Assembly: GCF_026427715.1 (NCBI RefSeq)
Contig: NZ_CP107558.1
Coordinates: 1,029,001 to 1,093,000, forward strand
From: Methylocystis sp. MJC1
Lineage (GTDB): Bacteria; Pseudomonadota; Alphaproteobacteria; Rhizobiales; Beijerinckiaceae
Length of the DNA stretch: 64,000 bases
Reading direction: 5' to 3'
Shown here: piece by piece, positions 1-64,000 of the stretch
Layout of the letters: each line of letters opens with the position of its first letter
Numbering within the stretch: position 1 is the first letter of the stretch
Translations under genes and position numbers: made by a program
Notes under the pieces: generated by a model
The model's database searches: none
Told to the model about the DNA's origin: nothing
The model's input: only the letters and a program-made list of their open reading frames with translations

Positions 1-951
1 CTTCGGGTGATCGCAGGGCTGAACGCGCCCGATCGCGGCCATGTCTATTTCGACGGCGAGGATGCGACCAATCTTCCCGTGCAGGACCGACGCGTCGGCT
101 TCGTGTTCCAGAATTATGCGCTCTTCAAGCACATGACGGTGGCCGACAATATCGCCTACGGCCTCAAGGTGCGTCCGCGGCGCTCGCGGCCGTCGCGCAG
201 CGAGATCGCGGCGCGCGCTGAAGAGCTCTTGAAATTCGTGCAGCTCGAGGGGCTCGGCGGCCGTTATCCGGCGCAGCTTTCGGGGGGCCAGCGCCAGCGC
301 GTGGCGCTCGCCCGCGCGCTGGCGATCGAGCCGCGCGTGCTGCTGCTCGACGAGCCCTTCGGCGCGCTCGACGCGCGCGTGCGCAAGGATCTGCGCCGCT
401 GGCTGCGCGAGGTGCACAAGGAGACGGGGCTCACCACGGTTTTCGTTACGCATGACCAGGACGAAGCCATGGAGCTTGCCGATCGCGTCGTCGTGCTGAA
501 CGAGGGACGCATCGAACAGATCGGCACGCCCGCCGATCTATATGATCAACCGGCCTCGCCTTTCGTGATCTCCTTCGTCGGCGAAGCGGTGGCGCTTCCT
601 GTCAACGTCGACGCTGGCCATGTGACCTTCGGCGCCAGAACGCTGCATATCGACACGCATGGCCTGCGCAGCGGCCCTGCGCGCGTGTTCTTCCGCCCCG
701 CCGATATTGCCGTTGCGGCAGATGGCGCAGGCGAGTTGGAAGGGCGTGTCGAAAGCCTGCGCCGCACGCCGGCCGGCGTGCGCGCGACGATTGCGATCGA
801 CGGCTATGATCAGACGCTCGAAATCGACTCGCCGCTCGACCGGGCGGCGGCGCTCGGCGATCGCGTGCCGCTGTCGCTTGCAAAAGCCCGCATCTTTCCG
901 TCGAGCGACAGAGAGGCAGTCGATTTCGTCGAGGCGGGGGAGGGCATTTGA
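1..951 (+). CDS. cysA: Sulfate/thiosulfate-type ABC transporter ATP-binding protein, 5' end missing
   Basis: The reading frame is already open at base 1, so the N-terminus with Walker A lies outside the window. Visible are the Q-loop region FVFQNYALF, the ABC signature [16 protein letters not shown], Walker B LLLDEP, the D-loop GALDA and the H-loop VTHDQDEA, then a C-terminal regulatory (TOBE-like) domain over the last ~110 residues. The wording around these motifs matches CysA, the cytoplasmic ATPase that energises sulfate/thiosulfate uptake; molybdate or other CysA-like importers are alternatives because the permease genes are not in view. Its stop overlaps the next gene by 4 bases (TTGA), implying translational coupling to a methyltransferase, an unusual partner. 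Confidence 0.85.
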
Positions 952-1763
952 ACGCCTCCTTGGCCGATGTTTCGCAAACGTCACGCGCCCCGCCGGGCGA
1001 GTGGAACTCGGATCTCTATCTTAAATTCGAGGAGGAGCGCACACGCGCGGCGCGGGATCTGCTTGCGCGCATCCCATATTGCGAAACGCGGCTCGTCTAC
1101 GATCTTGGTTGCGGGCCCGGGAACAGCACGGAGCTGCTGACCCGAAGCTTTATGGGCGCCGAGGTCGTGGGCGTCGACAAGTCCGACAATATGCTCGCAG
1201 TGGCCCGCGCGCGCGTGCCAAGCGCGCGTTTCATCAAGGAAGACATCGCCAATTGGGCGCCGCCCGCGCGCGCCGACGTCATTTTCGCCAACGCCGCTCT
1301 GCATTTCCTTCACGACCATCGAAAGCTGATGGAGGCGTTGCTCGATTCGCTGTCTTCTGGCGGGCGCCTCGCGGTGCAAATGCCCGACAATACGCATGAG
1401 TTCTCCCATGCGGCCATGCGCATGGTGGCGGCGGACGGACCTTGGGCCGATCGGCTGGTGCCTGTCGCAAAATCGCTAACGGTGATCGGACAGGCCGACG
1501 AATATTATGATCTATTCGCGCCCTTCTGCCGCCACATCGACATTTGGCGGACGGTCTATATCCATCCGCTCGATGGTCCCCAAGGCGTCGTTGATTGGTT
1601 TGAAGGTTCGGGGCTTCGGCCATTTTTAGATTTGCTGAATGCGGAAGAGAGCGCCGATTTTCTATCGCGCTACCGCGATCGCCTTGCGCAGGCTTATCCA
1701 AGGCAACCGAACGGCAAGGTGCTTCTGCGCTATCCGCGACTCTTCTTCGTGTTGCAAAAATAG
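948..1763 (+). CDS. tam: Trans-aconitate 2-methyltransferase
   Basis: A class I SAM-dependent methyltransferase of 271 residues, the normal length for Tam. The SAM-binding motif I is [13 protein letters not shown] (about residues 53-65), followed by the acidic loop [10 protein letters not shown], the FANAALHFL stretch and QMPDN, all characteristic of Tam. The family methylates trans-aconitate, a spontaneous by-product of cis-aconitate, to protect the citric acid cycle. The start is TTG inside the TTGA overlap with the upstream ABC ATPase gene; no better ATG lies near. No partner gene for aconitate metabolism is adjacent. Confidence 0.85.
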
Positions 1764-2057
1764 CCAACAGCGGCGCTCTTGCAGTGCGCGCGGCGTGCAA
1801 GCACGCAATTTGCATTAAATTTTGCCTTGTCGCGAAACGAGCGTCAGCTTAACTGCTGCTTCTTCTTTTCTCCGCGCAGCTCGCCGGCGGGTCGCCAAGT
1901 CCAAATGTGACTTTACGGCAACGGTTGAGAATCAAAGTTTACATAGTCTATTAAATCAATAGACACTGGCATTTTGGTGCGGTTTGAATGGCGATCAGGA
2001 ACGCTGGCGAGGTGTGGCGCCGGCCTGGACCATGCAGTTGAAGGACGAGGGGTGGGG
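1764..2057. promoter_or_regulatory. Intergenic region upstream of the porin gene
   Basis: No gene is visible. A possible promoter is TTGAGA at 1925-1930 with a weak -10 about 17 bases on, overlapping a short inverted repeat (TCTATT at 1947-1952 and AATAGA at 1958-1963) that could be an operator. A purine-rich ribosome site (AAGGACGAGGGG) precedes the ATG at 2058. The promoter call is a guess from spacing only. Confidence 0.3.
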
Positions 2058-4535
2058 ATGTTGAATTTGCAGCGGCAGTTGAAGCTTGGCGTCGCGGTTG
2101 CGGCGCTTATGGCGATCGCGCCCGCTTGGGCTTTTGCCCAAGAAAAGGCCGCCGCCAACGCGGTCGAAACGAAAAGCCAAGAGACAAAAAAGAAGGGGGC
2201 AAAGGCGGACAAATCACTGAAGCCAGCTGTTGGTCAGTCCGCCGAAGCCAAGCCCCAAGAGCCGAAAAGCTACTATGTGCCCACGCGCGCCTATCGTCTG
2301 GAGCCGCAGCCCGACATCCCGCCCTACGTGCGCAACCTTGGGAAGACCTATAAGGAATTCGAGGGAATCGACTGGCTGAACGTCGGCCTCGATTCGCGCG
2401 TGCGCTTCGAGTATCGCCAGAACGACTACCGGCCCTGGACCGACACGACGCAAAACCCGCCGTCGTCCCAACGTAAATACTATCCCAACTCGCTCTGGTT
2501 GTCGCGCACGCGCGTCTATCTCGGCGTCCAGAATATTCTCGACCCGTTCCGCGCCGTCGTCGAATTCCAGGATTCGCGCGCTTTCAACAGCATCTATCAG
2601 TATCAGGGTCAGGAGATAAACCAGACCGATCTGATCTCGGCCTATGGCGAGCTTTACTTCAAGGACGCCTTCGGCAAGGACGATCGCGGCAACGACCGTC
2701 CCTTGGTTGCGCGCGCCGGCCGCTTCCATTTCGAACTGCTCGACCGTCGTCTGATCGCGGAAAACGAGTTCCGTAACACGACGAATAATTTTGACGGCTT
2801 TCGCATCAAGATCGGCAAGAAGGACAACGACTGGGATCTCGACAGCTTCCTGGTGCGCCCGGTCATCCGTAACCCTTACGAGTTCGACCGGCCCGACTGG
2901 CAGAACTGGATTTACGGCAGCGTGCTCAGCATTCGCCGTTGGTCGGAATATGCGACGATTCAGCCGTACTTCCTCGGTCGCAAGCAATTCGCCGACCCCT
3001 TCAACACATCGAATGCGCTCAAGGTCGCGCGCGAGACCTACGCCCCGGGCGTGCGCATTTACGGTGTGCTCGGCAATTTCGACTATGATTTCGACATCAA
3101 CAAGCAGCTCGGCTACACGGGCGAGTTCGCGCCGATTGGTTCGAATACGACTGCCGTGCAGAGGACGGTGCAACTGGACGCCATCGCCTATGGCGTCGAG
3201 GCGGGCTATACATTCGCTGATCATCCTTGGAAGCCGCGCGTCAGCCTCGTTTACACATATGGCTCCGGCGACAAGAGCCCCTATAGCAGCGTCAGCCAGA
3301 ACTTCGATATTTTCTACGGCTTCAACCAGCCTTTCTCTCGTAACGACTATATGGCGTGGAACAATCTGAAGGCGCCCAAGGCGCGCCTCGAGTTCACGCC
3401 AGCCAAAAACCTGCAGATCGACACCGCCTTCAGCGCCTATTGGCTGGCAAGCGCCGCCGGGCCGTGGGAGCGCGCCAATCTCTCTGCGCCGCTGGGCAAC
3501 AGAGGGACTTTCGTCGGCACGGAGTTCGACATCCGCGCCCGCTACAAGCTTTCCCAGTTCATCAATCTGTCGGCGAGCTACGCCCGATTCTGGCCGGGCT
3601 CATTTACGTCGAGCTTCGCGCAGGCGGTGGCGCTGCAGCCCTATTATCCGCAGTCTTTCCCCGGTCAGACGGGGACGACGAACGGGCTGACGGCGAAGCC
3701 GACCGACTTCTTCTACCTCGAAGCGAGTGTGAACGCCTTTGGCGACGGCAACCCGATCACAAAGGATCCGGTGTCGCAGTTCAAAGAGAGCTTTGGGCAG
3801 GCGAAAGCGCCGAGCTGGCGCGACGTCTATGTCGGTCTGAACGCGGGCGGGGCGTGGTCGAGCCCGTTCTGGAATGGCGCTGTCTATCCCATCAGCAATG
3901 CGGCCGCGAGCACGCCCGTGGCGCTCGCCTCGACGATGCCCGCCGGCAGTAGCAATCTTGCCGGCTTCGTCGGCGGCCTCCATCTCGGCACGAACTGGAA
4001 ATTCGACAACAACGTCGTCGCGGGCCTGGAGGCGGATCTTCACGGGGTCTCCGGCAATACGGCGATGAAGTGGCAGGCGAACTGGGTCCCCGTCGGCTTG
4101 AACGCTTTCATCAACTATGACCAGCGCACGGCGACGCTCAACTATCTCGGCACGATCCGCGGCCGGCTTGGCTATCTGGTGACGCCCACCGTTCAGCTCT
4201 ACGGCACGGGCGGCATGGCCTATGGCGGCGTGACCTCCAATACGGCGCTGTTCACGCGGCGCGCGGCGGGCACGAATATCACCAATGCCACGGCGACGTT
4301 CGACGATTCGCGCATTGGTTGGACGGCGGGCGGCGGCGTGGAGTGGATGTTCATGCCGAATTGGTCGGCGAAGGCCGAGTATCTTCGTTACGACCTTGGA
4401 TCAGTCTACGCCCGCGGCGCCGCCGTTCAGCCTAACGGCTTCTATGCCGTGGCAACGAATACGCGCACAACATTCGACGGAAATCTCATCCAGGCTGGGA
4501 TCAGCCGGCATTTCGATATGCTGGCCAAAGATTGA
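2058..4535 (+). CDS. Two-domain outer-membrane protein: alginate-export-like barrel fused to Omp25-like porin
   Basis: 825 residues. Start chosen at the ATG at 2058 because it gives a clean signal peptide (residues 1-28, cleavage after AWAFAQ) and has a strong purine ribosome site; the frame extends 28 codons further upstream without such features. Residues ~75-560 resemble the alginate-export (AlgE-like) barrel family, rich in alternating aromatic/polar strands. Residues ~585-825 form a second unit beginning VYVGLNAGGAW with the pattern of alphaproteobacterial Omp25/opacity-type eight-strand barrels (GGLHLGTNWKFDN, IRGRLGYLVTPTVQLYGTGG) and ending in a terminal aromatic-containing strand (GISRHFDMLAKD). 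Two complete barrels in one polypeptide is uncommon. Likely outer membrane; substrate unknown. Confidence 0.75.
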   Translation: MLNLQRQLKLGVAVAALMAIAPAWAFAQEKAAANAVETKSQETKKKGAKADKSLKPAVGQSAEAKPQEPKSYYVPTRAYRLEPQPDIPPYVRNLGKTYKEFEGIDWLNVGLDSRVRFEYRQNDYRPWTDTTQNPPSSQRKYYPNSLWLSRTRVYLGVQNILDPFRAVVEFQDSRAFNSIYQYQGQEINQTDLISAYGELYFKDAFGKDDRGNDRPLVARAGRFHFELLDRRLIAENEFRNTTNNFDGFRIKIGKKDNDWDLDSFLVRPVIRNPYEFDRPDWQNWIYGSVLSIRRWSEYATIQPYFLGRKQFADPFNTSNALKVARETYAPGVRIYGVLGNFDYDFDINKQLGYTGEFAPIGSNTTAVQRTVQLDAIAYGVEAGYTFADHPWKPRVSLVYTYGSGDKSPYSSVSQNFDIFYGFNQPFSRNDYMAWNNLKAPKARLEFTPAKNLQIDTAFSAYWLASAAGPWERANLSAPLGNRGTFVGTEFDIRARYKLSQFINLSASYARFWPGSFTSSFAQAVALQPYYPQSFPGQTGTTNGLTAKPTDFFYLEASVNAFGDGNPITKDPVSQFKESFGQAKAPSWRDVYVGLNAGGAWSSPFWNGAVYPISNAAASTPVALASTMPAGSSNLAGFVGGLHLGTNWKFDNNVVAGLEADLHGVSGNTAMKWQANWVPVGLNAFINYDQRTATLNYLGTIRGRLGYLVTPTVQLYGTGGMAYGGVTSNTALFTRRAAGTNITNATATFDDSRIGWTAGGGVEWMFMPNWSAKAEYLRYDLGSVYARGAAVQPNGFYAVATNTRTTFDGNLIQAGISRHFDMLAKD

Positions 4536-4564
4536 GCTGGGCGCGCTGACAGCGATCTAGAAAA

Positions 4565-4595
4565 GGCCCGCGGGAGCTCTCGCGGACCTATTTTT
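4565..4595. terminator. Bidirectional terminator hairpin
   Basis: A near-perfect palindrome, GGcCCGCGgGAG pairing with CTCtCGCGGaCC at 4565-4588, is followed by TATTTTT on the + strand and preceded by an A-run (AAAA at 4561-4564) that serves the opposite strand. It lies between two convergent genes, the porin and the nucleotidyltransferase. Confidence 0.75.
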
Positions 4596-4654
4596 GGCTT
4601 CAGCCATATCTGCGATCGGCAAGACGGCGGCTTCGGTGACGCGAAGAGGGGGCG

Positions 4655-5485
4655 TCAGCTCGAGCCCAGGAAGAGCTGCCGATCCTTCTCGAACATTTTT
4701 TGAGCCAGCGCGAAATCGTCTGGCCGGCCGATATCGAGCCAAACGCAATCGTCCTGGAAGCAGCGGATGTCTTTTCCCGCCATTTGCATTCGCAGTAAAA
4801 GCTGCGGCATATCGAGATGCTCGTTCGCCTGCAGATGCGGCCTGACAGCATTCGCGTTGAGAATGTAAATGCCCATGCTGATCAGATAGCTGTCCTGTGG
4901 CTTTTCGTAATAGGCGATCATTCGGCGCTCGCCGTCGACCTCGACAAGGCCGAATTCGTGCTTGACGTTGCGTTGGAAGACGCCGACGGAAGCATCCGCC
5001 CCTGTCTCCCGATGCTGCCGCACCATGCCGTCGAGGTCGAGCGTCGTCAGGAGATCGCCATTCGTAACGAAGAAATCGCCGTCGAGTTCATCAACTATGG
5101 CGCCGAGCGCGCCAGCGGTGCCGAGCGGATAGTCTTCGCCTTTGTAGCGAATATTGACGCCGAGAGACGCGCCGTCTCCGAAATAGGCCTCGATCAGATG
5201 ACGCAGGTGACCGACGGCCAGAACGATGTCGGCGACGCCGGCAAACTTCAGCCGCCTCAGCAGCAGCTCGAGGATCGGCATATCACCCAAGGGGATGAGG
5301 GGTTTGGGAAAATGCGCCGAATATGGATAGAGGCGCGTTCCCTTCCCTCCCGCCATCACGACGGCCTGTTGGATAGGTCGGGGGGCGTGGGCTTTGGCGT
5401 CTGATCGCGGAGAAAACGCGCGCTCGAGCGCCTCCGGCTGAGGGGGCTCGAAGCCAATGACGTCGGGATGAGAATGACGATCCAT
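4655..5485 (-). CDS. Sugar-1-phosphate nucleotidyltransferase
   Basis: 276 residues. The N-terminal signature MAGGKGTRLYPYSAHFPKPL and the following IPLGDMPILE are the nucleotide-binding loop of NDP-sugar pyrophosphorylases; NGDLLTTLD carries the metal-binding Asp and the C-terminal half keeps the family pattern (VWLDIGRPDDF). It should join a sugar-1-phosphate to NTP, releasing pyrophosphate, for envelope polysaccharide. The family (mannose-1-P guanylyltransferase, heptose-1-P guanylyltransferase, RmlA-like) cannot be resolved by eye. Start at 5485 is supported by AGGGAG six bases upstream; an upstream in-frame codon at 5521 would add 12 residues. The first ~40 residues precede the catalytic domain and look disordered. 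Confidence 0.8.
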   Translation of the reverse strand: MDRHSHPDVIGFEPPQPEALERAFSPRSDAKAHAPRPIQQAVVMAGGKGTRLYPYSAHFPKPLIPLGDMPILELLLRRLKFAGVADIVLAVGHLRHLIEAYFGDGASLGVNIRYKGEDYPLGTAGALGAIVDELDGDFFVTNGDLLTTLDLDGMVRQHRETGADASVGVFQRNVKHEFGLVEVDGERRMIAYYEKPQDSYLISMGIYILNANAVRPHLQANEHLDMPQLLLRMQMAGKDIRCFQDDCVWLDIGRPDDFALAQKMFEKDRQLFLGSS

Positions 5486-5744
5486 TGCGAACTCCCTATC
5501 GAGCCAACGTGGGCGTGACACTCTTCCTCTCTCCGGTTGAGTTTCCTTTCCAGCTCGCGCACAACGCTCCTTTCTAAGGGTGGGAAGGAGAGGCCGGCAA
5601 TTTGGCGATTCGGCTTAAGCGATTGCCACGACGCGTCGGGGCGGGCTCCGACGCCACTTTGCACCCAAAAAAACACCAAACGTGGCTGAAACACACGCTG
5701 GATCGGAGCGTTAGGACCCATCTTCCACATTGGAGACCGTGGTC

Positions 5745-6143
5745 ATGACCATGCCAAGAATCAATCGACACGCGGCCGGCTTTACGGCGCTGCTCGCGCT
5801 AATCGCCGGACTCGGCCTGATTGGAGGGACAAGGTTCGCCCGCATGTCGGAGAGCCTGGACGAAGGGGCCGATGCGTCAAGCTTGCTGTCTGCTGTTCAG
5901 CGCGCGCCTCAGGAAACTTATGGGTTCGCGGCGCCCATACAGCCGGCTGCGCCCGCAAAGCCAGACGCGACAAATTGGGCCGCCGATGAGTGGCGTGCAG
6001 CCGTCAGTGCGGTCGAGAAGCTTCGCTCCACCAGAAACGGGCAGGGAATGACGCCCGCGTCCGCCTCGAAAATCGTGTGGCAGCCGCCGGAAGAAATCTC
6101 TGGCAAGAGCCGCAATGAGCAGGAGAGCCAACCGCGCAAGTGA
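5745..6143 (+). CDS. Small hypothetical membrane-anchored protein
   Basis: 132 residues, unrecognised. After a short basic N-terminus one hydrophobic helix (about residues 10-28, AGFTALLALIAGLGLIGG) is followed by a polar, Ala/Pro-rich tail predicted to be periplasmic. ATG at 5745 is preferred to the TTG at 5730 because GGAG lies 9 bases before it. A strong hairpin follows the gene at 6180. Coding status rests on the ribosome site, the membrane helix and the terminator. Confidence 0.5.
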   Translation: MTMPRINRHAAGFTALLALIAGLGLIGGTRFARMSESLDEGADASSLLSAVQRAPQETYGFAAPIQPAAPAKPDATNWAADEWRAAVSAVEKLRSTRNGQGMTPASASKIVWQPPEEISGKSRNEQESQPRK

Positions 6144-6179
6144 GCCGACGCAAGGCTCCAAGTTGAGACGCGGCACGAA

Positions 6180-6214
6180 GGGCGCTGGATCGATCCGGCG
6201 CCCGCTTCCGTTTT
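6180..6214 (+). terminator. Rho-independent terminator
   Basis: GGGCGCTGGATC pairs with GATCCGGCGCCC (6180-6203, one G-T pair) and is followed by CGCTTCCGTTTT. It closes the transcription unit before the integrated element. Confidence 0.65.
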
Positions 6215-6253
6215 CAGGGCACCGGGAAATTTCGGTGGCGGGTGAGCGCGCCG

Positions 6254-6268
6254 TGGTAGGCCTGGAGG
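6254..6268 (+). repeat. attL: distal copy of tRNA 3' end
   Basis: TGGTAGGCCTGGAGG differs at one base from the tRNA 3' end at 14993-15007 (TGGTAGGCCGGGAGG). Direct orientation relative to the other copy is as expected for integration. Confidence 0.75.
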
Positions 6269-6385
6269 TCCCCTAACCTATTGTCCGGCTCGGTCCATCG
6301 GCATTTGCAAAAAGGTAATAAAACGTTGGTTTTTGCTTTATCATCTCTTTCTTAGTCCGCTCATATCCGCTACTGTCCGCGTCAG

Positions 6386-6407
6386 ATTGTAAGACTAATT
6401 GTAAGAC
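6386..6407 (+). repeat. Tandem ATTGTAAGAC repeats, probable integrase arm sites
   Basis: Two copies of ATTGTAAGAC (6386-6395 and 6398-6407) directly precede the integrase gene. A third copy (AATTGTAAGAC) lies at 14926-14936 near the other end of the element, as expected for arm-type integrase binding sites. Inferred from position and repetition. Confidence 0.5.
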
Positions 6408-6417
6408 CAGGGCGCGC

Positions 6418-7623
6418 ATGGCAGCGGGGAAGTTGACGGCAAAAGCCGTCGAGAAAGCGAATCCGGGCAGACACGGCGACGGGGCGGGGCTTTATCTCGT
6501 CGTGAGCGCTACAGGCTCCCGCAAATGGGTCTATCGCTTCTCTTGGGGCGGCAAAGTCACAGAAATGGGACTTGGATCTGCCGACGTCGTGGGACTGGCC
6601 GAGGCCCGCAATCACAGGGATGAGCAGCGGAAGGTTCTGGCTTCGGGGCGTAACCCTATCGAAGCCCGCCGGGCGGGTAGCCGAACCGTCCCGACGTTCG
6701 GCGCGCTGGCAGATGAGTTCTTCGAAACCAAAAAGCCTGAATGGCGACACCAGCGGCATGTTTATCAATGGGAATGGGCGCTAAAGGTTGGCTGCGCTCC
6801 TCTCCGGGGTAAGCCGGTGGACGCCATCGAAGTTACCGAAGTTCTAAGTGTTCTCAAACCGCTGTGGCTTAAGACCCCAAGCACGGCATCGCGCCTGCGC
6901 CAGCGTATTGAGGCTATCTTAAACGCGGCCAAGGCGCGCGGCTTCCGTTCTGGGGAGAACCCGGCAGCGTGGCGCGGTCATTTAGAACATCTGCTTCCAA
7001 AGCGAAAAAAGCTCTCTCAAGGTCACTATCCAGCAATGCCATACGAGCAGGTGCCATATTTCATGGCTCGACTGCGCGCGGAGGAGGCGCTTTCCGCGAA
7101 GGCGCTTGAGTTCACCATTTTAACAGCTTGCCGTTCGAATGAGGTCTTCGGAGCGCGCTGGAAAGAAATCGACAAGACGTCAAAGGTTTGGGTGATTCCG
7201 AAAGAGCGCATGAAGGGCGGTATTGAGCATCGGGTCCCGCTCAGCGCTCGGGCTATGGAAATTCTCAAAGATCTTGCTGCCGCCCGCACGGGCGAGTTCG
7301 TGTCCCCCAGCCCGCGGGGTGATAAGCCTCTTTCGCATGTCGCAATGCAAAGGGTTTTAGGAAGAATGGATGTAACGGGCGTTACCGTGCATGGCTTTCG
7401 CTCCTCTTTCCGTGATTGGTGCGGCCATGAAACCAATTTCTCTCGCGAGATTGCCGAGCAGGCTCTGGCCCATCGCCTGGGAGACGAGGCCGAATTGTCC
7501 TACAAGCGCGGCGACTTTCTGGAAAAGAGGCGCGGCTTGATGGAAGCGTGGTCAGGATATTGCCAGCCCATTGGTGCCGATAACGTTCTGAAATTTACGA
7601 AATCGGGCGGCGCTCCCGCCTGA
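6418..7623 (+). CDS. int: P4-type tyrosine integrase
   Basis: 401 residues. The N-terminal ~100 residues have the DUF4102-like arm-binding fold (KLTAKAVEKANPGRHGDGAGLYL). The catalytic domain shows the first Arg in TACRSNEVFGARW, the HxxR box in VHGFRSSFRDW, the later His in ALAHRLGDEAE and the nucleophile Tyr in LSYKRGDFLEKRR, so all visible catalytic residues are present. It should catalyse site-specific integration and excision of the 6254-15007 element at the tRNA gene. It is transcribed into the element from its left end. Confidence 0.92.
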   Translation: MAAGKLTAKAVEKANPGRHGDGAGLYLVVSATGSRKWVYRFSWGGKVTEMGLGSADVVGLAEARNHRDEQRKVLASGRNPIEARRAGSRTVPTFGALADEFFETKKPEWRHQRHVYQWEWALKVGCAPLRGKPVDAIEVTEVLSVLKPLWLKTPSTASRLRQRIEAILNAAKARGFRSGENPAAWRGHLEHLLPKRKKLSQGHYPAMPYEQVPYFMARLRAEEALSAKALEFTILTACRSNEVFGARWKEIDKTSKVWVIPKERMKGGIEHRVPLSARAMEILKDLAAARTGEFVSPSPRGDKPLSHVAMQRVLGRMDVTGVTVHGFRSSFRDWCGHETNFSREIAEQALAHRLGDEAELSYKRGDFLEKRRGLMEAWSGYCQPIGADNVLKFTKSGGAPA

Positions 7624-7692
7624 AAGCGGCTGGGCAAGGCTGTAAGGGAGCCAAGCCCAGCCTAACCACCGCGAGAAAGGATCTTCTTCGCC

Positions 7693-8058
7693 ATGGCTGA
7701 AAGCACTGTTACCACAACAAGCCTGTCCGACATCATCAAGGAACTGCAAGAGCATGGGGTCGGCAGCACAACCATCAACAACTTGGTAGCCTACATGGCC
7801 AGGGGTCGTTGGGAAGCGACGAAGCAGGCAAGTGCTGACGGCGAGTGGCCCACTACAAAGACAGGATTTGCGGACGAACTGGGCAAGCACAAAGATCGGC
7901 TCTGCGGCCTGAGCGCGGCCATTGTTGGGATGCGGCAAGCTATCGGTAGAGAGGACATCCGTATCGACGGAGTCCAGCGGATCGCCCTTGACGCCGAACT
8001 GAGCGCGATGAAGTTGCAGCACATTTACAGCGCGGTTTTTGATAGGGCTACTGGGTAA
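7693..8058 (+). CDS. Hypothetical protein of the integrative element
   Basis: 121 residues, unrecognised. Ser/Thr-rich start, then a mainly helical, charged sequence without membrane segments or Cys. A GAGAAAGGA ribosome site precedes the ATG. It follows the integrase in the same direction. Confidence 0.5.
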   Translation: MAESTVTTTSLSDIIKELQEHGVGSTTINNLVAYMARGRWEATKQASADGEWPTTKTGFADELGKHKDRLCGLSAAIVGMRQAIGREDIRIDGVQRIALDAELSAMKLQHIYSAVFDRATG

Positions 8059-8163
8059 CATCTGCTGATCTATAGAGACGCCTCGGAATAGGACGGCCAT
8101 CCGACAAGCCGGGACGCATCGCCCGGTTTCCCGAGGTTCCTCCGATGCTCGCGGGTGCGCGCG

Positions 8164-8418
8164 ATGAATGACGAAAAACGGGATATTGGCTTGTTCGGTC
8201 TTGGCGGCCCTATAACCACCGGCAAGCCGCTTACTGGAAAGCTTAACGGATCTGAGAGCCGACGCTCGAAGGAGTTTAGAGAGGCGCTAGCGGAAGCCTT
8301 ACTAACCTACCGCCGCCGCCGGGGCGCTCCGCTAAGGCTTTGGCGGCAACACTGGGAGCCGGTAGTTCGGCAAGTGTTTGAATGGCGGCCAGACGCGAAG
8401 ACTGAGGAAATCGCGTAA
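8164..8418 (+). CDS. Small basic hypothetical protein
   Basis: 84 residues from the ATG at 8164 (a GTG three codons upstream is possible). The middle is strongly basic (YRRRRGAPLRLWRQHW). Not recognised, no clear ribosome site; a nine-codon minigene starting at 8143 ends across this ATG and could couple translation. Confidence 0.4.
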   Translation: MNDEKRDIGLFGLGGPITTGKPLTGKLNGSESRRSKEFREALAEALLTYRRRRGAPLRLWRQHWEPVVRQVFEWRPDAKTEEIA

Positions 8419-8539
8419 CTGATTTTCGAGGACGATCCGGCGCAGGGCTGGCAAGGTTTGATGCGTGAGAGTGTCACTTTCCCCACGGTGCGGAATTTTG
8501 TTTCTGCTATTCGGAATGGGCGTCCTGTGACCAGGCGAC

Positions 8540-8574
8540 GAATTGTTGTGAAGTCTCCCTGAATTGTTATGAAG
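8540..8574 (+). promoter_or_regulatory. Direct repeat upstream of the HTH gene, candidate operator
   Basis: GAATTGTTGTGAAG (8540-8553) and GAATTGTTATGAAG (8561-8574) match at 13 of 14 bases and are 21 bp apart, two helical turns, so both would face the same side of the DNA. They lie 64 bp before the HTH gene in a 219-bp gap (8419-8637) otherwise without genes. Autoregulation is inference. Confidence 0.4.
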
Positions 8575-8637
8575 GACTAAATCGGACTTCGGCGCTTACC
8601 TTCGGGTGCATAGCTTTAATGCAACCCGGTGGTGTCC

Positions 8638-8832
8638 ATGACGCAACACAACAAGCCGCAAGAATTTGAGCCGCTCGCCTATCCCTTCCGCCCTTGGTGC
8701 CGGATGGTAGGGATCAGCCCTTCCAATGCCTATGAGAAGATCAGGCAGGGCAAGATCAAAGTCCTGAAGCTCGGCAAGCGCACGCTTGTCCCGCGCGCCG
8801 AAAGCGAGCGCATCCTTCGGGAGGGATTTTGA
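8638..8832 (+). CDS. AlpA/excisionase-type helix-turn-helix protein
   Basis: 64 residues. The core GISPSNAYEKIRQGKIKVLKL followed by GKRTLVPRAESERIL is the MerR-like winged helix found in excisionases and AlpA regulators (helix-turn-helix, then a beta-wing and an R-x-E box). Likely excision factor or regulator of the element. ATG at 8638 chosen over the GTG at 8629. Confidence 0.75.
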   Translation: MTQHNKPQEFEPLAYPFRPWCRMVGISPSNAYEKIRQGKIKVLKLGKRTLVPRAESERILREGF

Positions 8833-9030
8833 ATGACCCTTCCTGAAAGCCAAAACCCGGCCCGCGTTGTCACGCGGAACCGGGAAAGCAATATCAACAG
8901 AACGCTTCGGATTGTATCCGAAAATCCGAATCCTCGCCGGCGTTGGCGCGCTCGTCCTCCCATTCGCCGTATCAAGATTTCCGCCGAATTGTGCGCGGAC
9001 CTCGTTGCTATGGGGGGAGCCGCGCCATGA
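8833..9030 (+). CDS. Small basic hypothetical protein
   Basis: 65 residues, starting immediately after the stop of the HTH gene. Very Arg-rich in the middle (NPNPRRRWRARPPIRRIKI). Unrecognised; it belongs to a run of genes with 4-base overlaps, which supports it being translated. Confidence 0.45.
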   Translation: MTLPESQNPARVVTRNRESNINRTLRIVSENPNPRRRWRARPPIRRIKISAELCADLVAMGGAAP

Positions 9031-9239
9031 CTGAGAGAAACCGCGACACTGAGCTTTTGGCTTTAGATTTCATCGGTGAGTGTGGCGAGTTTCTCGCATC
9101 GTTCGGTGCGGCGATCTGCGCGGCTGCGGCGGCTGAGAACCGCGAAGTGCTTGAACTGGCCCTGCGCCATGCGCGCTCGACACTCCTTGAAGCCATCGCA
9201 GAATTTAAGGCGCTTGGCCAGCAGGGAGGCGGAAAATGA
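9027..9239 (+). CDS. Small helical hypothetical protein
   Basis: 70 residues, ATGA overlap with both neighbours. Entirely helical composition, Ala-rich (ASFGAAICAAAAAENREVL), soluble. Function unknown. Confidence 0.5.
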   Translation: MTERNRDTELLALDFIGECGEFLASFGAAICAAAAAENREVLELALRHARSTLLEAIAEFKALGQQGGGK

Positions 9240-9439
9240 CCGACTACCAGATGCCTATAACCTCAGATCGGCTGCGCATGCTCGCTTACGTCTATCGCCG
9301 AGAGGCTCGTGGACTGCCGCTTCTTGGTAACGAGGATTTGTTGCGTCCCGTCATTGAGGAGATGGAGGCGAAGAGTGCCGCGCTCCTCATTGTCGCGGAC
9401 ATTCTACTGGCGTTAGAAACTGTAGAGGTGTCGTTTTGA
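9236..9439 (+). CDS. Small hypothetical protein
   Basis: 67 residues, starts in an ATGA overlap with the previous gene and ends overlapping the DUF3987 gene by TTGA. Acidic helix-rich sequence, no known motif. The chain of overlaps shows one operon with the replication-type gene downstream. Confidence 0.5.
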   Translation: MTDYQMPITSDRLRMLAYVYRREARGLPLLGNEDLLRPVIEEMEAKSAALLIVADILLALETVEVSF

Positions 9440-10868
9440 GCTTCCTCCACGACATGTCTGCGGACGAGTGGAATGACTATTTCGCTCAAGAGGCGCGCCG
9501 TTACCGGGAACGCAAAGCGGCGGGAACTTCCGCGCCCCCTGACTGGCCTGAATCAAGGCCAATCACCTCTCGCCTACCGGCGGTTAAAGTCTTCGAACCG
9601 GAACTGCTGCCAACTTCGCTGGGGAATCACATTTTCGACATATCGGACCGGCAACAGTCTCCAGCGGATTTTGCCGCAGTGGCCTGTCTTTGCGGACTCG
9701 CCGCAATCGTTGGGAATGACGTTCGCATTAAGCCCAAATCGTCTGATGATTGGGAAGTCGTTGCGAACCTTTGGGGCGCGAACATCGGTCGGCCTAGCGC
9801 CATGAAAAGCCCAGCCATGCGTGCAGCCCTCGCGCCGGTTTATGCGATTCAAGAGGTCGCTCGCGATAACTGGGACGCGGCGAGGAAGGAGGCGGAAATC
9901 GATGCCGCACTTAATGAACTGGGTGCAAAGGATGCGGCCAAGGAGGCGGCTAAGGCTATCAAAACTGGTGACCGGGACCGTGCGCGCCAAATCCTTGCCG
10001 CCCACATTCACGGTGATGGCGCAGATCAACCTTGCCCACGTTGGGTCGTCAATGACGCGAGTGTCGAAAAGTTGGGTGAACTGCTTAACCAAAACCGTCA
10101 TGGACTCTTGCTTATCCGGGACGAGTTGGCGGGCTTCCTGAGCAAACTCCAGGGGGAAGACAATCAATCCGAACGGGCGTTCTACCTCGAAGCTTTCAAC
10201 GGCGATGGCGCTTTTACCTATGATCGGATCGGACGCGGCACGGTCCATATCGAGCGCGCGACGGTTTCTATAATTGGGGGCATCCAACCCTCACGGATCG
10301 CTCCTCTTGTTCGCGGTACAATGACGGGGGCCGCAGATGACGGGCTTCTGCAGCGCTTTCAGCTAGCTGTCTGGCCGGATGATCCAAGGGACTGGGCATG
10401 GGTTGATCGCGCACCGAATGCCAGCGCCCGTCTAGCGTATGAGGCAGTATTTGAGGAAATTAAGGTGTTTGCCCCGAATCTCGACGCGCCGCATGTGATC
10501 GGTTTCGAGTCCCATGCGCAAGAAATGTTCCGCGCGTGGATGATCGAACTTCAAGACGAGGCTCGGTCAGGCAAGCTTCCTGCTTAAAAAGCCATGCGAT
10601 GCGCGTCTATGGCGCCGGGGCTGTTGCTGCCGAAAGCGGCGCGCGGCTAATTGCTAAGCGGCGTGACATGCCTCCAGCTAAGTTTACGGCGAGAGACATA
10701 CAAAGGCGAGCTTGGGCGGGCCTTGCTGATCGAGACTCGGTTGGAGACGCTCTCGATCTGTTGGAGCAAACGGGCCATGTGCGTGGAGAGCTTCAGCCGA
10801 CCCGAGAAGAAGGCGGCAGGCCGTCCGTCGTCTACGAGTGGAATCCGAAACTGTGCAACGGAGGCTGA
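9436..10868 (+). pseudogene. DUF3987 protein, broken by internal deletion and frameshift
   Basis: The first frame (9436-10587, 383 codons) carries the DUF3987 body: PADFAAVACLCGLAAIVGN near residue 80, the nucleotide-binding-like region rewritten as WGANIGRPSAMKSPAM, LLIRDELAGFLSKL and SIIGGIQPSRI. It stops after SGKLPA. In another frame the C-terminal part resumes at about 10585 (SHAMRVYGAGA ... KFTARDIQRRAWAGLADRD ... GGRPSVVYEWNP), which is how such proteins normally end. Roughly 50 residues of the middle (the usual KYRSLMPSLALIFHL-like helix) are missing. The family is a primase/helicase-like protein of integrated plasmids and phages. TTG at 9436 is the presumed start. Confidence 0.75.
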
Positions 10869-10869
10869 T

Positions 10870-11145
10870 ATGGGGCGCTGGCTGACGGCAGCTCGCGAAG
10901 CCGAGAAATTGTCGAAACCGGTTCAAGGAGGAACTGACAAAACTGACAAAACCGGTCGCGGTATGGTTTTGTCGGTTTCGTCAGTGCGCCAAGAGGGCAG
11001 TTCCGAGGAATTTTTCCCAATACATCGGTGTGGGTGTGGTGCCGTGGGCATCGTTGGCGTTGGCTGGTTCCTACGAAAGCCGATTGGAGCGCGCTGGTAT
11101 TGTGCGCCATGCTTCAAGCGGCTTCCCCCGGATGGGAGGGCCTGA
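10870..11145 (+). CDS. Small protein with CxC...CxxC cluster
   Basis: 91 residues. The C-terminal half has HRCGCGAVG and WYCAPCFKRL, a possible zinc ribbon. The centre encodes a TDKTDKTG peptide within a large DNA inverted repeat (10934-10984). It starts one base after the DUF3987 frame ends and its stop overlaps the next start (TGATG). Confidence 0.5.
   Translation: MGRWLTAAREAEKLSKPVQGGTDKTDKTGRGMVLSVSSVRQEGSSEEFFPIHRCGCGAVGIVGVGWFLRKPIGARWYCAPCFKRLPPDGRA
10934..10984 (+). repeat. Imperfect 20-bp inverted repeat inside a coding region
   Basis: CTGACAAAACTGACAAAACC (10934-10953) and GGTTTTGTCGGTTTCGTCAG (10965-10984) are complementary except at two positions, with an 11-base loop. Each arm is itself made of two near-identical halves. 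Confidence 0.7.
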
Positions 11146-11624
11146 TGGTGGTGGATGAGACGCGAAACAACGTGGCGAGAACGCGAGGACGACCGTTCGA
11201 ACAAGGTAACCCTGGACGGCCTAGGGGAGCTAGGAACCGGGCGACTTTGGCGGCAGAGGCGCTTCTCGACGGGGAGGCGGAGGCGTTAACCCGTAGAGCA
11301 ATTGAACTCGCGCTAGCAGGCGACGGACCTGCGTTGCGGCTGTGTCTCGAAAGGCTCGTTCCGGCACGGCGGGATAGGCCGGTGTATTTAGCACTCCCGG
11401 CTATCGAGACTGCGAGCGGCGTCTCACGGGCGATGGCGGCAATCCTCGCGGCTGTTGCGGCTGGCGACGTTACGCCGAGTGAGGCCGAGGCCGTCAGCAA
11501 GCTGGTTGAAACGCATCTGAGGGCGCTAGAGGCGACTGAGTTCGAAAGACGGCTTAAGGCGCTGGAAGGAGAAGGCAACAATGAACCGGATACTATCCAC
11601 GCGGCTTCAAAAGCTCGAAAATGA
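11145..11624 (+). CDS. DUF5681-type protein
   Basis: 159 residues from the ATG in TGATG at 11145. The N-terminus GRPFEQGNPGRPRGARNRAT is the signature of DUF5681, a basic disordered box seen in small phage/integrative-element proteins, followed by Ala-rich helices (EALTRRAIELALAGDGPALRL). Function unknown; position next to a replication-type gene is typical. Confidence 0.7.
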   Translation: MVVDETRNNVARTRGRPFEQGNPGRPRGARNRATLAAEALLDGEAEALTRRAIELALAGDGPALRLCLERLVPARRDRPVYLALPAIETASGVSRAMAAILAAVAAGDVTPSEAEAVSKLVETHLRALEATEFERRLKALEGEGNNEPDTIHAASKARK

Positions 11625-11772
11625 CGCCGCAGGGGGCAGGCCCGCCTTGCTGATCTACGGGGATAGAAATGCGCTCGAACGCGAGACGCAGGCGTTGGCA
11701 GAGGGACGGCAGGTGATATGGGTCCGCACAGGTGTCCCGCGTGCTGGCGAGAAAGGGGGCGGGAATGAATAA
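11581..11772 (+). CDS. Small hypothetical protein
   Basis: 63 residues overlapping the end of the DUF5681 gene by 44 bases. A very good ribosome site (GGAAGGAGAAGG) precedes the ATG. Sequence has a short LLIYGDRNALE strand-helix unit; unrecognised. Confidence 0.5.
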   Translation: MNRILSTRLQKLENDAAGGRPALLIYGDRNALERETQALAEGRQVIWVRTGVPRAGEKGGGNE

Positions 11773-11874
11773 GACGAGGCTGGAAAGCGTTCTCACTGTT
11801 TGAGCGGTTGGCCCAGCATAGAAAAGGCCCACCGCGCACCTTTATATTGACGTAGGGGTTGAGATGGGACGCAG

Positions 11875-12769
11875 CTAATAATGCTTGAATTCCACTAACT
11901 CCTCGACATACCCAGGGTGCAGCCAATCTGGGTGACGAGTGTAACCTGATACACTCGAAGACATCGCCATATCCCTAATTCGATAGCCATTACTCTCATG
12001 GTTGATGCTCAGGAATTTTGAGCAAGATCGGCTAATCATGTCCCAGTATTTCTTTGCTACTGGGCTCCCAACCTCGGTTAGCGAGTCCATGTTGACGATC
12101 AGGTCATAGTAACCAGTCCCGGCATAAAATGTTTCTGGGTCTATGATCCTAATTTTACTTTCATCTGCATTTTCTCCCAAAAGCTGAACCTTTTCGGAGC
12201 CAAGCGTGCGCATCAAATAGTAAGATTGGACCACCCCTGCTGGAAACGGCAAATCTACGCATGTGTAGTCTTCAATGCCCAATCGATGGGCGTAATAAAC
12301 TGATCTTCCAACGCCTGGGCCAATTTCAAGCACGCGTGGATTTTCGATTCCTCTGCATAATTGACTGACTCTAAATGCCAAGTAGATGGCGCTAATGGAT
12401 CGAAAGCAGCAAACACCTCGGTCGGTTTTCAGTCCGTACTCCCCCGGAAACGGGTTAGGAAAATCGATTGTTACGCCGACTGCGCTGTCTATGTGCGTTA
12501 GGATATCGTTCGTCCTTGTTGCCGAAAATCGGCACCAGTCTGGTGCGCTTGGAATGTCAAGCCACATCCCTCCAAGGCCCTCGGCAAGCCGCAAAAGATT
12601 GTCCTGACAAAGGTAGATATACTTCTGAAGTATATCAGGCTGCGCAAAGCCGACCGTTCCAGCTGAGCATAGATTATCCATTCCATAAGTGAGCATGTTA
12701 TCTTTTAGATTGCGTAATATAGAGGCGACAGAGCTGGCCCCGGTCGCTTGGACGGCTCCCCGCGGATTT
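11875..12769 (-). pseudogene. Sugar O-methyltransferase-like protein, C-terminal part, cut off by IS3
   Basis: The open frame on this strand enters from inside the IS3 element; native sequence begins at the IS edge. It shows a SAM-binding motif VLEIGPGVGRSVYYA, CVDLPFPAGVVQSYYLM and NMDSLTEVGSPVAKKYWD, resembling putative sugar O-methyltransferases (NanM-like). The N-terminal ~94 residues lie beyond the element at 14066-14348. Codons are more AT-rich than the rest of the element, suggesting separate acquisition as cargo. Converges on the element's small genes. Confidence 0.65.
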
Positions 12770-12814
12770 TGAGTGGATCTCTGCCGGGGTTTGCTGAACG
12801 CGGGGTTCTTCGAT

Positions 12815-13702
12815 TTATCGCGGCGCCGGGAGGGCCGTAGGCCCGACCAGAGGTGCGATAAATCGAAAGGCGATATCATGCGGCATCGCCGTCTCCTTGA
12901 TGCCAAAGTAGGCCTCGTCTGGCGTGCGCCCGTCAAGCGACGAATGCGGGCGCCGCTCGTTGTAAAAGGCCAAATACCGCCCGATCGACGCGCGCGCCTC
13001 GGACACGCTGTCGTAGGCGCGCAGATAGACCTCCTCATATTTCACGCTGCGCCACAGCCGCTCGACAAAGACATTGTCGCGCCAGGCGCCCTTGCCGTCC
13101 ATGCTGATGGCGACGTTCGCATCGAGCAGCACGCTCGTGAAGTCGAGGCTGGTGAACTGGCTCCCCTGATCCGTGTTGAAAATCTCAGGCTTGCCATGTT
13201 TCGCCAGCGCCTCTTCGAGCACTTCGACGCAGAACGCCGCCTCCATCGTGATCGACACGCGATGCGACAGAACGCGGCGGCTGGCCACGTCGACGACCGC
13301 CGCGAGATAGACAAAGCCACGCCGCATGGGGATGTAGCTGATGTCCATCGCCCAGACATGATCCGGCCTCTCGATCGTCACGCCGCGCAGGAGATACGGG
13401 TAGACCTTGTGGCCCGGCGCCGGCTTGCTCGTATTTGGCCGCCGGTAGATCGCCTCGATCCCCATTCGCTTCATCAGCGTCGCCACGTGCCGGCGACCGA
13501 TGACGGCGCCCTCGCGCCGCAAGAGATCGCGAAGCATCCGCGCCCCGGCGAAGGGATAATCGAGATGCAGTTCGTCGAGACGCCGCATCAGCTTGAGGTC
13601 CTCGGTCGAGACCGGCCGAGGCTTGTAATAGACCGTGCTGCGGGCGAGGCCGAGCATCTTTGCTTGCCCTTTGATCGGGAAGGCGTGGCTGCGATCGATC
13701 AT
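12815..13702 (-). CDS. IS3-family transposase OrfB
   Basis: 295 residues with the rve integrase core. DDE residues can be seen in WAMDISYIPM, NTDQGSQFTS and FVERLWRSVKYEEVYL, with the K/R seven residues after the Glu; an HTH_21-like N-terminus precedes (YPFAGARMLRDLLRREG). Its ATG overlaps the stop of OrfA (ATGA), so it may be made by coupling or as a frameshift fusion. Appears intact. Confidence 0.9.
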   Translation of the reverse strand: MIDRSHAFPIKGQAKMLGLARSTVYYKPRPVSTEDLKLMRRLDELHLDYPFAGARMLRDLLRREGAVIGRRHVATLMKRMGIEAIYRRPNTSKPAPGHKVYPYLLRGVTIERPDHVWAMDISYIPMRRGFVYLAAVVDVASRRVLSHRVSITMEAAFCVEVLEEALAKHGKPEIFNTDQGSQFTSLDFTSVLLDANVAISMDGKGAWRDNVFVERLWRSVKYEEVYLRAYDSVSEARASIGRYLAFYNERRPHSSLDGRTPDEAYFGIKETAMPHDIAFRFIAPLVGPTALPAPR

Positions 13703-14007
13703 CGCTTTGCGCTCAGCAGGCCGGCTTTGCTGAGCGCGCCCTCTAAAAAATCATTGGCCAGGGTCAGCTCGCCGATCTTGGCGTGAAGCGACTTCAAATC
13801 CACGGCTGCCTCTTTCGGCTCCGCCTTCTCCTGCCCGAACACGCCCGCCGCACCTTCGAGCAACTGGCTCTTCCACGTCGTGATCTGGTTCGGATGCACG
13901 TCGAACTGCTGCGCCAGTTCGGCCAGAGTCTTCTCCCCCTTGATCGCGGCCAAAGCTACTTTCGCCTTGAACGCCGGAGAATGCGTCCGGCGGCTCCTCT
14001 TCGTCAT
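13699..14007 (-). CDS. IS3-family transposase OrfA
   Basis: 102 residues with the HTH_Tnp_1 domain ([20 protein letters not shown], then [16 protein letters not shown]) and a leucine-rich coiled coil at the end. Binds the IS ends together with OrfB. Intact. Confidence 0.9.
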
Positions 14008-14065
14008 CGAATCCTCCTGATTCGCGGCGAGAATCCTCGCCGCTGTCAGGCAGAAAATCCACTCA

Positions 14066-14348
14066 AGCTACCGTCCGAATTTGCGAGGCCAGCTCTGACG
14101 TCTTCTATTGATCCGCTCTTGAGTGCAGATAGCTCTTGGCTGTTATGTTTGGTTTGAAGCTGCTCCCACATTGACGTGGCTTTGTTCTGCTCTTTTTCGT
14201 GATAGCGGCGAAAACACCCAACAATACGTGAGACAACCTCCAAATCGTCCCCTTCAGGAATAGGTGATACAGCCGCTTCAGCATCCAATGAGAGATGAGG
14301 ACGATGCCGTGACCTGATTTCACGCTCGATTTCGTGCAAGTTATTCAT
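14066..14348 (-). pseudogene. N-terminal fragment of the IS3-interrupted methyltransferase-like gene
   Basis: Starts at ATG 14348 behind AAGGGAAATTGGT and runs ~94 codons (LEVVSRIVGCFRRYHEKEQ) until NSDGS, where the IS3 end begins. Same strand and composition as the C-terminal fragment at 11875-12769, so the two are read as one split gene. Confidence 0.6.
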
Positions 14349-14992
14349 ACCAATTTCCCTTAAAATTGAAATTCGACACCGTTTCGGAAGGCGGCAAACC
14401 TAGAACTGACGATACATAATACTAATCGAATCCTCTCGAAAGTTAGATTCAATCGGATTTGTTTCTGCCTTCTAACCGGCCAAGTTACACATGTCAAAGG
14501 CAGGTGTTGGCCCCTGGCGAGGTCCGCTATGAGTCCGCCGGCTTGCCAGTTTCAACAACTATATGATTTTAATGGTGATCGTGCCGAGGCTCGAGCCCGG
14601 GACCCCCTGATTAAAAGTTTGACGGCCTATCTGTTCTGCAAGTGGCGACGCACGAACCTAGCCCGCGCAGACGGTTCTCTAGTTCCCGATGATTGGTGCT
14701 TGGTTGACGCAAAGCTTGGCGCGATTGCGCAAATCTAGAGAATGCGGGCGGCCCACAGGACGGGCGCTGGTTCTGGGCGGTGCAGATTGACGCCCAGGGG
14801 CGTCCTTACAATTCCGGCTAGGGAACATGCGTAAGCGCAGTAGTCGCCAAGGCGACTGTTGAGCGGATTATTGAGGGCCTCGGTCGAATAGATAATGAAC
14901 AGTGATGCTGGCGCATTGAAGGACCAATTGTAAGACTTACGATGTTTCTCTTTTCAAAAGCATATGATTTTATTGATTAAAATGTTATTTAT
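14349..14992. other. Right end of the element, mostly non-coding
   Basis: No intact gene is convincing. A 69-codon frame at 14529-14738 has no homology I recognise. A decayed frame at 14717-14905 is listed separately. An AATTGTAAGAC copy (14926-14936) matches the repeats beside the integrase. The last 55 bases are AT-rich up to the tRNA 3' end. Confidence 0.4.
14717..14905 (+). pseudogene. Possible decayed small gene
   Basis: A frame reading GGPQDGRWFWAVQIDAQGRP then YNSG, an amber codon (TAG at 14819-14821) and GTCVSAVVAKATVERIIEG before a stop at 14903. The text on both sides of the stop reads like one protein, as if a Trp codon had mutated to TAG. Identity unknown. Confidence 0.35.
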
Positions 14993-15007
14993 TGGTAGGC
15001 CGGGAGG
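14993..15007 (+). repeat. attR: tRNA 3' end
   Basis: Identity segment with 6254-6268; it comprises the CCA end, acceptor strand and start of the T-arm of the tRNA gene. Confidence 0.75.
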
Positions 15008-15068
15008 GACTCGAACCCCCAACCAGACCGTTATGAGCGGTCGGCTCTAACCATTGAGCTACCGGCCC
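14993..15068 (-). tRNA. tRNA with CAU anticodon, probably tRNA-Ile2 (Met possible)
   Basis: 76 nt with encoded CCA. Acceptor GGGCCGG pairs with CCGGCCT; D-arm GCTC..GAGC; anticodon stem GACCG/CGGTC with loop CTCATAA, anticodon at 15033-15035; T-arm GGGGG TTCGAGT CCCTC. The D-loop AATGGTTA and the GGTC-T-GGTT variable region resemble lysidine-modified tRNA-Ile2 more than elongator tRNA-Met. Its 3' end is the attachment site of the 6254-15007 element and is intact after integration. Confidence 0.85.
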
Positions 15069-15144
15069 CTGTCGTCCCGGGGACGTTACGTCCTATACAG
15101 CAATCCGCCGGGCGGGCAATATCGTCGCGCGAAATGGGGCGGGG

Positions 15145-15795
15145 ATGACGGAAGCCGAGAAACGACGGGCCATCGTGGAGGGGGCGCTGGAGCTGGAGCG
15201 CCTCGGGCTCAACCACGGCTCCGCCGGCAATCTGTCGCTGCGCGACGGCGCGGCGGCGCTCGTGACGCCGAGCGGCGTGCCGGCGCGGGAGCTCGCGCCC
15301 GAGGCGATCGCTCGCATGACGCTCGCCGACGAAAGCGGCGCCTATGAGGGGCCGCTGCCGCCGTCGAGCGAGTGGCGTTTTCATCTCGATATTTATCGCG
15401 CCCGGCCGGACGTCGGCGCCGTCGTCCATATGCACTCCACCTACGCCACGACGCTTGCGACGCTGCGGCGGGAGATTCCCGCCGTCCATTACATGATCGC
15501 GGCCTTTGGCGGGCCGACCGTGCCCTGCGTCGGCTACGCCGCCTATGGCACGGCGGAGCTTTCGCGGCTCGTCGTCGAGGGGCTGAGAAATCGCGACGGC
15601 GTGCTGCTGGCGAACCATGGCGCGATCGTCACGGGGCCGGACATGCGCAAGGCGCTGTGGCGGGCGGTGGAGCTGGAGGCGCTGGCGCGGGTCTATTATC
15701 TCGGCGCGCTGGCGGGCGCGCCGGTCATCTTGCCGGATGACGAGATTTGGCGGACCGTGGAGCGGTTCAAGACTTACGGGCCGCGCGAGAACTAG
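15145..15795 (+). CDS. Class II aldolase/adducin-family protein
   Basis: 216 residues, the usual length. The zinc site is visible as HMHSTYATTLA plus a later LLANHGAIVTG; PSSEWRFHL supplies the acidic catalytic residue; GLNHGSAGNLSLR is the phosphate-binding loop. Such enzymes cleave or dehydrate phosphorylated ketoses (fuculose-1-P, methylthioribulose-1-P and others). With mtnA one gene away (17757), a role on 5-methylthioribulose-1-phosphate (aldolase of the DHAP shunt) is attractive but unproved. It converges with kup, 8 bp apart. Confidence 0.85.
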   Translation: MTEAEKRRAIVEGALELERLGLNHGSAGNLSLRDGAAALVTPSGVPARELAPEAIARMTLADESGAYEGPLPPSSEWRFHLDIYRARPDVGAVVHMHSTYATTLATLRREIPAVHYMIAAFGGPTVPCVGYAAYGTAELSRLVVEGLRNRDGVLLANHGAIVTGPDMRKALWRAVELEALARVYYLGALAGAPVILPDDEIWRTVERFKTYGPREN

Positions 15796-15803
15796 GCAGC
15801 GTG

Positions 15804-17678
15804 TCAGACCTCGACCTGGCTGCCGAGCTCGACCACCCGGCCCGGCGGAATCTGGAAGAATTCCGTCGCCGGCAGCGCGTTGCGATGCATGATCTGGAAG
15901 ATCCGTAGCTTGAATTTGCGCCATCGTGACAGGCCGACGGCGACGACCGAAATCCGGCCGACGAAAAAGGACGTCTCCATCATATTGAAGATGAAGGGCA
16001 GCGACAGCGACTCCAGAAGCAGCGCGCGGGGGATGTTGGGCTGTTCCATGAAGCCGTAGCGAATGTTCACGGCATGGAAGCCGCCCTCCAGCGGCGCCGA
16101 TTGGACGCGCTCGACAGGGTCGAGGCGCGGCAGATGCTCGGTCTCGACGTGCAGCAGCACGATGCGCTCGTGCAGCACCTTGTTGTGCTTGAGATTGTGC
16201 AGGAGTGGGACGGGAACGACGTCGGTGCGGCTGGAGAGATAGACCGCCGTGCCTTTCACGCGCGTCTTATCGGCCATGCTCGCCACGAATTGCCCGATCG
16301 GCAGCGTATCGCGCTCCAGCGCGGCGACCATGGCCGCATAGCCTTGCGCCCAGCAATGCATCACGAAGAAGATGACGGAGGCGGTGACGAGCGGAATCCA
16401 TCCCCCCTCGAAGAACTTCACCAGATTGGACGCGACGAAGGCCCCGTCGACGACGACGAACAATCCCGCAAGCGACAGGCTGAGGCCGAGGCTCCAGCGC
16501 CAGACCTCGCGCATGGCGATGAACATCAGCGCGCTGGTGAGCATCATCGTGAGCGAGACGGCGATGCCGAATGCGGCGGCAAGGCGCTCCGAGGATTGGA
16601 AGGAGATGGTGAGCGCGAGAGTCAGCGCCATCAGGCTCCAATTGACGAAGCCGACGTAAATCTGGCCGTAGCTTTCTTCCGATGTCTGCAGAATATGGAG
16701 GCGGGGCAGCAGGCCAAGCTGGATCGCCTGCCTTGTCATCGAATAGGCGCCGGTGATGATCGACTGGCTGGCGATCACGGTGGCCACGGTCGCCAATGCG
16801 ACCAGGGGGAGCTGCAGAGCCTCGGGGCAAAGGTCGAAGAAGGGATTGGCGCCGGCTGCGGTCGGGCCCTCGACCAGCAGGGCCGTCTGGCCGGCGTAGT
16901 TGAGCAGCAGGGCCGGCAGAACGAGGCTATACCAGGCGAGGCGGATCGGGCGCGGGCCGAAATGGCCCATATCGGCGTAGAGCGCCTCGGCCCCGGTCGC
17001 GCAGAGGAAGACCGCGCCCAAAAGCAGGAAGCCCGCCGTTCCGTGCTCGAAGAGATAGCTGAGGCCGACGAGCGGATTCAGCGCGCGCAGCACTGCGGGG
17101 TGAAGGGCGACGCCTTTCAGGCCGAGCAGGGCAATGACGACGAACCATATGGTCATCACCGGCCCAAAGAGCTTGGAAATGCGCGCCGTGCCCTGCGACT
17201 GGAGGGCGAAGAGCGCGACGAGAATCGCGACGGAAACAGGCGCGATATAGGGCGTTATCGACGGCATGGGCGTCTTGAGGCCTTCGAGCGCGCTCAGCAC
17301 CGAAATTGCCGGAGTGATGGCGCCGTCGCCGAAGAGCAGCGCTGCGCCGAGCATGCCGAGCCCGATGACGAATGGGCGCCGTGTTCCCTTGACGCCGAGC
17401 AGCGACATGAGGGCGAGAATGCCGCCCTCGCCGTCGTTGTCGGCGCGCATGACGACCGCGACATATTTGAACGAGGTGATGATCAAAAGCGTCCAGGCGA
17501 TCAGGGAGAAGATGCCCAGCGCTTCTTCCGGCGCGACGGCGCCGCCGGCCCAGTCGACGATGGTTTTGACCGTATAGAGTGGGCTCGTGCCGATATCGCC
17601 ATAGACGACGCCGAGCGCCCCGAGCGCGAGCGCGCTCGCGCTCGAAATATGCGGCTGCGCCTGCGTCGTCTTGTTCAT
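15804..17678 (-). CDS. kup: Kup potassium uptake permease
   Basis: 624 residues. N-terminal LGALGVVYGDIGTSPLYTVK is the Kup signature; about 12 hydrophobic helices span residues ~15-450 and a soluble C-terminal domain follows (AVYLSSRTDVVPVPLLHNLK, GFMEQPNIPRAL). Proton-coupled K+ import at the inner membrane. ATG at 17678 is preferred, with GAAGGAA upstream; a TTG codon directly before it is in frame. Downstream of mtnA in the same direction with a 78-bp gap. Confidence 0.95.
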   Translation of the reverse strand: MNKTTQAQPHISSASALALGALGVVYGDIGTSPLYTVKTIVDWAGGAVAPEEALGIFSLIAWTLLIITSFKYVAVVMRADNDGEGGILALMSLLGVKGTRRPFVIGLGMLGAALLFGDGAITPAISVLSALEGLKTPMPSITPYIAPVSVAILVALFALQSQGTARISKLFGPVMTIWFVVIALLGLKGVALHPAVLRALNPLVGLSYLFEHGTAGFLLLGAVFLCATGAEALYADMGHFGPRPIRLAWYSLVLPALLLNYAGQTALLVEGPTAAGANPFFDLCPEALQLPLVALATVATVIASQSIITGAYSMTRQAIQLGLLPRLHILQTSEESYGQIYVGFVNWSLMALTLALTISFQSSERLAAAFGIAVSLTMMLTSALMFIAMREVWRWSLGLSLSLAGLFVVVDGAFVASNLVKFFEGGWIPLVTASVIFFVMHCWAQGYAAMVAALERDTLPIGQFVASMADKTRVKGTAVYLSSRTDVVPVPLLHNLKHNKVLHERIVLLHVETEHLPRLDPVERVQSAPLEGGFHAVNIRYGFMEQPNIPRALLLESLSLPFIFNMMETSFFVGRISVVAVGLSRWRKFKLRIFQIMHRNALPATEFFQIPPGRVVELGSQVEV

Positions 17679-17756
17679 CAACTTTCCTTCGAAATGGATT
17701 GAACCCTGAACTTTAGTGGGGGGCGGTATAAGGATGATATGAGGAATTTCGAGCGA

Positions 17757-18854
17757 TCAACGGCCCGCGCTGTCAGGGAACAGGCCCTGCAACCCTGCCT
17801 CAGACGCCGCGCAGACCCCACGCTCCGTGATGAGCCTGGTGACATAGCGCGCCGGCGTCACGTCGAAGGCCCAGTTGCGCGCGGGAGACCCGGCGGGCGT
17901 GAGCCGCACCTCTGAAACAGCGCCGTCGGCGCCGAGGCCGGCGATATGCGTCACCTCGCGCGCGTCGCGTTCTTCGATAGGAATGTCGGCGACGCCATCC
18001 GCGATGCGCCAGTCGATCGTCGAGCTGGGCAAAGCGACATAGAAGGGCACGCCATTGTCATGCGCCGCAAGCGCTTTGAGATAGGTGCCGATCTTGTTGC
18101 AGACGTCGCCGGCGCGCGTCGTGCGGTCCGTGCCGACGATGGCGAGATCGACGCGCCCATGCTGCATCAAATGGCCGCCGGCGTTGTCGGCGATCACCGT
18201 ATGGGGAACGCCCTCGCTCAGAAGCTCGAAGGCGGTGAGGCTCGCGCCCTGATTGCGCGGGCGCGTCTCATCGACCCAGAGATGAAGCGGAATTCCCGCC
18301 CGCGCCGCTTTGTAGATCGGCGCCAGCGCCGTGCCCCAATCGACCGTCGCGAGCCAGCCGGCGTTGCAATGGGTGAGGATATTCACGGGGCGGCCGGGGT
18401 TCTTCTCTGCCACCGCGCGGATGAGCGCCGCGCCATGGTCGCCGATCGACTCGCAGCAGGCGACGTCCTCCTCGGCGATGCGCCCTGCCTCCGCATAGGC
18501 GCGCGCCGCGCGCGTCTCAGGAGGGGCGGTAAGAAGCAGCGCTTTCACGCGGTCCAGCGCCCAGCGCAGATTGACCGCGGTCGGGCGCGTGGCGAGCAAT
18601 TGGGCGTAGGCGGCCTCGATTGCGGCGTCGCTGGCGTCTCTCGCGGCGGCGAGCGCGAGGCCATAGGCGCCGGTGACGCCAATCAACGGCGCTCCGCGCA
18701 CGACCATGTCGCGGATGGCGCGCGCGGCGTCGTCAAGATTTTCGAGCGCCAGCGTCTCGAAGCGGTGCGGCAGGCGGGTCTGGTCGACGACATGGACTCG
18801 CCGCCCATCCGCGTCCAGCCATATCGTTCTATAGTCGCGGCCGTCGATACGCAT
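17757..18854 (-). CDS. mtnA: Methylthioribose-1-phosphate isomerase
   Basis: 365 residues. Family marks are [38 protein letters not shown] (catalytic Cys), [15 protein letters not shown] and [20 protein letters not shown] (catalytic Asp). It converts methylthioribose-1-P to methylthioribulose-1-P in salvage of 5'-methylthioadenosine. Start at 18854 gives the conserved [14 protein letters not shown] opening and has AGGGGCGG upstream; an ATG at 18869 is the alternative. No other salvage gene except the class II aldolase at 15145 is near. Confidence 0.92.
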
Positions 18855-18961
18855 CTTCCGCCCCTGCATTCGATGCCCTTGCTTTCGGCCCTTGTGCCTC
18901 CAGGTCGGGAGCTTGTAAACCGGGGCGACCGCGAGCGTCGCGGCGTCGCTGGGGAGCTTCC

Positions 18962-19714
18962 ATGACCTATTGCTGCGGCATTCTGGTGCGCGACGGGCTG
19001 GTGATCATCGCGGATACGCGCACCAACGCCGGCCTGGATAATATCGCGACCTTCCGCAAGCTTCACGTCTTCGAGAAGCCGGGCGAGCGCGTGCTGATGC
19101 TCGCCACGGCGGGCAATCTCTCCGTGACGCAGGGCGTGGTGAATTTCCTCAATGAGGGGTTCGAGAACCCGGAGACAGGCGAGATCGAAAGCGCCATGAC
19201 CCCGCAAACCATGCTGCAAGCGGCGCATCTCGTCGGCCGCGCCGTGCGTCGCTCGTTGCAGGAGGCGTCGCCGTCGGGCGAGCAAGCGGCCGGCGTCAGC
19301 TTCGATGTTTCCCTTCTGCTCGGCGGGCAGATCGCCGGCGCCGCGCCGCGCCTCTTCATGATCTACACGGCGGGCAACGCCATCGAATGCACGCGGGACA
19401 CAAATTATCTGCAGATCGGCGAGCACAAATACGGTAAGCCAATTCTCGACCGCGCGGTGAACTATGAGAGCGACCTTTATGAAGCGCTCAAGATCGGGCT
19501 GATCTCGATGGATTCGACCATCCGCTCCAATCTTTCGGTGGGTTTGCCGATCGATATCGCGCTTCTGCGCAGAGACGACATGAAGCTCGAAGTCTCGACG
19601 CGCATCGACGCGAACGACGAATATTTCCGCGACCTTCGTGAAAGCTGGTCGAAGGCGCTGCGCGCGGCGCATATGGCAATCCCCGCGCCACCCTATCGCG
19701 GCCGCGAGCCGTGA
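18962..19714 (+). CDS. Anbu-type proteasome-like peptidase
   Basis: 250 residues, N-terminal-nucleophile hydrolase fold. Opens [20 protein letters not shown] with Thr2 as the predicted nucleophile after Met removal, then [17 protein letters not shown], the typical Anbu (ancestral beta-subunit, BPH) signature. These assemble into open-ring oligomers in the cytoplasm; the physiological substrate is unknown. GGGGAG precedes the start. Ends in a GTGA overlap with tsaC. Divergent from mtnA with a 107-bp shared promoter region. Confidence 0.88.
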
Positions 19715-20673
19715 CCATTCTCGCGCCCGCAGACGCCGCTCAGATTGCGCGCGGCGCGGAGATTTTGCGTGCCGGCGGGCTCGTCGCCTTTCCGACCGAG
19801 ACGGTCTATGGGCTCGGCGCCGACGCCACGAGCGCTTGGGCCGTCGCACGCATCTATGACGCCAAGGGGCGGCCCTCCTTCAATCCGCTGATCGCTCATG
19901 TCGCAGATTTGGAGGCGGCGCGGCGCGAGGCGTTGCTGCCGGAGGCGGCGATCCGGCTGGCGGAAGCCTTTTGGCCGGGGCCTCTGACGATCGTGGCGCC
20001 GGTCGCGCCGGGCGGCTCTGTTTGCGAGCTGGCCCGCGCCGGCCTGCCGAGCGTCGCGCTGCGCATCCCAGACCATCCGGTGGCGCGGGAGCTGATCTCG
20101 GCGCTGGGCAAACCCGTCGCCGCGCCCTCGGCCAACCGCTCCGGCCATGTGAGCCCGGTGACAGCCGCGCATGTGGCGGAAGATTTATCCGGGCGGGTGG
20201 ACATGATCCTCGACGGCGGCCGCGCGACGGCGGGGCTAGAATCGACCATTGTCTCCTTCTGCGACGCATCGCCGGTCCTGCTGCGGCCGGGCGCCGTTGC
20301 GCGCGAGAAGATCGAGAAGGTTCTGGGCGCGAAGCTCTCCGCGCCGACGCGCGCCGAAGTGATGGCGCCGGGCATGACGGCCTCCCACTATGCGCCGAAT
20401 GCGCGGCTGCGGCTCGAAGCGCATGAGGTGGAGGCGGGGGAGGGGGCGCTCGATTTCGGCGGGCGGCTGACCGCGCTTGCCGCGCCGGGCGCGCTGGTCC
20501 TCGATCTGTCGCCGCGGGGGGACCTCGTCGAGGCGGCGGCCAATCTCTTCGCTTACTTGCGGGACCTCGACGCGCGCTGCGTCGAGAAGGTCGCCGTCGC
20601 GCATATTCCTGAGAGGGGGCTCGGAGAGGCGATCAATGACCGTTTGAGGCGGGCGGCGGCCCCGAGGGTCTGA
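19711..20673 (+). CDS. tsaC: L-threonylcarbamoyladenylate synthase (Sua5/YwlC type)
   Basis: 320 residues with a YrdC domain (residues ~10-200: GGLVAFPTETVYGLGADA, KGRPSFNPLIAHV, SALGKPVAAPSANRSGHVSP, LRPGAVAREKIE) and a C-terminal Sua5 domain after the linker APGMTASHYAPNARL. Makes threonylcarbamoyl-AMP for the t6A37 tRNA modification. GTG start inside GTGA overlap with the Anbu gene. Followed by a perfect inverted repeat that could end transcription. Confidence 0.93.
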   Translation: MTILAPADAAQIARGAEILRAGGLVAFPTETVYGLGADATSAWAVARIYDAKGRPSFNPLIAHVADLEAARREALLPEAAIRLAEAFWPGPLTIVAPVAPGGSVCELARAGLPSVALRIPDHPVARELISALGKPVAAPSANRSGHVSPVTAAHVAEDLSGRVDMILDGGRATAGLESTIVSFCDASPVLLRPGAVAREKIEKVLGAKLSAPTRAEVMAPGMTASHYAPNARLRLEAHEVEAGEGALDFGGRLTALAAPGALVLDLSPRGDLVEAAANLFAYLRDLDARCVEKVAVAHIPERGLGEAINDRLRRAAAPRV

Positions 20674-20674
20674 A

Positions 20675-20730
20675 TGGACCGCGCGCCTTCAGACTCACAA
20701 AGAAATGCGCGCCTGAAGGCGCGCGGTCCA
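20675..20730. repeat. Perfect 18-bp inverted repeat downstream of tsaC
   Basis: TGGACCGCGCGCCTTCAG (20675-20692) and its exact complement at 20713-20730 flank a 20-base loop. It could act as a terminator or belong to a dispersed palindrome family; no T-run follows. Confidence 0.7.
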
Positions 20731-20760
20731 GTTATAACGAGATCCGCTTGATTGGTTCAC

Positions 20761-20867
20761 TGTCATTCCCGATCGCTCGCGCAGCGAGCGATCGGGAATC
20801 CAGAGCAAAACCAGCGCTTTTTGGGCTCTGGATTCCCGGTCGGGCTTTCAGCCCGCCGGGAATGACA
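20761..20867. repeat. Compound palindromic intergenic repeat
   Basis: Outer imperfect ends TGTCATTCCC and GGGAATGACA enclose a 16-bp perfect hairpin (20765-20780 with 20784-20799, 3-base loop), a GGCTCTGGA/TCCAGAGC pair and a third hairpin CCGG..CCGG. The layout is that of dispersed REP-like elements of proteobacterial genomes. Confidence 0.6.
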
Positions 20868-20901
20868 AGTCCCCATGCGAGCTATTCAAACGAAAATGGT
20901 A

Positions 20902-21942
20902 TTAAGCCGCCAGCGCCATCGGGCTCGCCGCGCGCAAGTGGAAATCCTGCGTCACCGGATGCGGCGAACCTTTCAGCAGCGACCGGCTTTCATAGCCGCG
21001 GGCGACGAAATCGCCCGCGCCGACCGAGCACATTTCCACCGCCAGCCGGGTCAATCTGTTCAGCACCGGCTCGGTCACCCAGGAGAAACGCGGCGCGTCG
21101 GGCGCGACGCTGCGCATCAGCGATACGCGGGCGTCATTGTTCGCCTGGCTCATGCGCGCCTGCCAGCCGGGCTGCGGCTCCTGCCAGTTGTTGGCCACGA
21201 TCACCGGCCCGCGATAAATGCGCGCCTCGCGCTCCGTGCGCTCGATCAGCGCCATTTCGCCGGGTTTGACGCCGGCGAGCGTGAACAGCGTCGGCCGCGC
21301 GAGCGGCTCGCGGGCGATGAGCTGAACGGCCTCCTCGAAGGTCTCGCAGGTTTCGAAAGCGTAGCGCAGCAGATGGTCGGGCGGCCAGCCGCCTTCGCTC
21401 GTCAGCGCATGGTGCAGATTGATCGCGGCGTCGAGGGCGAAGCCAAGGTTTCCCTTCATCCGCCGTAGCATGGGCGCCTGATTGATGACCGCGCAGAAGC
21501 GGCCCGGCGCCATGGCGCTCAGCACGCCGACGGCGCCCGGCCAGGTGGCGTTGTAGAAATCACCGGCCGGCCCTGACTGCCAAGCCATCTCAACGGCCTC
21601 GCCCAAGCCGCGAAAAGGCCAGTCGAGCGTGCGGCGGATGCGCGGCAGACCGTCCGGCCCCTCATAGGCCTGGGTCGTGCAGGCGAAGAGATAGGACATG
21701 TTGAGCGTCACCGCGCCGGGGAAACCCAATATCGCAGCGATATGCTCGAGCTCGGTGCGATAGGTCGACGCGGACTTACGCAGCCAGTTCGACGCCAGCT
21801 GGTCGATCGGCGACAAGCAGCGCGCGAGCGGGGCGACCGCGCCGAGACAGGCGTCGCGCAGCGCCACAGCGGCGTGCACCCGCGCCTGAGCATGGGCCAC
21901 GGGGCCGCCGTCGCGCACGTCTAGGAGCGGGATCGGGTTCAT
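20902..21942 (-). CDS. Acid-ceramidase/NAAA-like Ntn hydrolase
   Basis: 346 residues. FACTTQAYEGPDGLPRIRRT followed by LDWPFRGLG puts a Cys before a beta-turn and the R-x-LDWPF box, then FYNATWPGAVGVLSAMAPG and FCAVINQAP; this order matches acid ceramidase and N-acylethanolamine acid amidase (Cys-nucleophile amide hydrolases). In those enzymes the Cys becomes the N-terminus by autocleavage; here it would be about residue 88. No signal peptide is visible, so a cytoplasmic location is likely. Start at 21942 has AAAGGACGACG upstream; a start at 21966 would add 8 residues. Substrate unknown. Confidence 0.6.
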   Translation of the reverse strand: MNPIPLLDVRDGGPVAHAQARVHAAVALRDACLGAVAPLARCLSPIDQLASNWLRKSASTYRTELEHIAAILGFPGAVTLNMSYLFACTTQAYEGPDGLPRIRRTLDWPFRGLGEAVEMAWQSGPAGDFYNATWPGAVGVLSAMAPGRFCAVINQAPMLRRMKGNLGFALDAAINLHHALTSEGGWPPDHLLRYAFETCETFEEAVQLIAREPLARPTLFTLAGVKPGEMALIERTEREARIYRGPVIVANNWQEPQPGWQARMSQANNDARVSLMRSVAPDAPRFSWVTEPVLNRLTRLAVEMCSVGAGDFVARGYESRSLLKGSPHPVTQDFHLRAASPMALAA

Positions 21943-22120
21943 CGTCGTCCTTTTGTCAAAAAACATTCATTGAACGGAGATCGTTCCCACATCTAGTTGT
22001 CATAATACAGTAAAAAATTCCGTGAGCTTCGCCGCGCTGCAATAGGCTTGGCTTTTATGTAAATTTCCGCCGCCCGAGGGCCGCCGATTCGGCTGTCCGC
22101 GCAATGCACCGAGACTCGTA

Positions 22121-23758
22121 ATGACCCACGCTGTCGCCGCCGCCTTCCTCGCCCTCGAGACCCACGCGCCCTCGCTCGATGACGTTCGCACGCTCGACTT
22201 GTTCGAAAAGGACGGCGCGCGCTTCGAGAATTTCAGCGTTTCGCTGGACGATTTCCTCTTCGACTTTTCCAAGCACAAGGTTACGCGCCAGACGATCGAT
22301 CTGCTCGTAGCGCTTGCCAAGGCGCGCAAGGTCGAAGCGCGGCGCGACGCGCTCTTCGCCGGCGAGCCGGTCAACAACACCGAGAAGCGCCCCGCCATGC
22401 ATATGGCGCTGCGCGACCTCTCGTCGCGGCCGCTGGTCATCGGCGGCGAGGATATGCGCCCCGCAATCGAGGCTGAGCGCGAGAAGGTCTTCGCCTTCGC
22501 GTGCGCCATTCGCAGCGGCGAGGCCAGGGGTGCGACGGGGCTTCCTTTCACCGACATCGTCAATATCGGCATCGGCGGTTCCGATCTCGGGCCGGTCATG
22601 GCCGCGCGCGCGCTTTTCCCCTATGGGGAAAATGGCCCGCGCGCACATTTCGTCTCCAATGTCGACGGCGCCGATCTCGCGGATACGCTCGCGGGGCTCG
22701 ATCTCGCGCGCACGCTTTTCATCGTGTCGTCAAAGACTTTCACCACGCAGGAAACCATGGCCAACACCGCGAGCGCCCGCGCGCGTGTCGTTGCGGCGCT
22801 CGGCGAAGCGGCGGTGAACAAGCATTTCGCCGCTGTTTCCACCAAGCTCGACAAGGTGGCGGCCTTCGGCATCGACGCCTCGCGCGTCTTTGGCTTCTGG
22901 GATTGGGTCGGCGGCCGTTACTCCATTTGGTCGTCCATCGGGCTCGCGCTCGTGATCGCCATCGGGCCGGAGAACTTCACGCAGTTTCTGCAAGGCGGCT
23001 TCGATATCGACGAACATTTCCGTACGGCGCCCCTCGACAAGAATATCCCTGTGCTGATGGGCCTGCTCGGCGTCTGGCATCGCAACATGCTCGATCGCCG
23101 CGCCCATGCGGTGATTCCTTACGACCAGCGCCTCGCGCGTTTCCCTGCTTATTTGCAGCAGCTCGACATGGAGTCGAACGGCAAGTCGGTGACGCGCGAC
23201 GGCCGTTTCGACACGCACCGCACAGGGCCAATCGTGTTCGGCGAGCCGGGCACGAATGGGCAGCACGCTTTCTTCCAATTGCTGCATCAAGGCACGGACG
23301 TTACGCCGATCGACTTCCTCGTCGCCGCCGAGCCGACCGCCGCCGACGCGCATCATCACGCGCTCTTGTTCTCCAATTGCCTCGCTCAGTCCGAAGCTTT
23401 TATGCGAGGACGCACGCTCGACGAAGCAAAGGCGCAATTGCACGCGCAGGGGCTCGACGCGGACGAGGTCGAAAGGCTTGCATACCATAAGGTTTTCTCC
23501 GGCGATCGTCCGACGAGCGTGCTGCTGTATCGCCGACTCGATCCGCGCACCCTGGGGCGCCTCGTCGCGCTCTATGAGCACAAGGTTTTCGTGCAATCGG
23601 TGATCTGGGACATCAATCCCTTCGACCAATGGGGTGTCGAACTCGGCAAGGAGCTCGCGAATAAGCTCGGGCCGATCGTGGAGAACGCCAGCGCGTCCAC
23701 GGCGGGGCTGGATGGCTCGACAGCGGGATTGATCGCGTGGCGGCGATCGAAACAATAG
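22121..23758 (+). CDS. pgi: Glucose-6-phosphate isomerase
   Basis: 545 residues, full length for bacterial Pgi. Signatures: FTDIVNIGIGGSDLGPVMAA, VSSKTFTTQETMANTASAR, FGFWDWVGGRYSIWSSIGL, QQLDMESNGKSV and NPFDQWGVELGKELANKLG. Interconverts glucose-6-P and fructose-6-P in the cytoplasm. The ribosome site is weak (CGAGACTCG). Followed directly by a palindromic repeat. Confidence 0.96.
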   Translation: MTHAVAAAFLALETHAPSLDDVRTLDLFEKDGARFENFSVSLDDFLFDFSKHKVTRQTIDLLVALAKARKVEARRDALFAGEPVNNTEKRPAMHMALRDLSSRPLVIGGEDMRPAIEAEREKVFAFACAIRSGEARGATGLPFTDIVNIGIGGSDLGPVMAARALFPYGENGPRAHFVSNVDGADLADTLAGLDLARTLFIVSSKTFTTQETMANTASARARVVAALGEAAVNKHFAAVSTKLDKVAAFGIDASRVFGFWDWVGGRYSIWSSIGLALVIAIGPENFTQFLQGGFDIDEHFRTAPLDKNIPVLMGLLGVWHRNMLDRRAHAVIPYDQRLARFPAYLQQLDMESNGKSVTRDGRFDTHRTGPIVFGEPGTNGQHAFFQLLHQGTDVTPIDFLVAAEPTAADAHHHALLFSNCLAQSEAFMRGRTLDEAKAQLHAQGLDADEVERLAYHKVFSGDRPTSVLLYRRLDPRTLGRLVALYEHKVFVQSVIWDINPFDQWGVELGKELANKLGPIVENASASTAGLDGSTAGLIAWRRSKQ

Positions 23759-23766
23759 GAGCCGCT

Positions 23767-23848
23767 CGTCATTGCGAGGAGCGCAGCGACGATGCAATCC
23801 AGAGTCGCTACTGCCGCCCTGGATTGCTTCGCTCCGCTCGCAATGACG
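23767..23848. repeat. Dispersed palindromic repeat (CGTCATTGCGAG type)
   Basis: CGTCATTGCGAG at 23767 is exactly complemented by CTCGCAATGACG ending at 23848, with an inner AATCCAG/CTGGATT pair and GAGCGCAGCGA/TCGCTCCGCTC arms. This is a familiar class of intergenic palindrome in alphaproteobacteria. It lies between two convergent genes and may serve as terminator for both. Confidence 0.65.
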
Positions 23849-23854
23849 GGAACG

Positions 23855-24976
23855 CTAAACCGCCTTCGCCACAAGAACGCTCGTCAGCGTTGGCAAGGCG
23901 TTGTCGAGCAGTCTGAACCCGCCGAACCCCGCCTGGCGCAGCAGCGCCTCGATCTCCGCCACTCGGCGCGGCTCGCCGCGGCCCATGGCGAGCGTGTAGA
24001 AGCCGTAATAGGCGTCGAGCGGCTCGGCGCCCGTCACGCCGGACATCGCCTCGATAATCAGCAGAGTCGCCCCCGGCTCGAGCGCGCGACGGATGTTGCG
24101 CAGGAGCATCAGCGCCCGTCCGTCGTCCTGATCGTGCACGATGCGGATCAGCGTGACGGCGTCGGCGCCTTTCGGCAATTCGTCGCGCAAGAAATCGCCG
24201 CCATGTATTTCCGCGCGCGCCATGAGGTCGGCAGCCTCCAGCCGCGTCCGCGCGCGATCCGCGACAGCAGGGAGATCGACGAGCGCGAGTTGCAAATCGG
24301 GCGCGCGCGCCGCCGCGGCGCAAAGGAAAACGCCCTCGCCGCCGCCGACGTCCATGAGGCGCTTGTGCTGCGTTATGTCATAGGCGTCGAGCGCCTCCGC
24401 GGCCACCATGGGCTGCGAGGCGGCCATCAGCGCGCTATAGGGCGCGACATCCCCGGGGCCCAGCGCCTTGGGTTGCTCGAGATCCGAATAGGGCCAGTAA
24501 TCCGCCAGCGCCGCGCGCTTCTCGCCGCGCAACAGCGCCACCGGGTCGGCAATGTCGGCGTAAAGCAGGGGCTGATGCTCGACCAGCACGCGCGCCGCCG
24601 GATTGCCGAGAAAAGCCGCGCCGAGCTGGCCCAGCCCGTAGCGCCCGCCCGTGCGTCGCTCGGTGAGGTCGAGCGAGGCGGCGGCGTCGAGCAGCCGCCG
24701 GGTCGCCGCTTCGGAAAGCGCAAGGCGCGCGGCAAGATCGGAAACCGTCAGCGGCCCGTCGGAGAGCGCCTCGAAAAGCTTCAGCCGAGCACAAGCGAAA
24801 AGCACTTGCGAATAGACGAAGCCAGCCGTGAGATCGAGCGCCGCCCGCGCGCGCCGCCGGGCGATCGGCCGGGTGAACGGATTGGCGAGCGACCAGCGCT
24901 GGAATTTGGGATCGACGATCAGCCTGTCGCGACGAGCCCGCAGATCGTCCAGCCAGCGCCCGAAAAGACCTGCCAT
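23855..24976 (-). CDS. CrtF/acetylserotonin-type O-methyltransferase
   Basis: 373 residues. N-terminal dimerisation domain with a winged helix (LTVSDLAARLALSEAATRRL), then the SAM-binding motif RLMDVGGGEGVFLCAAAARA, LVDLPAVADRA and GGDFLRDELPKGADAVTLIR, followed by VHDQDDGRALMLL. This is the family of hydroxyneurosporene/demethylspheroidene O-methyltransferases. No other carotenoid gene is near, so the substrate is open. The start codon lies two bases after a run of twelve G (24979-24990 on the complement), which replaces a normal ribosome site; an alternative in-frame ATG at 25015 would put the tract inside the coding region. Confidence 0.75.
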   Translation of the reverse strand: MAGLFGRWLDDLRARRDRLIVDPKFQRWSLANPFTRPIARRRARAALDLTAGFVYSQVLFACARLKLFEALSDGPLTVSDLAARLALSEAATRRLLDAAASLDLTERRTGGRYGLGQLGAAFLGNPAARVLVEHQPLLYADIADPVALLRGEKRAALADYWPYSDLEQPKALGPGDVAPYSALMAASQPMVAAEALDAYDITQHKRLMDVGGGEGVFLCAAAARAPDLQLALVDLPAVADRARTRLEAADLMARAEIHGGDFLRDELPKGADAVTLIRIVHDQDDGRALMLLRNIRRALEPGATLLIIEAMSGVTGAEPLDAYYGFYTLAMGRGEPRRVAEIEALLRQAGFGGFRLLDNALPTLTSVLVAKAV

Positions 24977-24978
24977 TT

Positions 24979-24990
24979 CCCCCCCCCCCC
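24979..24990 (-). repeat. G12 homopolymer at the ribosome site
   Basis: Twelve consecutive C on the + strand (G on the coding strand) immediately precede the methyltransferase start. Length changes would alter ribosome-site strength or, with the upstream start, the frame. Confidence 0.8.
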
Positions 24991-25100
24991 GCTTCCGACC
25001 GCGCCCCGATAGCATGAGCCCCGAGGCGCGCGAAGAGGGACGCCGCCGTTGCGGGCGCGTCCGTGTTAATGTAGAAGGAAGGCGCGTCGACTCGCGACAG

Positions 25101-25177
<77 letters not shown>

Positions 25178-25190
25178 CTAGAGCCAAATT

Positions 25191-25376
25191 GTCGATTTTC
25201 GCTGCTGGCATGATGCGCTCGCTGGGCTCGTGCAGAAGGCGCTCGGCCCCGATCCGCATTTTGGGCTGATTGTGATTTGCCGGATTAAGCGGTCGGATCG
25301 GTTGATGATCCTGCTTTGGGACGGCACGGGAATGATGCTGGTCTCCAAGGGTCTCGGCGAAGGCAGTTTCGCATAG
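25191..25376 (+). pseudogene. IS66 OrfB (TnpB) remnant
   Basis: In one frame VDFRCWHDALAGLVQ and later RIKRSDRLMILLWDGTGMML then SKGLGEGSF can be read, aligning with the intact TnpB at 57045-57401 (VDFRKGAEGLAALV, KRADRIKLVFWDGTGVCLF, KRLEDGEF). Diverged and truncated; it starts 14 bp after tRNA-Arg. Confidence 0.7.
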
Positions 25377-25646
25377 CCTAAAGCGCGCGACAGTGTGATG
25401 TGTCTGATGCGAATTCAGTTCTTCCTGTTCTCTGCTGTTGAAGGCGGAGGCACAGAACGAACTTCCGAGCAGATCATACGCCGTTCAGCCAGAAATCTGG
25501 GAAAAAGCAGCCCCGCTCGCTATAGTTCCGCGGGCGGCATAATCCGCCAACCTCAACGACGTCGTCTCGCCCCCGGCGGGCGCACCCTGCTTCGACATCT
25601 TCTCGCCGCCGTCCGGCGACAGCGAGGTGATCAGCCAGGCAGGGCA
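25377..25646. other. Region without recognised gene
   Basis: Degenerate sequence between the IS66 remnant and the ankyrin gene end. A peptide-like frame (NDVVSPPAGAPCFDIFSPP) might be another decayed fragment but I cannot name it. Confidence 0.4.
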
Positions 25647-27218
25647 TTAAGGCAAATCCGCGCTATCGGCGTTCCCGAACGCACGAATGATCTTTTCGTC
25701 TCCAATATTTCTCGCGATATCTACCGCGGTTTCACGTTTTTTGTTACGCAAATTGGCGTTGGCGCCGCTGTCGAGCAACGTTTGGACAATCTTCAATCGC
25801 CCTTCATGGACAGCAAGCATCAGCGCGCTGTACCCCTGTCGATTCCTGACATCTGGATTGACATGCCGCGCAAGCAGCTCGCGAACAATTTCAGCCATAC
25901 CGTGATGGGATGCTAGCATAAGCGGTGTGTTGCCCAACCCCGTCGTCTGCGAGATGTCGGCACCATTTTTCAATAGCGTTTCCGACGCCGGGGTATTGTT
26001 ACGCTCCAAAGCCCTCAAGAAGGGTGTGCAGAGCGCGATGTCGGCCGCATTTGGTTTGGCGCCTTTGGAAAGCAGCGCTGTTATCGCCGGTAGATTTCCG
26101 CTATCCACCGCATGCCAAAGCGCTGTCCGCCCCAATTTGTCTGCGGCGTCGATCGCAGCGCCATTTTCGATTATTAAATCGATGACGTCCGGCGAAGACG
26201 TTTCGGAGGCGAAAATGAGAGGCGTACGACCGTCGCTGGCGGCAGTATTGACGTTCGCCTTGGCCATGAGAAGAAGCGCTATCGTCGCATCATGGCGGCT
26301 TCTGATTGCAGCAATAAGCGGCGTTACGCCAGTTTCATAGACGACCGAAGGATCGGCGCCTCCTTCCATTAGACGTTCGACGATGTTGCTATAGCCGTTT
26401 GCCGCGCTTGCGGTAAGCGCGGTCTCCCCTGATCGGTTGCGAGCATTTACGTCAGCGCCCGCTGCAAGGAGAATATTGACGGATTCCAGACGTCCGGCTT
26501 TGGCCGCAAGAATTAAAGCGGTGTTTCCAACGTCGTCGGTCACGGAAAGATTCACGCCTGCCTTGACGAGGTTGCTTAAGGCGGTGTTTTGCCCGCGAAG
26601 TGCGGCGTCGATTATCGCTGGATGGCCGTTGCGTATCGCCGCATCTGGCGAAATCTTGAGCGTTGCCTGAGGCGGGGCGGATCGGGTGGGTTTGGTGGTT
26701 CCACTTCTGGGGCGATCCACGGCAGGTTGGCTCGTGCTAACGTTGCTCAGCAGGAGCTTCGCGCGTGCGTCGCCTTGCGCCGCTGCCTTCTGTAGCCAAT
26801 TTTGCGCCTGGACGACGTCGAGCTGCGTGCCGTGACCCAATAAGTACATAATCGCGAGGGAATATTGCGCCTTTTCGAGCCCGGCCTCCGCCGCTCGTTG
26901 CATCCAAGTGAATGCGGCGGTTAGATCCTGCGTGGTTCCACGGCCCAATCGAAAATACGAGGAGAGCCTGTATTGAGCTTCTAGATCACCATTGTCGGCG
27001 TATTTTTGCGTGCGTCGGAAAATTTCCTGATCTGCGACGCTGACAGGTCGAACAGGCTCAACGATCTTTCTCGATGGCTGCTGGACGGAGGGCGCGGAAG
27101 GCGTCGCCTGTAACATCGCAGCCGTTGACGCGCTAAGAGCACGATCGAGATGGGCGTCAAGCGCCCCGACCCCAATGAGGACGGCGATTTTCGCGACGCG
27201 CAATTTAAGCGGTGCCAT
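25647..27218 (-). CDS. Secreted Sel1-repeat and ankyrin-repeat protein
   Basis: 523 residues from the ATG at 27218, which overlaps the upstream oxidoreductase gene by 14 bases, so the two are probably co-transcribed. An N-terminal hydrophobic stretch (VAKIAVLIGVGALDAHL) is a possible signal or anchor. Residues ~60-150 are Sel1-like repeats (AEAGLEKAQYSLAIMYLLGHG, AAAQGDARAKLLL), then ~9 ankyrin repeats to the C-terminus (DDVGNTALILAAKAGRLESV; NRQGYSALMLAVHEGRLKIV). Such solenoids bind proteins; in periplasmic settings some protect or present redox enzymes. Its link to an electron-transfer gene suggests an assembly or docking role, which is inference. Confidence 0.75.
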   Translation of the reverse strand: MAPLKLRVAKIAVLIGVGALDAHLDRALSASTAAMLQATPSAPSVQQPSRKIVEPVRPVSVADQEIFRRTQKYADNGDLEAQYRLSSYFRLGRGTTQDLTAAFTWMQRAAEAGLEKAQYSLAIMYLLGHGTQLDVVQAQNWLQKAAAQGDARAKLLLSNVSTSQPAVDRPRSGTTKPTRSAPPQATLKISPDAAIRNGHPAIIDAALRGQNTALSNLVKAGVNLSVTDDVGNTALILAAKAGRLESVNILLAAGADVNARNRSGETALTASAANGYSNIVERLMEGGADPSVVYETGVTPLIAAIRSRHDATIALLLMAKANVNTAASDGRTPLIFASETSSPDVIDLIIENGAAIDAADKLGRTALWHAVDSGNLPAITALLSKGAKPNAADIALCTPFLRALERNNTPASETLLKNGADISQTTGLGNTPLMLASHHGMAEIVRELLARHVNPDVRNRQGYSALMLAVHEGRLKIVQTLLDSGANANLRNKKRETAVDIARNIGDEKIIRAFGNADSADLP

Positions 27219-28506
27219 ATTTGGTTTCGACCTCAATACCAATGCTCTTCAGAAATGGCATCGGCAGAATGCCTCCAACACATACGATCACCGCGTCGTT
27301 TGCAAACGAACGCTGCTCGCCATTCCATTTCAAATTTACGTCGCGGACTCCAATGCTTTCCACCGTAGATGAAAAAATGACCTCGACGCGGCCGGCTTGC
27401 TGCGCTTGCTTGATTCGTTCGCGGTTCTTTTGCTTCGCGCGGCCGAAGGATTCGCTGCGGTGCGACAGCGTGACGACTGTCCCAGGTTGTTCGGCGATTT
27501 CGCAGGCGGCTTCAAGCGCGCTGTCGCCGCCACCGACGACGAGCACATGCTGGCCGCGATACTGCTCAGGATCTATCATCCGGTAAACGACCTTCGGCTG
27601 TTCTTCGCCAGGAACGTCCAAACGGCGCGGCGTGCCACGTCGACCGATCGTCAATAGAACAGAACGCGTTTTATAGGACCCTTGTGTCGACTTGACTTCG
27701 AAATGCCCATCCACCCGCGCAATACTGTCAACGCGCTCCCCAGTGTTGACCTTCAGCCCCGTCTTTATGACGATGTCCTCGAAGAAGGCAATCAACTCTT
27801 CCTTACTTAATTCGCCGAAATCGAATGTGCCAGCGAGGGGAAGCGTAAAGGGCTGAGTCATAACCAATTTACCACGTGGGAAGTGCGCGACTGTACCACC
27901 GAGTGTATCCTGCTCCAGCGTCACGAATCGCAACTTGTGCTGCAAGGCGGCAAGACTGGCCGAGAAACCGCCTGGACCACACCCGACGATCACGACGTCA
28001 AGCATGTCCGGCGCCCCAAGCCCATTCAGCTTGCTGATGGAGTCGATGGCTTGTCGACCCTGCTCGATGGCGTTGCGAACGAGACCCATGCCACCGAGTT
28101 CACCGGCAATAAAAATGCCTGGCACATTTGTTTCGAAATTCGGCGATACGTTAGGGATGTCGACTCCACGCCGATCGGTGCCGAATACAAGCGTGATCGC
28201 ATCGACGGGACAGACGGCCTTGCACATGCCGTGGCCGATGCAATTTGCAGGCTCCACAAGTGTGGACCTGCCGTCAATGAGACCGAGTATTTCGCCTTCA
28301 TGGCAGGCGCGGACGCAGGAGCCGCAGCCGATGCATCTTGCGGGATCAATTATTGGATGGAGCGATGCGGGCTCAAGAAGGCCGGCATCGGTAGCGGCGG
28401 CGAGTTTTTCGACGGCACGCAGCTCCAGCCTTTTCCGCACCGGCAGATAGATAGACCAGATGACCATCAAAGGGAGCGCGTAAGCGAAGATCATGTCGAT
28501 TTGCAT
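27205..28506 (-). CDS. Membrane-anchored 4Fe-4S / thioredoxin-reductase-like FAD oxidoreductase
   Basis: 433 residues. One N-terminal helix (residues ~4-23) anchors it. Then two ferredoxin-type motifs: C58-x2-C61-x2-C64-x3-C68 (CIGCGSCVRAC) and C89-x2-H92-x2-C95-x3-C99 (CIGHGMCKAVC), the second with His in place of the second Cys. From ~170 a two-dinucleotide fold: FAD loop VVIVGCGPGG and NAD(P) loop VLVVGGGDSALEAA, with the GELGGMGLVRNAIEQG strip before it. It should pass electrons between NAD(P)H, FAD and Fe-S at the cytoplasmic face. Divergent from the di-heme b-like and polyheme cytochrome genes, suggesting a partner role; direction of flow unknown. Confidence 0.82.
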   Translation of the reverse strand: MQIDMIFAYALPLMVIWSIYLPVRKRLELRAVEKLAAATDAGLLEPASLHPIIDPARCIGCGSCVRACHEGEILGLIDGRSTLVEPANCIGHGMCKAVCPVDAITLVFGTDRRGVDIPNVSPNFETNVPGIFIAGELGGMGLVRNAIEQGRQAIDSISKLNGLGAPDMLDVVIVGCGPGGFSASLAALQHKLRFVTLEQDTLGGTVAHFPRGKLVMTQPFTLPLAGTFDFGELSKEELIAFFEDIVIKTGLKVNTGERVDSIARVDGHFEVKSTQGSYKTRSVLLTIGRRGTPRRLDVPGEEQPKVVYRMIDPEQYRGQHVLVVGGGDSALEAACEIAEQPGTVVTLSHRSESFGRAKQKNRERIKQAQQAGRVEVIFSSTVESIGVRDVNLKWNGEQRSFANDAVIVCVGGILPMPFLKSIGIEVETKYGTA

Positions 28507-28984
28507 GAATGCTTCCGTACCTCAGGTTTTAAAGCGCCTAGGAACCCCAAAGCAGATAGGAAGCCGCTTTGCAGCGGCCCGGTCGCGGCCTTGGAGCGGT
28601 AATCGACGAGGAATGAACTACATAGCATGGTCGAACGAAGGAATAAGATCCGAAAGTGATGAATTTATGTTTCAACCTGAACTGAAAATGAAAGCAACGA
28701 GTCCGGTTGCCGCGGATCCTGGTAGATGGCCAATGAGTATATTAGCAGTCTGACGAGCCGCATTTGAATATTTCCCGAAAAATGCGCTTAATTCTCGATG
28801 CCGCAGTTGGATTCGGATCGGAAAAGCACTGCTCAAAATAGCCCCTGTGCTCCTCGTCTGTTGGCTGGAGCCACAACGCAAAGGCGCTCGGAAAGCAATG
28901 AATCACTGCATTTAAGCTTCCGTTCAGGTTACCGTCGCGGCGTACAGCTATAGTGTAACTATCGAGGCCTGTTTGGATGAGAGC
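28507..28984. promoter_or_regulatory. Divergent intergenic region between oxidoreductase and membrane protein genes
   Basis: 478 bp, more AT-rich than its surroundings and without a believable gene. It must hold promoters for both arms of the electron-transfer locus. I could not pick a defined -10/-35 pair with confidence; a palindromic TAGTGTAACTA-like stretch lies at about 28951-28962. Confidence 0.35.
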
Positions 28985-29875
28985 ATGGGCGCTATGGCGG
29001 TGAGCGGACGAAATTATCGTTATGTTGCGCGTCCGATTGGTTATGCGACTCCCGTCGTGATTGCCGCCTTGATCTTTAGCGTGGTTTCCATAGGCTGGCT
29101 GCAGAGCGAAGAGGGATATCTAACTCCGAAAAATGGTCTCGGTTACTGGCTCGGGATTGTGGGCAGCCTGATGATGCTCGCGCTGCTGACGTACTCCTAT
29201 CGCAAGCGCTCAAGTGCGACGCGGGGATTATTCTCCATACCAACCTGGTTTCGGATCCATATGGTATTGGGCGCACTCGGGCCATCGCTGATCTTGTTCC
29301 ATTCCAATTTCAGCCTCGGCGCGTTGAACAGCAATGTAGCGCTTTTCACGATGCTGGCGGTCGCGACCAGCGGGGTAATTGGAAGATATATTTACGGCAA
29401 GATTCACATAGGCCTTCATGGCCGGCGAGCGGTAGCGAAGGAGATATTCGCTGACGTCGACGAGTTGCGCCGGGAGCTTGCCGAAGAGATGCGAGGCATC
29501 GATACGATTTTCGCGGACCTTGACCTTTTCGGGCGTCAAATTCTGGAGCATGACGCCCAAGGTCCGGCTCATAGCCACTTGCTCAACGCCATCACGGCCG
29601 TTCGATCGCGTCTGCAGGGGGCTCGGAAGCGGCGCCAGGTCCTACAGGCCATCGAGACGGAAGGTCGCCGAAACGGTTGGGCGCTAAACTATCTCCGACA
29701 ACGCATCGCCGAGATCGACCTCGCGGTTTCGGCTTATTTGAACGCAGTTTTAAAGGCGGCGGAACTGCGATTTTTCGAGCGTCTATTTAGTTTGTGGCAT
29801 GTGCTGCATCTGCCTTTGTTCTTCTTGATGGTCATGGCGGCGCTTGTACACGTCTGGGCCACCCACCGATATTGA
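28985..29875 (+). CDS. Membrane protein with di-heme b-type His pattern
   Basis: 296 residues from ATG 28985. Hydrophobic helices at ~20-40, 52-70, 90-108, 116-134 and 270-292, with a long helical, charged cytoplasmic or periplasmic insert (~145-265) between helices 4 and 5. His92 and His106 lie in one helix and His275 and His289 in another; both pairs are 14 residues apart, the spacing by which bis-His cytochromes b and ferric-reductase-type proteins hold two stacked hemes across a membrane. Another His (272) is adjacent. It precedes the 21-heme cytochrome gene by 14 bases, so the two form an operon. Trans-membrane electron relay is the likely job. The family is not one I can name. Confidence 0.65.
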   Translation: MGAMAVSGRNYRYVARPIGYATPVVIAALIFSVVSIGWLQSEEGYLTPKNGLGYWLGIVGSLMMLALLTYSYRKRSSATRGLFSIPTWFRIHMVLGALGPSLILFHSNFSLGALNSNVALFTMLAVATSGVIGRYIYGKIHIGLHGRRAVAKEIFADVDELRRELAEEMRGIDTIFADLDLFGRQILEHDAQGPAHSHLLNAITAVRSRLQGARKRRQVLQAIETEGRRNGWALNYLRQRIAEIDLAVSAYLNAVLKAAELRFFERLFSLWHVLHLPLFFLMVMAALVHVWATHRY

Positions 29876-29889
29876 GCGGAGAGAGAAAA

Positions 29890-31467
29890 TTGCAGCGGTG
29901 GGAGAAGGGAGCAATAGCATTTGTGAGCCTAATATTGGTCGCCACCCTTGTGTATCCGGAGGCGCGCCGATTTCTCGAAAGGCTCGTGATTCCCGGCCCT
30001 GTTATCGAGGGGCACGTGAAGTTCGAACGTCAGTGCGAAAAGTGTCACGAACCTTTTTCTCGCGCGACCCAATCGAATCTCTGCCTCGAATGTCATAAGG
30101 AGATTGCAAGCGATCGACGGACGCGCTCACGCTTTCACGGAAAGCAGTCCGACGCGCTAAATCTTGATTGCCGGGCGTGTCATACGGAGCACAAGGGCCG
30201 CACCACGGACATCATGCAACTCGATCCCGAAAGATTCGACCACAATCTGACGAACTATCGCCTGGTCGACAGCCACAAGACGGTGGAGTGTAACGCCTGC
30301 CATGCACGCGGGAAGCCATTTCACAAGACGGGTTCACAATGCGTCGATTGTCACAAGAAGGCTGATCCGCACAAGGGACGGCTGGGAGACCGTTGCGAAA
30401 ATTGTCATTCACCCACAATCTGGCGAAACGTAAAGGCCTTCGACCATGGAAAAACTAAGTTTCCGTTGATTGGAGCGCATAAGGACGTCGCGTGCGCCAC
30501 TTGCCACACTGGTGAGCTGTATAAGGATTTGTCCCAAGCCTGCGTCTCCTGTCACCGGATCCAGGATATTCACGCCGATCGTTACGGTTCGAAGTGCGAA
30601 ACCTGCCACAACCAGCTCAAGTGGAAAGAAGCAAAATTCGAGCACGACAAGACCAAGTTTCCGCTTCATGGAGCACACGAAAAGGTGAAATGCGACGTCT
30701 GTCATACTGGATACATCTATAAGCAGAAGCTTGAGACCACGTGCGTCGCCTGTCACAAGGAGCAAGATCCTCACAAAGGGCAGCTCGGCGACCGTTGCGA
30801 GCGGTGCCACAATGACGTCGACTGGCGCAAGAATATCACTTTCGACCACAGTCAGACACACTTTCCACTAATCGGTGAGCATGTTTCTGTTCCTTGCGAA
30901 GGTTGTCATAGTTCGTCCAATTACAAGGACGCGCCTATAGCCTGTGAGAGTTGCCATCGGGACAGTTTCCATCAAGGGAGGCTCGGCGTTGGCGCGCGAT
31001 GCGGGAACTGCCATAACCCGTACGCATGGAGTAGATGGACGTTCGATCATGCACGGCAGACTCGCTACCCGCTTACTGGAATGCACCAGCGACTGACTTG
31101 CGAGAGCTGCCATTCAACCAAGAACGCTACAACTCTTAAATTGCCGATAACCTGCGAAAGCTGCCATAAGGATTATCACAACGGTTTATTAGGGGCTCAG
31201 CCAAAATGTGGGTCTTGCCATGACACAAGCGCATGGTCGCATTGGCGCTTCGACCACGGCCGACAAACAGGCTATCCGCTGGTTGGGGCGCATGCTCGGC
31301 TCAGGTGCGAGCGGTGTCATACCACGCCGAATACGCCGACTCTTAAGATTGCTTCGGATTGCGCTAGTTGTCACCGTCGGGATGATCCGCATGTAGGCCA
31401 GTTCGGGCGGTCCTGCGAGAGATGCCACAATCCTGTGAGTTGGCGAAAAGCCGATATTCGTAACTAG
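29890..31467 (+). CDS. Membrane-anchored multiheme c-type cytochrome, 21 CxxCH motifs
   Basis: 525 residues. Start TTG at 29890 with CGGAGAGAG just upstream; the first ~30 residues contain a membrane helix (GAIAFVSLILVATLVYPEA) without a signal cleavage site, so it should be anchored to the inner membrane facing the periplasm. I count 21 CxxCH heme-attachment motifs from CEKCH to the last CERCH. Repeats follow the pattern FDH...FPLxGAH...CxxCH of c7/class III triheme domains, with extra His to serve as distal ligands. The end SWRKADIRN followed by a stop comes directly before a decayed IS5-type element and mid-way through a repeat unit, so the 3' end may be truncated. Confidence 0.85.
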   Translation: MQRWEKGAIAFVSLILVATLVYPEARRFLERLVIPGPVIEGHVKFERQCEKCHEPFSRATQSNLCLECHKEIASDRRTRSRFHGKQSDALNLDCRACHTEHKGRTTDIMQLDPERFDHNLTNYRLVDSHKTVECNACHARGKPFHKTGSQCVDCHKKADPHKGRLGDRCENCHSPTIWRNVKAFDHGKTKFPLIGAHKDVACATCHTGELYKDLSQACVSCHRIQDIHADRYGSKCETCHNQLKWKEAKFEHDKTKFPLHGAHEKVKCDVCHTGYIYKQKLETTCVACHKEQDPHKGQLGDRCERCHNDVDWRKNITFDHSQTHFPLIGEHVSVPCEGCHSSSNYKDAPIACESCHRDSFHQGRLGVGARCGNCHNPYAWSRWTFDHARQTRYPLTGMHQRLTCESCHSTKNATTLKLPITCESCHKDYHNGLLGAQPKCGSCHDTSAWSHWRFDHGRQTGYPLVGAHARLRCERCHTTPNTPTLKIASDCASCHRRDDPHVGQFGRSCERCHNPVSWRKADIRN

Positions 31468-31499
31468 AGGGGGTTATGTACTTTGGTGATTGATTGCCT

Positions 31500-32270
31500 T
31501 AGTAGAACGGGAAGTCTCCCATTCGCAAACCGTATCCGTCTGACGTCGGCGGCGAAGAGTAGTCGCTGGTTGCGCCTTATCTGACGCTCATGGACGAAGG
31601 CGCGCCGCAGCGTCAACATTCACTATGCGAGCTGGTCAACGGTCCTCGTTACGTGCTGCGCTACGGCATTGCGTGGCGCGCCATGCCCAAGGATCTGCCG
31701 CCGTGGTCCCCCGTGTATCAGCAATCGAAGCGCTGCTGGCGGCGGGCGTATTCGAGGCGCTGGCGCAGGGTCTGTGTGCCCTGTTGCGCGTCGCCTTCGG
31801 TCGCGCCCCGGAGCGGATGGCGGCGATCATCGACAGCCGCACCTGGCTCTCGACCTCGGAGAACGACTGCGGGGAGATTATTACGGGGCAAAGCGAAGGC
31901 GCGGCTCGAAGCTGCATATGGCGGTCGACACATTGGGCCATTTGCCGGGGCTGCATGTCATGTCGGCCAATGTCGACGACCGCGCCGCGGTCGGCACGCT
32001 CGCCGCCGACGTGCAGGAGGCGACGGTCGATAGCGTCGAATTCATCTATGTTGATCAGGGCTACACCGGCGAGAACGCCGCAAAAGCGCATGGAGTTGAA
32101 ATTTGCGTCGTCAAACTGGCCGAAGCGAAAAAGGGCTTCGTGCTGTTGCCCAAGCGATGGGTGGTCGAGCGTCCATTCGCCTGGGCGACACGATTCATAA
32201 CACGGCGGCGCTTTTTAGGCGGAGTCTCTTCTTCGGATATATCATGCGCCCGTCTGCCAGGCAGACCGAT
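31500..32270 (+). mobile_element. Decayed IS5-family element with broken transposase
   Basis: Transposase text is spread over three frames: RKPYPSDVGGEE then a stop, SLVAPYLTLMDEGAPQRQHS and LRYGIAWRAMPKDLPPWSPV (frame from 31521), LLAAGVFEALAQGLCALLRV with AAIIDSRT (second frame), and GSKLHMAVDTLGHLPGLHV, IYVDQGYTGENAA, VVKLAEAKKGFVLLPKRWVV (third frame). At least two frameshifts and one stop make it inactive. Element ends were not found. It separates the 21-heme gene from the giant cytochrome gene. Confidence 0.85.
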
Positions 32271-32569
32271 TTAAAGGGCGAGAAAGTTTGGCTATTTCAG
32301 GTGATTTTCAGGTCGATAGTTTAGATAGACGCCATCACATTGGCTTCAGAGTGAGAATCGCCAATTTCCAAAACAAACCAGGAAATCGGAATGCTCGGTG
32401 AGCGGCTCGATACAAATGTTTCGGGACGTTGATTCTGTAGTCGATCGCCGTGCGAACGACGGTTGGTGAATCGCCTCGTGCGATCCACCTCCTGCGGTCG
32501 AGCGTCTTGCGAGCGTTGGGGTAGGGCGGTTTCGAGCATTAGAGATTCGGTGTTGGAAGACGAAATGAA
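32271..32569. other. Gap upstream of the giant cytochrome gene
   Basis: 299 bp with no gene I can support; probably IS5 flank plus native leader. A GGAAGA box at 32555-32560 precedes the GTG start at 32570. Confidence 0.4.
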
Positions 32570-32816
32570 GTGCACGAACGAGCAACCTTGGAGCGGTGGT
32601 TGAAAGGGGGCGTGCGCCATCCATCCTTATACCTGCGCTTCGTGCGGTCCGCGTTTTTTACCCTGGCCATTGCGGCCGGGGCCGTAATTGCTTGTCTTTC
32701 TCTTGGCGTCGCTCAGACCTCGACGCCCGCCGGCACTTTCAATCCGACGTTTGGGCAGCCTTTACATGGGAAGTTCGACCACGCACGAACAGGATTCCTG
32801 CTGACAAACAGCCACG
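32570..32816 (+). pseudogene. N-terminal (signal-peptide) segment of the giant multiheme cytochrome, severed by IS21
   Basis: 82 codons. After a basic N-terminal stretch comes a hydrophobic signal helix (FFTLAIAAGAVIACLSLGVA, cleavage likely after VAQT), then FNPTFGQPLHGKFDHARTGF and LLTNSH, the usual opening of a polyheme c7-type domain just before the first CxxCH. The frame is cut after the CCACG at 32812-32816. Deleting the IS21 element and one CCACG copy joins TNSH to GQAACESCH in the long frame: 247 + 15,707 bases = 5,318 codons including the stop. Confidence 0.85.
32812..32816 (+). repeat. IS21 target-site duplication, left copy
   Basis: CCACG, repeated at 35477-35481 on the other side of the element. 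Confidence 0.75.
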
Positions 32817-32971
32817 TGTCAATGGCGGGGACAAAATGTGCATGATGGCGGCGCAAAAGTGTACCGGTCTGGTTTCGAGAAAAGGGCCCTGTGGCCCTTG
32901 TAGTTTGCGTTGCCGCGCGCGTTGAGGCGCGCGGAGCGTAGCGAAGCGCGGCTCAACGCGCGCGGCGGCGT

Positions 32972-33814
32972 TCAGTTCTTCGTGTCGGCGTCTCCTTTGT
33001 CGATGGCGGGCGCGTCGGCGAGATCGCGGCCGCGGCGCTGTGCTTTCCTTGCGGTCGCGAGGCGATAGCTCTCGCCGTTCATTTCCAGAATGTGTACGTG
33101 ATGGGTGAGCCGGTCGAGCAGCGCGCCGGTGAGACGTTCCGACCCAAAGACGGACGTCCATTCATCAAAGGGCAAATTGCTGGTCACCAGCGTCGCGCCG
33201 CGTTCATAGCGCTGGCTGAAGACCTCGAAGAGCAGCTCGGAGCCGACCGCCGTGAACGGCACATAGCCCAGTTCGTCGACGATCAGCAGTTTGACGGTGT
33301 TGAGATGCTTTTGCAGCGCGCGCAGGCGGCGCTCGTCGCGCGCCTCCATCAGTTCGTGCACAAGAGCCGCGGCGGTTGTGAACGCGACGCTGAACCCTTT
33401 CTGGCAAGCGGCGAGCCCCAGGGCGAGCGCGACGTGAGTCTTCCCGGTCCCGGATGGACCGAGAGCGATGCAGTTCTGCCGCTTCTCGATCCATTCGCAC
33501 CGCGCCAGCTCCAGCACCAGCGGCTTGTTGAGTGAAGGCTGGGCGGTAAAGTCGAAAGTGTCGAGGCTCTTGACCTGCGTAAAACGCGCCAGCCGGATGC
33601 GGCGCTCGACATTGCGCCGCTCGCGATCAATGCGCTCCAGTTCGCACAGGCGCAGCAGATAGCGGGGGTAATTGGCGCGGTCCTGCGCCGACTCCAGCGC
33701 GACTTTCTCATATTCGCGCGCGAAGGTGGGAAGCTTCAGCGCCTTGAGGTGATTGCCCAGTAGCACCTGCGGCGCGACGATCGTTTGCGAGCCCGGCTCA
33801 TGCGAGGTGGTCAT
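32972..33814 (-). CDS. istB: IS21-family helper ATPase IstB
   Basis: 280 residues, AAA+ ATPase. Walker A ALGPSGTGKTHVALALG, Walker B LLIVDELGYVPF, plus SERLTGALLDRLTHHVHILE near the C-terminus. It stimulates IstA. Overlaps istA by 4 bases (ATGA). Intact. Confidence 0.95.
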   Translation of the reverse strand: MTTSHEPGSQTIVAPQVLLGNHLKALKLPTFAREYEKVALESAQDRANYPRYLLRLCELERIDRERRNVERRIRLARFTQVKSLDTFDFTAQPSLNKPLVLELARCEWIEKRQNCIALGPSGTGKTHVALALGLAACQKGFSVAFTTAAALVHELMEARDERRLRALQKHLNTVKLLIVDELGYVPFTAVGSELLFEVFSQRYERGATLVTSNLPFDEWTSVFGSERLTGALLDRLTHHVHILEMNGESYRLATARKAQRRGRDLADAPAIDKGDADTKN

Positions 33815-35349
33815 GCCGGACCTCCCGCGGTCGTCTCCATGACGCCCACAATGACGCTCGCGCCGGCGACGAGCCCGAGATAGGCGCGCGGATCCGTCGC
33901 GCCGACCGTGGCCGCCGGCAGGTAGGGGTAGAATGTCAGATCGAGCCGCGCGGGCCGGTTCTCCAGCTTGGCCAGCAGCAGCATCTTCACCGCGTCGAAG
34001 CTGATCGCGCCAAGACGCAGCGCCTCCGCAACCGCCTGTTCGACTTGATGCTGGTGAAAATCCTCCATCAGCCGCAGCACCTGGATGAACTCGCGACGCC
34101 CGCTATTCCCCATGCGCGCCTCCATCAGCCGCCGCAAGCGATGCACACAGTCGGCCAGACGCCAGTCGTCGAGCGGCGCGGCCTGATCGAGCGCGCGGCT
34201 CTTGTGTTCGAGCAAGGCGAGATAATGCAGCGGGTTGTAGATGAACTCGGCCTTGTCGTAGCTGCGCGCATGCACGGCGATCGTCTCCCCGCCGCAGACA
34301 ATCTCAACCCGATCGACATAGCCCTTCGCCAGCACCTCCCGATGGCCGTAACGCGTCGGGACCGAGTAATCATTGTTGCGGTAGCGCACCAGCGCCATCG
34401 ACGACACGCGCGTCGCGACTTTGTGGCAGGCGTCATAGGGCGCCGGCGGCGCCGGCAGGAATGCCGCCATATCCGCCTGCATGCGTTCGCCGATCGGCGT
34501 CGAATGACCACGCAGGATCGCCTGCCGGCGTTTCGTGCAGGCGTCCAGGAACCTCGCGTTCAGCGCCTCGAAACTCTCCGCCACGGGCAGCGGCGTCATG
34601 AAGTTGCGCCGGACATAGCCGACAAGCCCCTCGACCTTGCCCTTGTCGTTCCCCTTACCAGGCCGGCCAAAGCGATCGGCAAAAAGATAGTGGCTCTGGA
34701 GTTCCGCAAACATTTGCGAACGCAGACGCTCTCCACCCTTCACGATCCTCGCGACCGCGAGACGCGTATTGTCATACAGAATGGACTGCGGGACGCCGCC
34801 GAAAAAGGCGACCGCCGCGACATGGCCGTCGCAGAAGGCTTCCGCCGTCTCTGCCGGATAGGCCTTGACGAAGCAGCCGTCCGAATGCGGCAGGTCCACG
34901 CAGAAATAATGAAAGCGGACCTTCCTGCCGGCGATGTAACCGTCCGCCTCGCCAAAATCCGCCTGCGCATGCCCCGGGCGATGGCTGAGCGGAATAAACA
35001 TCTCGCGCGACCGCAACTGCGCCTGCGCGACATATTCCCGGACGATCGTGTAGCCGCCAGAAAACCCTTCTTCGTCCCGTAGCCGTTCGAATATCCGCTG
35101 CGCCGTGTGCCGCTGCTTGGCGTGAACAAGCCGGTCACCCGCCAGGACCTTGTCGATCCAGGCCATATAAGGCCCCAGCTTCTTCGAAATCGGTCGCTCC
35201 CGGCGCCGATATCCCGGCGGAACCGAATATTGGAGCATCTTCGTGATCGTATTGCGGTGCACGCCAAAGCGCCTCGCCGCTTCCCGGCGGCTCAGCCCTT
35301 CCGCCATCACCGCGCGTCTCACCCGGGCATAGAGTTCCACTGTGAACAT
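33811..35349 (-). CDS. istA: IS21-family transposase IstA
   Basis: 512 residues. N-terminal HTH (SRREAARRFGVHRNTITKML), an rve integrase core (HAQADFGEADGY, SILYDNTRLAV with the second Asp, and GKGNDKGKVEGLVGYVRRNF carrying the catalytic Glu) and a C-terminal beta domain. Intact and coupled to istB. Confidence 0.95.
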   Translation of the reverse strand: MFTVELYARVRRAVMAEGLSRREAARRFGVHRNTITKMLQYSVPPGYRRRERPISKKLGPYMAWIDKVLAGDRLVHAKQRHTAQRIFERLRDEEGFSGGYTIVREYVAQAQLRSREMFIPLSHRPGHAQADFGEADGYIAGRKVRFHYFCVDLPHSDGCFVKAYPAETAEAFCDGHVAAVAFFGGVPQSILYDNTRLAVARIVKGGERLRSQMFAELQSHYLFADRFGRPGKGNDKGKVEGLVGYVRRNFMTPLPVAESFEALNARFLDACTKRRQAILRGHSTPIGERMQADMAAFLPAPPAPYDACHKVATRVSSMALVRYRNNDYSVPTRYGHREVLAKGYVDRVEIVCGGETIAVHARSYDKAEFIYNPLHYLALLEHKSRALDQAAPLDDWRLADCVHRLRRLMEARMGNSGRREFIQVLRLMEDFHQHQVEQAVAEALRLGAISFDAVKMLLLAKLENRPARLDLTFYPYLPAATVGATDPRAYLGLVAGASVIVGVMETTAGGPA

Positions 35350-35411
35350 CCTTTCGGCCTCTCCATGCCAGTCGATGACATCAAGTTCGGCCTATCAGGA
35401 CCGGTACAATT

Positions 35412-38400
35412 TTGCGCCGCCGTCACAGCTGCCCGCAAAGCCGGTTCAGTGGTACACTTTGCCGCCGCTGTTCATACCACGGACAGGCTGCCTGCGAATC
35501 GTGCCATATAGCCGGGCGATTCAAAAATACGCCGCGACTTTGCTACGCCTGCCACAATGGCTCCGTAACCATTGGAAAGTCAAAAACGCATCCCCCAACA
35601 ACGGAAAAGTGTGAGGGCTGCCATCTAACGACGCTGTTCACCGACATTCGGGTGATTGATCACACGCAAGCGTCGGTTATTTGCGCGGCCTGCCATAACG
35701 GGCAGATCGCGCGAGGCAAGCCAGCGTTTCATATTCGAACGGCCGCGCCCTGCGAACTCTGTCACAAAACCACGACGAATTTCATGGTCGCCGTGAAGAT
35801 GGATCACACGGGCATCGTGAGCGGTTGCGCGACCTGCCACGATAATGTGCGTGCCCTCGGAAAACCGCCGAGACATATCGCGACCAACCTACCTTGTGAG
35901 GTTTGTCACAAGAGCACGGTGACGTTCGCTGGAGCAAAATATCAGCACCAGGCGTCGGACACCAACTGTTCGTCCTGCCACAATGGGACGACGGCGACCG
36001 GGCAGACGACGCCGCCGCACATCCCGGTCGCCGGCGTGCAGTGCTCGAACTGCCACAGCAACACGGCGTCGAGCTTCAAGACCTATACGATGAGCCATGC
36101 GGCGGTGAGCGCGGCGCGCTGCGACAGCTGCCACAACGGCTCCTATGTCGGCGAGGGAACGAAGGGGGCGCAGGGCACGGCGTCCTATCCCGGCCACGTC
36201 GCCGTCGCCGGGCGCGACTGCAAGAGCTGCCACGCCACGGCCGCGACGACCTTCACGAGCTGGGCGGGCGGCGTCTATCAGCACCAGGCGTCGGACACCA
36301 ATTGTTCGTCCTGCCACAACGGCACGACGGCGACCGGGCAGACGACGCCGCCGCACATCCCGGTCGCCGGCGTGCAGTGCTCGAACTGCCACAGCAATAC
36401 GGCGTCGAGCTTCAAGACCTATACGATGAGCCATGCGGCGGTGAGCGCGGCGCGCTGCGACAGCTGCCACAACGGCTCCTATGTCGGCGAGGGAACGAAG
36501 GGGGCGCAGGGCACGGCGTCCTATCCCGGCCACGTCGCCGTCGCCGGCCGCGACTGCAAGAGCTGCCACGCCACGGCCGCGACGACCTTCACGAGCTGGG
36601 CGGGCGGCGTCTATCAGCACCAGGCGTCCGACACCAACTGCGCCTCCTGCCACAACGGGACGACGGCGACCGGCCAGACGACGCCGCCGCACATCCCGGC
36701 GGCGGGCGTGCAGTGCTCGAACTGCCACAGCAATACGGCGTCGAGCTTCAAGACCTATACGATGAGCCATGCGGCGGTGAGCGCGGCGCGCTGCGACAGC
36801 TGCCACAACGGCTCCTACACGGGCGAGGGAACGAAGGGGGCGCAGGGCACGGCTTCCTATCCCGGCCACGTCGCCGTCGCCGGGCGCGACTGCAAGAGCT
36901 GCCACGCCACGGCCGCGACGACCTTCACGAGCTGGGCGGGCGGCGTCTATCAGCACCAGGCGTCGGACACCAATTGTTCGTCCTGCCACAATGGCACGAC
37001 GGCGACCGGCCAGACGACGCCGCCGCACATCCCGGCGGCGGGCGTGCAGTGCTCGAACTGCCACAGCAACACGGCGTCGAGCTTCAAGACCTATACGATG
37101 AGCCATGCGGCGGTGAGCGCGGCGCGCTGCGACAGCTGCCACAACGGCTCCTATGTCGGCGAGGGAACGAAGGGGGCGCAGGGCACGGCTTCCTATCCTG
37201 GCCACGTCGCCGTCGCCGGCCGCGACTGCAAGAGCTGCCACGCCACGGCCGCGACGACCTTCACGAGCTGGGCGGGCGGCGTCTATCAGCACCAGGCGTC
37301 GGACACCAATTGTTCGTCCTGCCACAATGGCACGACGGCGACCGGCCAGACGACGCCGCCGCACATCCCGGCGGCGGGCGTGCAGTGCTCGAACTGCCAC
37401 AGCAACACGGCGTCGAGCTTCAAGACCTATACGATGAGCCATGCGGCGGTGAGCGCGGCGCGCTGCGACAGCTGCCACAACGGCTCCTATGTCGGCGAGG
37501 GAACGAAGGGGGCGCAGGGCACGGCTTCCTATCCTGGCCACGTCGCCGTCGCCGGCCGCGACTGCAAGAGCTGCCACGCCACGGCCGCGACGACCTTCAC
37601 GAGCTGGGCGGGCGGCGTCTATCAGCACCAGGCGTCCGACACCAACTGCGCGTCCTGCCACAACGGCACGACGGCGACCGGGCAGACGACGCCGCCGCAC
37701 ATCCCGGCGGCCGGCGTGCAGTGCTCGAACTGCCACAGCAACACGGCGTCGAGCTTCAAGACCTATACGATGAGCCATGCGGCGGTGAGCGCGGCGCGCT
37801 GCGACAGCTGCCACAACGGCTCCTACACGGGCGAGGGAACGAAGGGGGCGCAGGGCACGGCGTCCTATCCCGGCCACGTCGCCGTCGCCGGCCGCGACTG
37901 CAAGAGCTGCCACGCCACGGCCGCGACGACCTTCACGAGCTGGGCGGGCGGCGTCTATCAGCACCAGGCGTCGGACACCAATTGTTCGTCCTGCCACAAT
38001 GGCACGACGGCGACCGGCCAGACGACGCCGCCGCACATCCCGGCGGCGGGCGTGCAGTGCTCGAACTGCCACAGCAACACGGCGTCGAGCTTCAAGACCT
38101 ATACGATGAGCCATGCGGCGGTGAGCGCGGCGCGCTGCGACAGCTGCCACAACGGCTCCTATGTCGGCGAGGGAACGAAGGGGGCGCAGGGCACGGCGTC
38201 CTATCCCGGCCACGTCGCCGTCGCCGGCCGCGACTGCAAGAGCTGCCACGCCACGGCCGCGACGACCTTCACGAGCTGGGCGGGCGGCGTCTATCAGCAC
38301 CAGGCGTCGGACACCAACTGCGCGTCCTGCCACAACGGCACGACGGCGACCGGCCAGACGACGCCGCCGCACATCCCGGTCGCCGGCGTGCAGTGCTCGA

Positions 38401-41400
38401 ACTGCCACAGCAACACGGCGTCGAGCTTCAAGACCTATACGATGAGCCATGCGGCGGTGAGCGCGGCGCGCTGCGACAGCTGCCACAACGGCTCCTATGT
38501 CGGCGAGGGAACGAAGGGGGCGCAGGGCACGGCGTCCTATCCCGGCCACGTCGCCGTCGCCGGCCGCGACTGCAAGAGCTGCCACGCCACGGCCGCGACG
38601 ACCTTCACGAGCTGGGCGGGCGGCGTCTATCAGCACCAGGCGTCCGACACCAACTGCGCGTCCTGCCACAACGGCACGACGGCGACCGGGCAGACGACGC
38701 CGCCGCACATCCCGGCGGCGGGCGTGCAGTGCTCGAACTGCCACAGCAATACGGCGTCGAGCTTCAAGACCTATACGATGAGCCATGCGGCGGTGAGCGC
38801 GGCGCGCTGCGACAGCTGCCACAACGGCTCCTATGTCGGCGAGGGAACGAAGGGGGCGCAGGGCACGGCGTCCTATCCCGGCCACGTCGCCGTCGCCGGC
38901 CGCGACTGCAAGAGCTGCCACGCCACGGCCGCGACGACCTTCACGAGCTGGGCGGGCGGCGTCTATCAGCACCAGGCGTCCGACACCAACTGCGCCTCCT
39001 GCCACAACGGGACGACGGCGACCGGCCAGACGACGCCGCCGCACATCCCGGCGGCGGGCGTGCAGTGCTCGAACTGCCACAGCAATACGGCGTCGAGCTT
39101 CAAGACCTATACGATGAGCCATGCGGCGGTGAGCGCGGCGCGCTGCGACAGCTGCCACAACGGCTCCTACACGGGCGAGGGAACGAAGGGGGCGCAGGGC
39201 ACGGCTTCCTATCCCGGCCACGTCGCCGTCGCCGGGCGCGACTGCAAGAGCTGCCACGCCACGGCCGCGACGACCTTCACGAGCTGGGCGGGCGGCGTCT
39301 ATCAGCACCAGGCGTCGGACACCAATTGTTCGTCCTGCCACAATGGCACGACGGCGACCGGCCAGACGACGCCGCCGCACATCCCGGCGGCGGGCGTGCA
39401 GTGCTCGAACTGCCACAGCAACACGGCGTCGAGCTTCAAGACCTATACGATGAGCCATGCGGCGGTGAGCGCGGCGCGCTGCGACAGCTGCCACAACGGC
39501 TCCTATGTCGGCGAGGGAACGAAGGGGGCGCAGGGCACGGCTTCCTATCCTGGCCACGTCGCCGTCGCCGGCCGCGACTGCAAGAGCTGCCACGCCACGG
39601 CCGCGACGACCTTCACGAGCTGGGCGGGCGGCGTCTATCAGCACCAGGCGTCGGACACCAATTGTTCGTCCTGCCACAATGGCACGACGGCGACCGGCCA
39701 GACGACGCCGCCGCACATCCCGGCGGCGGGCGTGCAGTGCTCGAACTGCCACAGCAACACGGCGTCGAGCTTCAAGACCTATACGATGAGCCATGCGGCG
39801 GTGAGCGCGGCGCGCTGCGACAGCTGCCACAACGGCTCCTATGTCGGCGAGGGAACGAAGGGGGCGCAGGGCACGGCTTCCTATCCTGGCCACGTCGCCG
39901 TCGCCGGCCGCGACTGCAAGAGCTGCCACGCCACGGCCGCGACGACCTTCACGAGCTGGGCGGGCGGCGTCTATCAGCACCAGGCGTCCGACACCAACTG
40001 CGCGTCCTGCCACAACGGCACGACGGCGACCGGGCAGACGACGCCGCCGCACATCCCGGCGGCCGGCGTGCAGTGCTCGAACTGCCACAGCAACACGGCG
40101 TCGAGCTTCAAGACCTATACGATGAGCCATGCGGCGGTGAGCGCGGCGCGCTGCGACAGCTGCCACAACGGCTCCTACACGGGCGAGGGAACGAAGGGGG
40201 CGCAGGGCACGGCGTCCTATCCCGGCCACGTCGCCGTCGCCGGCCGCGACTGCAAGAGCTGCCACGCCACGGCCGCGACGACCTTCACGAGCTGGGCGGG
40301 CGGCGTCTATCAGCACCAGGCGTCGGACACCAATTGTTCGTCCTGCCACAATGGCACGACGGCGACCGGCCAGACGACGCCGCCGCACATCCCGGCGGCG
40401 GGCGTGCAGTGCTCGAACTGCCACAGCAACACGGCGTCGAGCTTCAAGACCTATACGATGAGCCATGCGGCGGTGAGCGCGGCGCGCTGCGACAGCTGCC
40501 ACAACGGCTCCTATGTCGGCGAGGGAACGAAGGGGGCGCAGGGCACGGCGTCCTATCCCGGCCACGTCGCCGTCGCCGGCCGCGACTGCAAGAGCTGCCA
40601 CGCCACGGCCGCGACGACCTTCACGAGCTGGGCGGGCGGCGTCTATCAGCACCAGGCGTCCGACACCAACTGCGCGTCCTGCCACAACGGGACGACGGCG
40701 ACCGGGCAGACGACGCCGCCGCACATCCCGGCGGCCGGCGTGCAGTGCTCGAACTGCCACAGCAACACGGCGTCGAGCTTCAAGACCTATACGATGAGCC
40801 ATGCGGCGGTGAGCGCGGCGCGCTGCGACAGCTGCCACAACGGCTCCTACACGGGCGAGGGAACGAAGGGGGCGCAGGGCACGGCGTCCTATCCCGGCCA
40901 CGTCGCCGTCGCCGGCCGCGACTGCAAGAGCTGCCACGCCACGGCCGCGACGACCTTCACGAGCTGGGCGGGCGGCGTCTATCAGCACCAGGCGTCGGAC
41001 ACCAATTGTTCGTCCTGCCACAATGGCACGACGGCGACCGGCCAGACGACGCCGCCGCACATCCCGGCGGCGGGCGTGCAGTGCTCGAACTGCCACAGCA
41101 ACACGGCGTCGAGCTTCAAGACCTATACGATGAGCCATGCGGCGGTGAGCGCGGCGCGCTGCGACAGCTGCCACAACGGCTCCTATGTCGGCGAGGGAAC
41201 GAAGGGGGCGCAGGGCACGGCGTCCTATCCCGGCCACGTCGCCGTCGCCGGCCGCGACTGCAAGAGCTGCCACGCGAACGCGGCGACGACCTTCACGAGC
41301 TGGGCGGGCGGCGTCTATCAGCACCAGGCGTCGGACACCAACTGCGCGTCCTGCCACAATGGCACGACGGCGACCGGCCAGACGACGCCGCCGCACATCC

Positions 41401-44400
41401 CGGCGGCCGGCGTGCAGTGCTCGAACTGCCACAGCAATACGGCGTCGAGCTTCAAGACCTATACGATGAGCCATGCGGCGGTGAGCGCGGCGCGCTGCGA
41501 CAGCTGCCACAACGGCTCCTATGTCGGCGAGGGAACGAAGGGGGCGCAGGGCACGGCGTCCTATCCCGGCCACGTCGCCGTCGCCGGCCGCGACTGCAAG
41601 AGCTGCCACGCCACGGCCGCGACGACCTTCACGAGCTGGGCGGGCGGCGTCTATCAGCACCAGGCGTCGGACACCAACTGTTCGTCCTGCCACAATGGGA
41701 CGACGGCGACCGGCCAGACGACGCCGCCGCACATCCCGGCGGCCGGCGTGCAGTGCTCGAACTGCCACAGCAATACGGCGTCGAGCTTCAAGACCTATAC
41801 GATGAGCCATGCGGCGGTGAGCGCGGCGCGCTGCGACAGCTGCCACAACGGCTCCTATGTCGGCGAGGGAACGAAGGGGGCGCAGGGCACGGCGTCCTAT
41901 CCCGGCCACGTCGCCGTCGCCGGCCGCGACTGCAAGAGCTGCCACGCCACGGCCGCGACGACCTTCACGAGCTGGGCGGGCGGCGTCTATCAGCACCAGG
42001 CGTCCGACACCAACTGCGCCTCCTGCCACAACGGGACGACGGCGACCGGCCAGACGACGCCGCCGCACATCCCGGCGGCCGGCGTGCAGTGCTCGAACTG
42101 CCACAGCAATACGGCGTCGAGCTTCAAGACCTATACGATGAGCCATGCGGCGGTGAGCGCGGCGCGCTGCGACAGCTGCCACAACGGCTCCTATGTCGGC
42201 GAGGGAACGAAGGGGGCGCAGGGCACGGCGTCCTATCCCGGCCACGTCGCCGTCGCCGGCCGCGACTGCAAGAGCTGCCACGCGAACGCGGCGACGACCT
42301 TCACGAGCTGGGCGGGCGGCGTCTATCAGCACCAGGCGTCGGACACCAACTGTTCGTCCTGCCACAATGGGACGACGGCGACCGGCCAGACGACGCCGCC
42401 GCACATCCCGGCGGCCGGCGTGCAGTGCTCGAACTGCCACAGCAATACGGCGTCGAGCTTCAAGACCTATACGATGAGCCATGCGGCGGTGAGCGCGGCG
42501 CGCTGCGACAGCTGCCACAACGGCTCCTATGTCGGCGAGGGAACGAAGGGGGCGCAGGGCACGGCGTCCTATCCCGGCCACGTCGCCGTCGCCGGCCGCG
42601 ACTGCAAGAGCTGCCACGCGAACGCGGCGACGACCTTCACGAGCTGGGCGGGCGGCGTCTATCAGCACCAGGCGTCGGACACCAACTGTTCGTCCTGCCA
42701 CAATGGGACGACGGCGACCGGCCAGACGACGCCGCCGCACATCCCGGCGGCGGGCGTGCAGTGCTCGAACTGCCACAGCAACACGGCGTCGAGCTTCAAG
42801 ACCTATACGATGAGCCATGCGGCGGTGAGCGCGGCGCGCTGCGACAGCTGCCACAACGGCTCCTATGTCGGCGAGGGAACGAAGGGGGCGCAGGGCACGG
42901 CGTCCTATCCCGGCCACGTCGCCGTCGCCGGCCGCGACTGCAAGAGCTGCCACGCGAACGCGGCGACGACCTTCACGAGCTGGGCGGGCGGCGTCTATCA
43001 GCACCAGGCGTCGGACACCAACTGTTCGTCCTGCCACAATGGGACGACGGCGACCGGCCAGACGACGCCGCCGCACATCCCGGCGGCCGGCGTGCAGTGC
43101 TCGAACTGCCACAGCAATACGGCGTCGAGCTTCAAGACCTATACGATGAGCCATGCGGCGGTGAGCGCGGCGCGCTGCGACAGCTGCCACAACGGCTCCT
43201 ATGTCGGCGAGGGAACGAAGGGGGCGCAGGGCACGGCGTCCTATCCCGGCCACGTCGCCGTCGCTGGCCGCGACTGCAAGAGCTGCCACGCCACGGCCGC
43301 GACGACCTTCACGAGCTGGGCGGGCGGCGTCTATCAGCACCAGGCGTCGGACACCAACTGTTCGTCCTGCCACAATGGGACGACGGCGACCGGCCAGACG
43401 ACGCCGCCGCACATCCCGGTCGCCGGCGTGCAGTGCTCGAACTGCCACAGCAACACGGCGTCGAGCTTCAAGACCTATACGATGAGCCATGCGGCGGTGA
43501 GCGCGGCGCGCTGCGACAGCTGCCACAACGGCTCCTATGTCGGCGAGGGAACGAAGGGGGCGCAGGGCACGGCGTCCTATCCCGGCCACGTCGCCGTCGC
43601 CGGCCGCGACTGCAAGAGCTGCCACGCGAACGCGGCGACGACCTTCACGAGCTGGGCGGGCGGCGTCTATCAGCACCAGGCGTCGGACACCAACTGTTCG
43701 TCCTGCCACAATGGGACGACGGCGACCGGCCAGACGACGCCGCCGCACATCCCGGTCGCCGGCGTGCAGTGCTCGAACTGCCACAGCAATACGGCGTCGA
43801 GCTTCAAGACCTATACGATGAGCCATGCGGCGGTGAGCGCGGCGCGCTGCGACAGCTGCCACAACGGCTCCTATGTCGGCGAGGGAACGAAGGGGGCGCA
43901 GGGCACGGCGTCCTATCCTGGCCACGTCGCCGTCGCCGGCCGCGACTGCAAGAGCTGCCACGCCACGGCCGCGACGACCTTCACGAGCTGGGCGGGCGGC
44001 GTCTATCAGCACCAGGCGTCGGACACCAATTGTTCGTCCTGCCACAACGGCACGACGGCGACCGGGCAGACGACGCCGCCGCACATCCCGGTCGCCGGCG
44101 TGCAGTGCTCGAACTGCCACAGCAATACGGCGTCGAGCTTCAAGACCTATACGATGAGCCATGCGGCGGTGAGCGCGGCGCGCTGCGACAGCTGCCACAA
44201 CGGCTCCTATGTCGGCGAGGGAACGAAGGGGGCGCAGGGCACGGCGTCCTATCCCGGCCACGTCGCCGTCGCCGGCCGCGACTGCAAGAGCTGCCACGCC
44301 ACGGCCGCGACGACCTTCACGAGCTGGGCGGGCGGCGTCTATCAGCACCAGGCGTCCGACACCAACTGCGCCTCCTGCCACAACGGGACGACGGCGACCG

Positions 44401-47400
44401 GCCAGACGACGCCGCCGCACATCCCGGCGGCGGGCGTGCAGTGCTCGAACTGCCACAGCAATACGGCGTCGAGCTTCAAGACCTATACGATGAGCCATGC
44501 GGCGGTGAGCGCGGCGCGCTGCGACAGCTGCCACAACGGCTCCTACACGGGCGAGGGAACGAAGGGGGCGCAGGGCACGGCTTCCTATCCCGGCCACGTC
44601 GCCGTCGCCGGGCGCGACTGCAAGAGCTGCCACGCCACGGCCGCGACGACCTTCACGAGCTGGGCGGGCGGCGTCTATCAGCACCAGGCGTCGGACACCA
44701 ATTGTTCGTCCTGCCACAATGGCACGACGGCGACCGGCCAGACGACGCCGCCGCACATCCCGGCGGCGGGCGTGCAGTGCTCGAACTGCCACAGCAACAC
44801 GGCGTCGAGCTTCAAGACCTATACGATGAGCCATGCGGCGGTGAGCGCGGCGCGCTGCGACAGCTGCCACAACGGCTCCTATGTCGGCGAGGGAACGAAG
44901 GGGGCGCAGGGCACGGCTTCCTATCCTGGCCACGTCGCCGTCGCCGGCCGCGACTGCAAGAGCTGCCACGCCACGGCCGCGACGACCTTCACGAGCTGGG
45001 CGGGCGGCGTCTATCAGCACCAGGCGTCGGACACCAATTGTTCGTCCTGCCACAATGGCACGACGGCGACCGGCCAGACGACGCCGCCGCACATCCCGGC
45101 GGCGGGCGTGCAGTGCTCGAACTGCCACAGCAACACGGCGTCGAGCTTCAAGACCTATACGATGAGCCATGCGGCGGTGAGCGCGGCGCGCTGCGACAGC
45201 TGCCACAACGGCTCCTATGTCGGCGAGGGAACGAAGGGGGCGCAGGGCACGGCTTCCTATCCTGGCCACGTCGCCGTCGCCGGCCGCGACTGCAAGAGCT
45301 GCCACGCCACGGCCGCGACGACCTTCACGAGCTGGGCGGGCGGCGTCTATCAGCACCAGGCGTCCGACACCAACTGCGCGTCCTGCCACAACGGCACGAC
45401 GGCGACCGGGCAGACGACGCCGCCGCACATCCCGGCGGCCGGCGTGCAGTGCTCGAACTGCCACAGCAACACGGCGTCGAGCTTCAAGACCTATACGATG
45501 AGCCATGCGGCGGTGAGCGCGGCGCGCTGCGACAGCTGCCACAACGGCTCCTACACGGGCGAGGGAACGAAGGGGGCGCAGGGCACGGCGTCCTATCCCG
45601 GCCACGTCGCCGTCGCCGGCCGCGACTGCAAGAGCTGCCACGCCACGGCCGCGACGACCTTCACGAGCTGGGCGGGCGGCGTCTATCAGCACCAGGCGTC
45701 GGACACCAATTGTTCGTCCTGCCACAATGGCACGACGGCGACCGGCCAGACGACGCCGCCGCACATCCCGGCGGCGGGCGTGCAGTGCTCGAACTGCCAC
45801 AGCAACACGGCGTCGAGCTTCAAGACCTATACGATGAGCCATGCGGCGGTGAGCGCGGCGCGCTGCGACAGCTGCCACAACGGCTCCTATGTCGGCGAGG
45901 GAACGAAGGGGGCGCAGGGCACGGCGTCCTATCCCGGCCACGTCGCCGTCGCCGGCCGCGACTGCAAGAGCTGCCACGCCACGGCCGCGACGACCTTCAC
46001 GAGCTGGGCGGGCGGCGTCTATCAGCACCAGGCGTCGGACACCAACTGCGCGTCCTGCCACAACGGCACGACGGCGACCGGCCAGACGACGCCGCCGCAC
46101 ATCCCGGTCGCCGGCGTGCAGTGCTCGAACTGCCACAGCAACACGGCGTCGAGCTTCAAGACCTATACGATGAGCCATGCGGCGGTGAGCGCGGCGCGCT
46201 GCGACAGCTGCCACAACGGGTCCTATGTCGGCGAGGGAACGAAGGGGGCGCAGGGCACGGCGTCCTATCCCGGCCACGTCGCCGTCGCCGGCCGCGACTG
46301 CAAGAGCTGCCACGCCACGGCCGCGACGACCTTCACGAGCTGGGCGGGCGGCGTCTATCAGCACCAGGCGTCCGACACCAACTGCGCGTCCTGCCACAAC
46401 GGCACGACGGCGACCGGGCAGACGACGCCGCCGCACATCCCGGTCGCCGGCGTGCAGTGCTCGAACTGCCACAGCAATACGGCGTCGAGCTTCAAGACCT
46501 ATACGATGAGCCATGCGGCGGTGAGCGCGGCGCGCTGCGACAGCTGCCACAACGGCTCCTATGTCGGCGAGGGAACGAAGGGGGCGCAGGGCACGGCTTC
46601 CTATCCCGGCCACGTCGCCGTCGCCGGGCGCGACTGCAAGAGCTGCCACGCCACGGCCGCGACGACCTTCACGAGCTGGGCGGGCGGCGTCTATCAGCAC
46701 CAGGCGTCCGACACCAACTGCGCCTCCTGCCACAACGGGACGACGGCGACCGGCCAGACGACGCCGCCGCACATCCCGGCGGCGGGCGTGCAGTGCTCGA
46801 ACTGCCACAGCAATACGGCGTCGAGCTTCAAGACCTATACGATGAGCCATGCGGCGGTGAGCGCGGCGCGCTGCGACAGCTGCCACAACGGCTCCTATGT
46901 CGGCGAGGGAACGAAGGGGGCGCAGGGCACGGCGTCCTATCCCGGCCACGTCGCCGTCGCCGGCCGCGACTGCAAGAGCTGCCACGCCACGGCCGCGACG
47001 ACCTTCACGAGCTGGGCGGGCGGCGTCTATCAGCACCAGGCGTCGGACACCAATTGTTCGTCCTGCCACAACGGGACGACGGCGACCGGCCAGACGACGC
47101 CGCCGCACATCCCGGCGGCCGGCGTGCAGTGCTCGAACTGCCACAGCAATACGGCGTCGAGCTTCAAGACCTATACGATGAGCCATGCGGCGGTGAGCGC
47201 GGCGCGCTGCGACAGCTGCCACAACGGCTCCTACACGGGCGAGGGAACGAAGGGGGCGCAGGGCACGGCTTCCTATCCCGGCCACGTCGCCGTCGCCGGC
47301 CGCGACTGCAAGAGCTGCCACGCCACGGCCGCGACGACCTTCACGAGCTGGGCGGGCGGCGTCTATCAGCACCAGGCGTCGGACACCAACTGCGCGTCCT

Positions 47401-50400
47401 GCCACAACGGCACGACGGCGACCGGCCAGACGACGCCGCCGCACATCCCGGTCGCCGGCGTGCAGTGCTCGAACTGCCACAGCAACACGGCGTCGAGCTT
47501 CAAGACCTATACGATGAGCCATGCGGCGGTGAGCGCGGCGCGCTGCGACAGCTGCCACAACGGCTCCTACACGGGCGAGGGAACGAAGGGGGCGCAGGGC
47601 ACGGCGTCCTATCCCGGCCACGTCGCCGTCGCCGGGCGCGACTGCAAGAGCTGCCACGCCACGGCCGCGACGACCTTCACGAGCTGGGCGGGCGGCGTCT
47701 ATCAGCACCAGGCGTCGGACACCAATTGTTCGTCCTGCCACAACGGCACGACGGCGACCGGGCAGACGACGCCGCCGCACATCCCGGTCGCCGGCGTGCA
47801 GTGCTCGAACTGCCACAGCAATACGGCGTCGAGCTTCAAGACCTATACGATGAGCCATGCGGCGGTGAGCGCGGCGCGCTGCGACAGCTGCCACAACGGC
47901 TCCTATGTCGGCGAGGGAACGAAGGGGGCGCAGGGCACGGCGTCCTATCCCGGCCACGTCGCCGTCGCCGGGCGCGACTGCAAGAGCTGCCACGCCACGG
48001 CCGCGACGACCTTCACGAGCTGGGCGGGCGGCGTCTATCAGCACCAGGCGTCCGACACCAACTGCGCCTCCTGCCACAATGGCACGACGGCGACCGGGCA
48101 GACGACGCCGCCGCACATCCCGGTCGCCGGCGTGCAGTGCTCGAACTGCCACAGCAACACGGCGTCGAGCTTCAAGACCTATACGATGAGCCATGCGGCG
48201 GTGAGCGCGGCGCGCTGCGACAGCTGCCACAACGGCTCCTATGTCGGCGAGGGAACGAAGGGGGCGCAGGGCACGGCGTCCTATCCCGGCCACGTCGCCG
48301 TCGCCGGCCGCGACTGCAAGAGCTGCCACGCCACGGCCGCGACGACCTTCACGAGCTGGGCGGGCGGCGTCTATCAGCACCAGGCGTCCGACACCAACTG
48401 CGCCTCCTGCCACAATGGCACGACGGCGACCGGGCAGACGACGCCGCCGCACATCCCGGTCGCCGGCGTGCAGTGCTCGAACTGCCACAGCAACACGGCG
48501 TCGAGCTTCAAGACCTATACGATGAGCCATGCGGCGGTGAGCGCGGCGCGCTGCGACAGCTGCCACAACGGCTCCTATGTCGGCGAGGGAACGAAGGGGG
48601 CGCAGGGCACGGCGTCCTATCCCGGCCACGTCGCCGTCGCCGGCCGCGACTGCAAGAGCTGCCACGCCACGGCCGCGACGACCTTCACGAGCTGGGCGGG
48701 CGGCGTCTATCAGCACCAGGCGTCGGACACCAACTGTTCGTCCTGCCACAATGGGACGACGGCGACCGGCCAGACGACGCCGCCGCACATCCCGGTCGCC
48801 GGCGTGCAGTGCTCGAACTGCCACAGCAATACGGCGTCGAGCTTCCAAACGGCGAATATGAATCACGGGTCCGTGACGTCGATCCGCTGTGACAGCTGCC
48901 ACAACGGGTCTTTCACAAGCCAGGGGGCCCGGGGTAAACCGAGCGACCATCCGAAAACCACCGCGGATTGCGGTTGCTGCCATTCGACGAACAGCTGGGA
49001 GAATCCGAAGCGGAGCGCGGGAACGTGCACAACGACGACCACAGGGGCGGCTTCTCCCGCGGCGCCCGCGGTTTCGCCGGCTCTTCGATCGGTGTTGAGG
49101 GCCCTGACTGGTAACGCAGCTGGGCCAGTTGGTCGACCCGGTTTGTCTGCCGATAGCGTGGTACAGCCGGCGCCTCTGCGTCCGAGCATTGGGGCGCCGA
49201 TCCTTGGCGTCGGGCTTGCTCCGCCGGCCGCCTCAGCTGTTGCTCCGGCTTTGGGCGTCCCTCCGAGGGGGAACGGGAACTTCGGATCAGTGATCGCCGG
49301 CCGTCAGACAGGCCCGGTTGGAGTCAAATTCGACCATCTGACCGCAATCGGACCATGCGCGCGCTGCCACAACGGAAGAGAGGCGCTTGGCAAGCCGCCG
49401 ATACATGTTCCCACCTCCGCGGCTTGTGACGCCTGTCACAAGACCACGCAGACATTCCACGGCGCCCGCTTCGAACACAGTCTTATCGCGGCGCCTTGCG
49501 CGAACTGTCACAATGGACGAGACGCTCAGGCGAAGCCCGCAAAGCACATTGTGACGACCGCGGGATGTGAAACCTGTCACAAGAGCACCAAGTCATTCGG
49601 CGGCGCACACTTCGAGCACATGGCCGTGGCGGCGCCATGTTCAAGTTGCCACAACGGTCGGGATGCGCAGGGCAAATCCGCTAACCACGTTTCGACGACG
49701 GCGGCCTGCGATACGTGCCACAAGAGCACGAAAACATTCGGCGGCGCGCGGTTTGATCACGGAGCCGCGGCGGCGCCATGCGCAAGCTGCCATAACGGCA
49801 AGGATGCGCCGGGCAAGCCCGCGAAACATGTTCCGACATCGGCGGCCTGCGATACGTGCCACAAGAGCACGAAGACATTCGGCGGCGCGCGGTTTGATCA
49901 CGGAGCCGTGGCGGCGCCATGCGCAAGTTGCCATAATGGCAGGGATGCGCCGGGCAAGCCGGCGAAACATGTTCCGACATCGGCGGCCTGCGATACGTGC
50001 CACAAGAGCACGAAGACATTCGGCGGCGCGCGGTTTGATCACGGAGCCGTGGCGGCGCCATGCGCCAGCTGCCATAATGGCAGGGATGCGCCGGGCAAGC
50101 CGGCGAAACATGTTCCGACATCGGCGGCCTGCGATACGTGCCACAAGAGCACGAAGACATTCGGCGGCGCGCGGTTTGATCACGGAGCCGCGGCGGCGCC
50201 ATGCGCAAGTTGCCATAACGGCACGGATGCGCCGGGCAAGCCCGCGAAACATGTCCTTACGATGGCGGCCTGCGATACGTGTCACAAGAGCACGAAAACA
50301 TTCGGCGGCGCGCGGTTTGATCACGGAGCTGCGGCGGCGCCATGCGCAAGTTGCCATAACGGCACGGATGCGCCGGGCAAGCCCGCGAAACATGTCCTTA

Positions 50401-51188
50401 CGATCGCGGCCTGCGATACGTGCCACAAGAGCACGAAAACGTTCGGCGGCGCGCGGTTCGATCACGCAGTCGCGGCGGCGCCATGCGCCAACTGCCATAA
50501 CGGCAAGGACGCGCCGGGCAAGCCCGCGAAACATGTTCTTACGATGGCGGCCTGCGATACGTGCCACAAGAGCACGAAGACATTCGGCGGCGCGCGGTTT
50601 GATCACGGAGCCGTGGCGGCGCCTTGCGCCAGCTGCCATAACGGCACGGATGCGCCGGGCAAGCCCGCGAAACATGTTCTTACGACGGCGGCCTGCGATA
50701 CGTGCCACAAGAGCACGAAGACATTCGGCGGCGCGCGGTTTGATCACGGAGCCGTGGCGGCGCCTTGCGCCAGCTGCCATAACGGTCTGGACGCGCCGGG
50801 CAAGCCTGCGAAACATGTTCCAACCTCGGCGGCCTGCGATACGTGCCACAAGAGCACGAAGACATTCGGCGGCGCGCGGTTTGATCACGGAGTCGTGGCG
50901 GCGCCTTGCGCCAGCTGCCATAACGGTCTGGACGCGCCGGGCAAGCCTGCGAAACATGTTCCAACCTCGGCGGCCTGCGATACGTGCCACAAGAGCATCA
51001 AGACGTTTGGGGGCGCGCGCTTCGATCACGCGGGCGTCACGGCTCCTTGCATCAGCTGTCATAACGGTCGGGATGCGACCGGAAAGTCTTTGAAGCACAT
51101 CGTAACAATGGCCTCGTGCGAGGAGTGCCACAAGAACACGATGAGCTTCGACATCGTTCGCCCGACCCTGCGCGATCGCGGATTCTGA
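35412..51188 (+). CDS. Giant multiheme c-type cytochrome (189 CxxCH motifs), body of the gene
   Basis: The open frame begins at a TTG within the IS21 end; native sequence starts at 35477-35481 and continues to the stop at 51188. With the detached N-terminal part (32570-32816) the protein would be 5,317 residues. Order: 7 CxxCH motifs in a divergent leader; 38 complete 112-residue units each with four motifs (CxSCH, CSNCH, CDSCH, CKSCH), plus a 39th divergent unit with four; a Pro/Ala-rich linker (~49020-49320) with no heme sites; then 13 units of 47 residues, each with two. 7+156+26 = 189. Each 112-residue unit has exactly four additional His (YQH, PPH, MSH, PGH), one before each CxxCH, and each 47-residue unit has two (FDH, AKH), so every repeat heme can be bis-His ligated. 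Predicted periplasmic or extracellular electron wire. As it stands the gene lacks its signal peptide and is probably not exported. Confidence 0.9.
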   Translation: MRRRHSCPQSRFSGTLCRRCSYHGQAACESCHIAGRFKNTPRLCYACHNGSVTIGKSKTHPPTTEKCEGCHLTTLFTDIRVIDHTQASVICAACHNGQIARGKPAFHIRTAAPCELCHKTTTNFMVAVKMDHTGIVSGCATCHDNVRALGKPPRHIATNLPCEVCHKSTVTFAGAKYQHQASDTNCSSCHNGTTATGQTTPPHIPVAGVQCSNCHSNTASSFKTYTMSHAAVSAARCDSCHNGSYVGEGTKGAQGTASYPGHVAVAGRDCKSCHATAATTFTSWAGGVYQHQASDTNCSSCHNGTTATGQTTPPHIPVAGVQCSNCHSNTASSFKTYTMSHAAVSAARCDSCHNGSYVGEGTKGAQGTASYPGHVAVAGRDCKSCHATAATTFTSWAGGVYQHQASDTNCASCHNGTTATGQTTPPHIPAAGVQCSNCHSNTASSFKTYTMSHAAVSAARCDSCHNGSYTGEGTKGAQGTASYPGHVAVAGRDCKSCHATAATTFTSWAGGVYQHQASDTNCSSCHNGTTATGQTTPPHIPAAGVQCSNCHSNTASSFKTYTMSHAAVSAARCDSCHNGSYVGEGTKGAQGTASYPGHVAVAGRDCKSCHATAATTFTSWAGGVYQHQASDTNCSSCHNGTTATGQTTPPHIPAAGVQCSNCHSNTASSFKTYTMSHAAVSAARCDSCHNGSYVGEGTKGAQGTASYPGHVAVAGRDCKSCHATAATTFTSWAGGVYQHQASDTNCASCHNGTTATGQTTPPHIPAAGVQCSNCHSNTASSFKTYTMSHAAVSAARCDSCHNGSYTGEGTKGAQGTASYPGHVAVAGRDCKSCHATAATTFTSWAGGVYQHQASDTNCSSCHNGTTATGQTTPPHIPAAGVQCSNCHSNTASSFKTYTMSHAAVSAARCDSCHNGSYVGEGTKGAQGTASYPGHVAVAGRDCKSCHATAATTFTSWAGGVYQHQASDTNCASCHNGTTATGQTTPPHIPVAGVQCSNCHSNTASSFKTYTMSHAAVSAARCDSCHNGSYVGEGTKGAQGTASYPGHVAVAGRDCKSCHATAATTFTSWAGGVYQHQASDTNCASCHNGTTATGQTTPPHIPAAGVQCSNCHSNTASSFKTYTMSHAAVSAARCDSCHNGSYVGEGTKGAQGTASYPGHVAVAGRDCKSCHATAATTFTSWAGGVYQHQASDTNCASCHNGTTATGQTTPPHIPAAGVQCSNCHSNTASSFKTYTMSHAAVSAARCDSCHNGSYTGEGTKGAQGTASYPGHVAVAGRDCKSCHATAATTFTSWAGGVYQHQASDTNCSSCHNGTTATGQTTPPHIPAAGVQCSNCHSNTASSFKTYTMSHAAVSAARCDSCHNGSYVGEGTKGAQGTASYPGHVAVAGRDCKSCHATAATTFTSWAGGVYQHQASDTNCSSCHNGTTATGQTTPPHIPAAGVQCSNCHSNTASSFKTYTMSHAAVSAARCDSCHNGSYVGEGTKGAQGTASYPGHVAVAGRDCKSCHATAATTFTSWAGGVYQHQASDTNCASCHNGTTATGQTTPPHIPAAGVQCSNCHSNTASSFKTYTMSHAAVSAARCDSCHNGSYTGEGTKGAQGTASYPGHVAVAGRDCKSCHATAATTFTSWAGGVYQHQASDTNCSSCHNGTTATGQTTPPHIPAAGVQCSNCHSNTASSFKTYTMSHAAVSAARCDSCHNGSYVGEGTKGAQGTASYPGHVAVAGRDCKSCHATAATTFTSWAGGVYQHQASDTNCASCHNGTTATGQTTPPHIPAAGVQCSNCHSNTASSFKTYTMSHAAVSAARCDSCHNGSYTGEGTKGAQGTASYPGHVAVAGRDCKSCHATAATTFTSWAGGVYQHQASDTNCSSCHNGTTATGQTTPPHIPAAGVQCSNCHSNTASSFKTYTMSHAAVSAARCDSCHNGSYVGEGTKGAQGTASYPGHVAVAGRDCKSCHANAATTFTSWAGGVYQHQASDTNCASCHNGTTATGQTTPPHIPAAGVQCSNCHSNTASSFKTYTMSHAAVSAARCDSCHNGSYVGEGTKGAQGTASYPGHVAVAGRDCKSCHATAATTFTSWAGGVYQHQASDTNCSSCHNGTTATGQTTPPHIPAAGVQCSNCHSNTASSFKTYTMSHAAVSAARCDSCHNGSYVGEGTKGAQGTASYPGHVAVAGRDCKSCHATAATTFTSWAGGVYQHQASDTNCASCHNGTTATGQTTPPHIPAAGVQCSNCHSNTASSFKTYTMSHAAVSAARCDSCHNGSYVGEGTKGAQGTASYPGHVAVAGRDCKSCHANAATTFTSWAGGVYQHQASDTNCSSCHNGTTATGQTTPPHIPAAGVQCSNCHSNTASSFKTYTMSHAAVSAARCDSCHNGSYVGEGTKGAQGTASYPGHVAVAGRDCKSCHANAATTFTSWAGGVYQHQASDTNCSSCHNGTTATGQTTPPHIPAAGVQCSNCHSNTASSFKTYTMSHAAVSAARCDSCHNGSYVGEGTKGAQGTASYPGHVAVAGRDCKSCHANAATTFTSWAGGVYQHQASDTNCSSCHNGTTATGQTTPPHIPAAGVQCSNCHSNTASSFKTYTMSHAAVSAARCDSCHNGSYVGEGTKGAQGTASYPGHVAVAGRDCKSCHATAATTFTSWAGGVYQHQASDTNCSSCHNGTTATGQTTPPHIPVAGVQCSNCHSNTASSFKTYTMSHAAVSAARCDSCHNGSYVGEGTKGAQGTASYPGHVAVAGRDCKSCHANAATTFTSWAGGVYQHQASDTNCSSCHNGTTATGQTTPPHIPVAGVQCSNCHSNTASSFKTYTMSHAAVSAARCDSCHNGSYVGEGTKGAQGTASYPGHVAVAGRDCKSCHATAATTFTSWAGGVYQHQASDTNCSSCHNGTTATGQTTPPHIPVAGVQCSNCHSNTASSFKTYTMSHAAVSAARCDSCHNGSYVGEGTKGAQGTASYPGHVAVAGRDCKSCHATAATTFTSWAGGVYQHQASDTNCASCHNGTTATGQTTPPHIPAAGVQCSNCHSNTASSFKTYTMSHAAVSAARCDSCHNGSYTGEGTKGAQGTASYPGHVAVAGRDCKSCHATAATTFTSWAGGVYQHQASDTNCSSCHNGTTATGQTTPPHIPAAGVQCSNCHSNTASSFKTYTMSHAAVSAARCDSCHNGSYVGEGTKGAQGTASYPGHVAVAGRDCKSCHATAATTFTSWAGGVYQHQASDTNCSSCHNGTTATGQTTPPHIPAAGVQCSNCHSNTASSFKTYTMSHAAVSAARCDSCHNGSYVGEGTKGAQGTASYPGHVAVAGRDCKSCHATAATTFTSWAGGVYQHQASDTNCASCHNGTTATGQTTPPHIPAAGVQCSNCHSNTASSFKTYTMSHAAVSAARCDSCHNGSYTGEGTKGAQGTASYPGHVAVAGRDCKSCHATAATTFTSWAGGVYQHQASDTNCSSCHNGTTATGQTTPPHIPAAGVQCSNCHSNTASSFKTYTMSHAAVSAARCDSCHNGSYVGEGTKGAQGTASYPGHVAVAGRDCKSCHATAATTFTSWAGGVYQHQASDTNCASCHNGTTATGQTTPPHIPVAGVQCSNCHSNTASSFKTYTMSHAAVSAARCDSCHNGSYVGEGTKGAQGTASYPGHVAVAGRDCKSCHATAATTFTSWAGGVYQHQASDTNCASCHNGTTATGQTTPPHIPVAGVQCSNCHSNTASSFKTYTMSHAAVSAARCDSCHNGSYVGEGTKGAQGTASYPGHVAVAGRDCKSCHATAATTFTSWAGGVYQHQASDTNCASCHNGTTATGQTTPPHIPAAGVQCSNCHSNTASSFKTYTMSHAAVSAARCDSCHNGSYVGEGTKGAQGTASYPGHVAVAGRDCKSCHATAATTFTSWAGGVYQHQASDTNCSSCHNGTTATGQTTPPHIPAAGVQCSNCHSNTASSFKTYTMSHAAVSAARCDSCHNGSYTGEGTKGAQGTASYPGHVAVAGRDCKSCHATAATTFTSWAGGVYQHQASDTNCASCHNGTTATGQTTPPHIPVAGVQCSNCHSNTASSFKTYTMSHAAVSAARCDSCHNGSYTGEGTKGAQGTASYPGHVAVAGRDCKSCHATAATTFTSWAGGVYQHQASDTNCSSCHNGTTATGQTTPPHIPVAGVQCSNCHSNTASSFKTYTMSHAAVSAARCDSCHNGSYVGEGTKGAQGTASYPGHVAVAGRDCKSCHATAATTFTSWAGGVYQHQASDTNCASCHNGTTATGQTTPPHIPVAGVQCSNCHSNTASSFKTYTMSHAAVSAARCDSCHNGSYVGEGTKGAQGTASYPGHVAVAGRDCKSCHATAATTFTSWAGGVYQHQASDTNCASCHNGTTATGQTTPPHIPVAGVQCSNCHSNTASSFKTYTMSHAAVSAARCDSCHNGSYVGEGTKGAQGTASYPGHVAVAGRDCKSCHATAATTFTSWAGGVYQHQASDTNCSSCHNGTTATGQTTPPHIPVAGVQCSNCHSNTASSFQTANMNHGSVTSIRCDSCHNGSFTSQGARGKPSDHPKTTADCGCCHSTNSWENPKRSAGTCTTTTTGAASPAAPAVSPALRSVLRALTGNAAGPVGRPGLSADSVVQPAPLRPSIGAPILGVGLAPPAASAVAPALGVPPRGNGNFGSVIAGRQTGPVGVKFDHLTAIGPCARCHNGREALGKPPIHVPTSAACDACHKTTQTFHGARFEHSLIAAPCANCHNGRDAQAKPAKHIVTTAGCETCHKSTKSFGGAHFEHMAVAAPCSSCHNGRDAQGKSANHVSTTAACDTCHKSTKTFGGARFDHGAAAAPCASCHNGKDAPGKPAKHVPTSAACDTCHKSTKTFGGARFDHGAVAAPCASCHNGRDAPGKPAKHVPTSAACDTCHKSTKTFGGARFDHGAVAAPCASCHNGRDAPGKPAKHVPTSAACDTCHKSTKTFGGARFDHGAAAAPCASCHNGTDAPGKPAKHVLTMAACDTCHKSTKTFGGARFDHGAAAAPCASCHNGTDAPGKPAKHVLTIAACDTCHKSTKTFGGARFDHAVAAAPCANCHNGKDAPGKPAKHVLTMAACDTCHKSTKTFGGARFDHGAVAAPCASCHNGTDAPGKPAKHVLTTAACDTCHKSTKTFGGARFDHGAVAAPCASCHNGLDAPGKPAKHVPTSAACDTCHKSTKTFGGARFDHGVVAAPCASCHNGLDAPGKPAKHVPTSAACDTCHKSIKTFGGARFDHAGVTAPCISCHNGRDATGKSLKHIVTMASCEECHKNTMSFDIVRPTLRDRGF
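35477..35481 (+). repeat. IS21 target-site duplication, right copy
   Basis: CCACG, as at 32812-32816. Confidence 0.75.
35940..48845 (+). repeat. Tandem array of 336-bp units (38 complete plus 138 bp of a 39th)
   Basis: TATCAGCACCAGGCGTC recurs every 336 bp from 35940 to 48708 without any change in unit length. Copies differ at only a few positions (for example TCGTCC/GCCTCC before CACAA, CCGGTCGCC/CCGGCGGCG, TATGTCGGC/TACACGGGC, CACGCCACG/CACGCGAAC). Variant order shows higher-order duplication: units 3-8 (36612-38627) and 26-31 (44340-46355) carry the same variant series, and 10-14 repeat the first five. Confidence 0.97.
49329..51161 (+). repeat. Second tandem array, 13 units of 141 bp
   Basis: FDH codons occur every 141 bp from 49329 to 51021. 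Each unit encodes FDH...CxxCHNGxDAxGK...H...CxTCHKSTK with two heme sites. Outer units are diverged, inner ones (49752-50900) nearly identical, so this array has also expanded recently from its middle. Confidence 0.95.
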
Positions 51189-51675
51189 TCAGGATCGCCT
51201 GAATTCTCGACAATGCTGGCGCGATCGCGCGCCGTTCGTTGGGGATTGTCGCAGGCCCCGGAGCTCGTTCCAAAGAACAGATCTTCCCGATGCGGTGCGT
51301 CTGATCACAAAATCAAGGTTTTTCAGTCTCATTTAAGCACATCGCGCTTCATTTGCTTTAGTAAAGAGCCTGATTCGATGGCGACTCAAAGCAGCACTCA
51401 CGTGCCCGCGAGATGCCTGGTTCCGTTCTTCCTCTCTTCGACTGTCATCGTCGTGATCGTCGAGATCTCCAGAGACGTTCTGCACAAATTCCCGAGCGCG
51501 CTTCGTTCATAGAACAACAGGAATCTCACATGAAACGAGAATGAAACAGCATTAATCGAAGCTGAATTCGAGAAGTAGGAAATCGTTGTTTTGACGGACC
51601 GAGGTCATATTCCGGTCCAGAAACGCCAGTGTTTTCGGTCTGCCATTCCTGCGCCCATTTAACCTCTGGAAACGA
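51189..51675. promoter_or_regulatory. Intergenic region between giant cytochrome and outer-membrane barrel genes
   Basis: 487 bp without a believable gene; AT-richer than neighbours. At 51550-51577 it holds CATTAATCGAAGCTGAATTC, whose first 17 bases match 63353-63369, ahead of the ccmF operon and hemA, at 16 of 17 positions. A shared regulator site is possible. No clear terminator follows the cytochrome gene, so the barrel gene may also be reached by read-through. Confidence 0.4.
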
Positions 51676-54600
51676 ATGCGTCGAAGCAGATTACATCTGA
51701 GGCTTTCATCGCGTCACGTTTGGATTCTATCGCTTGCGACGGCGATAGCGGCTACTTCGGCGCGTGCGGAGCCGATAATTGACCAGTTCGCCGCTGGTGC
51801 GCGCGTGAGCGCAGCAAACGGTTGTGCATTATTGAAAGTGGATTTTCACTACCGTGTCCGATATATCGGTCATTTTCCGCAGGATCGCAGCGATGAACTG
51901 CGGATAAATCTGCAGACGATTGATCCGACGACGCTTGACCAGCTTCGCCTCGTTAAGCGAGAGGGCGTGCCCGTCGACGACATGGCCGTCGCCGGCGTTA
52001 CGGCTGTAACGGTGGATCTGGATCGCGCAGTGGGGCCGATCCTGCGCATACAGTTCAATCGCGCTGTTTCGTATGACGTCGCGCAGTTCGGAAGCTTCGA
52101 CAGCATTTCAGTCGCGCTTCCGACACCGGGTTCGACGGCGAACTGCAAAGCGGCCGACTTCGCAATCCGACAGGATCAGTCGCTGGGAAACACGCCGACA
52201 GTTGCGCCTGCTCCACGTCCGAACATAAATCGACAGCGAAAAGCCAGCGTGGCAGAGATAAAATTCGTCGAGGCGTCGATGGACGAAGCACGCTATGCGA
52301 TCAAGAAAGGCCGTCTCAATGATGCGATATCGCTCTTGAAAAAGGCGCTGGCGATCCCGGAGAACCAGTATACAGCTGATGCGTTGGAGCTGCTTGGCGA
52401 AGTACGTCAGAAAGCTGGACAGAACGACCAAGCGCGTGACGATTTCAAAGAATATTTGCGGCGTTACCCGACTGGCGAGGGAGCCGCGCGCGTGACCCAG
52501 CGCTTGGGCGGTTTCGGCGCCGGCCCAAGGCAGCCGCCGCCGCCCGCGTTCTTGCGCGGCAGTCTCTCGCCGGAAGCGGCAAAGCTCGGCGGTGAGCCGA
52601 CGGAACGCTCGGACAGGTCGATATGGTCGATGTCCGGCAGTATTTCGAGCTTTTACATCCGTGACGACAGCTACAACGTCATAAAGGATATCTCGGTCGC
52701 GCCAAATCCAAACGCCGATCCGGATGCGCATCGGCTGCACCAGGACACGTTCCTTACCAATTTCGATCTTTACGGCACGATCAACAACGAACAGTCCAAA
52801 ACCAAATTCAAGATTGCCGGTGCAGACGAACATAATATGCTGCCGGACCGTCCCGATATCGACCGCTATGGCATCTCCACAGCCTACATTGAATCAACAC
52901 TAATGGAATATGATCTGATGGCGCGAATAGGTCGTCAGACGCGTAACACGGGCGGCGTCATCGGGCGCTTCGACGGCGGCCTGTTGAGCTGGCAGGCAAA
53001 TCAGATGTTTCGCCTGAACGCCGTGGGCGGCTCTGCGAACTGGAGTCGCTTCGACGCGCCCTTCAAGGGTAACCGATATCTTGCGGGCGCCAGCCTCGAC
53101 ATCGCAAATCTGGCTGATGGACTAGGACTCAGTCTGTTTATCATTCAGCAAAATGACCGATGGCTTCTCGACCGGCGCGCTGTCGGCAGCGAGTTCCGCT
53201 ACTTTGACAAAAACAAATCGGCTCTAGGTATGATCGATTACGACGTCCACTTCCAGCGTTTGAACGCTGCGGTGCTGTCTGGTTCGTGGACGTTCGACGA
53301 CAAGTCGGTGCTGTCGGGAACGTTCGATCATCGTCGCGTGCCGTATCTGTCGAGTTGGAACGCACTGCAAGGACAGCCGTTTTTGACGCTCTTCGACATG
53401 TTGAAATTCAACACGCGAGACGACATCCGGCGGTTCGCAATCGACCGAACGCCGGTATTCGAGTCGGCGATGGCGAGCTATTCCCGGCCACTGAACGACA
53501 ATTTTCAAGTCAATTTAGACGCGACGGTGACGCGGCTAAGCGGCACGTTTCCATCGGGCGGCGTCGACGGAACATTGCCGAGCGGGACGGAGTACTACTT
53601 CTCCGGCCAGGTTATGGGCTCGAGCCTGTTCACGTCGGACGACATGTACTCAGGCGCGTTTCGGTTTGCGCGTCTTGCCGATTCCAACGTCTATTTTGTC
53701 GACGTCAATGCGCGCTATCCATGGAGTGAAACTGTTCGGCTGAGCCCCCGGTTTCGCGCCGGCTATCGCGACGGCCGCTACGCGCGGCTCAAAGAAACCA
53801 CGGTGCTTCCGTCGATCCTTGTGGACTACATGTGGTCGAAGAATCTGGCGGTGGAGGCAGAGATTGGTACCAAATGGATCTGGTCCGACGCCTTGGGTAT
53901 AAGGTCGACCACGAAAAATTTGTATGTGACGATGGGCTTGCGATCGGATTTCAGCACAGACGGTTTGTATCGCTGCGCCGGCCTGCTAACCCCCTGCGTC
54001 GGAATGTTGCTCGGACCACCCACCGCCGACGCCCAGGTGAAGCATGACGAGGTCTATTATCGCGATGTGCTGCTTCGAGCCGATTCTCCGCCGGTGACGT
54101 CAGCCTTCGTCATGCAGGGGGGGCTTCGGTATTGGTATAATCGCGGCAATAATAGATATGACTATTTTTCAGATGCCTCGACGGACACGCGGGTATCGCG
54201 ATTGAACTATGCGAGACTGTCCTCGCACGCCGGCGAACTATTTTTTCGCGCCGATGCGCGGCGCGGACTCATTCGCAATTTTTTCTTGAAGGGATACGTT
54301 GGAGGCGGCGGCATTGGATCTGGACTGCTTTATAACGAGGATTTCGTGCCATTTGTTGATCGCTACTCCAAAACGGAGAGCGCCGTTTCAGGTAAGTTGC
54401 ACTATGCAAGTATAGATCTGGGATATAATGTGTACGCTAATGAAACGTTCCGCCTTGGCGCGTTTGTTGGATTTCACAGTTGGCTCGAGAAAGTTAATGC
54501 AAGCGGGTGCATGCAAACAGGCCTAAGTTCAATATGCGCTCCGCCATTGCCAGAAAGCATGATGGTAATATCTGAAAAGGACAGGTGGAATTCATTCCGG

Positions 54601-54951
54601 GTAGGCGCAGTGGTCGATGTAAACATTACAGACAGGCTGAAATTAAATTGCGATATAGCTCTTGTATCCACGTCTCAGCGACCGCAGGATACACATTACT
54701 TTACGTTTGGAGCTGACCCCGCCAAAGGTTTCGGCGGCGGATTTCAGGCGGAAACCGGGCTGTCATATCAACTCACGGATAGGCTTGGCGTTGGTGTGGG
54801 GTTCCGCTGGTGGCGTCTCAACACCAACGCTATCGACATGTATGGCCAGCTTCTTAGATACCGTACCGATCGATATGGGTTATTCGGGCAGGCGAACTAC
54901 AGGCTGAGCTGGGGCGATTATCCGCTCGAGCCGATAGCGCAACAAGAGTAA
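51676..54951 (+). CDS. Large outer-membrane beta-barrel with periplasmic TPR domain
   Basis: 1,091 residues. Signal peptide 1-31 (HVWILSLATAIAATSARA). Residues ~32-155 form a beta-rich domain reminiscent of AMIN-type folds, ~195-280 a TPR pair (EARYAIKKGRLNDAISLLKK, QYTADALELLGEVRQKAGQN), and ~310-1091 long antiparallel strands alternating aromatic and polar residues, ending YGLFGQANYRLSW, the kind of terminal strand recognised by the BAM machinery, then a short tail. Placed directly after the giant polyheme cytochrome it is a good candidate for the barrel of a porin-cytochrome conduit (role of MtrB/PioB), although it shows no MtrB-type N-terminal CxxC. Other roles, such as polysaccharide export, remain open because TPR-barrels of that kind exist. 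Confidence 0.7.
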   Translation: MRRSRLHLRLSSRHVWILSLATAIAATSARAEPIIDQFAAGARVSAANGCALLKVDFHYRVRYIGHFPQDRSDELRINLQTIDPTTLDQLRLVKREGVPVDDMAVAGVTAVTVDLDRAVGPILRIQFNRAVSYDVAQFGSFDSISVALPTPGSTANCKAADFAIRQDQSLGNTPTVAPAPRPNINRQRKASVAEIKFVEASMDEARYAIKKGRLNDAISLLKKALAIPENQYTADALELLGEVRQKAGQNDQARDDFKEYLRRYPTGEGAARVTQRLGGFGAGPRQPPPPAFLRGSLSPEAAKLGGEPTERSDRSIWSMSGSISSFYIRDDSYNVIKDISVAPNPNADPDAHRLHQDTFLTNFDLYGTINNEQSKTKFKIAGADEHNMLPDRPDIDRYGISTAYIESTLMEYDLMARIGRQTRNTGGVIGRFDGGLLSWQANQMFRLNAVGGSANWSRFDAPFKGNRYLAGASLDIANLADGLGLSLFIIQQNDRWLLDRRAVGSEFRYFDKNKSALGMIDYDVHFQRLNAAVLSGSWTFDDKSVLSGTFDHRRVPYLSSWNALQGQPFLTLFDMLKFNTRDDIRRFAIDRTPVFESAMASYSRPLNDNFQVNLDATVTRLSGTFPSGGVDGTLPSGTEYYFSGQVMGSSLFTSDDMYSGAFRFARLADSNVYFVDVNARYPWSETVRLSPRFRAGYRDGRYARLKETTVLPSILVDYMWSKNLAVEAEIGTKWIWSDALGIRSTTKNLYVTMGLRSDFSTDGLYRCAGLLTPCVGMLLGPPTADAQVKHDEVYYRDVLLRADSPPVTSAFVMQGGLRYWYNRGNNRYDYFSDASTDTRVSRLNYARLSSHAGELFFRADARRGLIRNFFLKGYVGGGGIGSGLLYNEDFVPFVDRYSKTESAVSGKLHYASIDLGYNVYANETFRLGAFVGFHSWLEKVNASGCMQTGLSSICAPPLPESMMVISEKDRWNSFRVGAVVDVNITDRLKLNCDIALVSTSQRPQDTHYFTFGADPAKGFGGGFQAETGLSYQLTDRLGVGVGFRWWRLNTNAIDMYGQLLRYRTDRYGLFGQANYRLSWGDYPLEPIAQQE

Positions 54952-54957
54952 ACTCCA

Positions 54958-55418
54958 TCAGCTGAGGCTGCGGTCGACCTCGGGGATGTTGGGGACCAAT
55001 TCGTATAGGATGCAATCCTTGTCGGAACAGTGAGTGCATTCTCCGCTTGGCGGTGTTGACCTTGAGATGGCGATCCTTACCGACCCTCTCGGCGCGCCGA
55101 GCAGCGTCAACAACACGAAGGCGAAGGAGTTTAAGAGAAGAGAAGGCTGTCGCGGTGATGTGGATCTGGCAACGCCATTCGGATGCCTTGCTTTCCTCGC
55201 CCGAAAGCCGGACCCGGGGGATCGAAATCCGTATCTTGCAAAAAGTCCCCATCCGCGCCCACTTGTGATGGCTGTGGCGGCGGCCGACGACCAGAAGACT
55301 GGAGTCGTCTTCCATCGTCTAGCGCCGCCTAGCGGGGAGGAGACTGCCTCTGGTTTCCACGATTGAGCATCGCTTCGACAAATGCAGCGCGCCTTCGCGC
55401 AAACGCCTTCCTCGGGGG
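54958..55418 (-). pseudogene. Unknown ORF disrupted by IS66 (3' part; 5' part at 57902-57971)
   Basis: Removing IS66 and one copy of its 8-bp target duplication joins an ATG at 57971 (MADDSIKATAVTDDNFPSND) to this frame, giving 531 bases, 176 residues, ending ECTHCSDKDCIL then YELVPNIPEVDRSLS. The exact in-frame join is suggestive but could be chance. Several Cys pairs (CAKARCIC, CTHC) are present. Not recognised. Confidence 0.3.
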
Positions 55419-55439
55419 CGTCATTCGTAACCGCTGTTT

Positions 55440-56975
55440 TCAGGCCACCTCTTTGAAGGCCGCGGCGGATTGTGCATAGGCCCAAGGCATCAGTTCGTCG
55501 AGCTTACTGGCGAGATGGCCGTTGACGATCTTAGAAAGAGCGTCAGCGATGTAGGCCAGCGGATCGACGCCATTGAGCTTGCAGGTCTCGATGAGCGAGG
55601 CGACGATCGCCCAGTTTTCGCCGCCTCCGTCCGAACCCGCGAAGAGAGCGTTTTTCCGATTGAGGGCGATGGGACGGATTGCACGTTCGACGACATTGGA
55701 GTCGATCTCGATGCGCCCGTCGTCGATGAAGCGTGTCAGGCCGTCCCAGCGCGAGAGCGCGTAGCGGATCGCCTCGGCGAGCTTGGTCTTCTGGCTGATC
55801 AGCGCGAGTTTTTCACGCAGCCATGGCTCGAGCGCGTCGAGGATGGGGCGGGATTTCTCCTGCCGCGCGTCCCGACGTTTGCCGGCGCTTTGGCCGCGGA
55901 TGTCGCTCTCGATGGCGTAGAGTTCGCCGATGCGCGCCAGAGCCTCGCTGGCGATCGGCGCGGGACCTGCTGCGGCGAGTTCGTAGAAGCGCCGGCGGAC
56001 GTGAGACCAGCAGAAGGCGAGCGACACGCTGTTCTTCTGCGTCAGCGCGCGATAGCCGGCGTAACCGTCGACCTGCACGACGCCCGTGAAGCCAGCAAGA
56101 TGCGTGAGCGGCTGCTCGGACTTTCGGTTTTGCGCATAGACATAGACTGCGATTGGCGGATCGGCGCCGCCCCATGGCCGGTCGTCACGCGCATAAGCCC
56201 AAAGTTGGCCAGTCTTGGTACGCCCGCGCCCGGGGTCGAGCACCGGCGCCCTTGTCTCGTCAGCGAAGATTTTCGTCGACGATCTGATGTGTTCCAGAAG
56301 CCGCTCGTGCACGGGCCGCAAATGCCAGGCGGCGCGACCAACCCAGTCGGCGAGCGTCGAACGGTCGAGGGCGATCCCCTGCCGGGCGTAGATCTGTGCT
56401 TGGCGATAAAGCGGAAGATGATCGGCGTATTTGGAAACGAGCACATGTGCGACTGTCACCTCCGTCGGCAAGCCGCCTTCGATCAGCCGCGCCGGGGCCG
56501 GCGCCTGCACGACCGCGCCCTCGCAGGCGCGACAAGCGTATTTGGGTCGACGCGTCACCAGCACGCGGAACTGCGCTGGCACGACGTCGAGCCGCTCAGA
56601 GACATCTTCGCCGATCTGGTGGAGCGCGCCCTTGCAGCAAGGACAGGCTTTATCCTCGATGTCGATGATGGTTTCGATGCGCGGGAGATGGGCAGGTAGC
56701 GCGCCACGGTTCGTGCGGCGCTTTCTGGCCGCCTTTTCACGTTCGGCGGCGGACTTGGCTTCCCCCTCCGCCGCGGCGCCCGCTTCCGTCTGCTCGACCT
56801 CTTCGAGCGCGAGCAGCATCTGGTCTTCGGGAAGGGTCTCGGCGCGCCGTCCAAAGCGATGGCGCTGCATCTCCTTGATGATCTGAACGAGACGCTCGTT
56901 GCGCGCCCGCTCGGCAAGCAGCATCGCCTTCAGTTCGTTTGGATCGTCGGGAAGCGTCTCGATCGCCTGCGCCAT
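55440..56975 (-). CDS. tnpC: IS66-family transposase TnpC
   Basis: 511 residues. N-terminal coiled coil with the leucine-rich IS66 start, zinc fingers CPCC..C and CRAC, DDE core with FADETRAPVLDPG, VQVDGYAGYRAL and an acidic residue in IDSNVVERAIRPIALNRKN. C-terminal IS66 tail KLNGVDPLAYIADALSKI. Appears functional. Confidence 0.95.
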   Translation of the reverse strand: MAQAIETLPDDPNELKAMLLAERARNERLVQIIKEMQRHRFGRRAETLPEDQMLLALEEVEQTEAGAAAEGEAKSAAEREKAARKRRTNRGALPAHLPRIETIIDIEDKACPCCKGALHQIGEDVSERLDVVPAQFRVLVTRRPKYACRACEGAVVQAPAPARLIEGGLPTEVTVAHVLVSKYADHLPLYRQAQIYARQGIALDRSTLADWVGRAAWHLRPVHERLLEHIRSSTKIFADETRAPVLDPGRGRTKTGQLWAYARDDRPWGGADPPIAVYVYAQNRKSEQPLTHLAGFTGVVQVDGYAGYRALTQKNSVSLAFCWSHVRRRFYELAAAGPAPIASEALARIGELYAIESDIRGQSAGKRRDARQEKSRPILDALEPWLREKLALISQKTKLAEAIRYALSRWDGLTRFIDDGRIEIDSNVVERAIRPIALNRKNALFAGSDGGGENWAIVASLIETCKLNGVDPLAYIADALSKIVNGHLASKLDELMPWAYAQSAAAFKEVA

Positions 56976-57044
56976 AGTCGCAGAAGACCATATTTTCCGC
57001 CGCCTTTCGACGTTCTTCGATGCCCTGATTCACTGTGTCGCGGC

Positions 57045-57401
57045 TTATCCCGGCAAGGTCGGCGCCGCCGTCTCTTTCGCCGCGCGCACGCGGCGAAAGT
57101 CGAGCCCCTCCAGCAGCGCCGAAAACTGCGCCGCGGACAACCGCATCACCCCGTCTTCGATCTTCGGCCAGCGGAACTCGCCATCTTCCAGCCGCTTGGC
57201 AAAGAGACAGACGCCCGTGCCGTCCCAGAACACCAGTTTGATGCGATCAGCCCTTTTCGCGCGGAACACATAAACAGCGCCGTCAAAAGGATCTGCCTGC
57301 ATCGTCTCTCGGACCAGCGCAGCCAAGCCCTCGGCGCCCTTTCGGAAGTCGACGGGCTTCGTCGCCACCATGACGCGGATCGCGCCTGTCGGCCCGATCA
57401 T
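57045..57401 (-). CDS. tnpB: IS66 accessory protein TnpB
   Basis: 118 residues, the typical length. VATKPVDFRKGAEGLAALV and KRADRIKLVFWDGTGVCLF are the IS66 Orf2 signature. Overlaps tnpA by 4 bases. Needed for transposition, biochemical role unknown. Confidence 0.95.
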   Translation of the reverse strand: MIGPTGAIRVMVATKPVDFRKGAEGLAALVRETMQADPFDGAVYVFRAKRADRIKLVFWDGTGVCLFAKRLEDGEFRWPKIEDGVMRLSAAQFSALLEGLDFRRVRAAKETAAPTLPG

Positions 57402-57838
57402 GAACTCGCCTTCAAGGCGTCGATAATCGCCGTGACCATGCCCATGGGCGCGTCACGCCAGATCCAGACGCTTGCACCGTCAATTGCGAGCTCAATCACG
57501 TGCGGGCGAGCAACCGGTCTGCTCTCCGACCCCAGAGCGACGGGCGCTTCCTCTCGTCGCTCGACAACAACCGGCGCAAATGAAACAGCATCGAGTTCCG
57601 CTTGCCGTCGCGCCTTTCGTCGCCACGAAAACAATTGCTGCGGCGCCAGCCCATGCCGTCGCGCGACAACTGAAACCACCGCGCCAGGCGCAAGCGACTC
57701 TTCGACGGCTTGCGCCTTCTCCGCAACCGACCATCGTCGACGACGTTCGCCGCCGCCCGTGATCACTTCGATCCGGCGCACCGCTCCGCCATTAGGCTCA
57801 AGCGTAGGGTCAAGTCTGGACACAAGCCTTATCTCCAA
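57398..57838 (-). CDS. tnpA: IS66 accessory protein TnpA
   Basis: 146 residues with a helix-turn-helix (RRRRWSVAEKAQAVEESLAP, HGLAPQQLFSWRRKARRQ) typical of IS66 Orf1. First gene of the element. Confidence 0.9.
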   Translation of the reverse strand: MEIRLVSRLDPTLEPNGGAVRRIEVITGGGERRRRWSVAEKAQAVEESLAPGAVVSVVARRHGLAPQQLFSWRRKARRQAELDAVSFAPVVVERREEAPVALGSESRPVARPHVIELAIDGASVWIWRDAPMGMVTAIIDALKASS

Positions 57839-58093
57839 ATCAGGAGATCAGACTCGCTGCTTTCAGCATCGGTTGGAAGGTGGGACCGCAACAGCGCTTA
57901 CCGTCATTCCAATCATTGGAAGGGAAATTGTCGTCGGTGACAGCCGTCGCTTTGATGCTATCGTCGGCCATGGCATGGTCTTCTTTCCAGCGAGACAACG
58001 CTGGAATCACTCGAGTTCGGAAGCCCCGAGACTGCGCCAGTAGATTTCAACCCGTCCCCGACGGGCTGTGTCTGAGTTCCGGAGTCGAGAACC

Positions 58094-58777
58094 CTAATTG
58101 CCCATTCGATATCCCATGCCACGGACCGTTCGAATGGTTTCGCGCCCGAGTTTTTTGCGCAGGCGCGCGATATAAACTTCGATAGTATTCGAATCGCGCA
58201 CAGTTTCGATCGAATAGACGTGATCCATGAGTTCGTTCTGCGACACGATCCGTTCCGGGCGATACATCAGGTAACTAAGGATGCGCAATTCGAGCGTCGT
58301 CAGTTCGACATCGGCGCCACACTTGCGCACGAGGCCGGAGGTCGAGTCGACTTCAATGCCCATGTGCGACAGAATCGGATGCGACTTTCCATGCGAACGA
58401 CGCACCAACGATCGCACGCGCGCAATTAATTCCTCGGGCTGAAAGGGTTTCTCCATATAGTCGTCCGCGCCGGCGTTTAGCGCATTTACACGGTAACGCC
58501 AGCCAATCAGGCCGGTGAGGACTAGCACTGGGAAATCCTGGCTGGACGCTCGCCATTTTTTAAGAACCTCTAAACCAGGAAGCCGAGGCAAACTCAGTTC
58601 GAGGATCGCTGCGTCGAAGGAGTGGCTTTCTCCCAACGCACAGCCTTTTTCGCCGTCGCGGACGATATCCACGACGAATGCAGCATCGACAAGAACACCC
58701 CTGATACAATCCGCCATCGCGGCGTTATTTTCGATTACGAGGATACGGATGGTGGCCTCCCAACATCGTTTACGCAA
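58094..58777 (-). CDS. OmpR/PhoB-family response regulator with degenerate phosphorylation pocket
   Basis: 227 residues from a TTG at 58777. Receiver domain 11-125, winged-helix DNA-binding domain 135-225 (TTLELRILSYLMYRPERIVS; SNTIEVYIARLRKKLG; TVRGMGYRM). The phospho-acceptor Asp is replaced by Glu60 (AAILELSLPRLPG) and the acidic pair reads E16-N17 (VIENN) instead of E/D-D, while Thr88 and Lys110 are kept. A consensus ribosome site (GGGAGG) sits five bases before an ATC codon at 58750, where family members start MRILVIE, as if the original ATG had mutated. No histidine kinase gene is adjacent. It lies between the cytochrome/barrel genes and the ccm operon and may control them independently of phosphorylation. 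Confidence 0.85.
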   Translation of the reverse strand: MRKRCWEATIRILVIENNAAMADCIRGVLVDAAFVVDIVRDGEKGCALGESHSFDAAILELSLPRLPGLEVLKKWRASSQDFPVLVLTGLIGWRYRVNALNAGADDYMEKPFQPEELIARVRSLVRRSHGKSHPILSHMGIEVDSTSGLVRKCGADVELTTLELRILSYLMYRPERIVSQNELMDHVYSIETVRDSNTIEVYIARLRKKLGRETIRTVRGMGYRMGN

Positions 58778-58828
58778 GGAATGGCAAGAAAATTGTACCG
58801 GCAGATTCGCGTTCTCGGACTATCGACG

Positions 58829-60139
58829 TTATTTGTTCAGACCAAGTTCCTCGGCAGTCGCCGTAATGCGCTTATGCTCGGCGGTCTCCGTTGCGAAGGC
58901 CTTTAGCGCCTTTTCGAAGGCTGACTTCGCCTTGTCCCGATCGCCGAGAGTCGAGCGTGACCTGATCAGCTTGATCCAGCCGTCTGCGTCATTTGGCGAC
59001 TGCTCGAGCCGGTTTTCAAGTGAATCTACCATGTGTTGGATCATGGCTTGCCGGTCTGCCGGCGTCATCGCTTCTGCATTGCGGATGTCCTCGCGCCGCG
59101 GGCCTTTTTCGCCTGTCGGTGCGAAGGGCGCGGACGGACCGGCGTCGGCTATGACGGCGGACGTTGTGGCGACGGCCGCATTTTGCTGGGCGATTTCGGG
59201 ATCGAGCTCCTTTCCGCCGCGCGCTATCCTTTGGCGAATGTCCTGAGCATATGGGTCATTATTATCGAGTTCGCGGAGCAGTTCGTCCCAGACTTTCTGG
59301 GCGGCTTCCTTATCGCCAGATTGTTCGATCGCCAGGCCCCGGATGAATCGCGCGCGGGAATCCTTTGGGTGTCCCTTAAGTGTCTCGTCGTTTGCTTCCT
59401 TGGCCTGCGGCGTGACGACGCCTTTCGCGGCGTGAATGAGCGCGTCGACGCGCGAGTCACGGAAGTCGACGGAATCGGGATTGATTTCGATCGCCTTGGC
59501 GTAAGCTGCAGCTGCCTCGGTGTAATGTTTCATATTGACGTAGGACCAGCCAAGCATTCGCCATCCTTCGACGTCTTTTGGATTGCGCTGTAAGCGCGTC
59601 ACCAGCCGTTGAATCATCTCCTCAACTGGTGGCAAGGGCTCTCGTGCTCGCGCGCTCATTGGGGATGCGGTCTCGCTAGTGGCGGGCGCGAGCATCGGCG
59701 ACGGAGTGGTCTCCGATGCGCCAGCCATCTTGGCGCCCTGTTTTGCGAATGCTGGGACCTGTCCCGCGAGGGGCGTATCGGATAGTTGTTCGAAATGGCC
59801 GGTGAGCGCATAGAGTCCGACGGAACCGGACACCACCACGCTGGCGACGCCGATCGCTGCGAAAGAACGTTCGCCGCTCGACAATGGGGGGAGGGCGGAC
59901 GCTTCCGCCTCGCTGGCGGCAAGTAAGCGCCGCTTGATTTCGGTGCGCGCCATTTCGGCCTGTGCGGGATCGATCAGACCGAGGGAGGCTTCGTGTTCAA
60001 CTTCCGCAAGCTGATCGCGAAAGACTGCAATATCGCCCGCGGAATCCAGTCGGCGTCGCTCCATCCGGCGGATAAAGGGCGCAGATACGAAGACGGTGGC
60101 GATAGAGATCATCGCCGTCAATACAAACCACAAGATCAT
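58829..60139 (-). CDS. ccmI: Cytochrome c biogenesis protein CcmI
   Basis: 436 residues from ATG 60139 (ATGA overlap with ccmH; GAGGACAAAA upstream). Two membrane helices (MILWFVLTAMISIATVFVSA; FAAIGVASVVVSGSVGLYAL) flank a cytoplasmic leucine-zipper-like loop, followed by a periplasmic TPR domain (VEGWRMLGWSYVNMKHYTEA and later repeats). CcmI delivers apocytochrome to the CcmFH heme ligase. The C-terminal half is longer and more charged than in short CcmI forms. Last gene of the operon. Confidence 0.9.
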   Translation of the reverse strand: MILWFVLTAMISIATVFVSAPFIRRMERRRLDSAGDIAVFRDQLAEVEHEASLGLIDPAQAEMARTEIKRRLLAASEAEASALPPLSSGERSFAAIGVASVVVSGSVGLYALTGHFEQLSDTPLAGQVPAFAKQGAKMAGASETTPSPMLAPATSETASPMSARAREPLPPVEEMIQRLVTRLQRNPKDVEGWRMLGWSYVNMKHYTEAAAAYAKAIEINPDSVDFRDSRVDALIHAAKGVVTPQAKEANDETLKGHPKDSRARFIRGLAIEQSGDKEAAQKVWDELLRELDNNDPYAQDIRQRIARGGKELDPEIAQQNAAVATTSAVIADAGPSAPFAPTGEKGPRREDIRNAEAMTPADRQAMIQHMVDSLENRLEQSPNDADGWIKLIRSRSTLGDRDKAKSAFEKALKAFATETAEHKRITATAEELGLNK

Positions 60140-60636
60140 TTTTGTCCTCTCGTATCGAGGAGCGCGTCGAGCCTGCTCTGCTCTGTGGCCGATAGAGGCG
60201 ACAGACTGTCGACGGGCGAAATTGCCGCGCGCTTGCGCGCGAAGCGGGAGAACGCGAATAGAGCGAAGAGGAGGAACAGAGCGGGGCCAAACCACAGCAG
60301 GGCAGTGTTCACTTGCATTGGCGGCTTGAGCAGAACAAAGTTGCCATACCGGGCAACGATGAAGTCGACCGCCTGCTTGTCGGTATCGCCCGCGGTCAGC
60401 CTTTCCCGCAACAACATACGCAGATCATGTGCGAGTGGGGCGTTGGAATCATCGATGCTCTGGTTTTGGCAAACGACGCAGCGCAGATCTTGGCTAAGGA
60501 TACGTGCGCGCAACTCCATCGCAGGATCGGGTAACATTTCGTCTGGTGTCACCGCACAGGCAGGCCCTCCGGATAGGATCAGAGGGAACACCACCACGAC
60601 GTACAAATGGCGCAGTATGATTGAGAACCTTATCAC
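60136..60636 (-). CDS. ccmH: Cytochrome c biogenesis protein CcmH
   Basis: 166 residues from GTG 60636, in a GTGA overlap with ccmG. Signal/anchor at the N-terminus, redox motif LRCVVCQNQSIDDSNAPLA, then LLRERLTAGDTDKQAVDFIV and RYGNFVLLKP, one C-terminal helix. It reduces the disulfide of apocytochrome CxxCH before heme ligation. A single-domain form, hence the separate CcmI. Confidence 0.93.
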   Translation of the reverse strand: MIRFSIILRHLYVVVVFPLILSGGPACAVTPDEMLPDPAMELRARILSQDLRCVVCQNQSIDDSNAPLAHDLRMLLRERLTAGDTDKQAVDFIVARYGNFVLLKPPMQVNTALLWFGPALFLLFALFAFSRFARKRAAISPVDSLSPLSATEQSRLDALLDTRGQK

Positions 60637-61169
60637 GGCGAACCCCGCAGATGTGTCAGAAGCGGTTCGAAGGTCTCCCGCCACACCTCTTCTGTGAGAG
60701 GGCCGGCATGGCGGTAACGCACCCGTCCACTACTATCGATAACGAAAGTTTCCGGCACGCCAGTGACACCGAAGTCGATGCCGACGCGTCCGCTCTCATC
60801 GGCGCCCACGCGCGCGTATGGATTCCGGTGTTCCTCCAGCCAGCGAGACGCTTTCTCCCGATCGTCTTTCCAGTCCAGTCCCACGACCTTGATGTCGCGC
60901 CGCTCCGCAATGCGCATGAAAAATGAATGTTCGAGGCGACACGCGGGACACCAAGAGGCAAAGACATTCAGCAAAAAGATGTCACCCCTTAGGTTTTCGC
61001 TGGAGAGACCATTGCCGTCTTCAAGCCCCGCAAGCTCAAATGTTGGGGTGGTCTTGTCGATCAACGTCGACGGCATATGCTGTGGATCGTTGGTGAGGCT
61101 GAAGGCGAGGGCGCCCATCACGATGAAGAACGCGATGAGAGGCGCAAGTGAGGAAAGGCGCGACTTCAT
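60633..61169 (-). CDS. ccmG: Thiol:disulfide interchange protein CcmG/DsbE
   Basis: 178 residues. N-terminal anchor (LAPLIAFFIVMGALAFSL), thioredoxin fold with active site FASWCPACRLEH and the cis-Pro loop GVPETFVIDSSGRV. Keeps CcmH and apocytochrome thiols reduced in the periplasm. Starts 5 bases after ccmF ends. Confidence 0.93.
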   Translation of the reverse strand: MKSRLSSLAPLIAFFIVMGALAFSLTNDPQHMPSTLIDKTTPTFELAGLEDGNGLSSENLRGDIFLLNVFASWCPACRLEHSFFMRIAERRDIKVVGLDWKDDREKASRWLEEHRNPYARVGADESGRVGIDFGVTGVPETFVIDSSGRVRYRHAGPLTEEVWRETFEPLLTHLRGSP

Positions 61170-61174
61170 CGGAT

Positions 61175-63157
61175 TTATTCCGCCGGCACGGGCAACGCGT
61201 GGCGGATCGCGCGTTGCGGAACGCCGACGCGTAGGCGTCGGTCGGACAAGGACACAAGTCCACCCAGCGCCATCGTCAGAGCGCCGATCCAGACGAGCGG
61301 CATGAATGGATGATAATAAAACCGCACGGTCCAGGCGCCAACGCCGTCTGGCTCTCCAAGCGCGACATAAAGATTGGAGACGAGATCGGTGCGGATTCCG
61401 GCGGCAGTGGTTTGCTGCTGACGTACCGGATAAAAACGTCGCTCGCTGTGGATCTTCGAGATGAAGCGCCCATTGCGCAAGATATCGAAGCTCCCTCGCT
61501 CGGCTTCGTAATTCGGGCCTTCCACATTGTCGATCGAGCGAAGCCGCAATTCGTAGCCGGAAAGCTCAATGCTCGCTCCAGGCCGCATCAGGTCGATCTT
61601 TTCCGTCGCCCAACTCGACATGCCGGCTATGCCAGCGACGAGCACGCCCATTCCGGCATGAGCGACTACCAGTCCGAAAAACGCCCTTGGCGTCGTGCCG
61701 AGCAGCCTTACGGACGTCGAGAGTGGGGCCGAGCCGAATCGGACACGTTTGGCGAGAATGAGCGCCGACCCCGCGATGAGCCAGAAGGCAATCGCCATGA
61801 AAGAGGCGGCCAGAAAATCGCGTCCGAACGTGGCAATGAGAACGGCAATCGCGGCGAGGGAGCCAACAATGGCGGCGATGTTAAGCCGGTTGAGAGCGGC
61901 GCGTAGCTCGTCACGTTTCCATTTAAGCGCGGGACCGACCGCCATGGCAATAAGCAAGGGTGTAAGGATCGGCACGAAGGTTCGATTGTAATAAGGTGGG
62001 CCGACGGAAATTTTGTCTCCTCCGATCAGATCGACGACGAGCGGATAGAAAGTGCCGAGAAAGACCGTGAAGGCGGCTGCGCTGAGCAGCGCATTGTTGA
62101 GAGCGAGCCCGCTCTCTCGGCTTACCATCCCGAACGAAGAGCCGGTTTTCAGTATTGGCGCACGGATCGCGTAAAGCACCAGGGCGCCGCCGGTCGAAAG
62201 CGCAATCAGCAGCAGAATGAATTCGCCGCGCGCGGGATCCTGTGCGAACGCATGCACGCTTGTAAGCACGCCGGAGCGCACCAGAAACGTGCCGATGAGG
62301 CTGAGTGAGAAGGTGAGGATGCCAAGTAGAATCGTCCAGCTGACCAGAGCGTTACGACGCTCGACGACCAGCGCGGAGTGCAACAGGGCAGTTCCTGCCA
62401 GCCAAGGCATCAGCGAAGCGTTTTCGACCGGATCCCAAAACCACCAGCCGCCCCAGCCAAGCGTATAATAGGCCCAAGCGCTTCCAAGAGTGATGCCGAT
62501 CGTTAGAAAGCTCCAAGCTGCGAGCACCCATGGCCGCACCCAACGGGCCCAGCAGGCGTCGACCTTTCCCTCGATGAGCGCGGCGACCGAGAACGAGAAG
62601 GCCATCGAGAAGCCGACGTAGCCCAAATACAGAAAAGGGGGGTGAAGAGCCAATCCGGGATCTTGCAAAATCGGGTTGAGGCTCGCGCCGTCCGCAGGCG
62701 GATTCGGTAGAATCGCAAAGGGATTCGACGTTAGGACGATGAAGCTGAGAAAGCCGACGCCGATCATCCCATGGACCGCGAGCGTTTTGCTGCGCAATCC
62801 GTCGGGGATGTTTTCGCCAAATAGGGCGACCGCGGCTCCAAAGATTGCAAGGATCAAGACCCACAGCAGCATAGAGCCTTCGTGGTTCCCCCAGACTCCG
62901 GAGATCTTATAGAGCAGCGGCTTGGTGGTGTGCGAATTTGCAGCGACCACTTGCAGCGAAAAGTCTGACGTAACGAACGCGTAGGTGAGACTCGCGAAGG
63001 CGATGACGACGAAGACCAGTTGTCCCAGCGCGGCTTGGTCTATGAGCGATGCAATAGCCGCGTCACGGCGCCTCGCGGCAACGAACGGTGCGACCGCCTG
63101 CACGAACGAGAGCGCCAAAGCTAGCAAGAGAGCAAAATAACCGACCTGGGCTGACAT
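61175..63157 (-). CDS. ccmF: Cytochrome c heme lyase CcmF
   Basis: 660 residues from ATG 63157. Polytopic (about 15 helices); the heme-handling WWD segment is WGGWWFWDPVENASLMPWLA, with GVWGNHEGSMLLWVLI before it and the CcmF C-terminal periplasmic domain with YEAERGSFDILRNGR. It ligates heme to CxxCH with CcmH/I. First gene of ccmF-G-H-I; ccmE, which commonly accompanies ccmF in alphaproteobacteria, is absent here. Confidence 0.95.
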   Translation of the reverse strand: MSAQVGYFALLLALALSFVQAVAPFVAARRRDAAIASLIDQAALGQLVFVVIAFASLTYAFVTSDFSLQVVAANSHTTKPLLYKISGVWGNHEGSMLLWVLILAIFGAAVALFGENIPDGLRSKTLAVHGMIGVGFLSFIVLTSNPFAILPNPPADGASLNPILQDPGLALHPPFLYLGYVGFSMAFSFSVAALIEGKVDACWARWVRPWVLAAWSFLTIGITLGSAWAYYTLGWGGWWFWDPVENASLMPWLAGTALLHSALVVERRNALVSWTILLGILTFSLSLIGTFLVRSGVLTSVHAFAQDPARGEFILLLIALSTGGALVLYAIRAPILKTGSSFGMVSRESGLALNNALLSAAAFTVFLGTFYPLVVDLIGGDKISVGPPYYNRTFVPILTPLLIAMAVGPALKWKRDELRAALNRLNIAAIVGSLAAIAVLIATFGRDFLAASFMAIAFWLIAGSALILAKRVRFGSAPLSTSVRLLGTTPRAFFGLVVAHAGMGVLVAGIAGMSSWATEKIDLMRPGASIELSGYELRLRSIDNVEGPNYEAERGSFDILRNGRFISKIHSERRFYPVRQQQTTAAGIRTDLVSNLYVALGEPDGVGAWTVRFYYHPFMPLVWIGALTMALGGLVSLSDRRLRVGVPQRAIRHALPVPAE

Positions 63158-63506
63158 AGTTAGGAACCCTTCCAAAGTAAGAGTATTAACGAGCTAAAAT
63201 GTGGCTTTAGTGAGCCGTGTAATTATCTGATTTCAAAAATCGACAAGTATGACAAGTGGAATGAGATCGTGCAACGAAATCTCTGAAATTACTGCAGCTC
63301 GTGATACGCAGATGCAGGCTATAATGCGGCAATCAGGGTGTTTTAAGGCATACATTAAACGAAGCTGAACTTAGAAATATGCCCTGCGCGCAATTTAAAC
63401 AACATTCAACTGTAAAACGCTTTCCGGCATGTGCGAGTCCTGCTTCTTGTGAACGGAATAATAAGCGTTAAGGGCTCTAGCCCGTAAAAGAATGCAAAGG
63501 TCTGCT
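63158..63506. promoter_or_regulatory. Divergent intergenic region ccmF / hemA
   Basis: 349 bp, AT-rich, no gene. It contains CATTAAACGAAGCTGAAC (63353-63370), nearly the same as the motif upstream of the outer-membrane barrel gene (51550). Promoters for the ccm operon and hemA must lie here. Confidence 0.4.
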
Positions 63507-64000
63507 ATGATGTATCGGCGATATTTCGAGGCCGCCGTCACCCGTCTTAAAGACGAGCGTCGCTATCGCGTCTTCGTGCATCTCGAACGCGATGTAGAGA
63601 GCTTCCCGCTCGCCCGCTGGCACCGCGACGACGGTGGCGTCGAGGATGTGACCGTTTGGTGCTCCAACGACTATCTCGGCATGGGCCAGCACCCCGAGGT
63701 GATCTCCGCCCTAATCGGCAGCGCTGGCAGGATTGGCGCGGGGTCGAGCGGCACGCGCAACATCTCCGGCACCAGTCTCGCTATCGTTGAGCTCGAGCGT
63801 GAACTCGCGGACCTCCATGGCAAGGAGGCCGCACTGGGCTTCACCTCCGGCTGGATCTCCAATCTCGCGGCGATTTCGACGATCGCCGATCTCCTGCCCA
63901 ATTGCGTTATCCTTTCGGACGCCTTGAATCACAATTCGATGATTGAGGGGGTGAAACGCTCGCGCGCCGAGCGGAAGATCTTCCGCCACAATGATCTCGC
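63507..64000 (+). CDS. hemA: 5-aminolevulinate synthase, 3' end outside the window
   Basis: First 164 codons of a Shemin-pathway ALAS: RRYFEAAVTRLKDERRYRVF, VTVWCSNDYLGMGQHPEV, SGTRNISGTSLAIVELEREL, GFTSGWISNLAAISTIADLL and ILSDALNHNSMIEGVKRSR (substrate and PLP pocket). It condenses glycine and succinyl-CoA to start heme synthesis. Start at the tandem ATG ATG (63507/63510). Its place beside ccm genes fits heme supply for the cytochromes, though ALAS is also a housekeeping gene. Confidence 0.93.
   Translation, partial: MMYRRYFEAAVTRLKDERRYRVFVHLERDVESFPLARWHRDDGGVEDVTVWCSNDYLGMGQHPEVISALIGSAGRIGAGSSGTRNISGTSLAIVELERELADLHGKEAALGFTSGWISNLAAISTIADLLPNCVILSDALNHNSMIEGVKRSRAERKIFRHNDL

Follow-up and report, generated by a model that had tools for sequence, protein, structure and literature searches.

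The window, by which we mean the whole analysed stretch of 64,000 nucleotides (contig NZ_CP107558.1, positions 1,029,001 to 1,093,000), comes from the genome of Methylocystis sp. MJC1 (G000), which comprises 4.54 Mb in 4 contigs. It contains a gene for a giant multiheme cytochrome, which is split by an IS21-family element and lies among genes for another cytochrome, membrane proteins and heme maturation. The features are as follows:
27205..28506, minus strand: 4Fe-4S and FAD/NAD(P) oxidoreductase (Fe-S flavoprotein) with an N-terminal hydrophobic stretch
28973..29875, plus strand: inner-membrane protein (IMP), 300 aa, with SGVIG and two WX3HX13H motifs
29794..31467, plus strand: partner cytochrome, 21 CxxCH, N-terminal hydrophobic stretch
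32570..32816, plus strand: 5' piece of the giant cytochrome gene, with GTG start, hydrophobic leader (recognized by eye) and the first spare His region
32817..35476, unstranded: IS21-family element, 2,660 bp
32972-33814, minus strand: IstB-like frame in the IS21
33811-35349, minus strand: IstA-like frame in the IS21
35379-51188, plus strand: heme part of the giant gene, a single stop-to-stop frame (coding to 51185) of 5,269 residues
35477..51188, plus strand: 3' remainder of the giant gene, one ORF with all 189 CxxCH
35493..35942, plus strand: N-terminal domain, 7 CxxCH with spacing 16-23-24-23-25-23
35943..48710, plus strand: 38 full tandem units of 336 bp (112 aa), 4 CxxCH each
48711..49046, plus strand: divergent 39th unit, 4 CxxCH
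from the 39th unit to 49355, plus strand: linker without heme motifs, 129 residues from motif to motif
49356..51188, plus strand: C-terminal array, 13 units of 47 aa, 26 CxxCH
51676..54951, plus strand: TPR and outer-membrane beta-barrel protein, putative porin, 1,091 aa
58829..60295, minus strand: CcmI-type cytochrome c maturation protein
61175..63175, minus strand: CcmF heme lyase
63492..63998, plus strand: start of a 5-aminolevulinate synthase gene (heme biosynthesis), which runs beyond the window

A regular-expression count gives 189 CxxCH motifs in the frame 35379-51185 (+), the very number that a preliminary description of this DNA had claimed for one frame; 200 shuffles of the residues of this frame contain 2.0 motifs on average and 6 at most. 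The layout of 7 motifs in the N-terminal domain, 152 in the 38 full units, 4 in the divergent 39th unit and 26 in the C-terminal array agrees with the breakdown of 7 + 39x4 + 13x2 given there. Counted from the GTG at 32570, the coding lengths on both sides of the IS21 also sum in frame, as a matter of arithmetic only, to the 5,317 residues stated before, which corresponds to 28.1 residues per heme (5,317/189). The role ascribed to removal of the element has to be divided: the 5,317 codons do need both sides, but the count of 189 needs no removal, as the IS21 lies ahead of every motif. Of the 8 His in the first 112-residue unit, 4 belong to CxxCH, which leaves the four further His that were described for each unit. 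The proposal that a His precedes each CxxCH is largely borne out as well. Exactly one spare His is present in 185 of 190 intervals between or beside the motifs, with none in two intervals, two in two and three in one; the first of these intervals takes in residues of the IS21 end, and its His count is therefore not meaningful. The heme part has a calculated mass of 529 kDa without heme and would reach about 0.65 MDa when loaded with 189 hemes. An antisense ORF of 4,364 aa (35889-48983, minus strand) runs through the repeat array. It is probably a by-product of codon usage in the open repeats.

The 38 full units, with the divergent 39th left out, share a mean pairwise DNA identity of 97.3% and occur in 25 distinct DNA versions and 10 distinct protein versions. 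Twenty codons vary among them, 16 only silently and 4 with a change of protein. One of the protein-changing codons lies inside the first CxxCH of the unit, where it specifies Ser or Ala; the Cys, the motif His and the spare His are the same in all 38 units. Pairwise pS is 0.089 and pN 0.0082, giving a low pN/pS of 0.092, which gene conversion among the copies could partly produce. The variant order 2-3-3-4-5 occurs three times in the array, and we take this recurrence as a sign of block duplication. In alignments, the 112-aa unit is 63-65% identical to four segments of locus L016. A comparison of 22 aligned 12-heme segments drawn from 10 contigs, that of the window among them, shows 11 of the query's 12 CxxCH to be invariant, the exception being the first one, at the edge of the alignment; all 11 spare His between the motifs are invariant too. 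AlphaFold2 models of three 112-aa units (12 alignment rows, pLDDT 41.5) and of 284 residues from the 47-aa array that include 12 motifs (22 rows, pLDDT 46.1) are of low confidence, too low for fold searches.

Relatives within the genus differ greatly in length. The C-terminal part is matched in 4 of 39 Methylocystis genomes, the window's own included, some of the others being incomplete. Methylocystis bryophila (G006, a plasmid of which agrees in its first 6,000 bases with M. bryophila records) has an intact ortholog of 5,918 aa, which begins at an ATG with a leader-like stretch and carries 190 CxxCH. Its array is made of 40 full units of 124 aa (about 41 copies in all), 36 of them distinct in DNA, with a mean DNA identity of 96.6% and pN/pS of 0.212; the partner cytochrome and IMP are encoded there on the strand opposite to the giant gene. 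By contrast to the two giants, the ortholog in M. parvus (G008) has 311 residues, 9 CxxCH and no four-heme unit. Its partners are kept, and the array can therefore be regarded as dispensable for the core function. In the same species, a 180-aa IMP-like frame (L043:17142-17684, minus strand) covers about half of the window IMP, and a barrel protein (L043:18913-19998, plus strand) matches that of the window from about residue 197 onward. A further relative (G036) has N- and C-terminal parts, and here a 339-bp repeat present in 2.3 identical copies adjoins a run of N; an array was probably collapsed at this scaffold gap. Between the window and M. bryophila, the units are 53% alike in protein and the end domains 66-70%. 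Because units are about 97% alike in DNA within a species and only 53% alike in protein between the two, the arrays seem to turn over as a block, each species renewing its own.

The best reading of the giant cytochrome is an extreme outer cytochrome of the PCC3 type, not a new kind of protein. According to the text of He et al. 2017 (PMC5566968), a PCC3 cluster encodes a porin, an outer cytochrome, a periplasmic cytochrome (median 21 hemes) and an IMP of about 300 aa with five TM helices, SGxxG and two WX3HX13H; the outer cytochrome contains repeats, 22-39 residues per heme, and a median of 34 and maximum of 85 hemes. Each of these components has its counterpart here. The barrel gene at 51676-54951 passes the OMP_b-brl cut-off with a modest score (31.4 bits vs 28.7); a PDB sequence search with this protein matched only its TPR part and nothing in the barrel region. 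The cytochrome at 29794-31467 carries 21 CxxCH and would, by analogy, be the periplasmic subunit; the start called for it at 29794 falls within the IMP gene and is perhaps set too far upstream. The IMP has the expected size, SGVIG for SGxxG, both WX3HX13H motifs and about five hydrophobic stretches (Kyte-Doolittle). The giant cytochrome itself consists of repeats, and its 28 residues per heme fall inside the published range. What sets it apart is the number of motifs, 189 in the window and 190 in M. bryophila against the published values, further its host, which is a methanotroph (three AMO/PmoA family matches in G000 are over the cut-off), and the presence in the same genus of a 9-motif ortholog without units. 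Later papers give 10-35 and 10-57 hemes for PCC3 outer cytochromes, and a paper from 2025 calls PCC3 function untested; we also draw on PMC10734462, PMC12442390, PMC11374530 and PMC13386937.

The neighbourhood is shared beyond the genus. We compared 20 genomes with a related gene side by side, several of their loci being cut by contig ends, and left cross-hits between the two cytochromes out of the neighbour counts. The IMP is found near the related gene in 17 of 20, a partner with 18-27 hemes also in 17, the barrel protein in 15, the Fe-S flavoprotein in 14 and CcmF in 10. These loci are not all independent, since L014, filed under Rhizobium, resembles Thiobacillus L010; gene positions and spacing of this Rhizobium MAG cluster are those of L010, and it is perhaps wrongly binned. 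A Sel1 and ankyrin-repeat protein, encoded in the window at 25647-27242 (minus strand), accompanies the cluster as well at 6 of the 20 loci (L015, L016, L019, G036, G006, G008). The Fe-S flavoprotein is likely a cytoplasmic partner of PCC3. Neither ferredoxin nor ccm is mentioned in the main text of PMC5566968, and the links to the cytoplasm and to heme loading may therefore be additions to the PCC3 scheme.

In the genus of G424, which we took as Bradyrhizobium, 11 of 265 genomes match, and eight of these have CxxCH counts of 43, 53, 61, 73, 85, at least 95 (contig end), 101 and 123. The spacing signature of the window protein recurs in genomes of this group with 43-123 motifs, among them G868, whose 85 motifs equal those of the published S58 protein. 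Other outer-cytochrome frames that we counted have 13 to 89 motifs, several being cut by contig or locus ends; some matches, e.g. G1184 (2,385 aa), G1199 and G1256, were left out of the heme counts. Matches, some of them weak, were found in 9 of 397 genomes sampled from the order and 14 of 398 from the phylum (the window's own included in both), and in 29 of 399 from the order around G650. Among the matches listed for these three samples, no ORF is longer than the two Methylocystis giants.

Other known systems resemble the giant cytochrome less closely. The preliminary description had set it against MtrC and OmcS, which it called far smaller, but this set was too narrow, as PCC3 cytochromes reach 85 hemes and an archaeal cytochrome with 113 hemes is in print (2020, PMC7082337). 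The latter, from Methanoperedens manganireducens, is likewise a very large multiheme cytochrome of a methane oxidiser with proposed extracellular electron transfer; by its description in that paper, on which this comparison rests, it differs in being archaeal, in its S-layer fusion and in having fewer hemes. Among decaheme proteins, the 47-aa array matches the PDB chain 6r2q_A in a sequence search (E 3.9e-7), which we take to be MtrA, the PDB table naming this chain otherwise. The MtrA/DmsE model TIGR03508 gives 145.3 and 122.1 bits on two pieces of the giant cytochrome, below its cut-off of 192.2, and the two parts have 26 and 163 motifs instead of 10. No second decaheme system over the TIGR03508 cut-off was found in the whole genome; a weak match on contig C2 has 8 CxxCH. 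The OmcA/MtrC decaheme model TIGR03507 likewise remains below its cut-off (86.8 and 80.3 bits on two pieces vs 209.3). PF22113 (MtrC/MtrF domains II/IV), by contrast, exceeds its cut-off of 30 (55.6 and 57.3 bits), and Cytochrome_C7, Paired_CXXCH_1 and TIGR01905 exceed theirs. TIGR04257 'nanowire_3heme' (c(7)-type triheme, cut-off 40) scores 79.7 bits on the piece with 112-aa units and 32.6 on the C-terminal one, with no single stretch over 40. We read the matches to general CxxCH models as a response to dense heme motifs, not as membership. The filaments of OmcS, OmcE and OmcZ are bis-His heme chains for long-range conduction, as the array may be, but they are built by polymerisation of small subunits, whereas here one polypeptide carries the whole array. 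No chain named OmcS, OmcE or OmcZ appears among the PDB sequence matches at E <= 1.

In the account that we favour and consider fairly likely, a PCC3-type outer cytochrome was enlarged by repeated duplication of a four-heme unit until it carried 189 heme sites, and serves as a modular conductor directed outward. Its part as a multiheme electron conductor, already proposed in the preliminary description, is well supported by motif spacing, spare His, partner genes and orthologs. Of the two placements suggested at that time, spanning of the periplasm has been put forward in print as the task of the PCC3 partner with 21-27 hemes, not of this subunit, and extension outward from the cell appears to fit the giant cytochrome better. 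Smaller PCC3 cytochromes have been modelled as long and mostly linear. We infer location, heme loading and conduction as follows. The intact protein would be exported and loaded with hemes by Ccm proteins, some of which are encoded next door. Its conserved end domains might hold it at the barrel protein, and the tandem array would then form a long string of bis-His hemes reaching outward from this base. Electrons could travel between the side of quinone or NAD(P)H, represented by the IMP and the Fe-S flavoprotein, and the giant cytochrome by way of the 21-heme periplasmic cytochrome and the barrel; the giant cytochrome would exchange them, in either direction, with iron oxides, humic matter or a similar partner outside the cell. 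Outward flow would correspond to methane oxidation at low oxygen, inward flow to iron oxidation; export of methane-derived electrons at low oxygen is our preferred guess. The array may be seen as a length module, which recombination would lengthen or shorten between end domains that persist. In linear cytochromes each heme takes 0.7-0.8 nm. At this spacing a chain of 189 hemes would be about 130-150 nm long and extend far outside the envelope, against a few nm only for the 9-motif ortholog. A review refers to Methylosinus and Methylomonas strains that couple the oxidation of methane to the reduction of ferrihydrite, and notes that outer-membrane cytochromes are absent from the Methylomonas strain.

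A bolder version of this account is possible, though we doubt it: the chain of about 0.6 MDa would be a continuous heme wire of at least about 100 nm leaving the cell, and Methylocystis would gain and lose four-heme units to set its length between 9 and about 190 hemes. The arrays of 112-aa and 124-aa units appear to have turned over separately, yet they end at 189 and 190 motifs, which hints at a selected size.

Alternatively, the protein might be an electron store, a capacitor in the periplasm or on the cell surface, whose hemes keep charge and even out supply and demand instead of conducting over distance. Such a role for PCC3 has been raised in print as an alternative; 189 heme sites on one chain would make a large store, and the number of motifs varies about 20-fold while the partners are kept. 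Regular spacing with bis-His at each step suits conduction equally, however, and a chain that stores charge must conduct as well. We regard storage as unlikely. Somewhat less likely still is neutral growth of the repeats, in which the array expands as near-identical units recombine, the cell tolerates this, and selection places no value on length. The range from 9 to 190 motifs within one genus speaks for it, as do the recurring multi-unit blocks and the separate unit of each species. On the other hand, pN/pS is 0.09 in the window and 0.21 in M. bryophila, frames remain open across 13-15 kb, the heme-binding residues stay constant in the window copies despite the one variable Ser/Ala motif residue, and a protein with 189 hemes is costly. 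Finally, we consider it very improbable that the copy number is inflated or wrong through misassembly: 336-bp units that are 97% identical are hard to assemble, and the repeat beside the run of N in G036 looks as if collapsed, but the source genomes of the two giant arrays consist of 4 and 2 contigs, the 38 full units in the window comprise 25 distinct DNA versions within an unbroken frame, and another species carries its own array of similar size.

The outward conductor that we prefer concerns the intact gene, and the copy in the window is interrupted. The IS21 is flanked by a 5-bp target duplication CCACG (32812-32816 and 35477-35481) and lies between the 5' piece, with its start and leader, and the first CxxCH (35493), all 189 motifs lying downstream of the element. 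The N-terminus encoded by the 5' piece is matched by orthologs at loci L042 and L041. The only other full-length copy of the element in the genome (G000:C2:2793-5452), whose relatives are annotated istA and istB, is 100% identical over 2,660 bases, and the insertion is therefore probably recent. Attachment of c-type heme requires export. With its leader cut off, the protein would miss the compartment where this takes place, and the giant cytochrome of this genome is therefore probably silent, a point absent from the preliminary description. A truncated, leaderless protein might still be started from within the IS21, as the frame stays open into the end of the element and offers 5,258 aa from a TTG at 35412, but we consider this very unlikely, since the leader sits across the element from the heme part and a product that is not exported obtains no c-type heme.

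The locus has gathered several insertion elements. A region of several broken frames at 31590-32290, between the 21-heme gene and the giant gene, looks by eye like the remnant of a transposase, and an IS66-family transposase (55440-56975, minus strand) directly follows the barrel gene. Elsewhere in the window, an integrase-like protein (6418-7623, plus strand) is followed by replication-type genes, by eye possibly an integrated mobile element.

Taken together, the 189 and 190 CxxCH of the two Methylocystis proteins stand well above the maxima of 85 (2017) and 113 (2020) that are stated in the publications found by a limited literature search. Since the array of G036 appears to be collapsed, short-read assemblies may lose such arrays, and others are perhaps hidden. 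If our reading is true, it places a giant electron conduit in aerobic methanotrophs, a group in which the use of iron oxides at low oxygen is being studied. Proteins with 9, 43-123 and 190 motifs that share the same partners would then represent a natural test of wire length in electron exchange.
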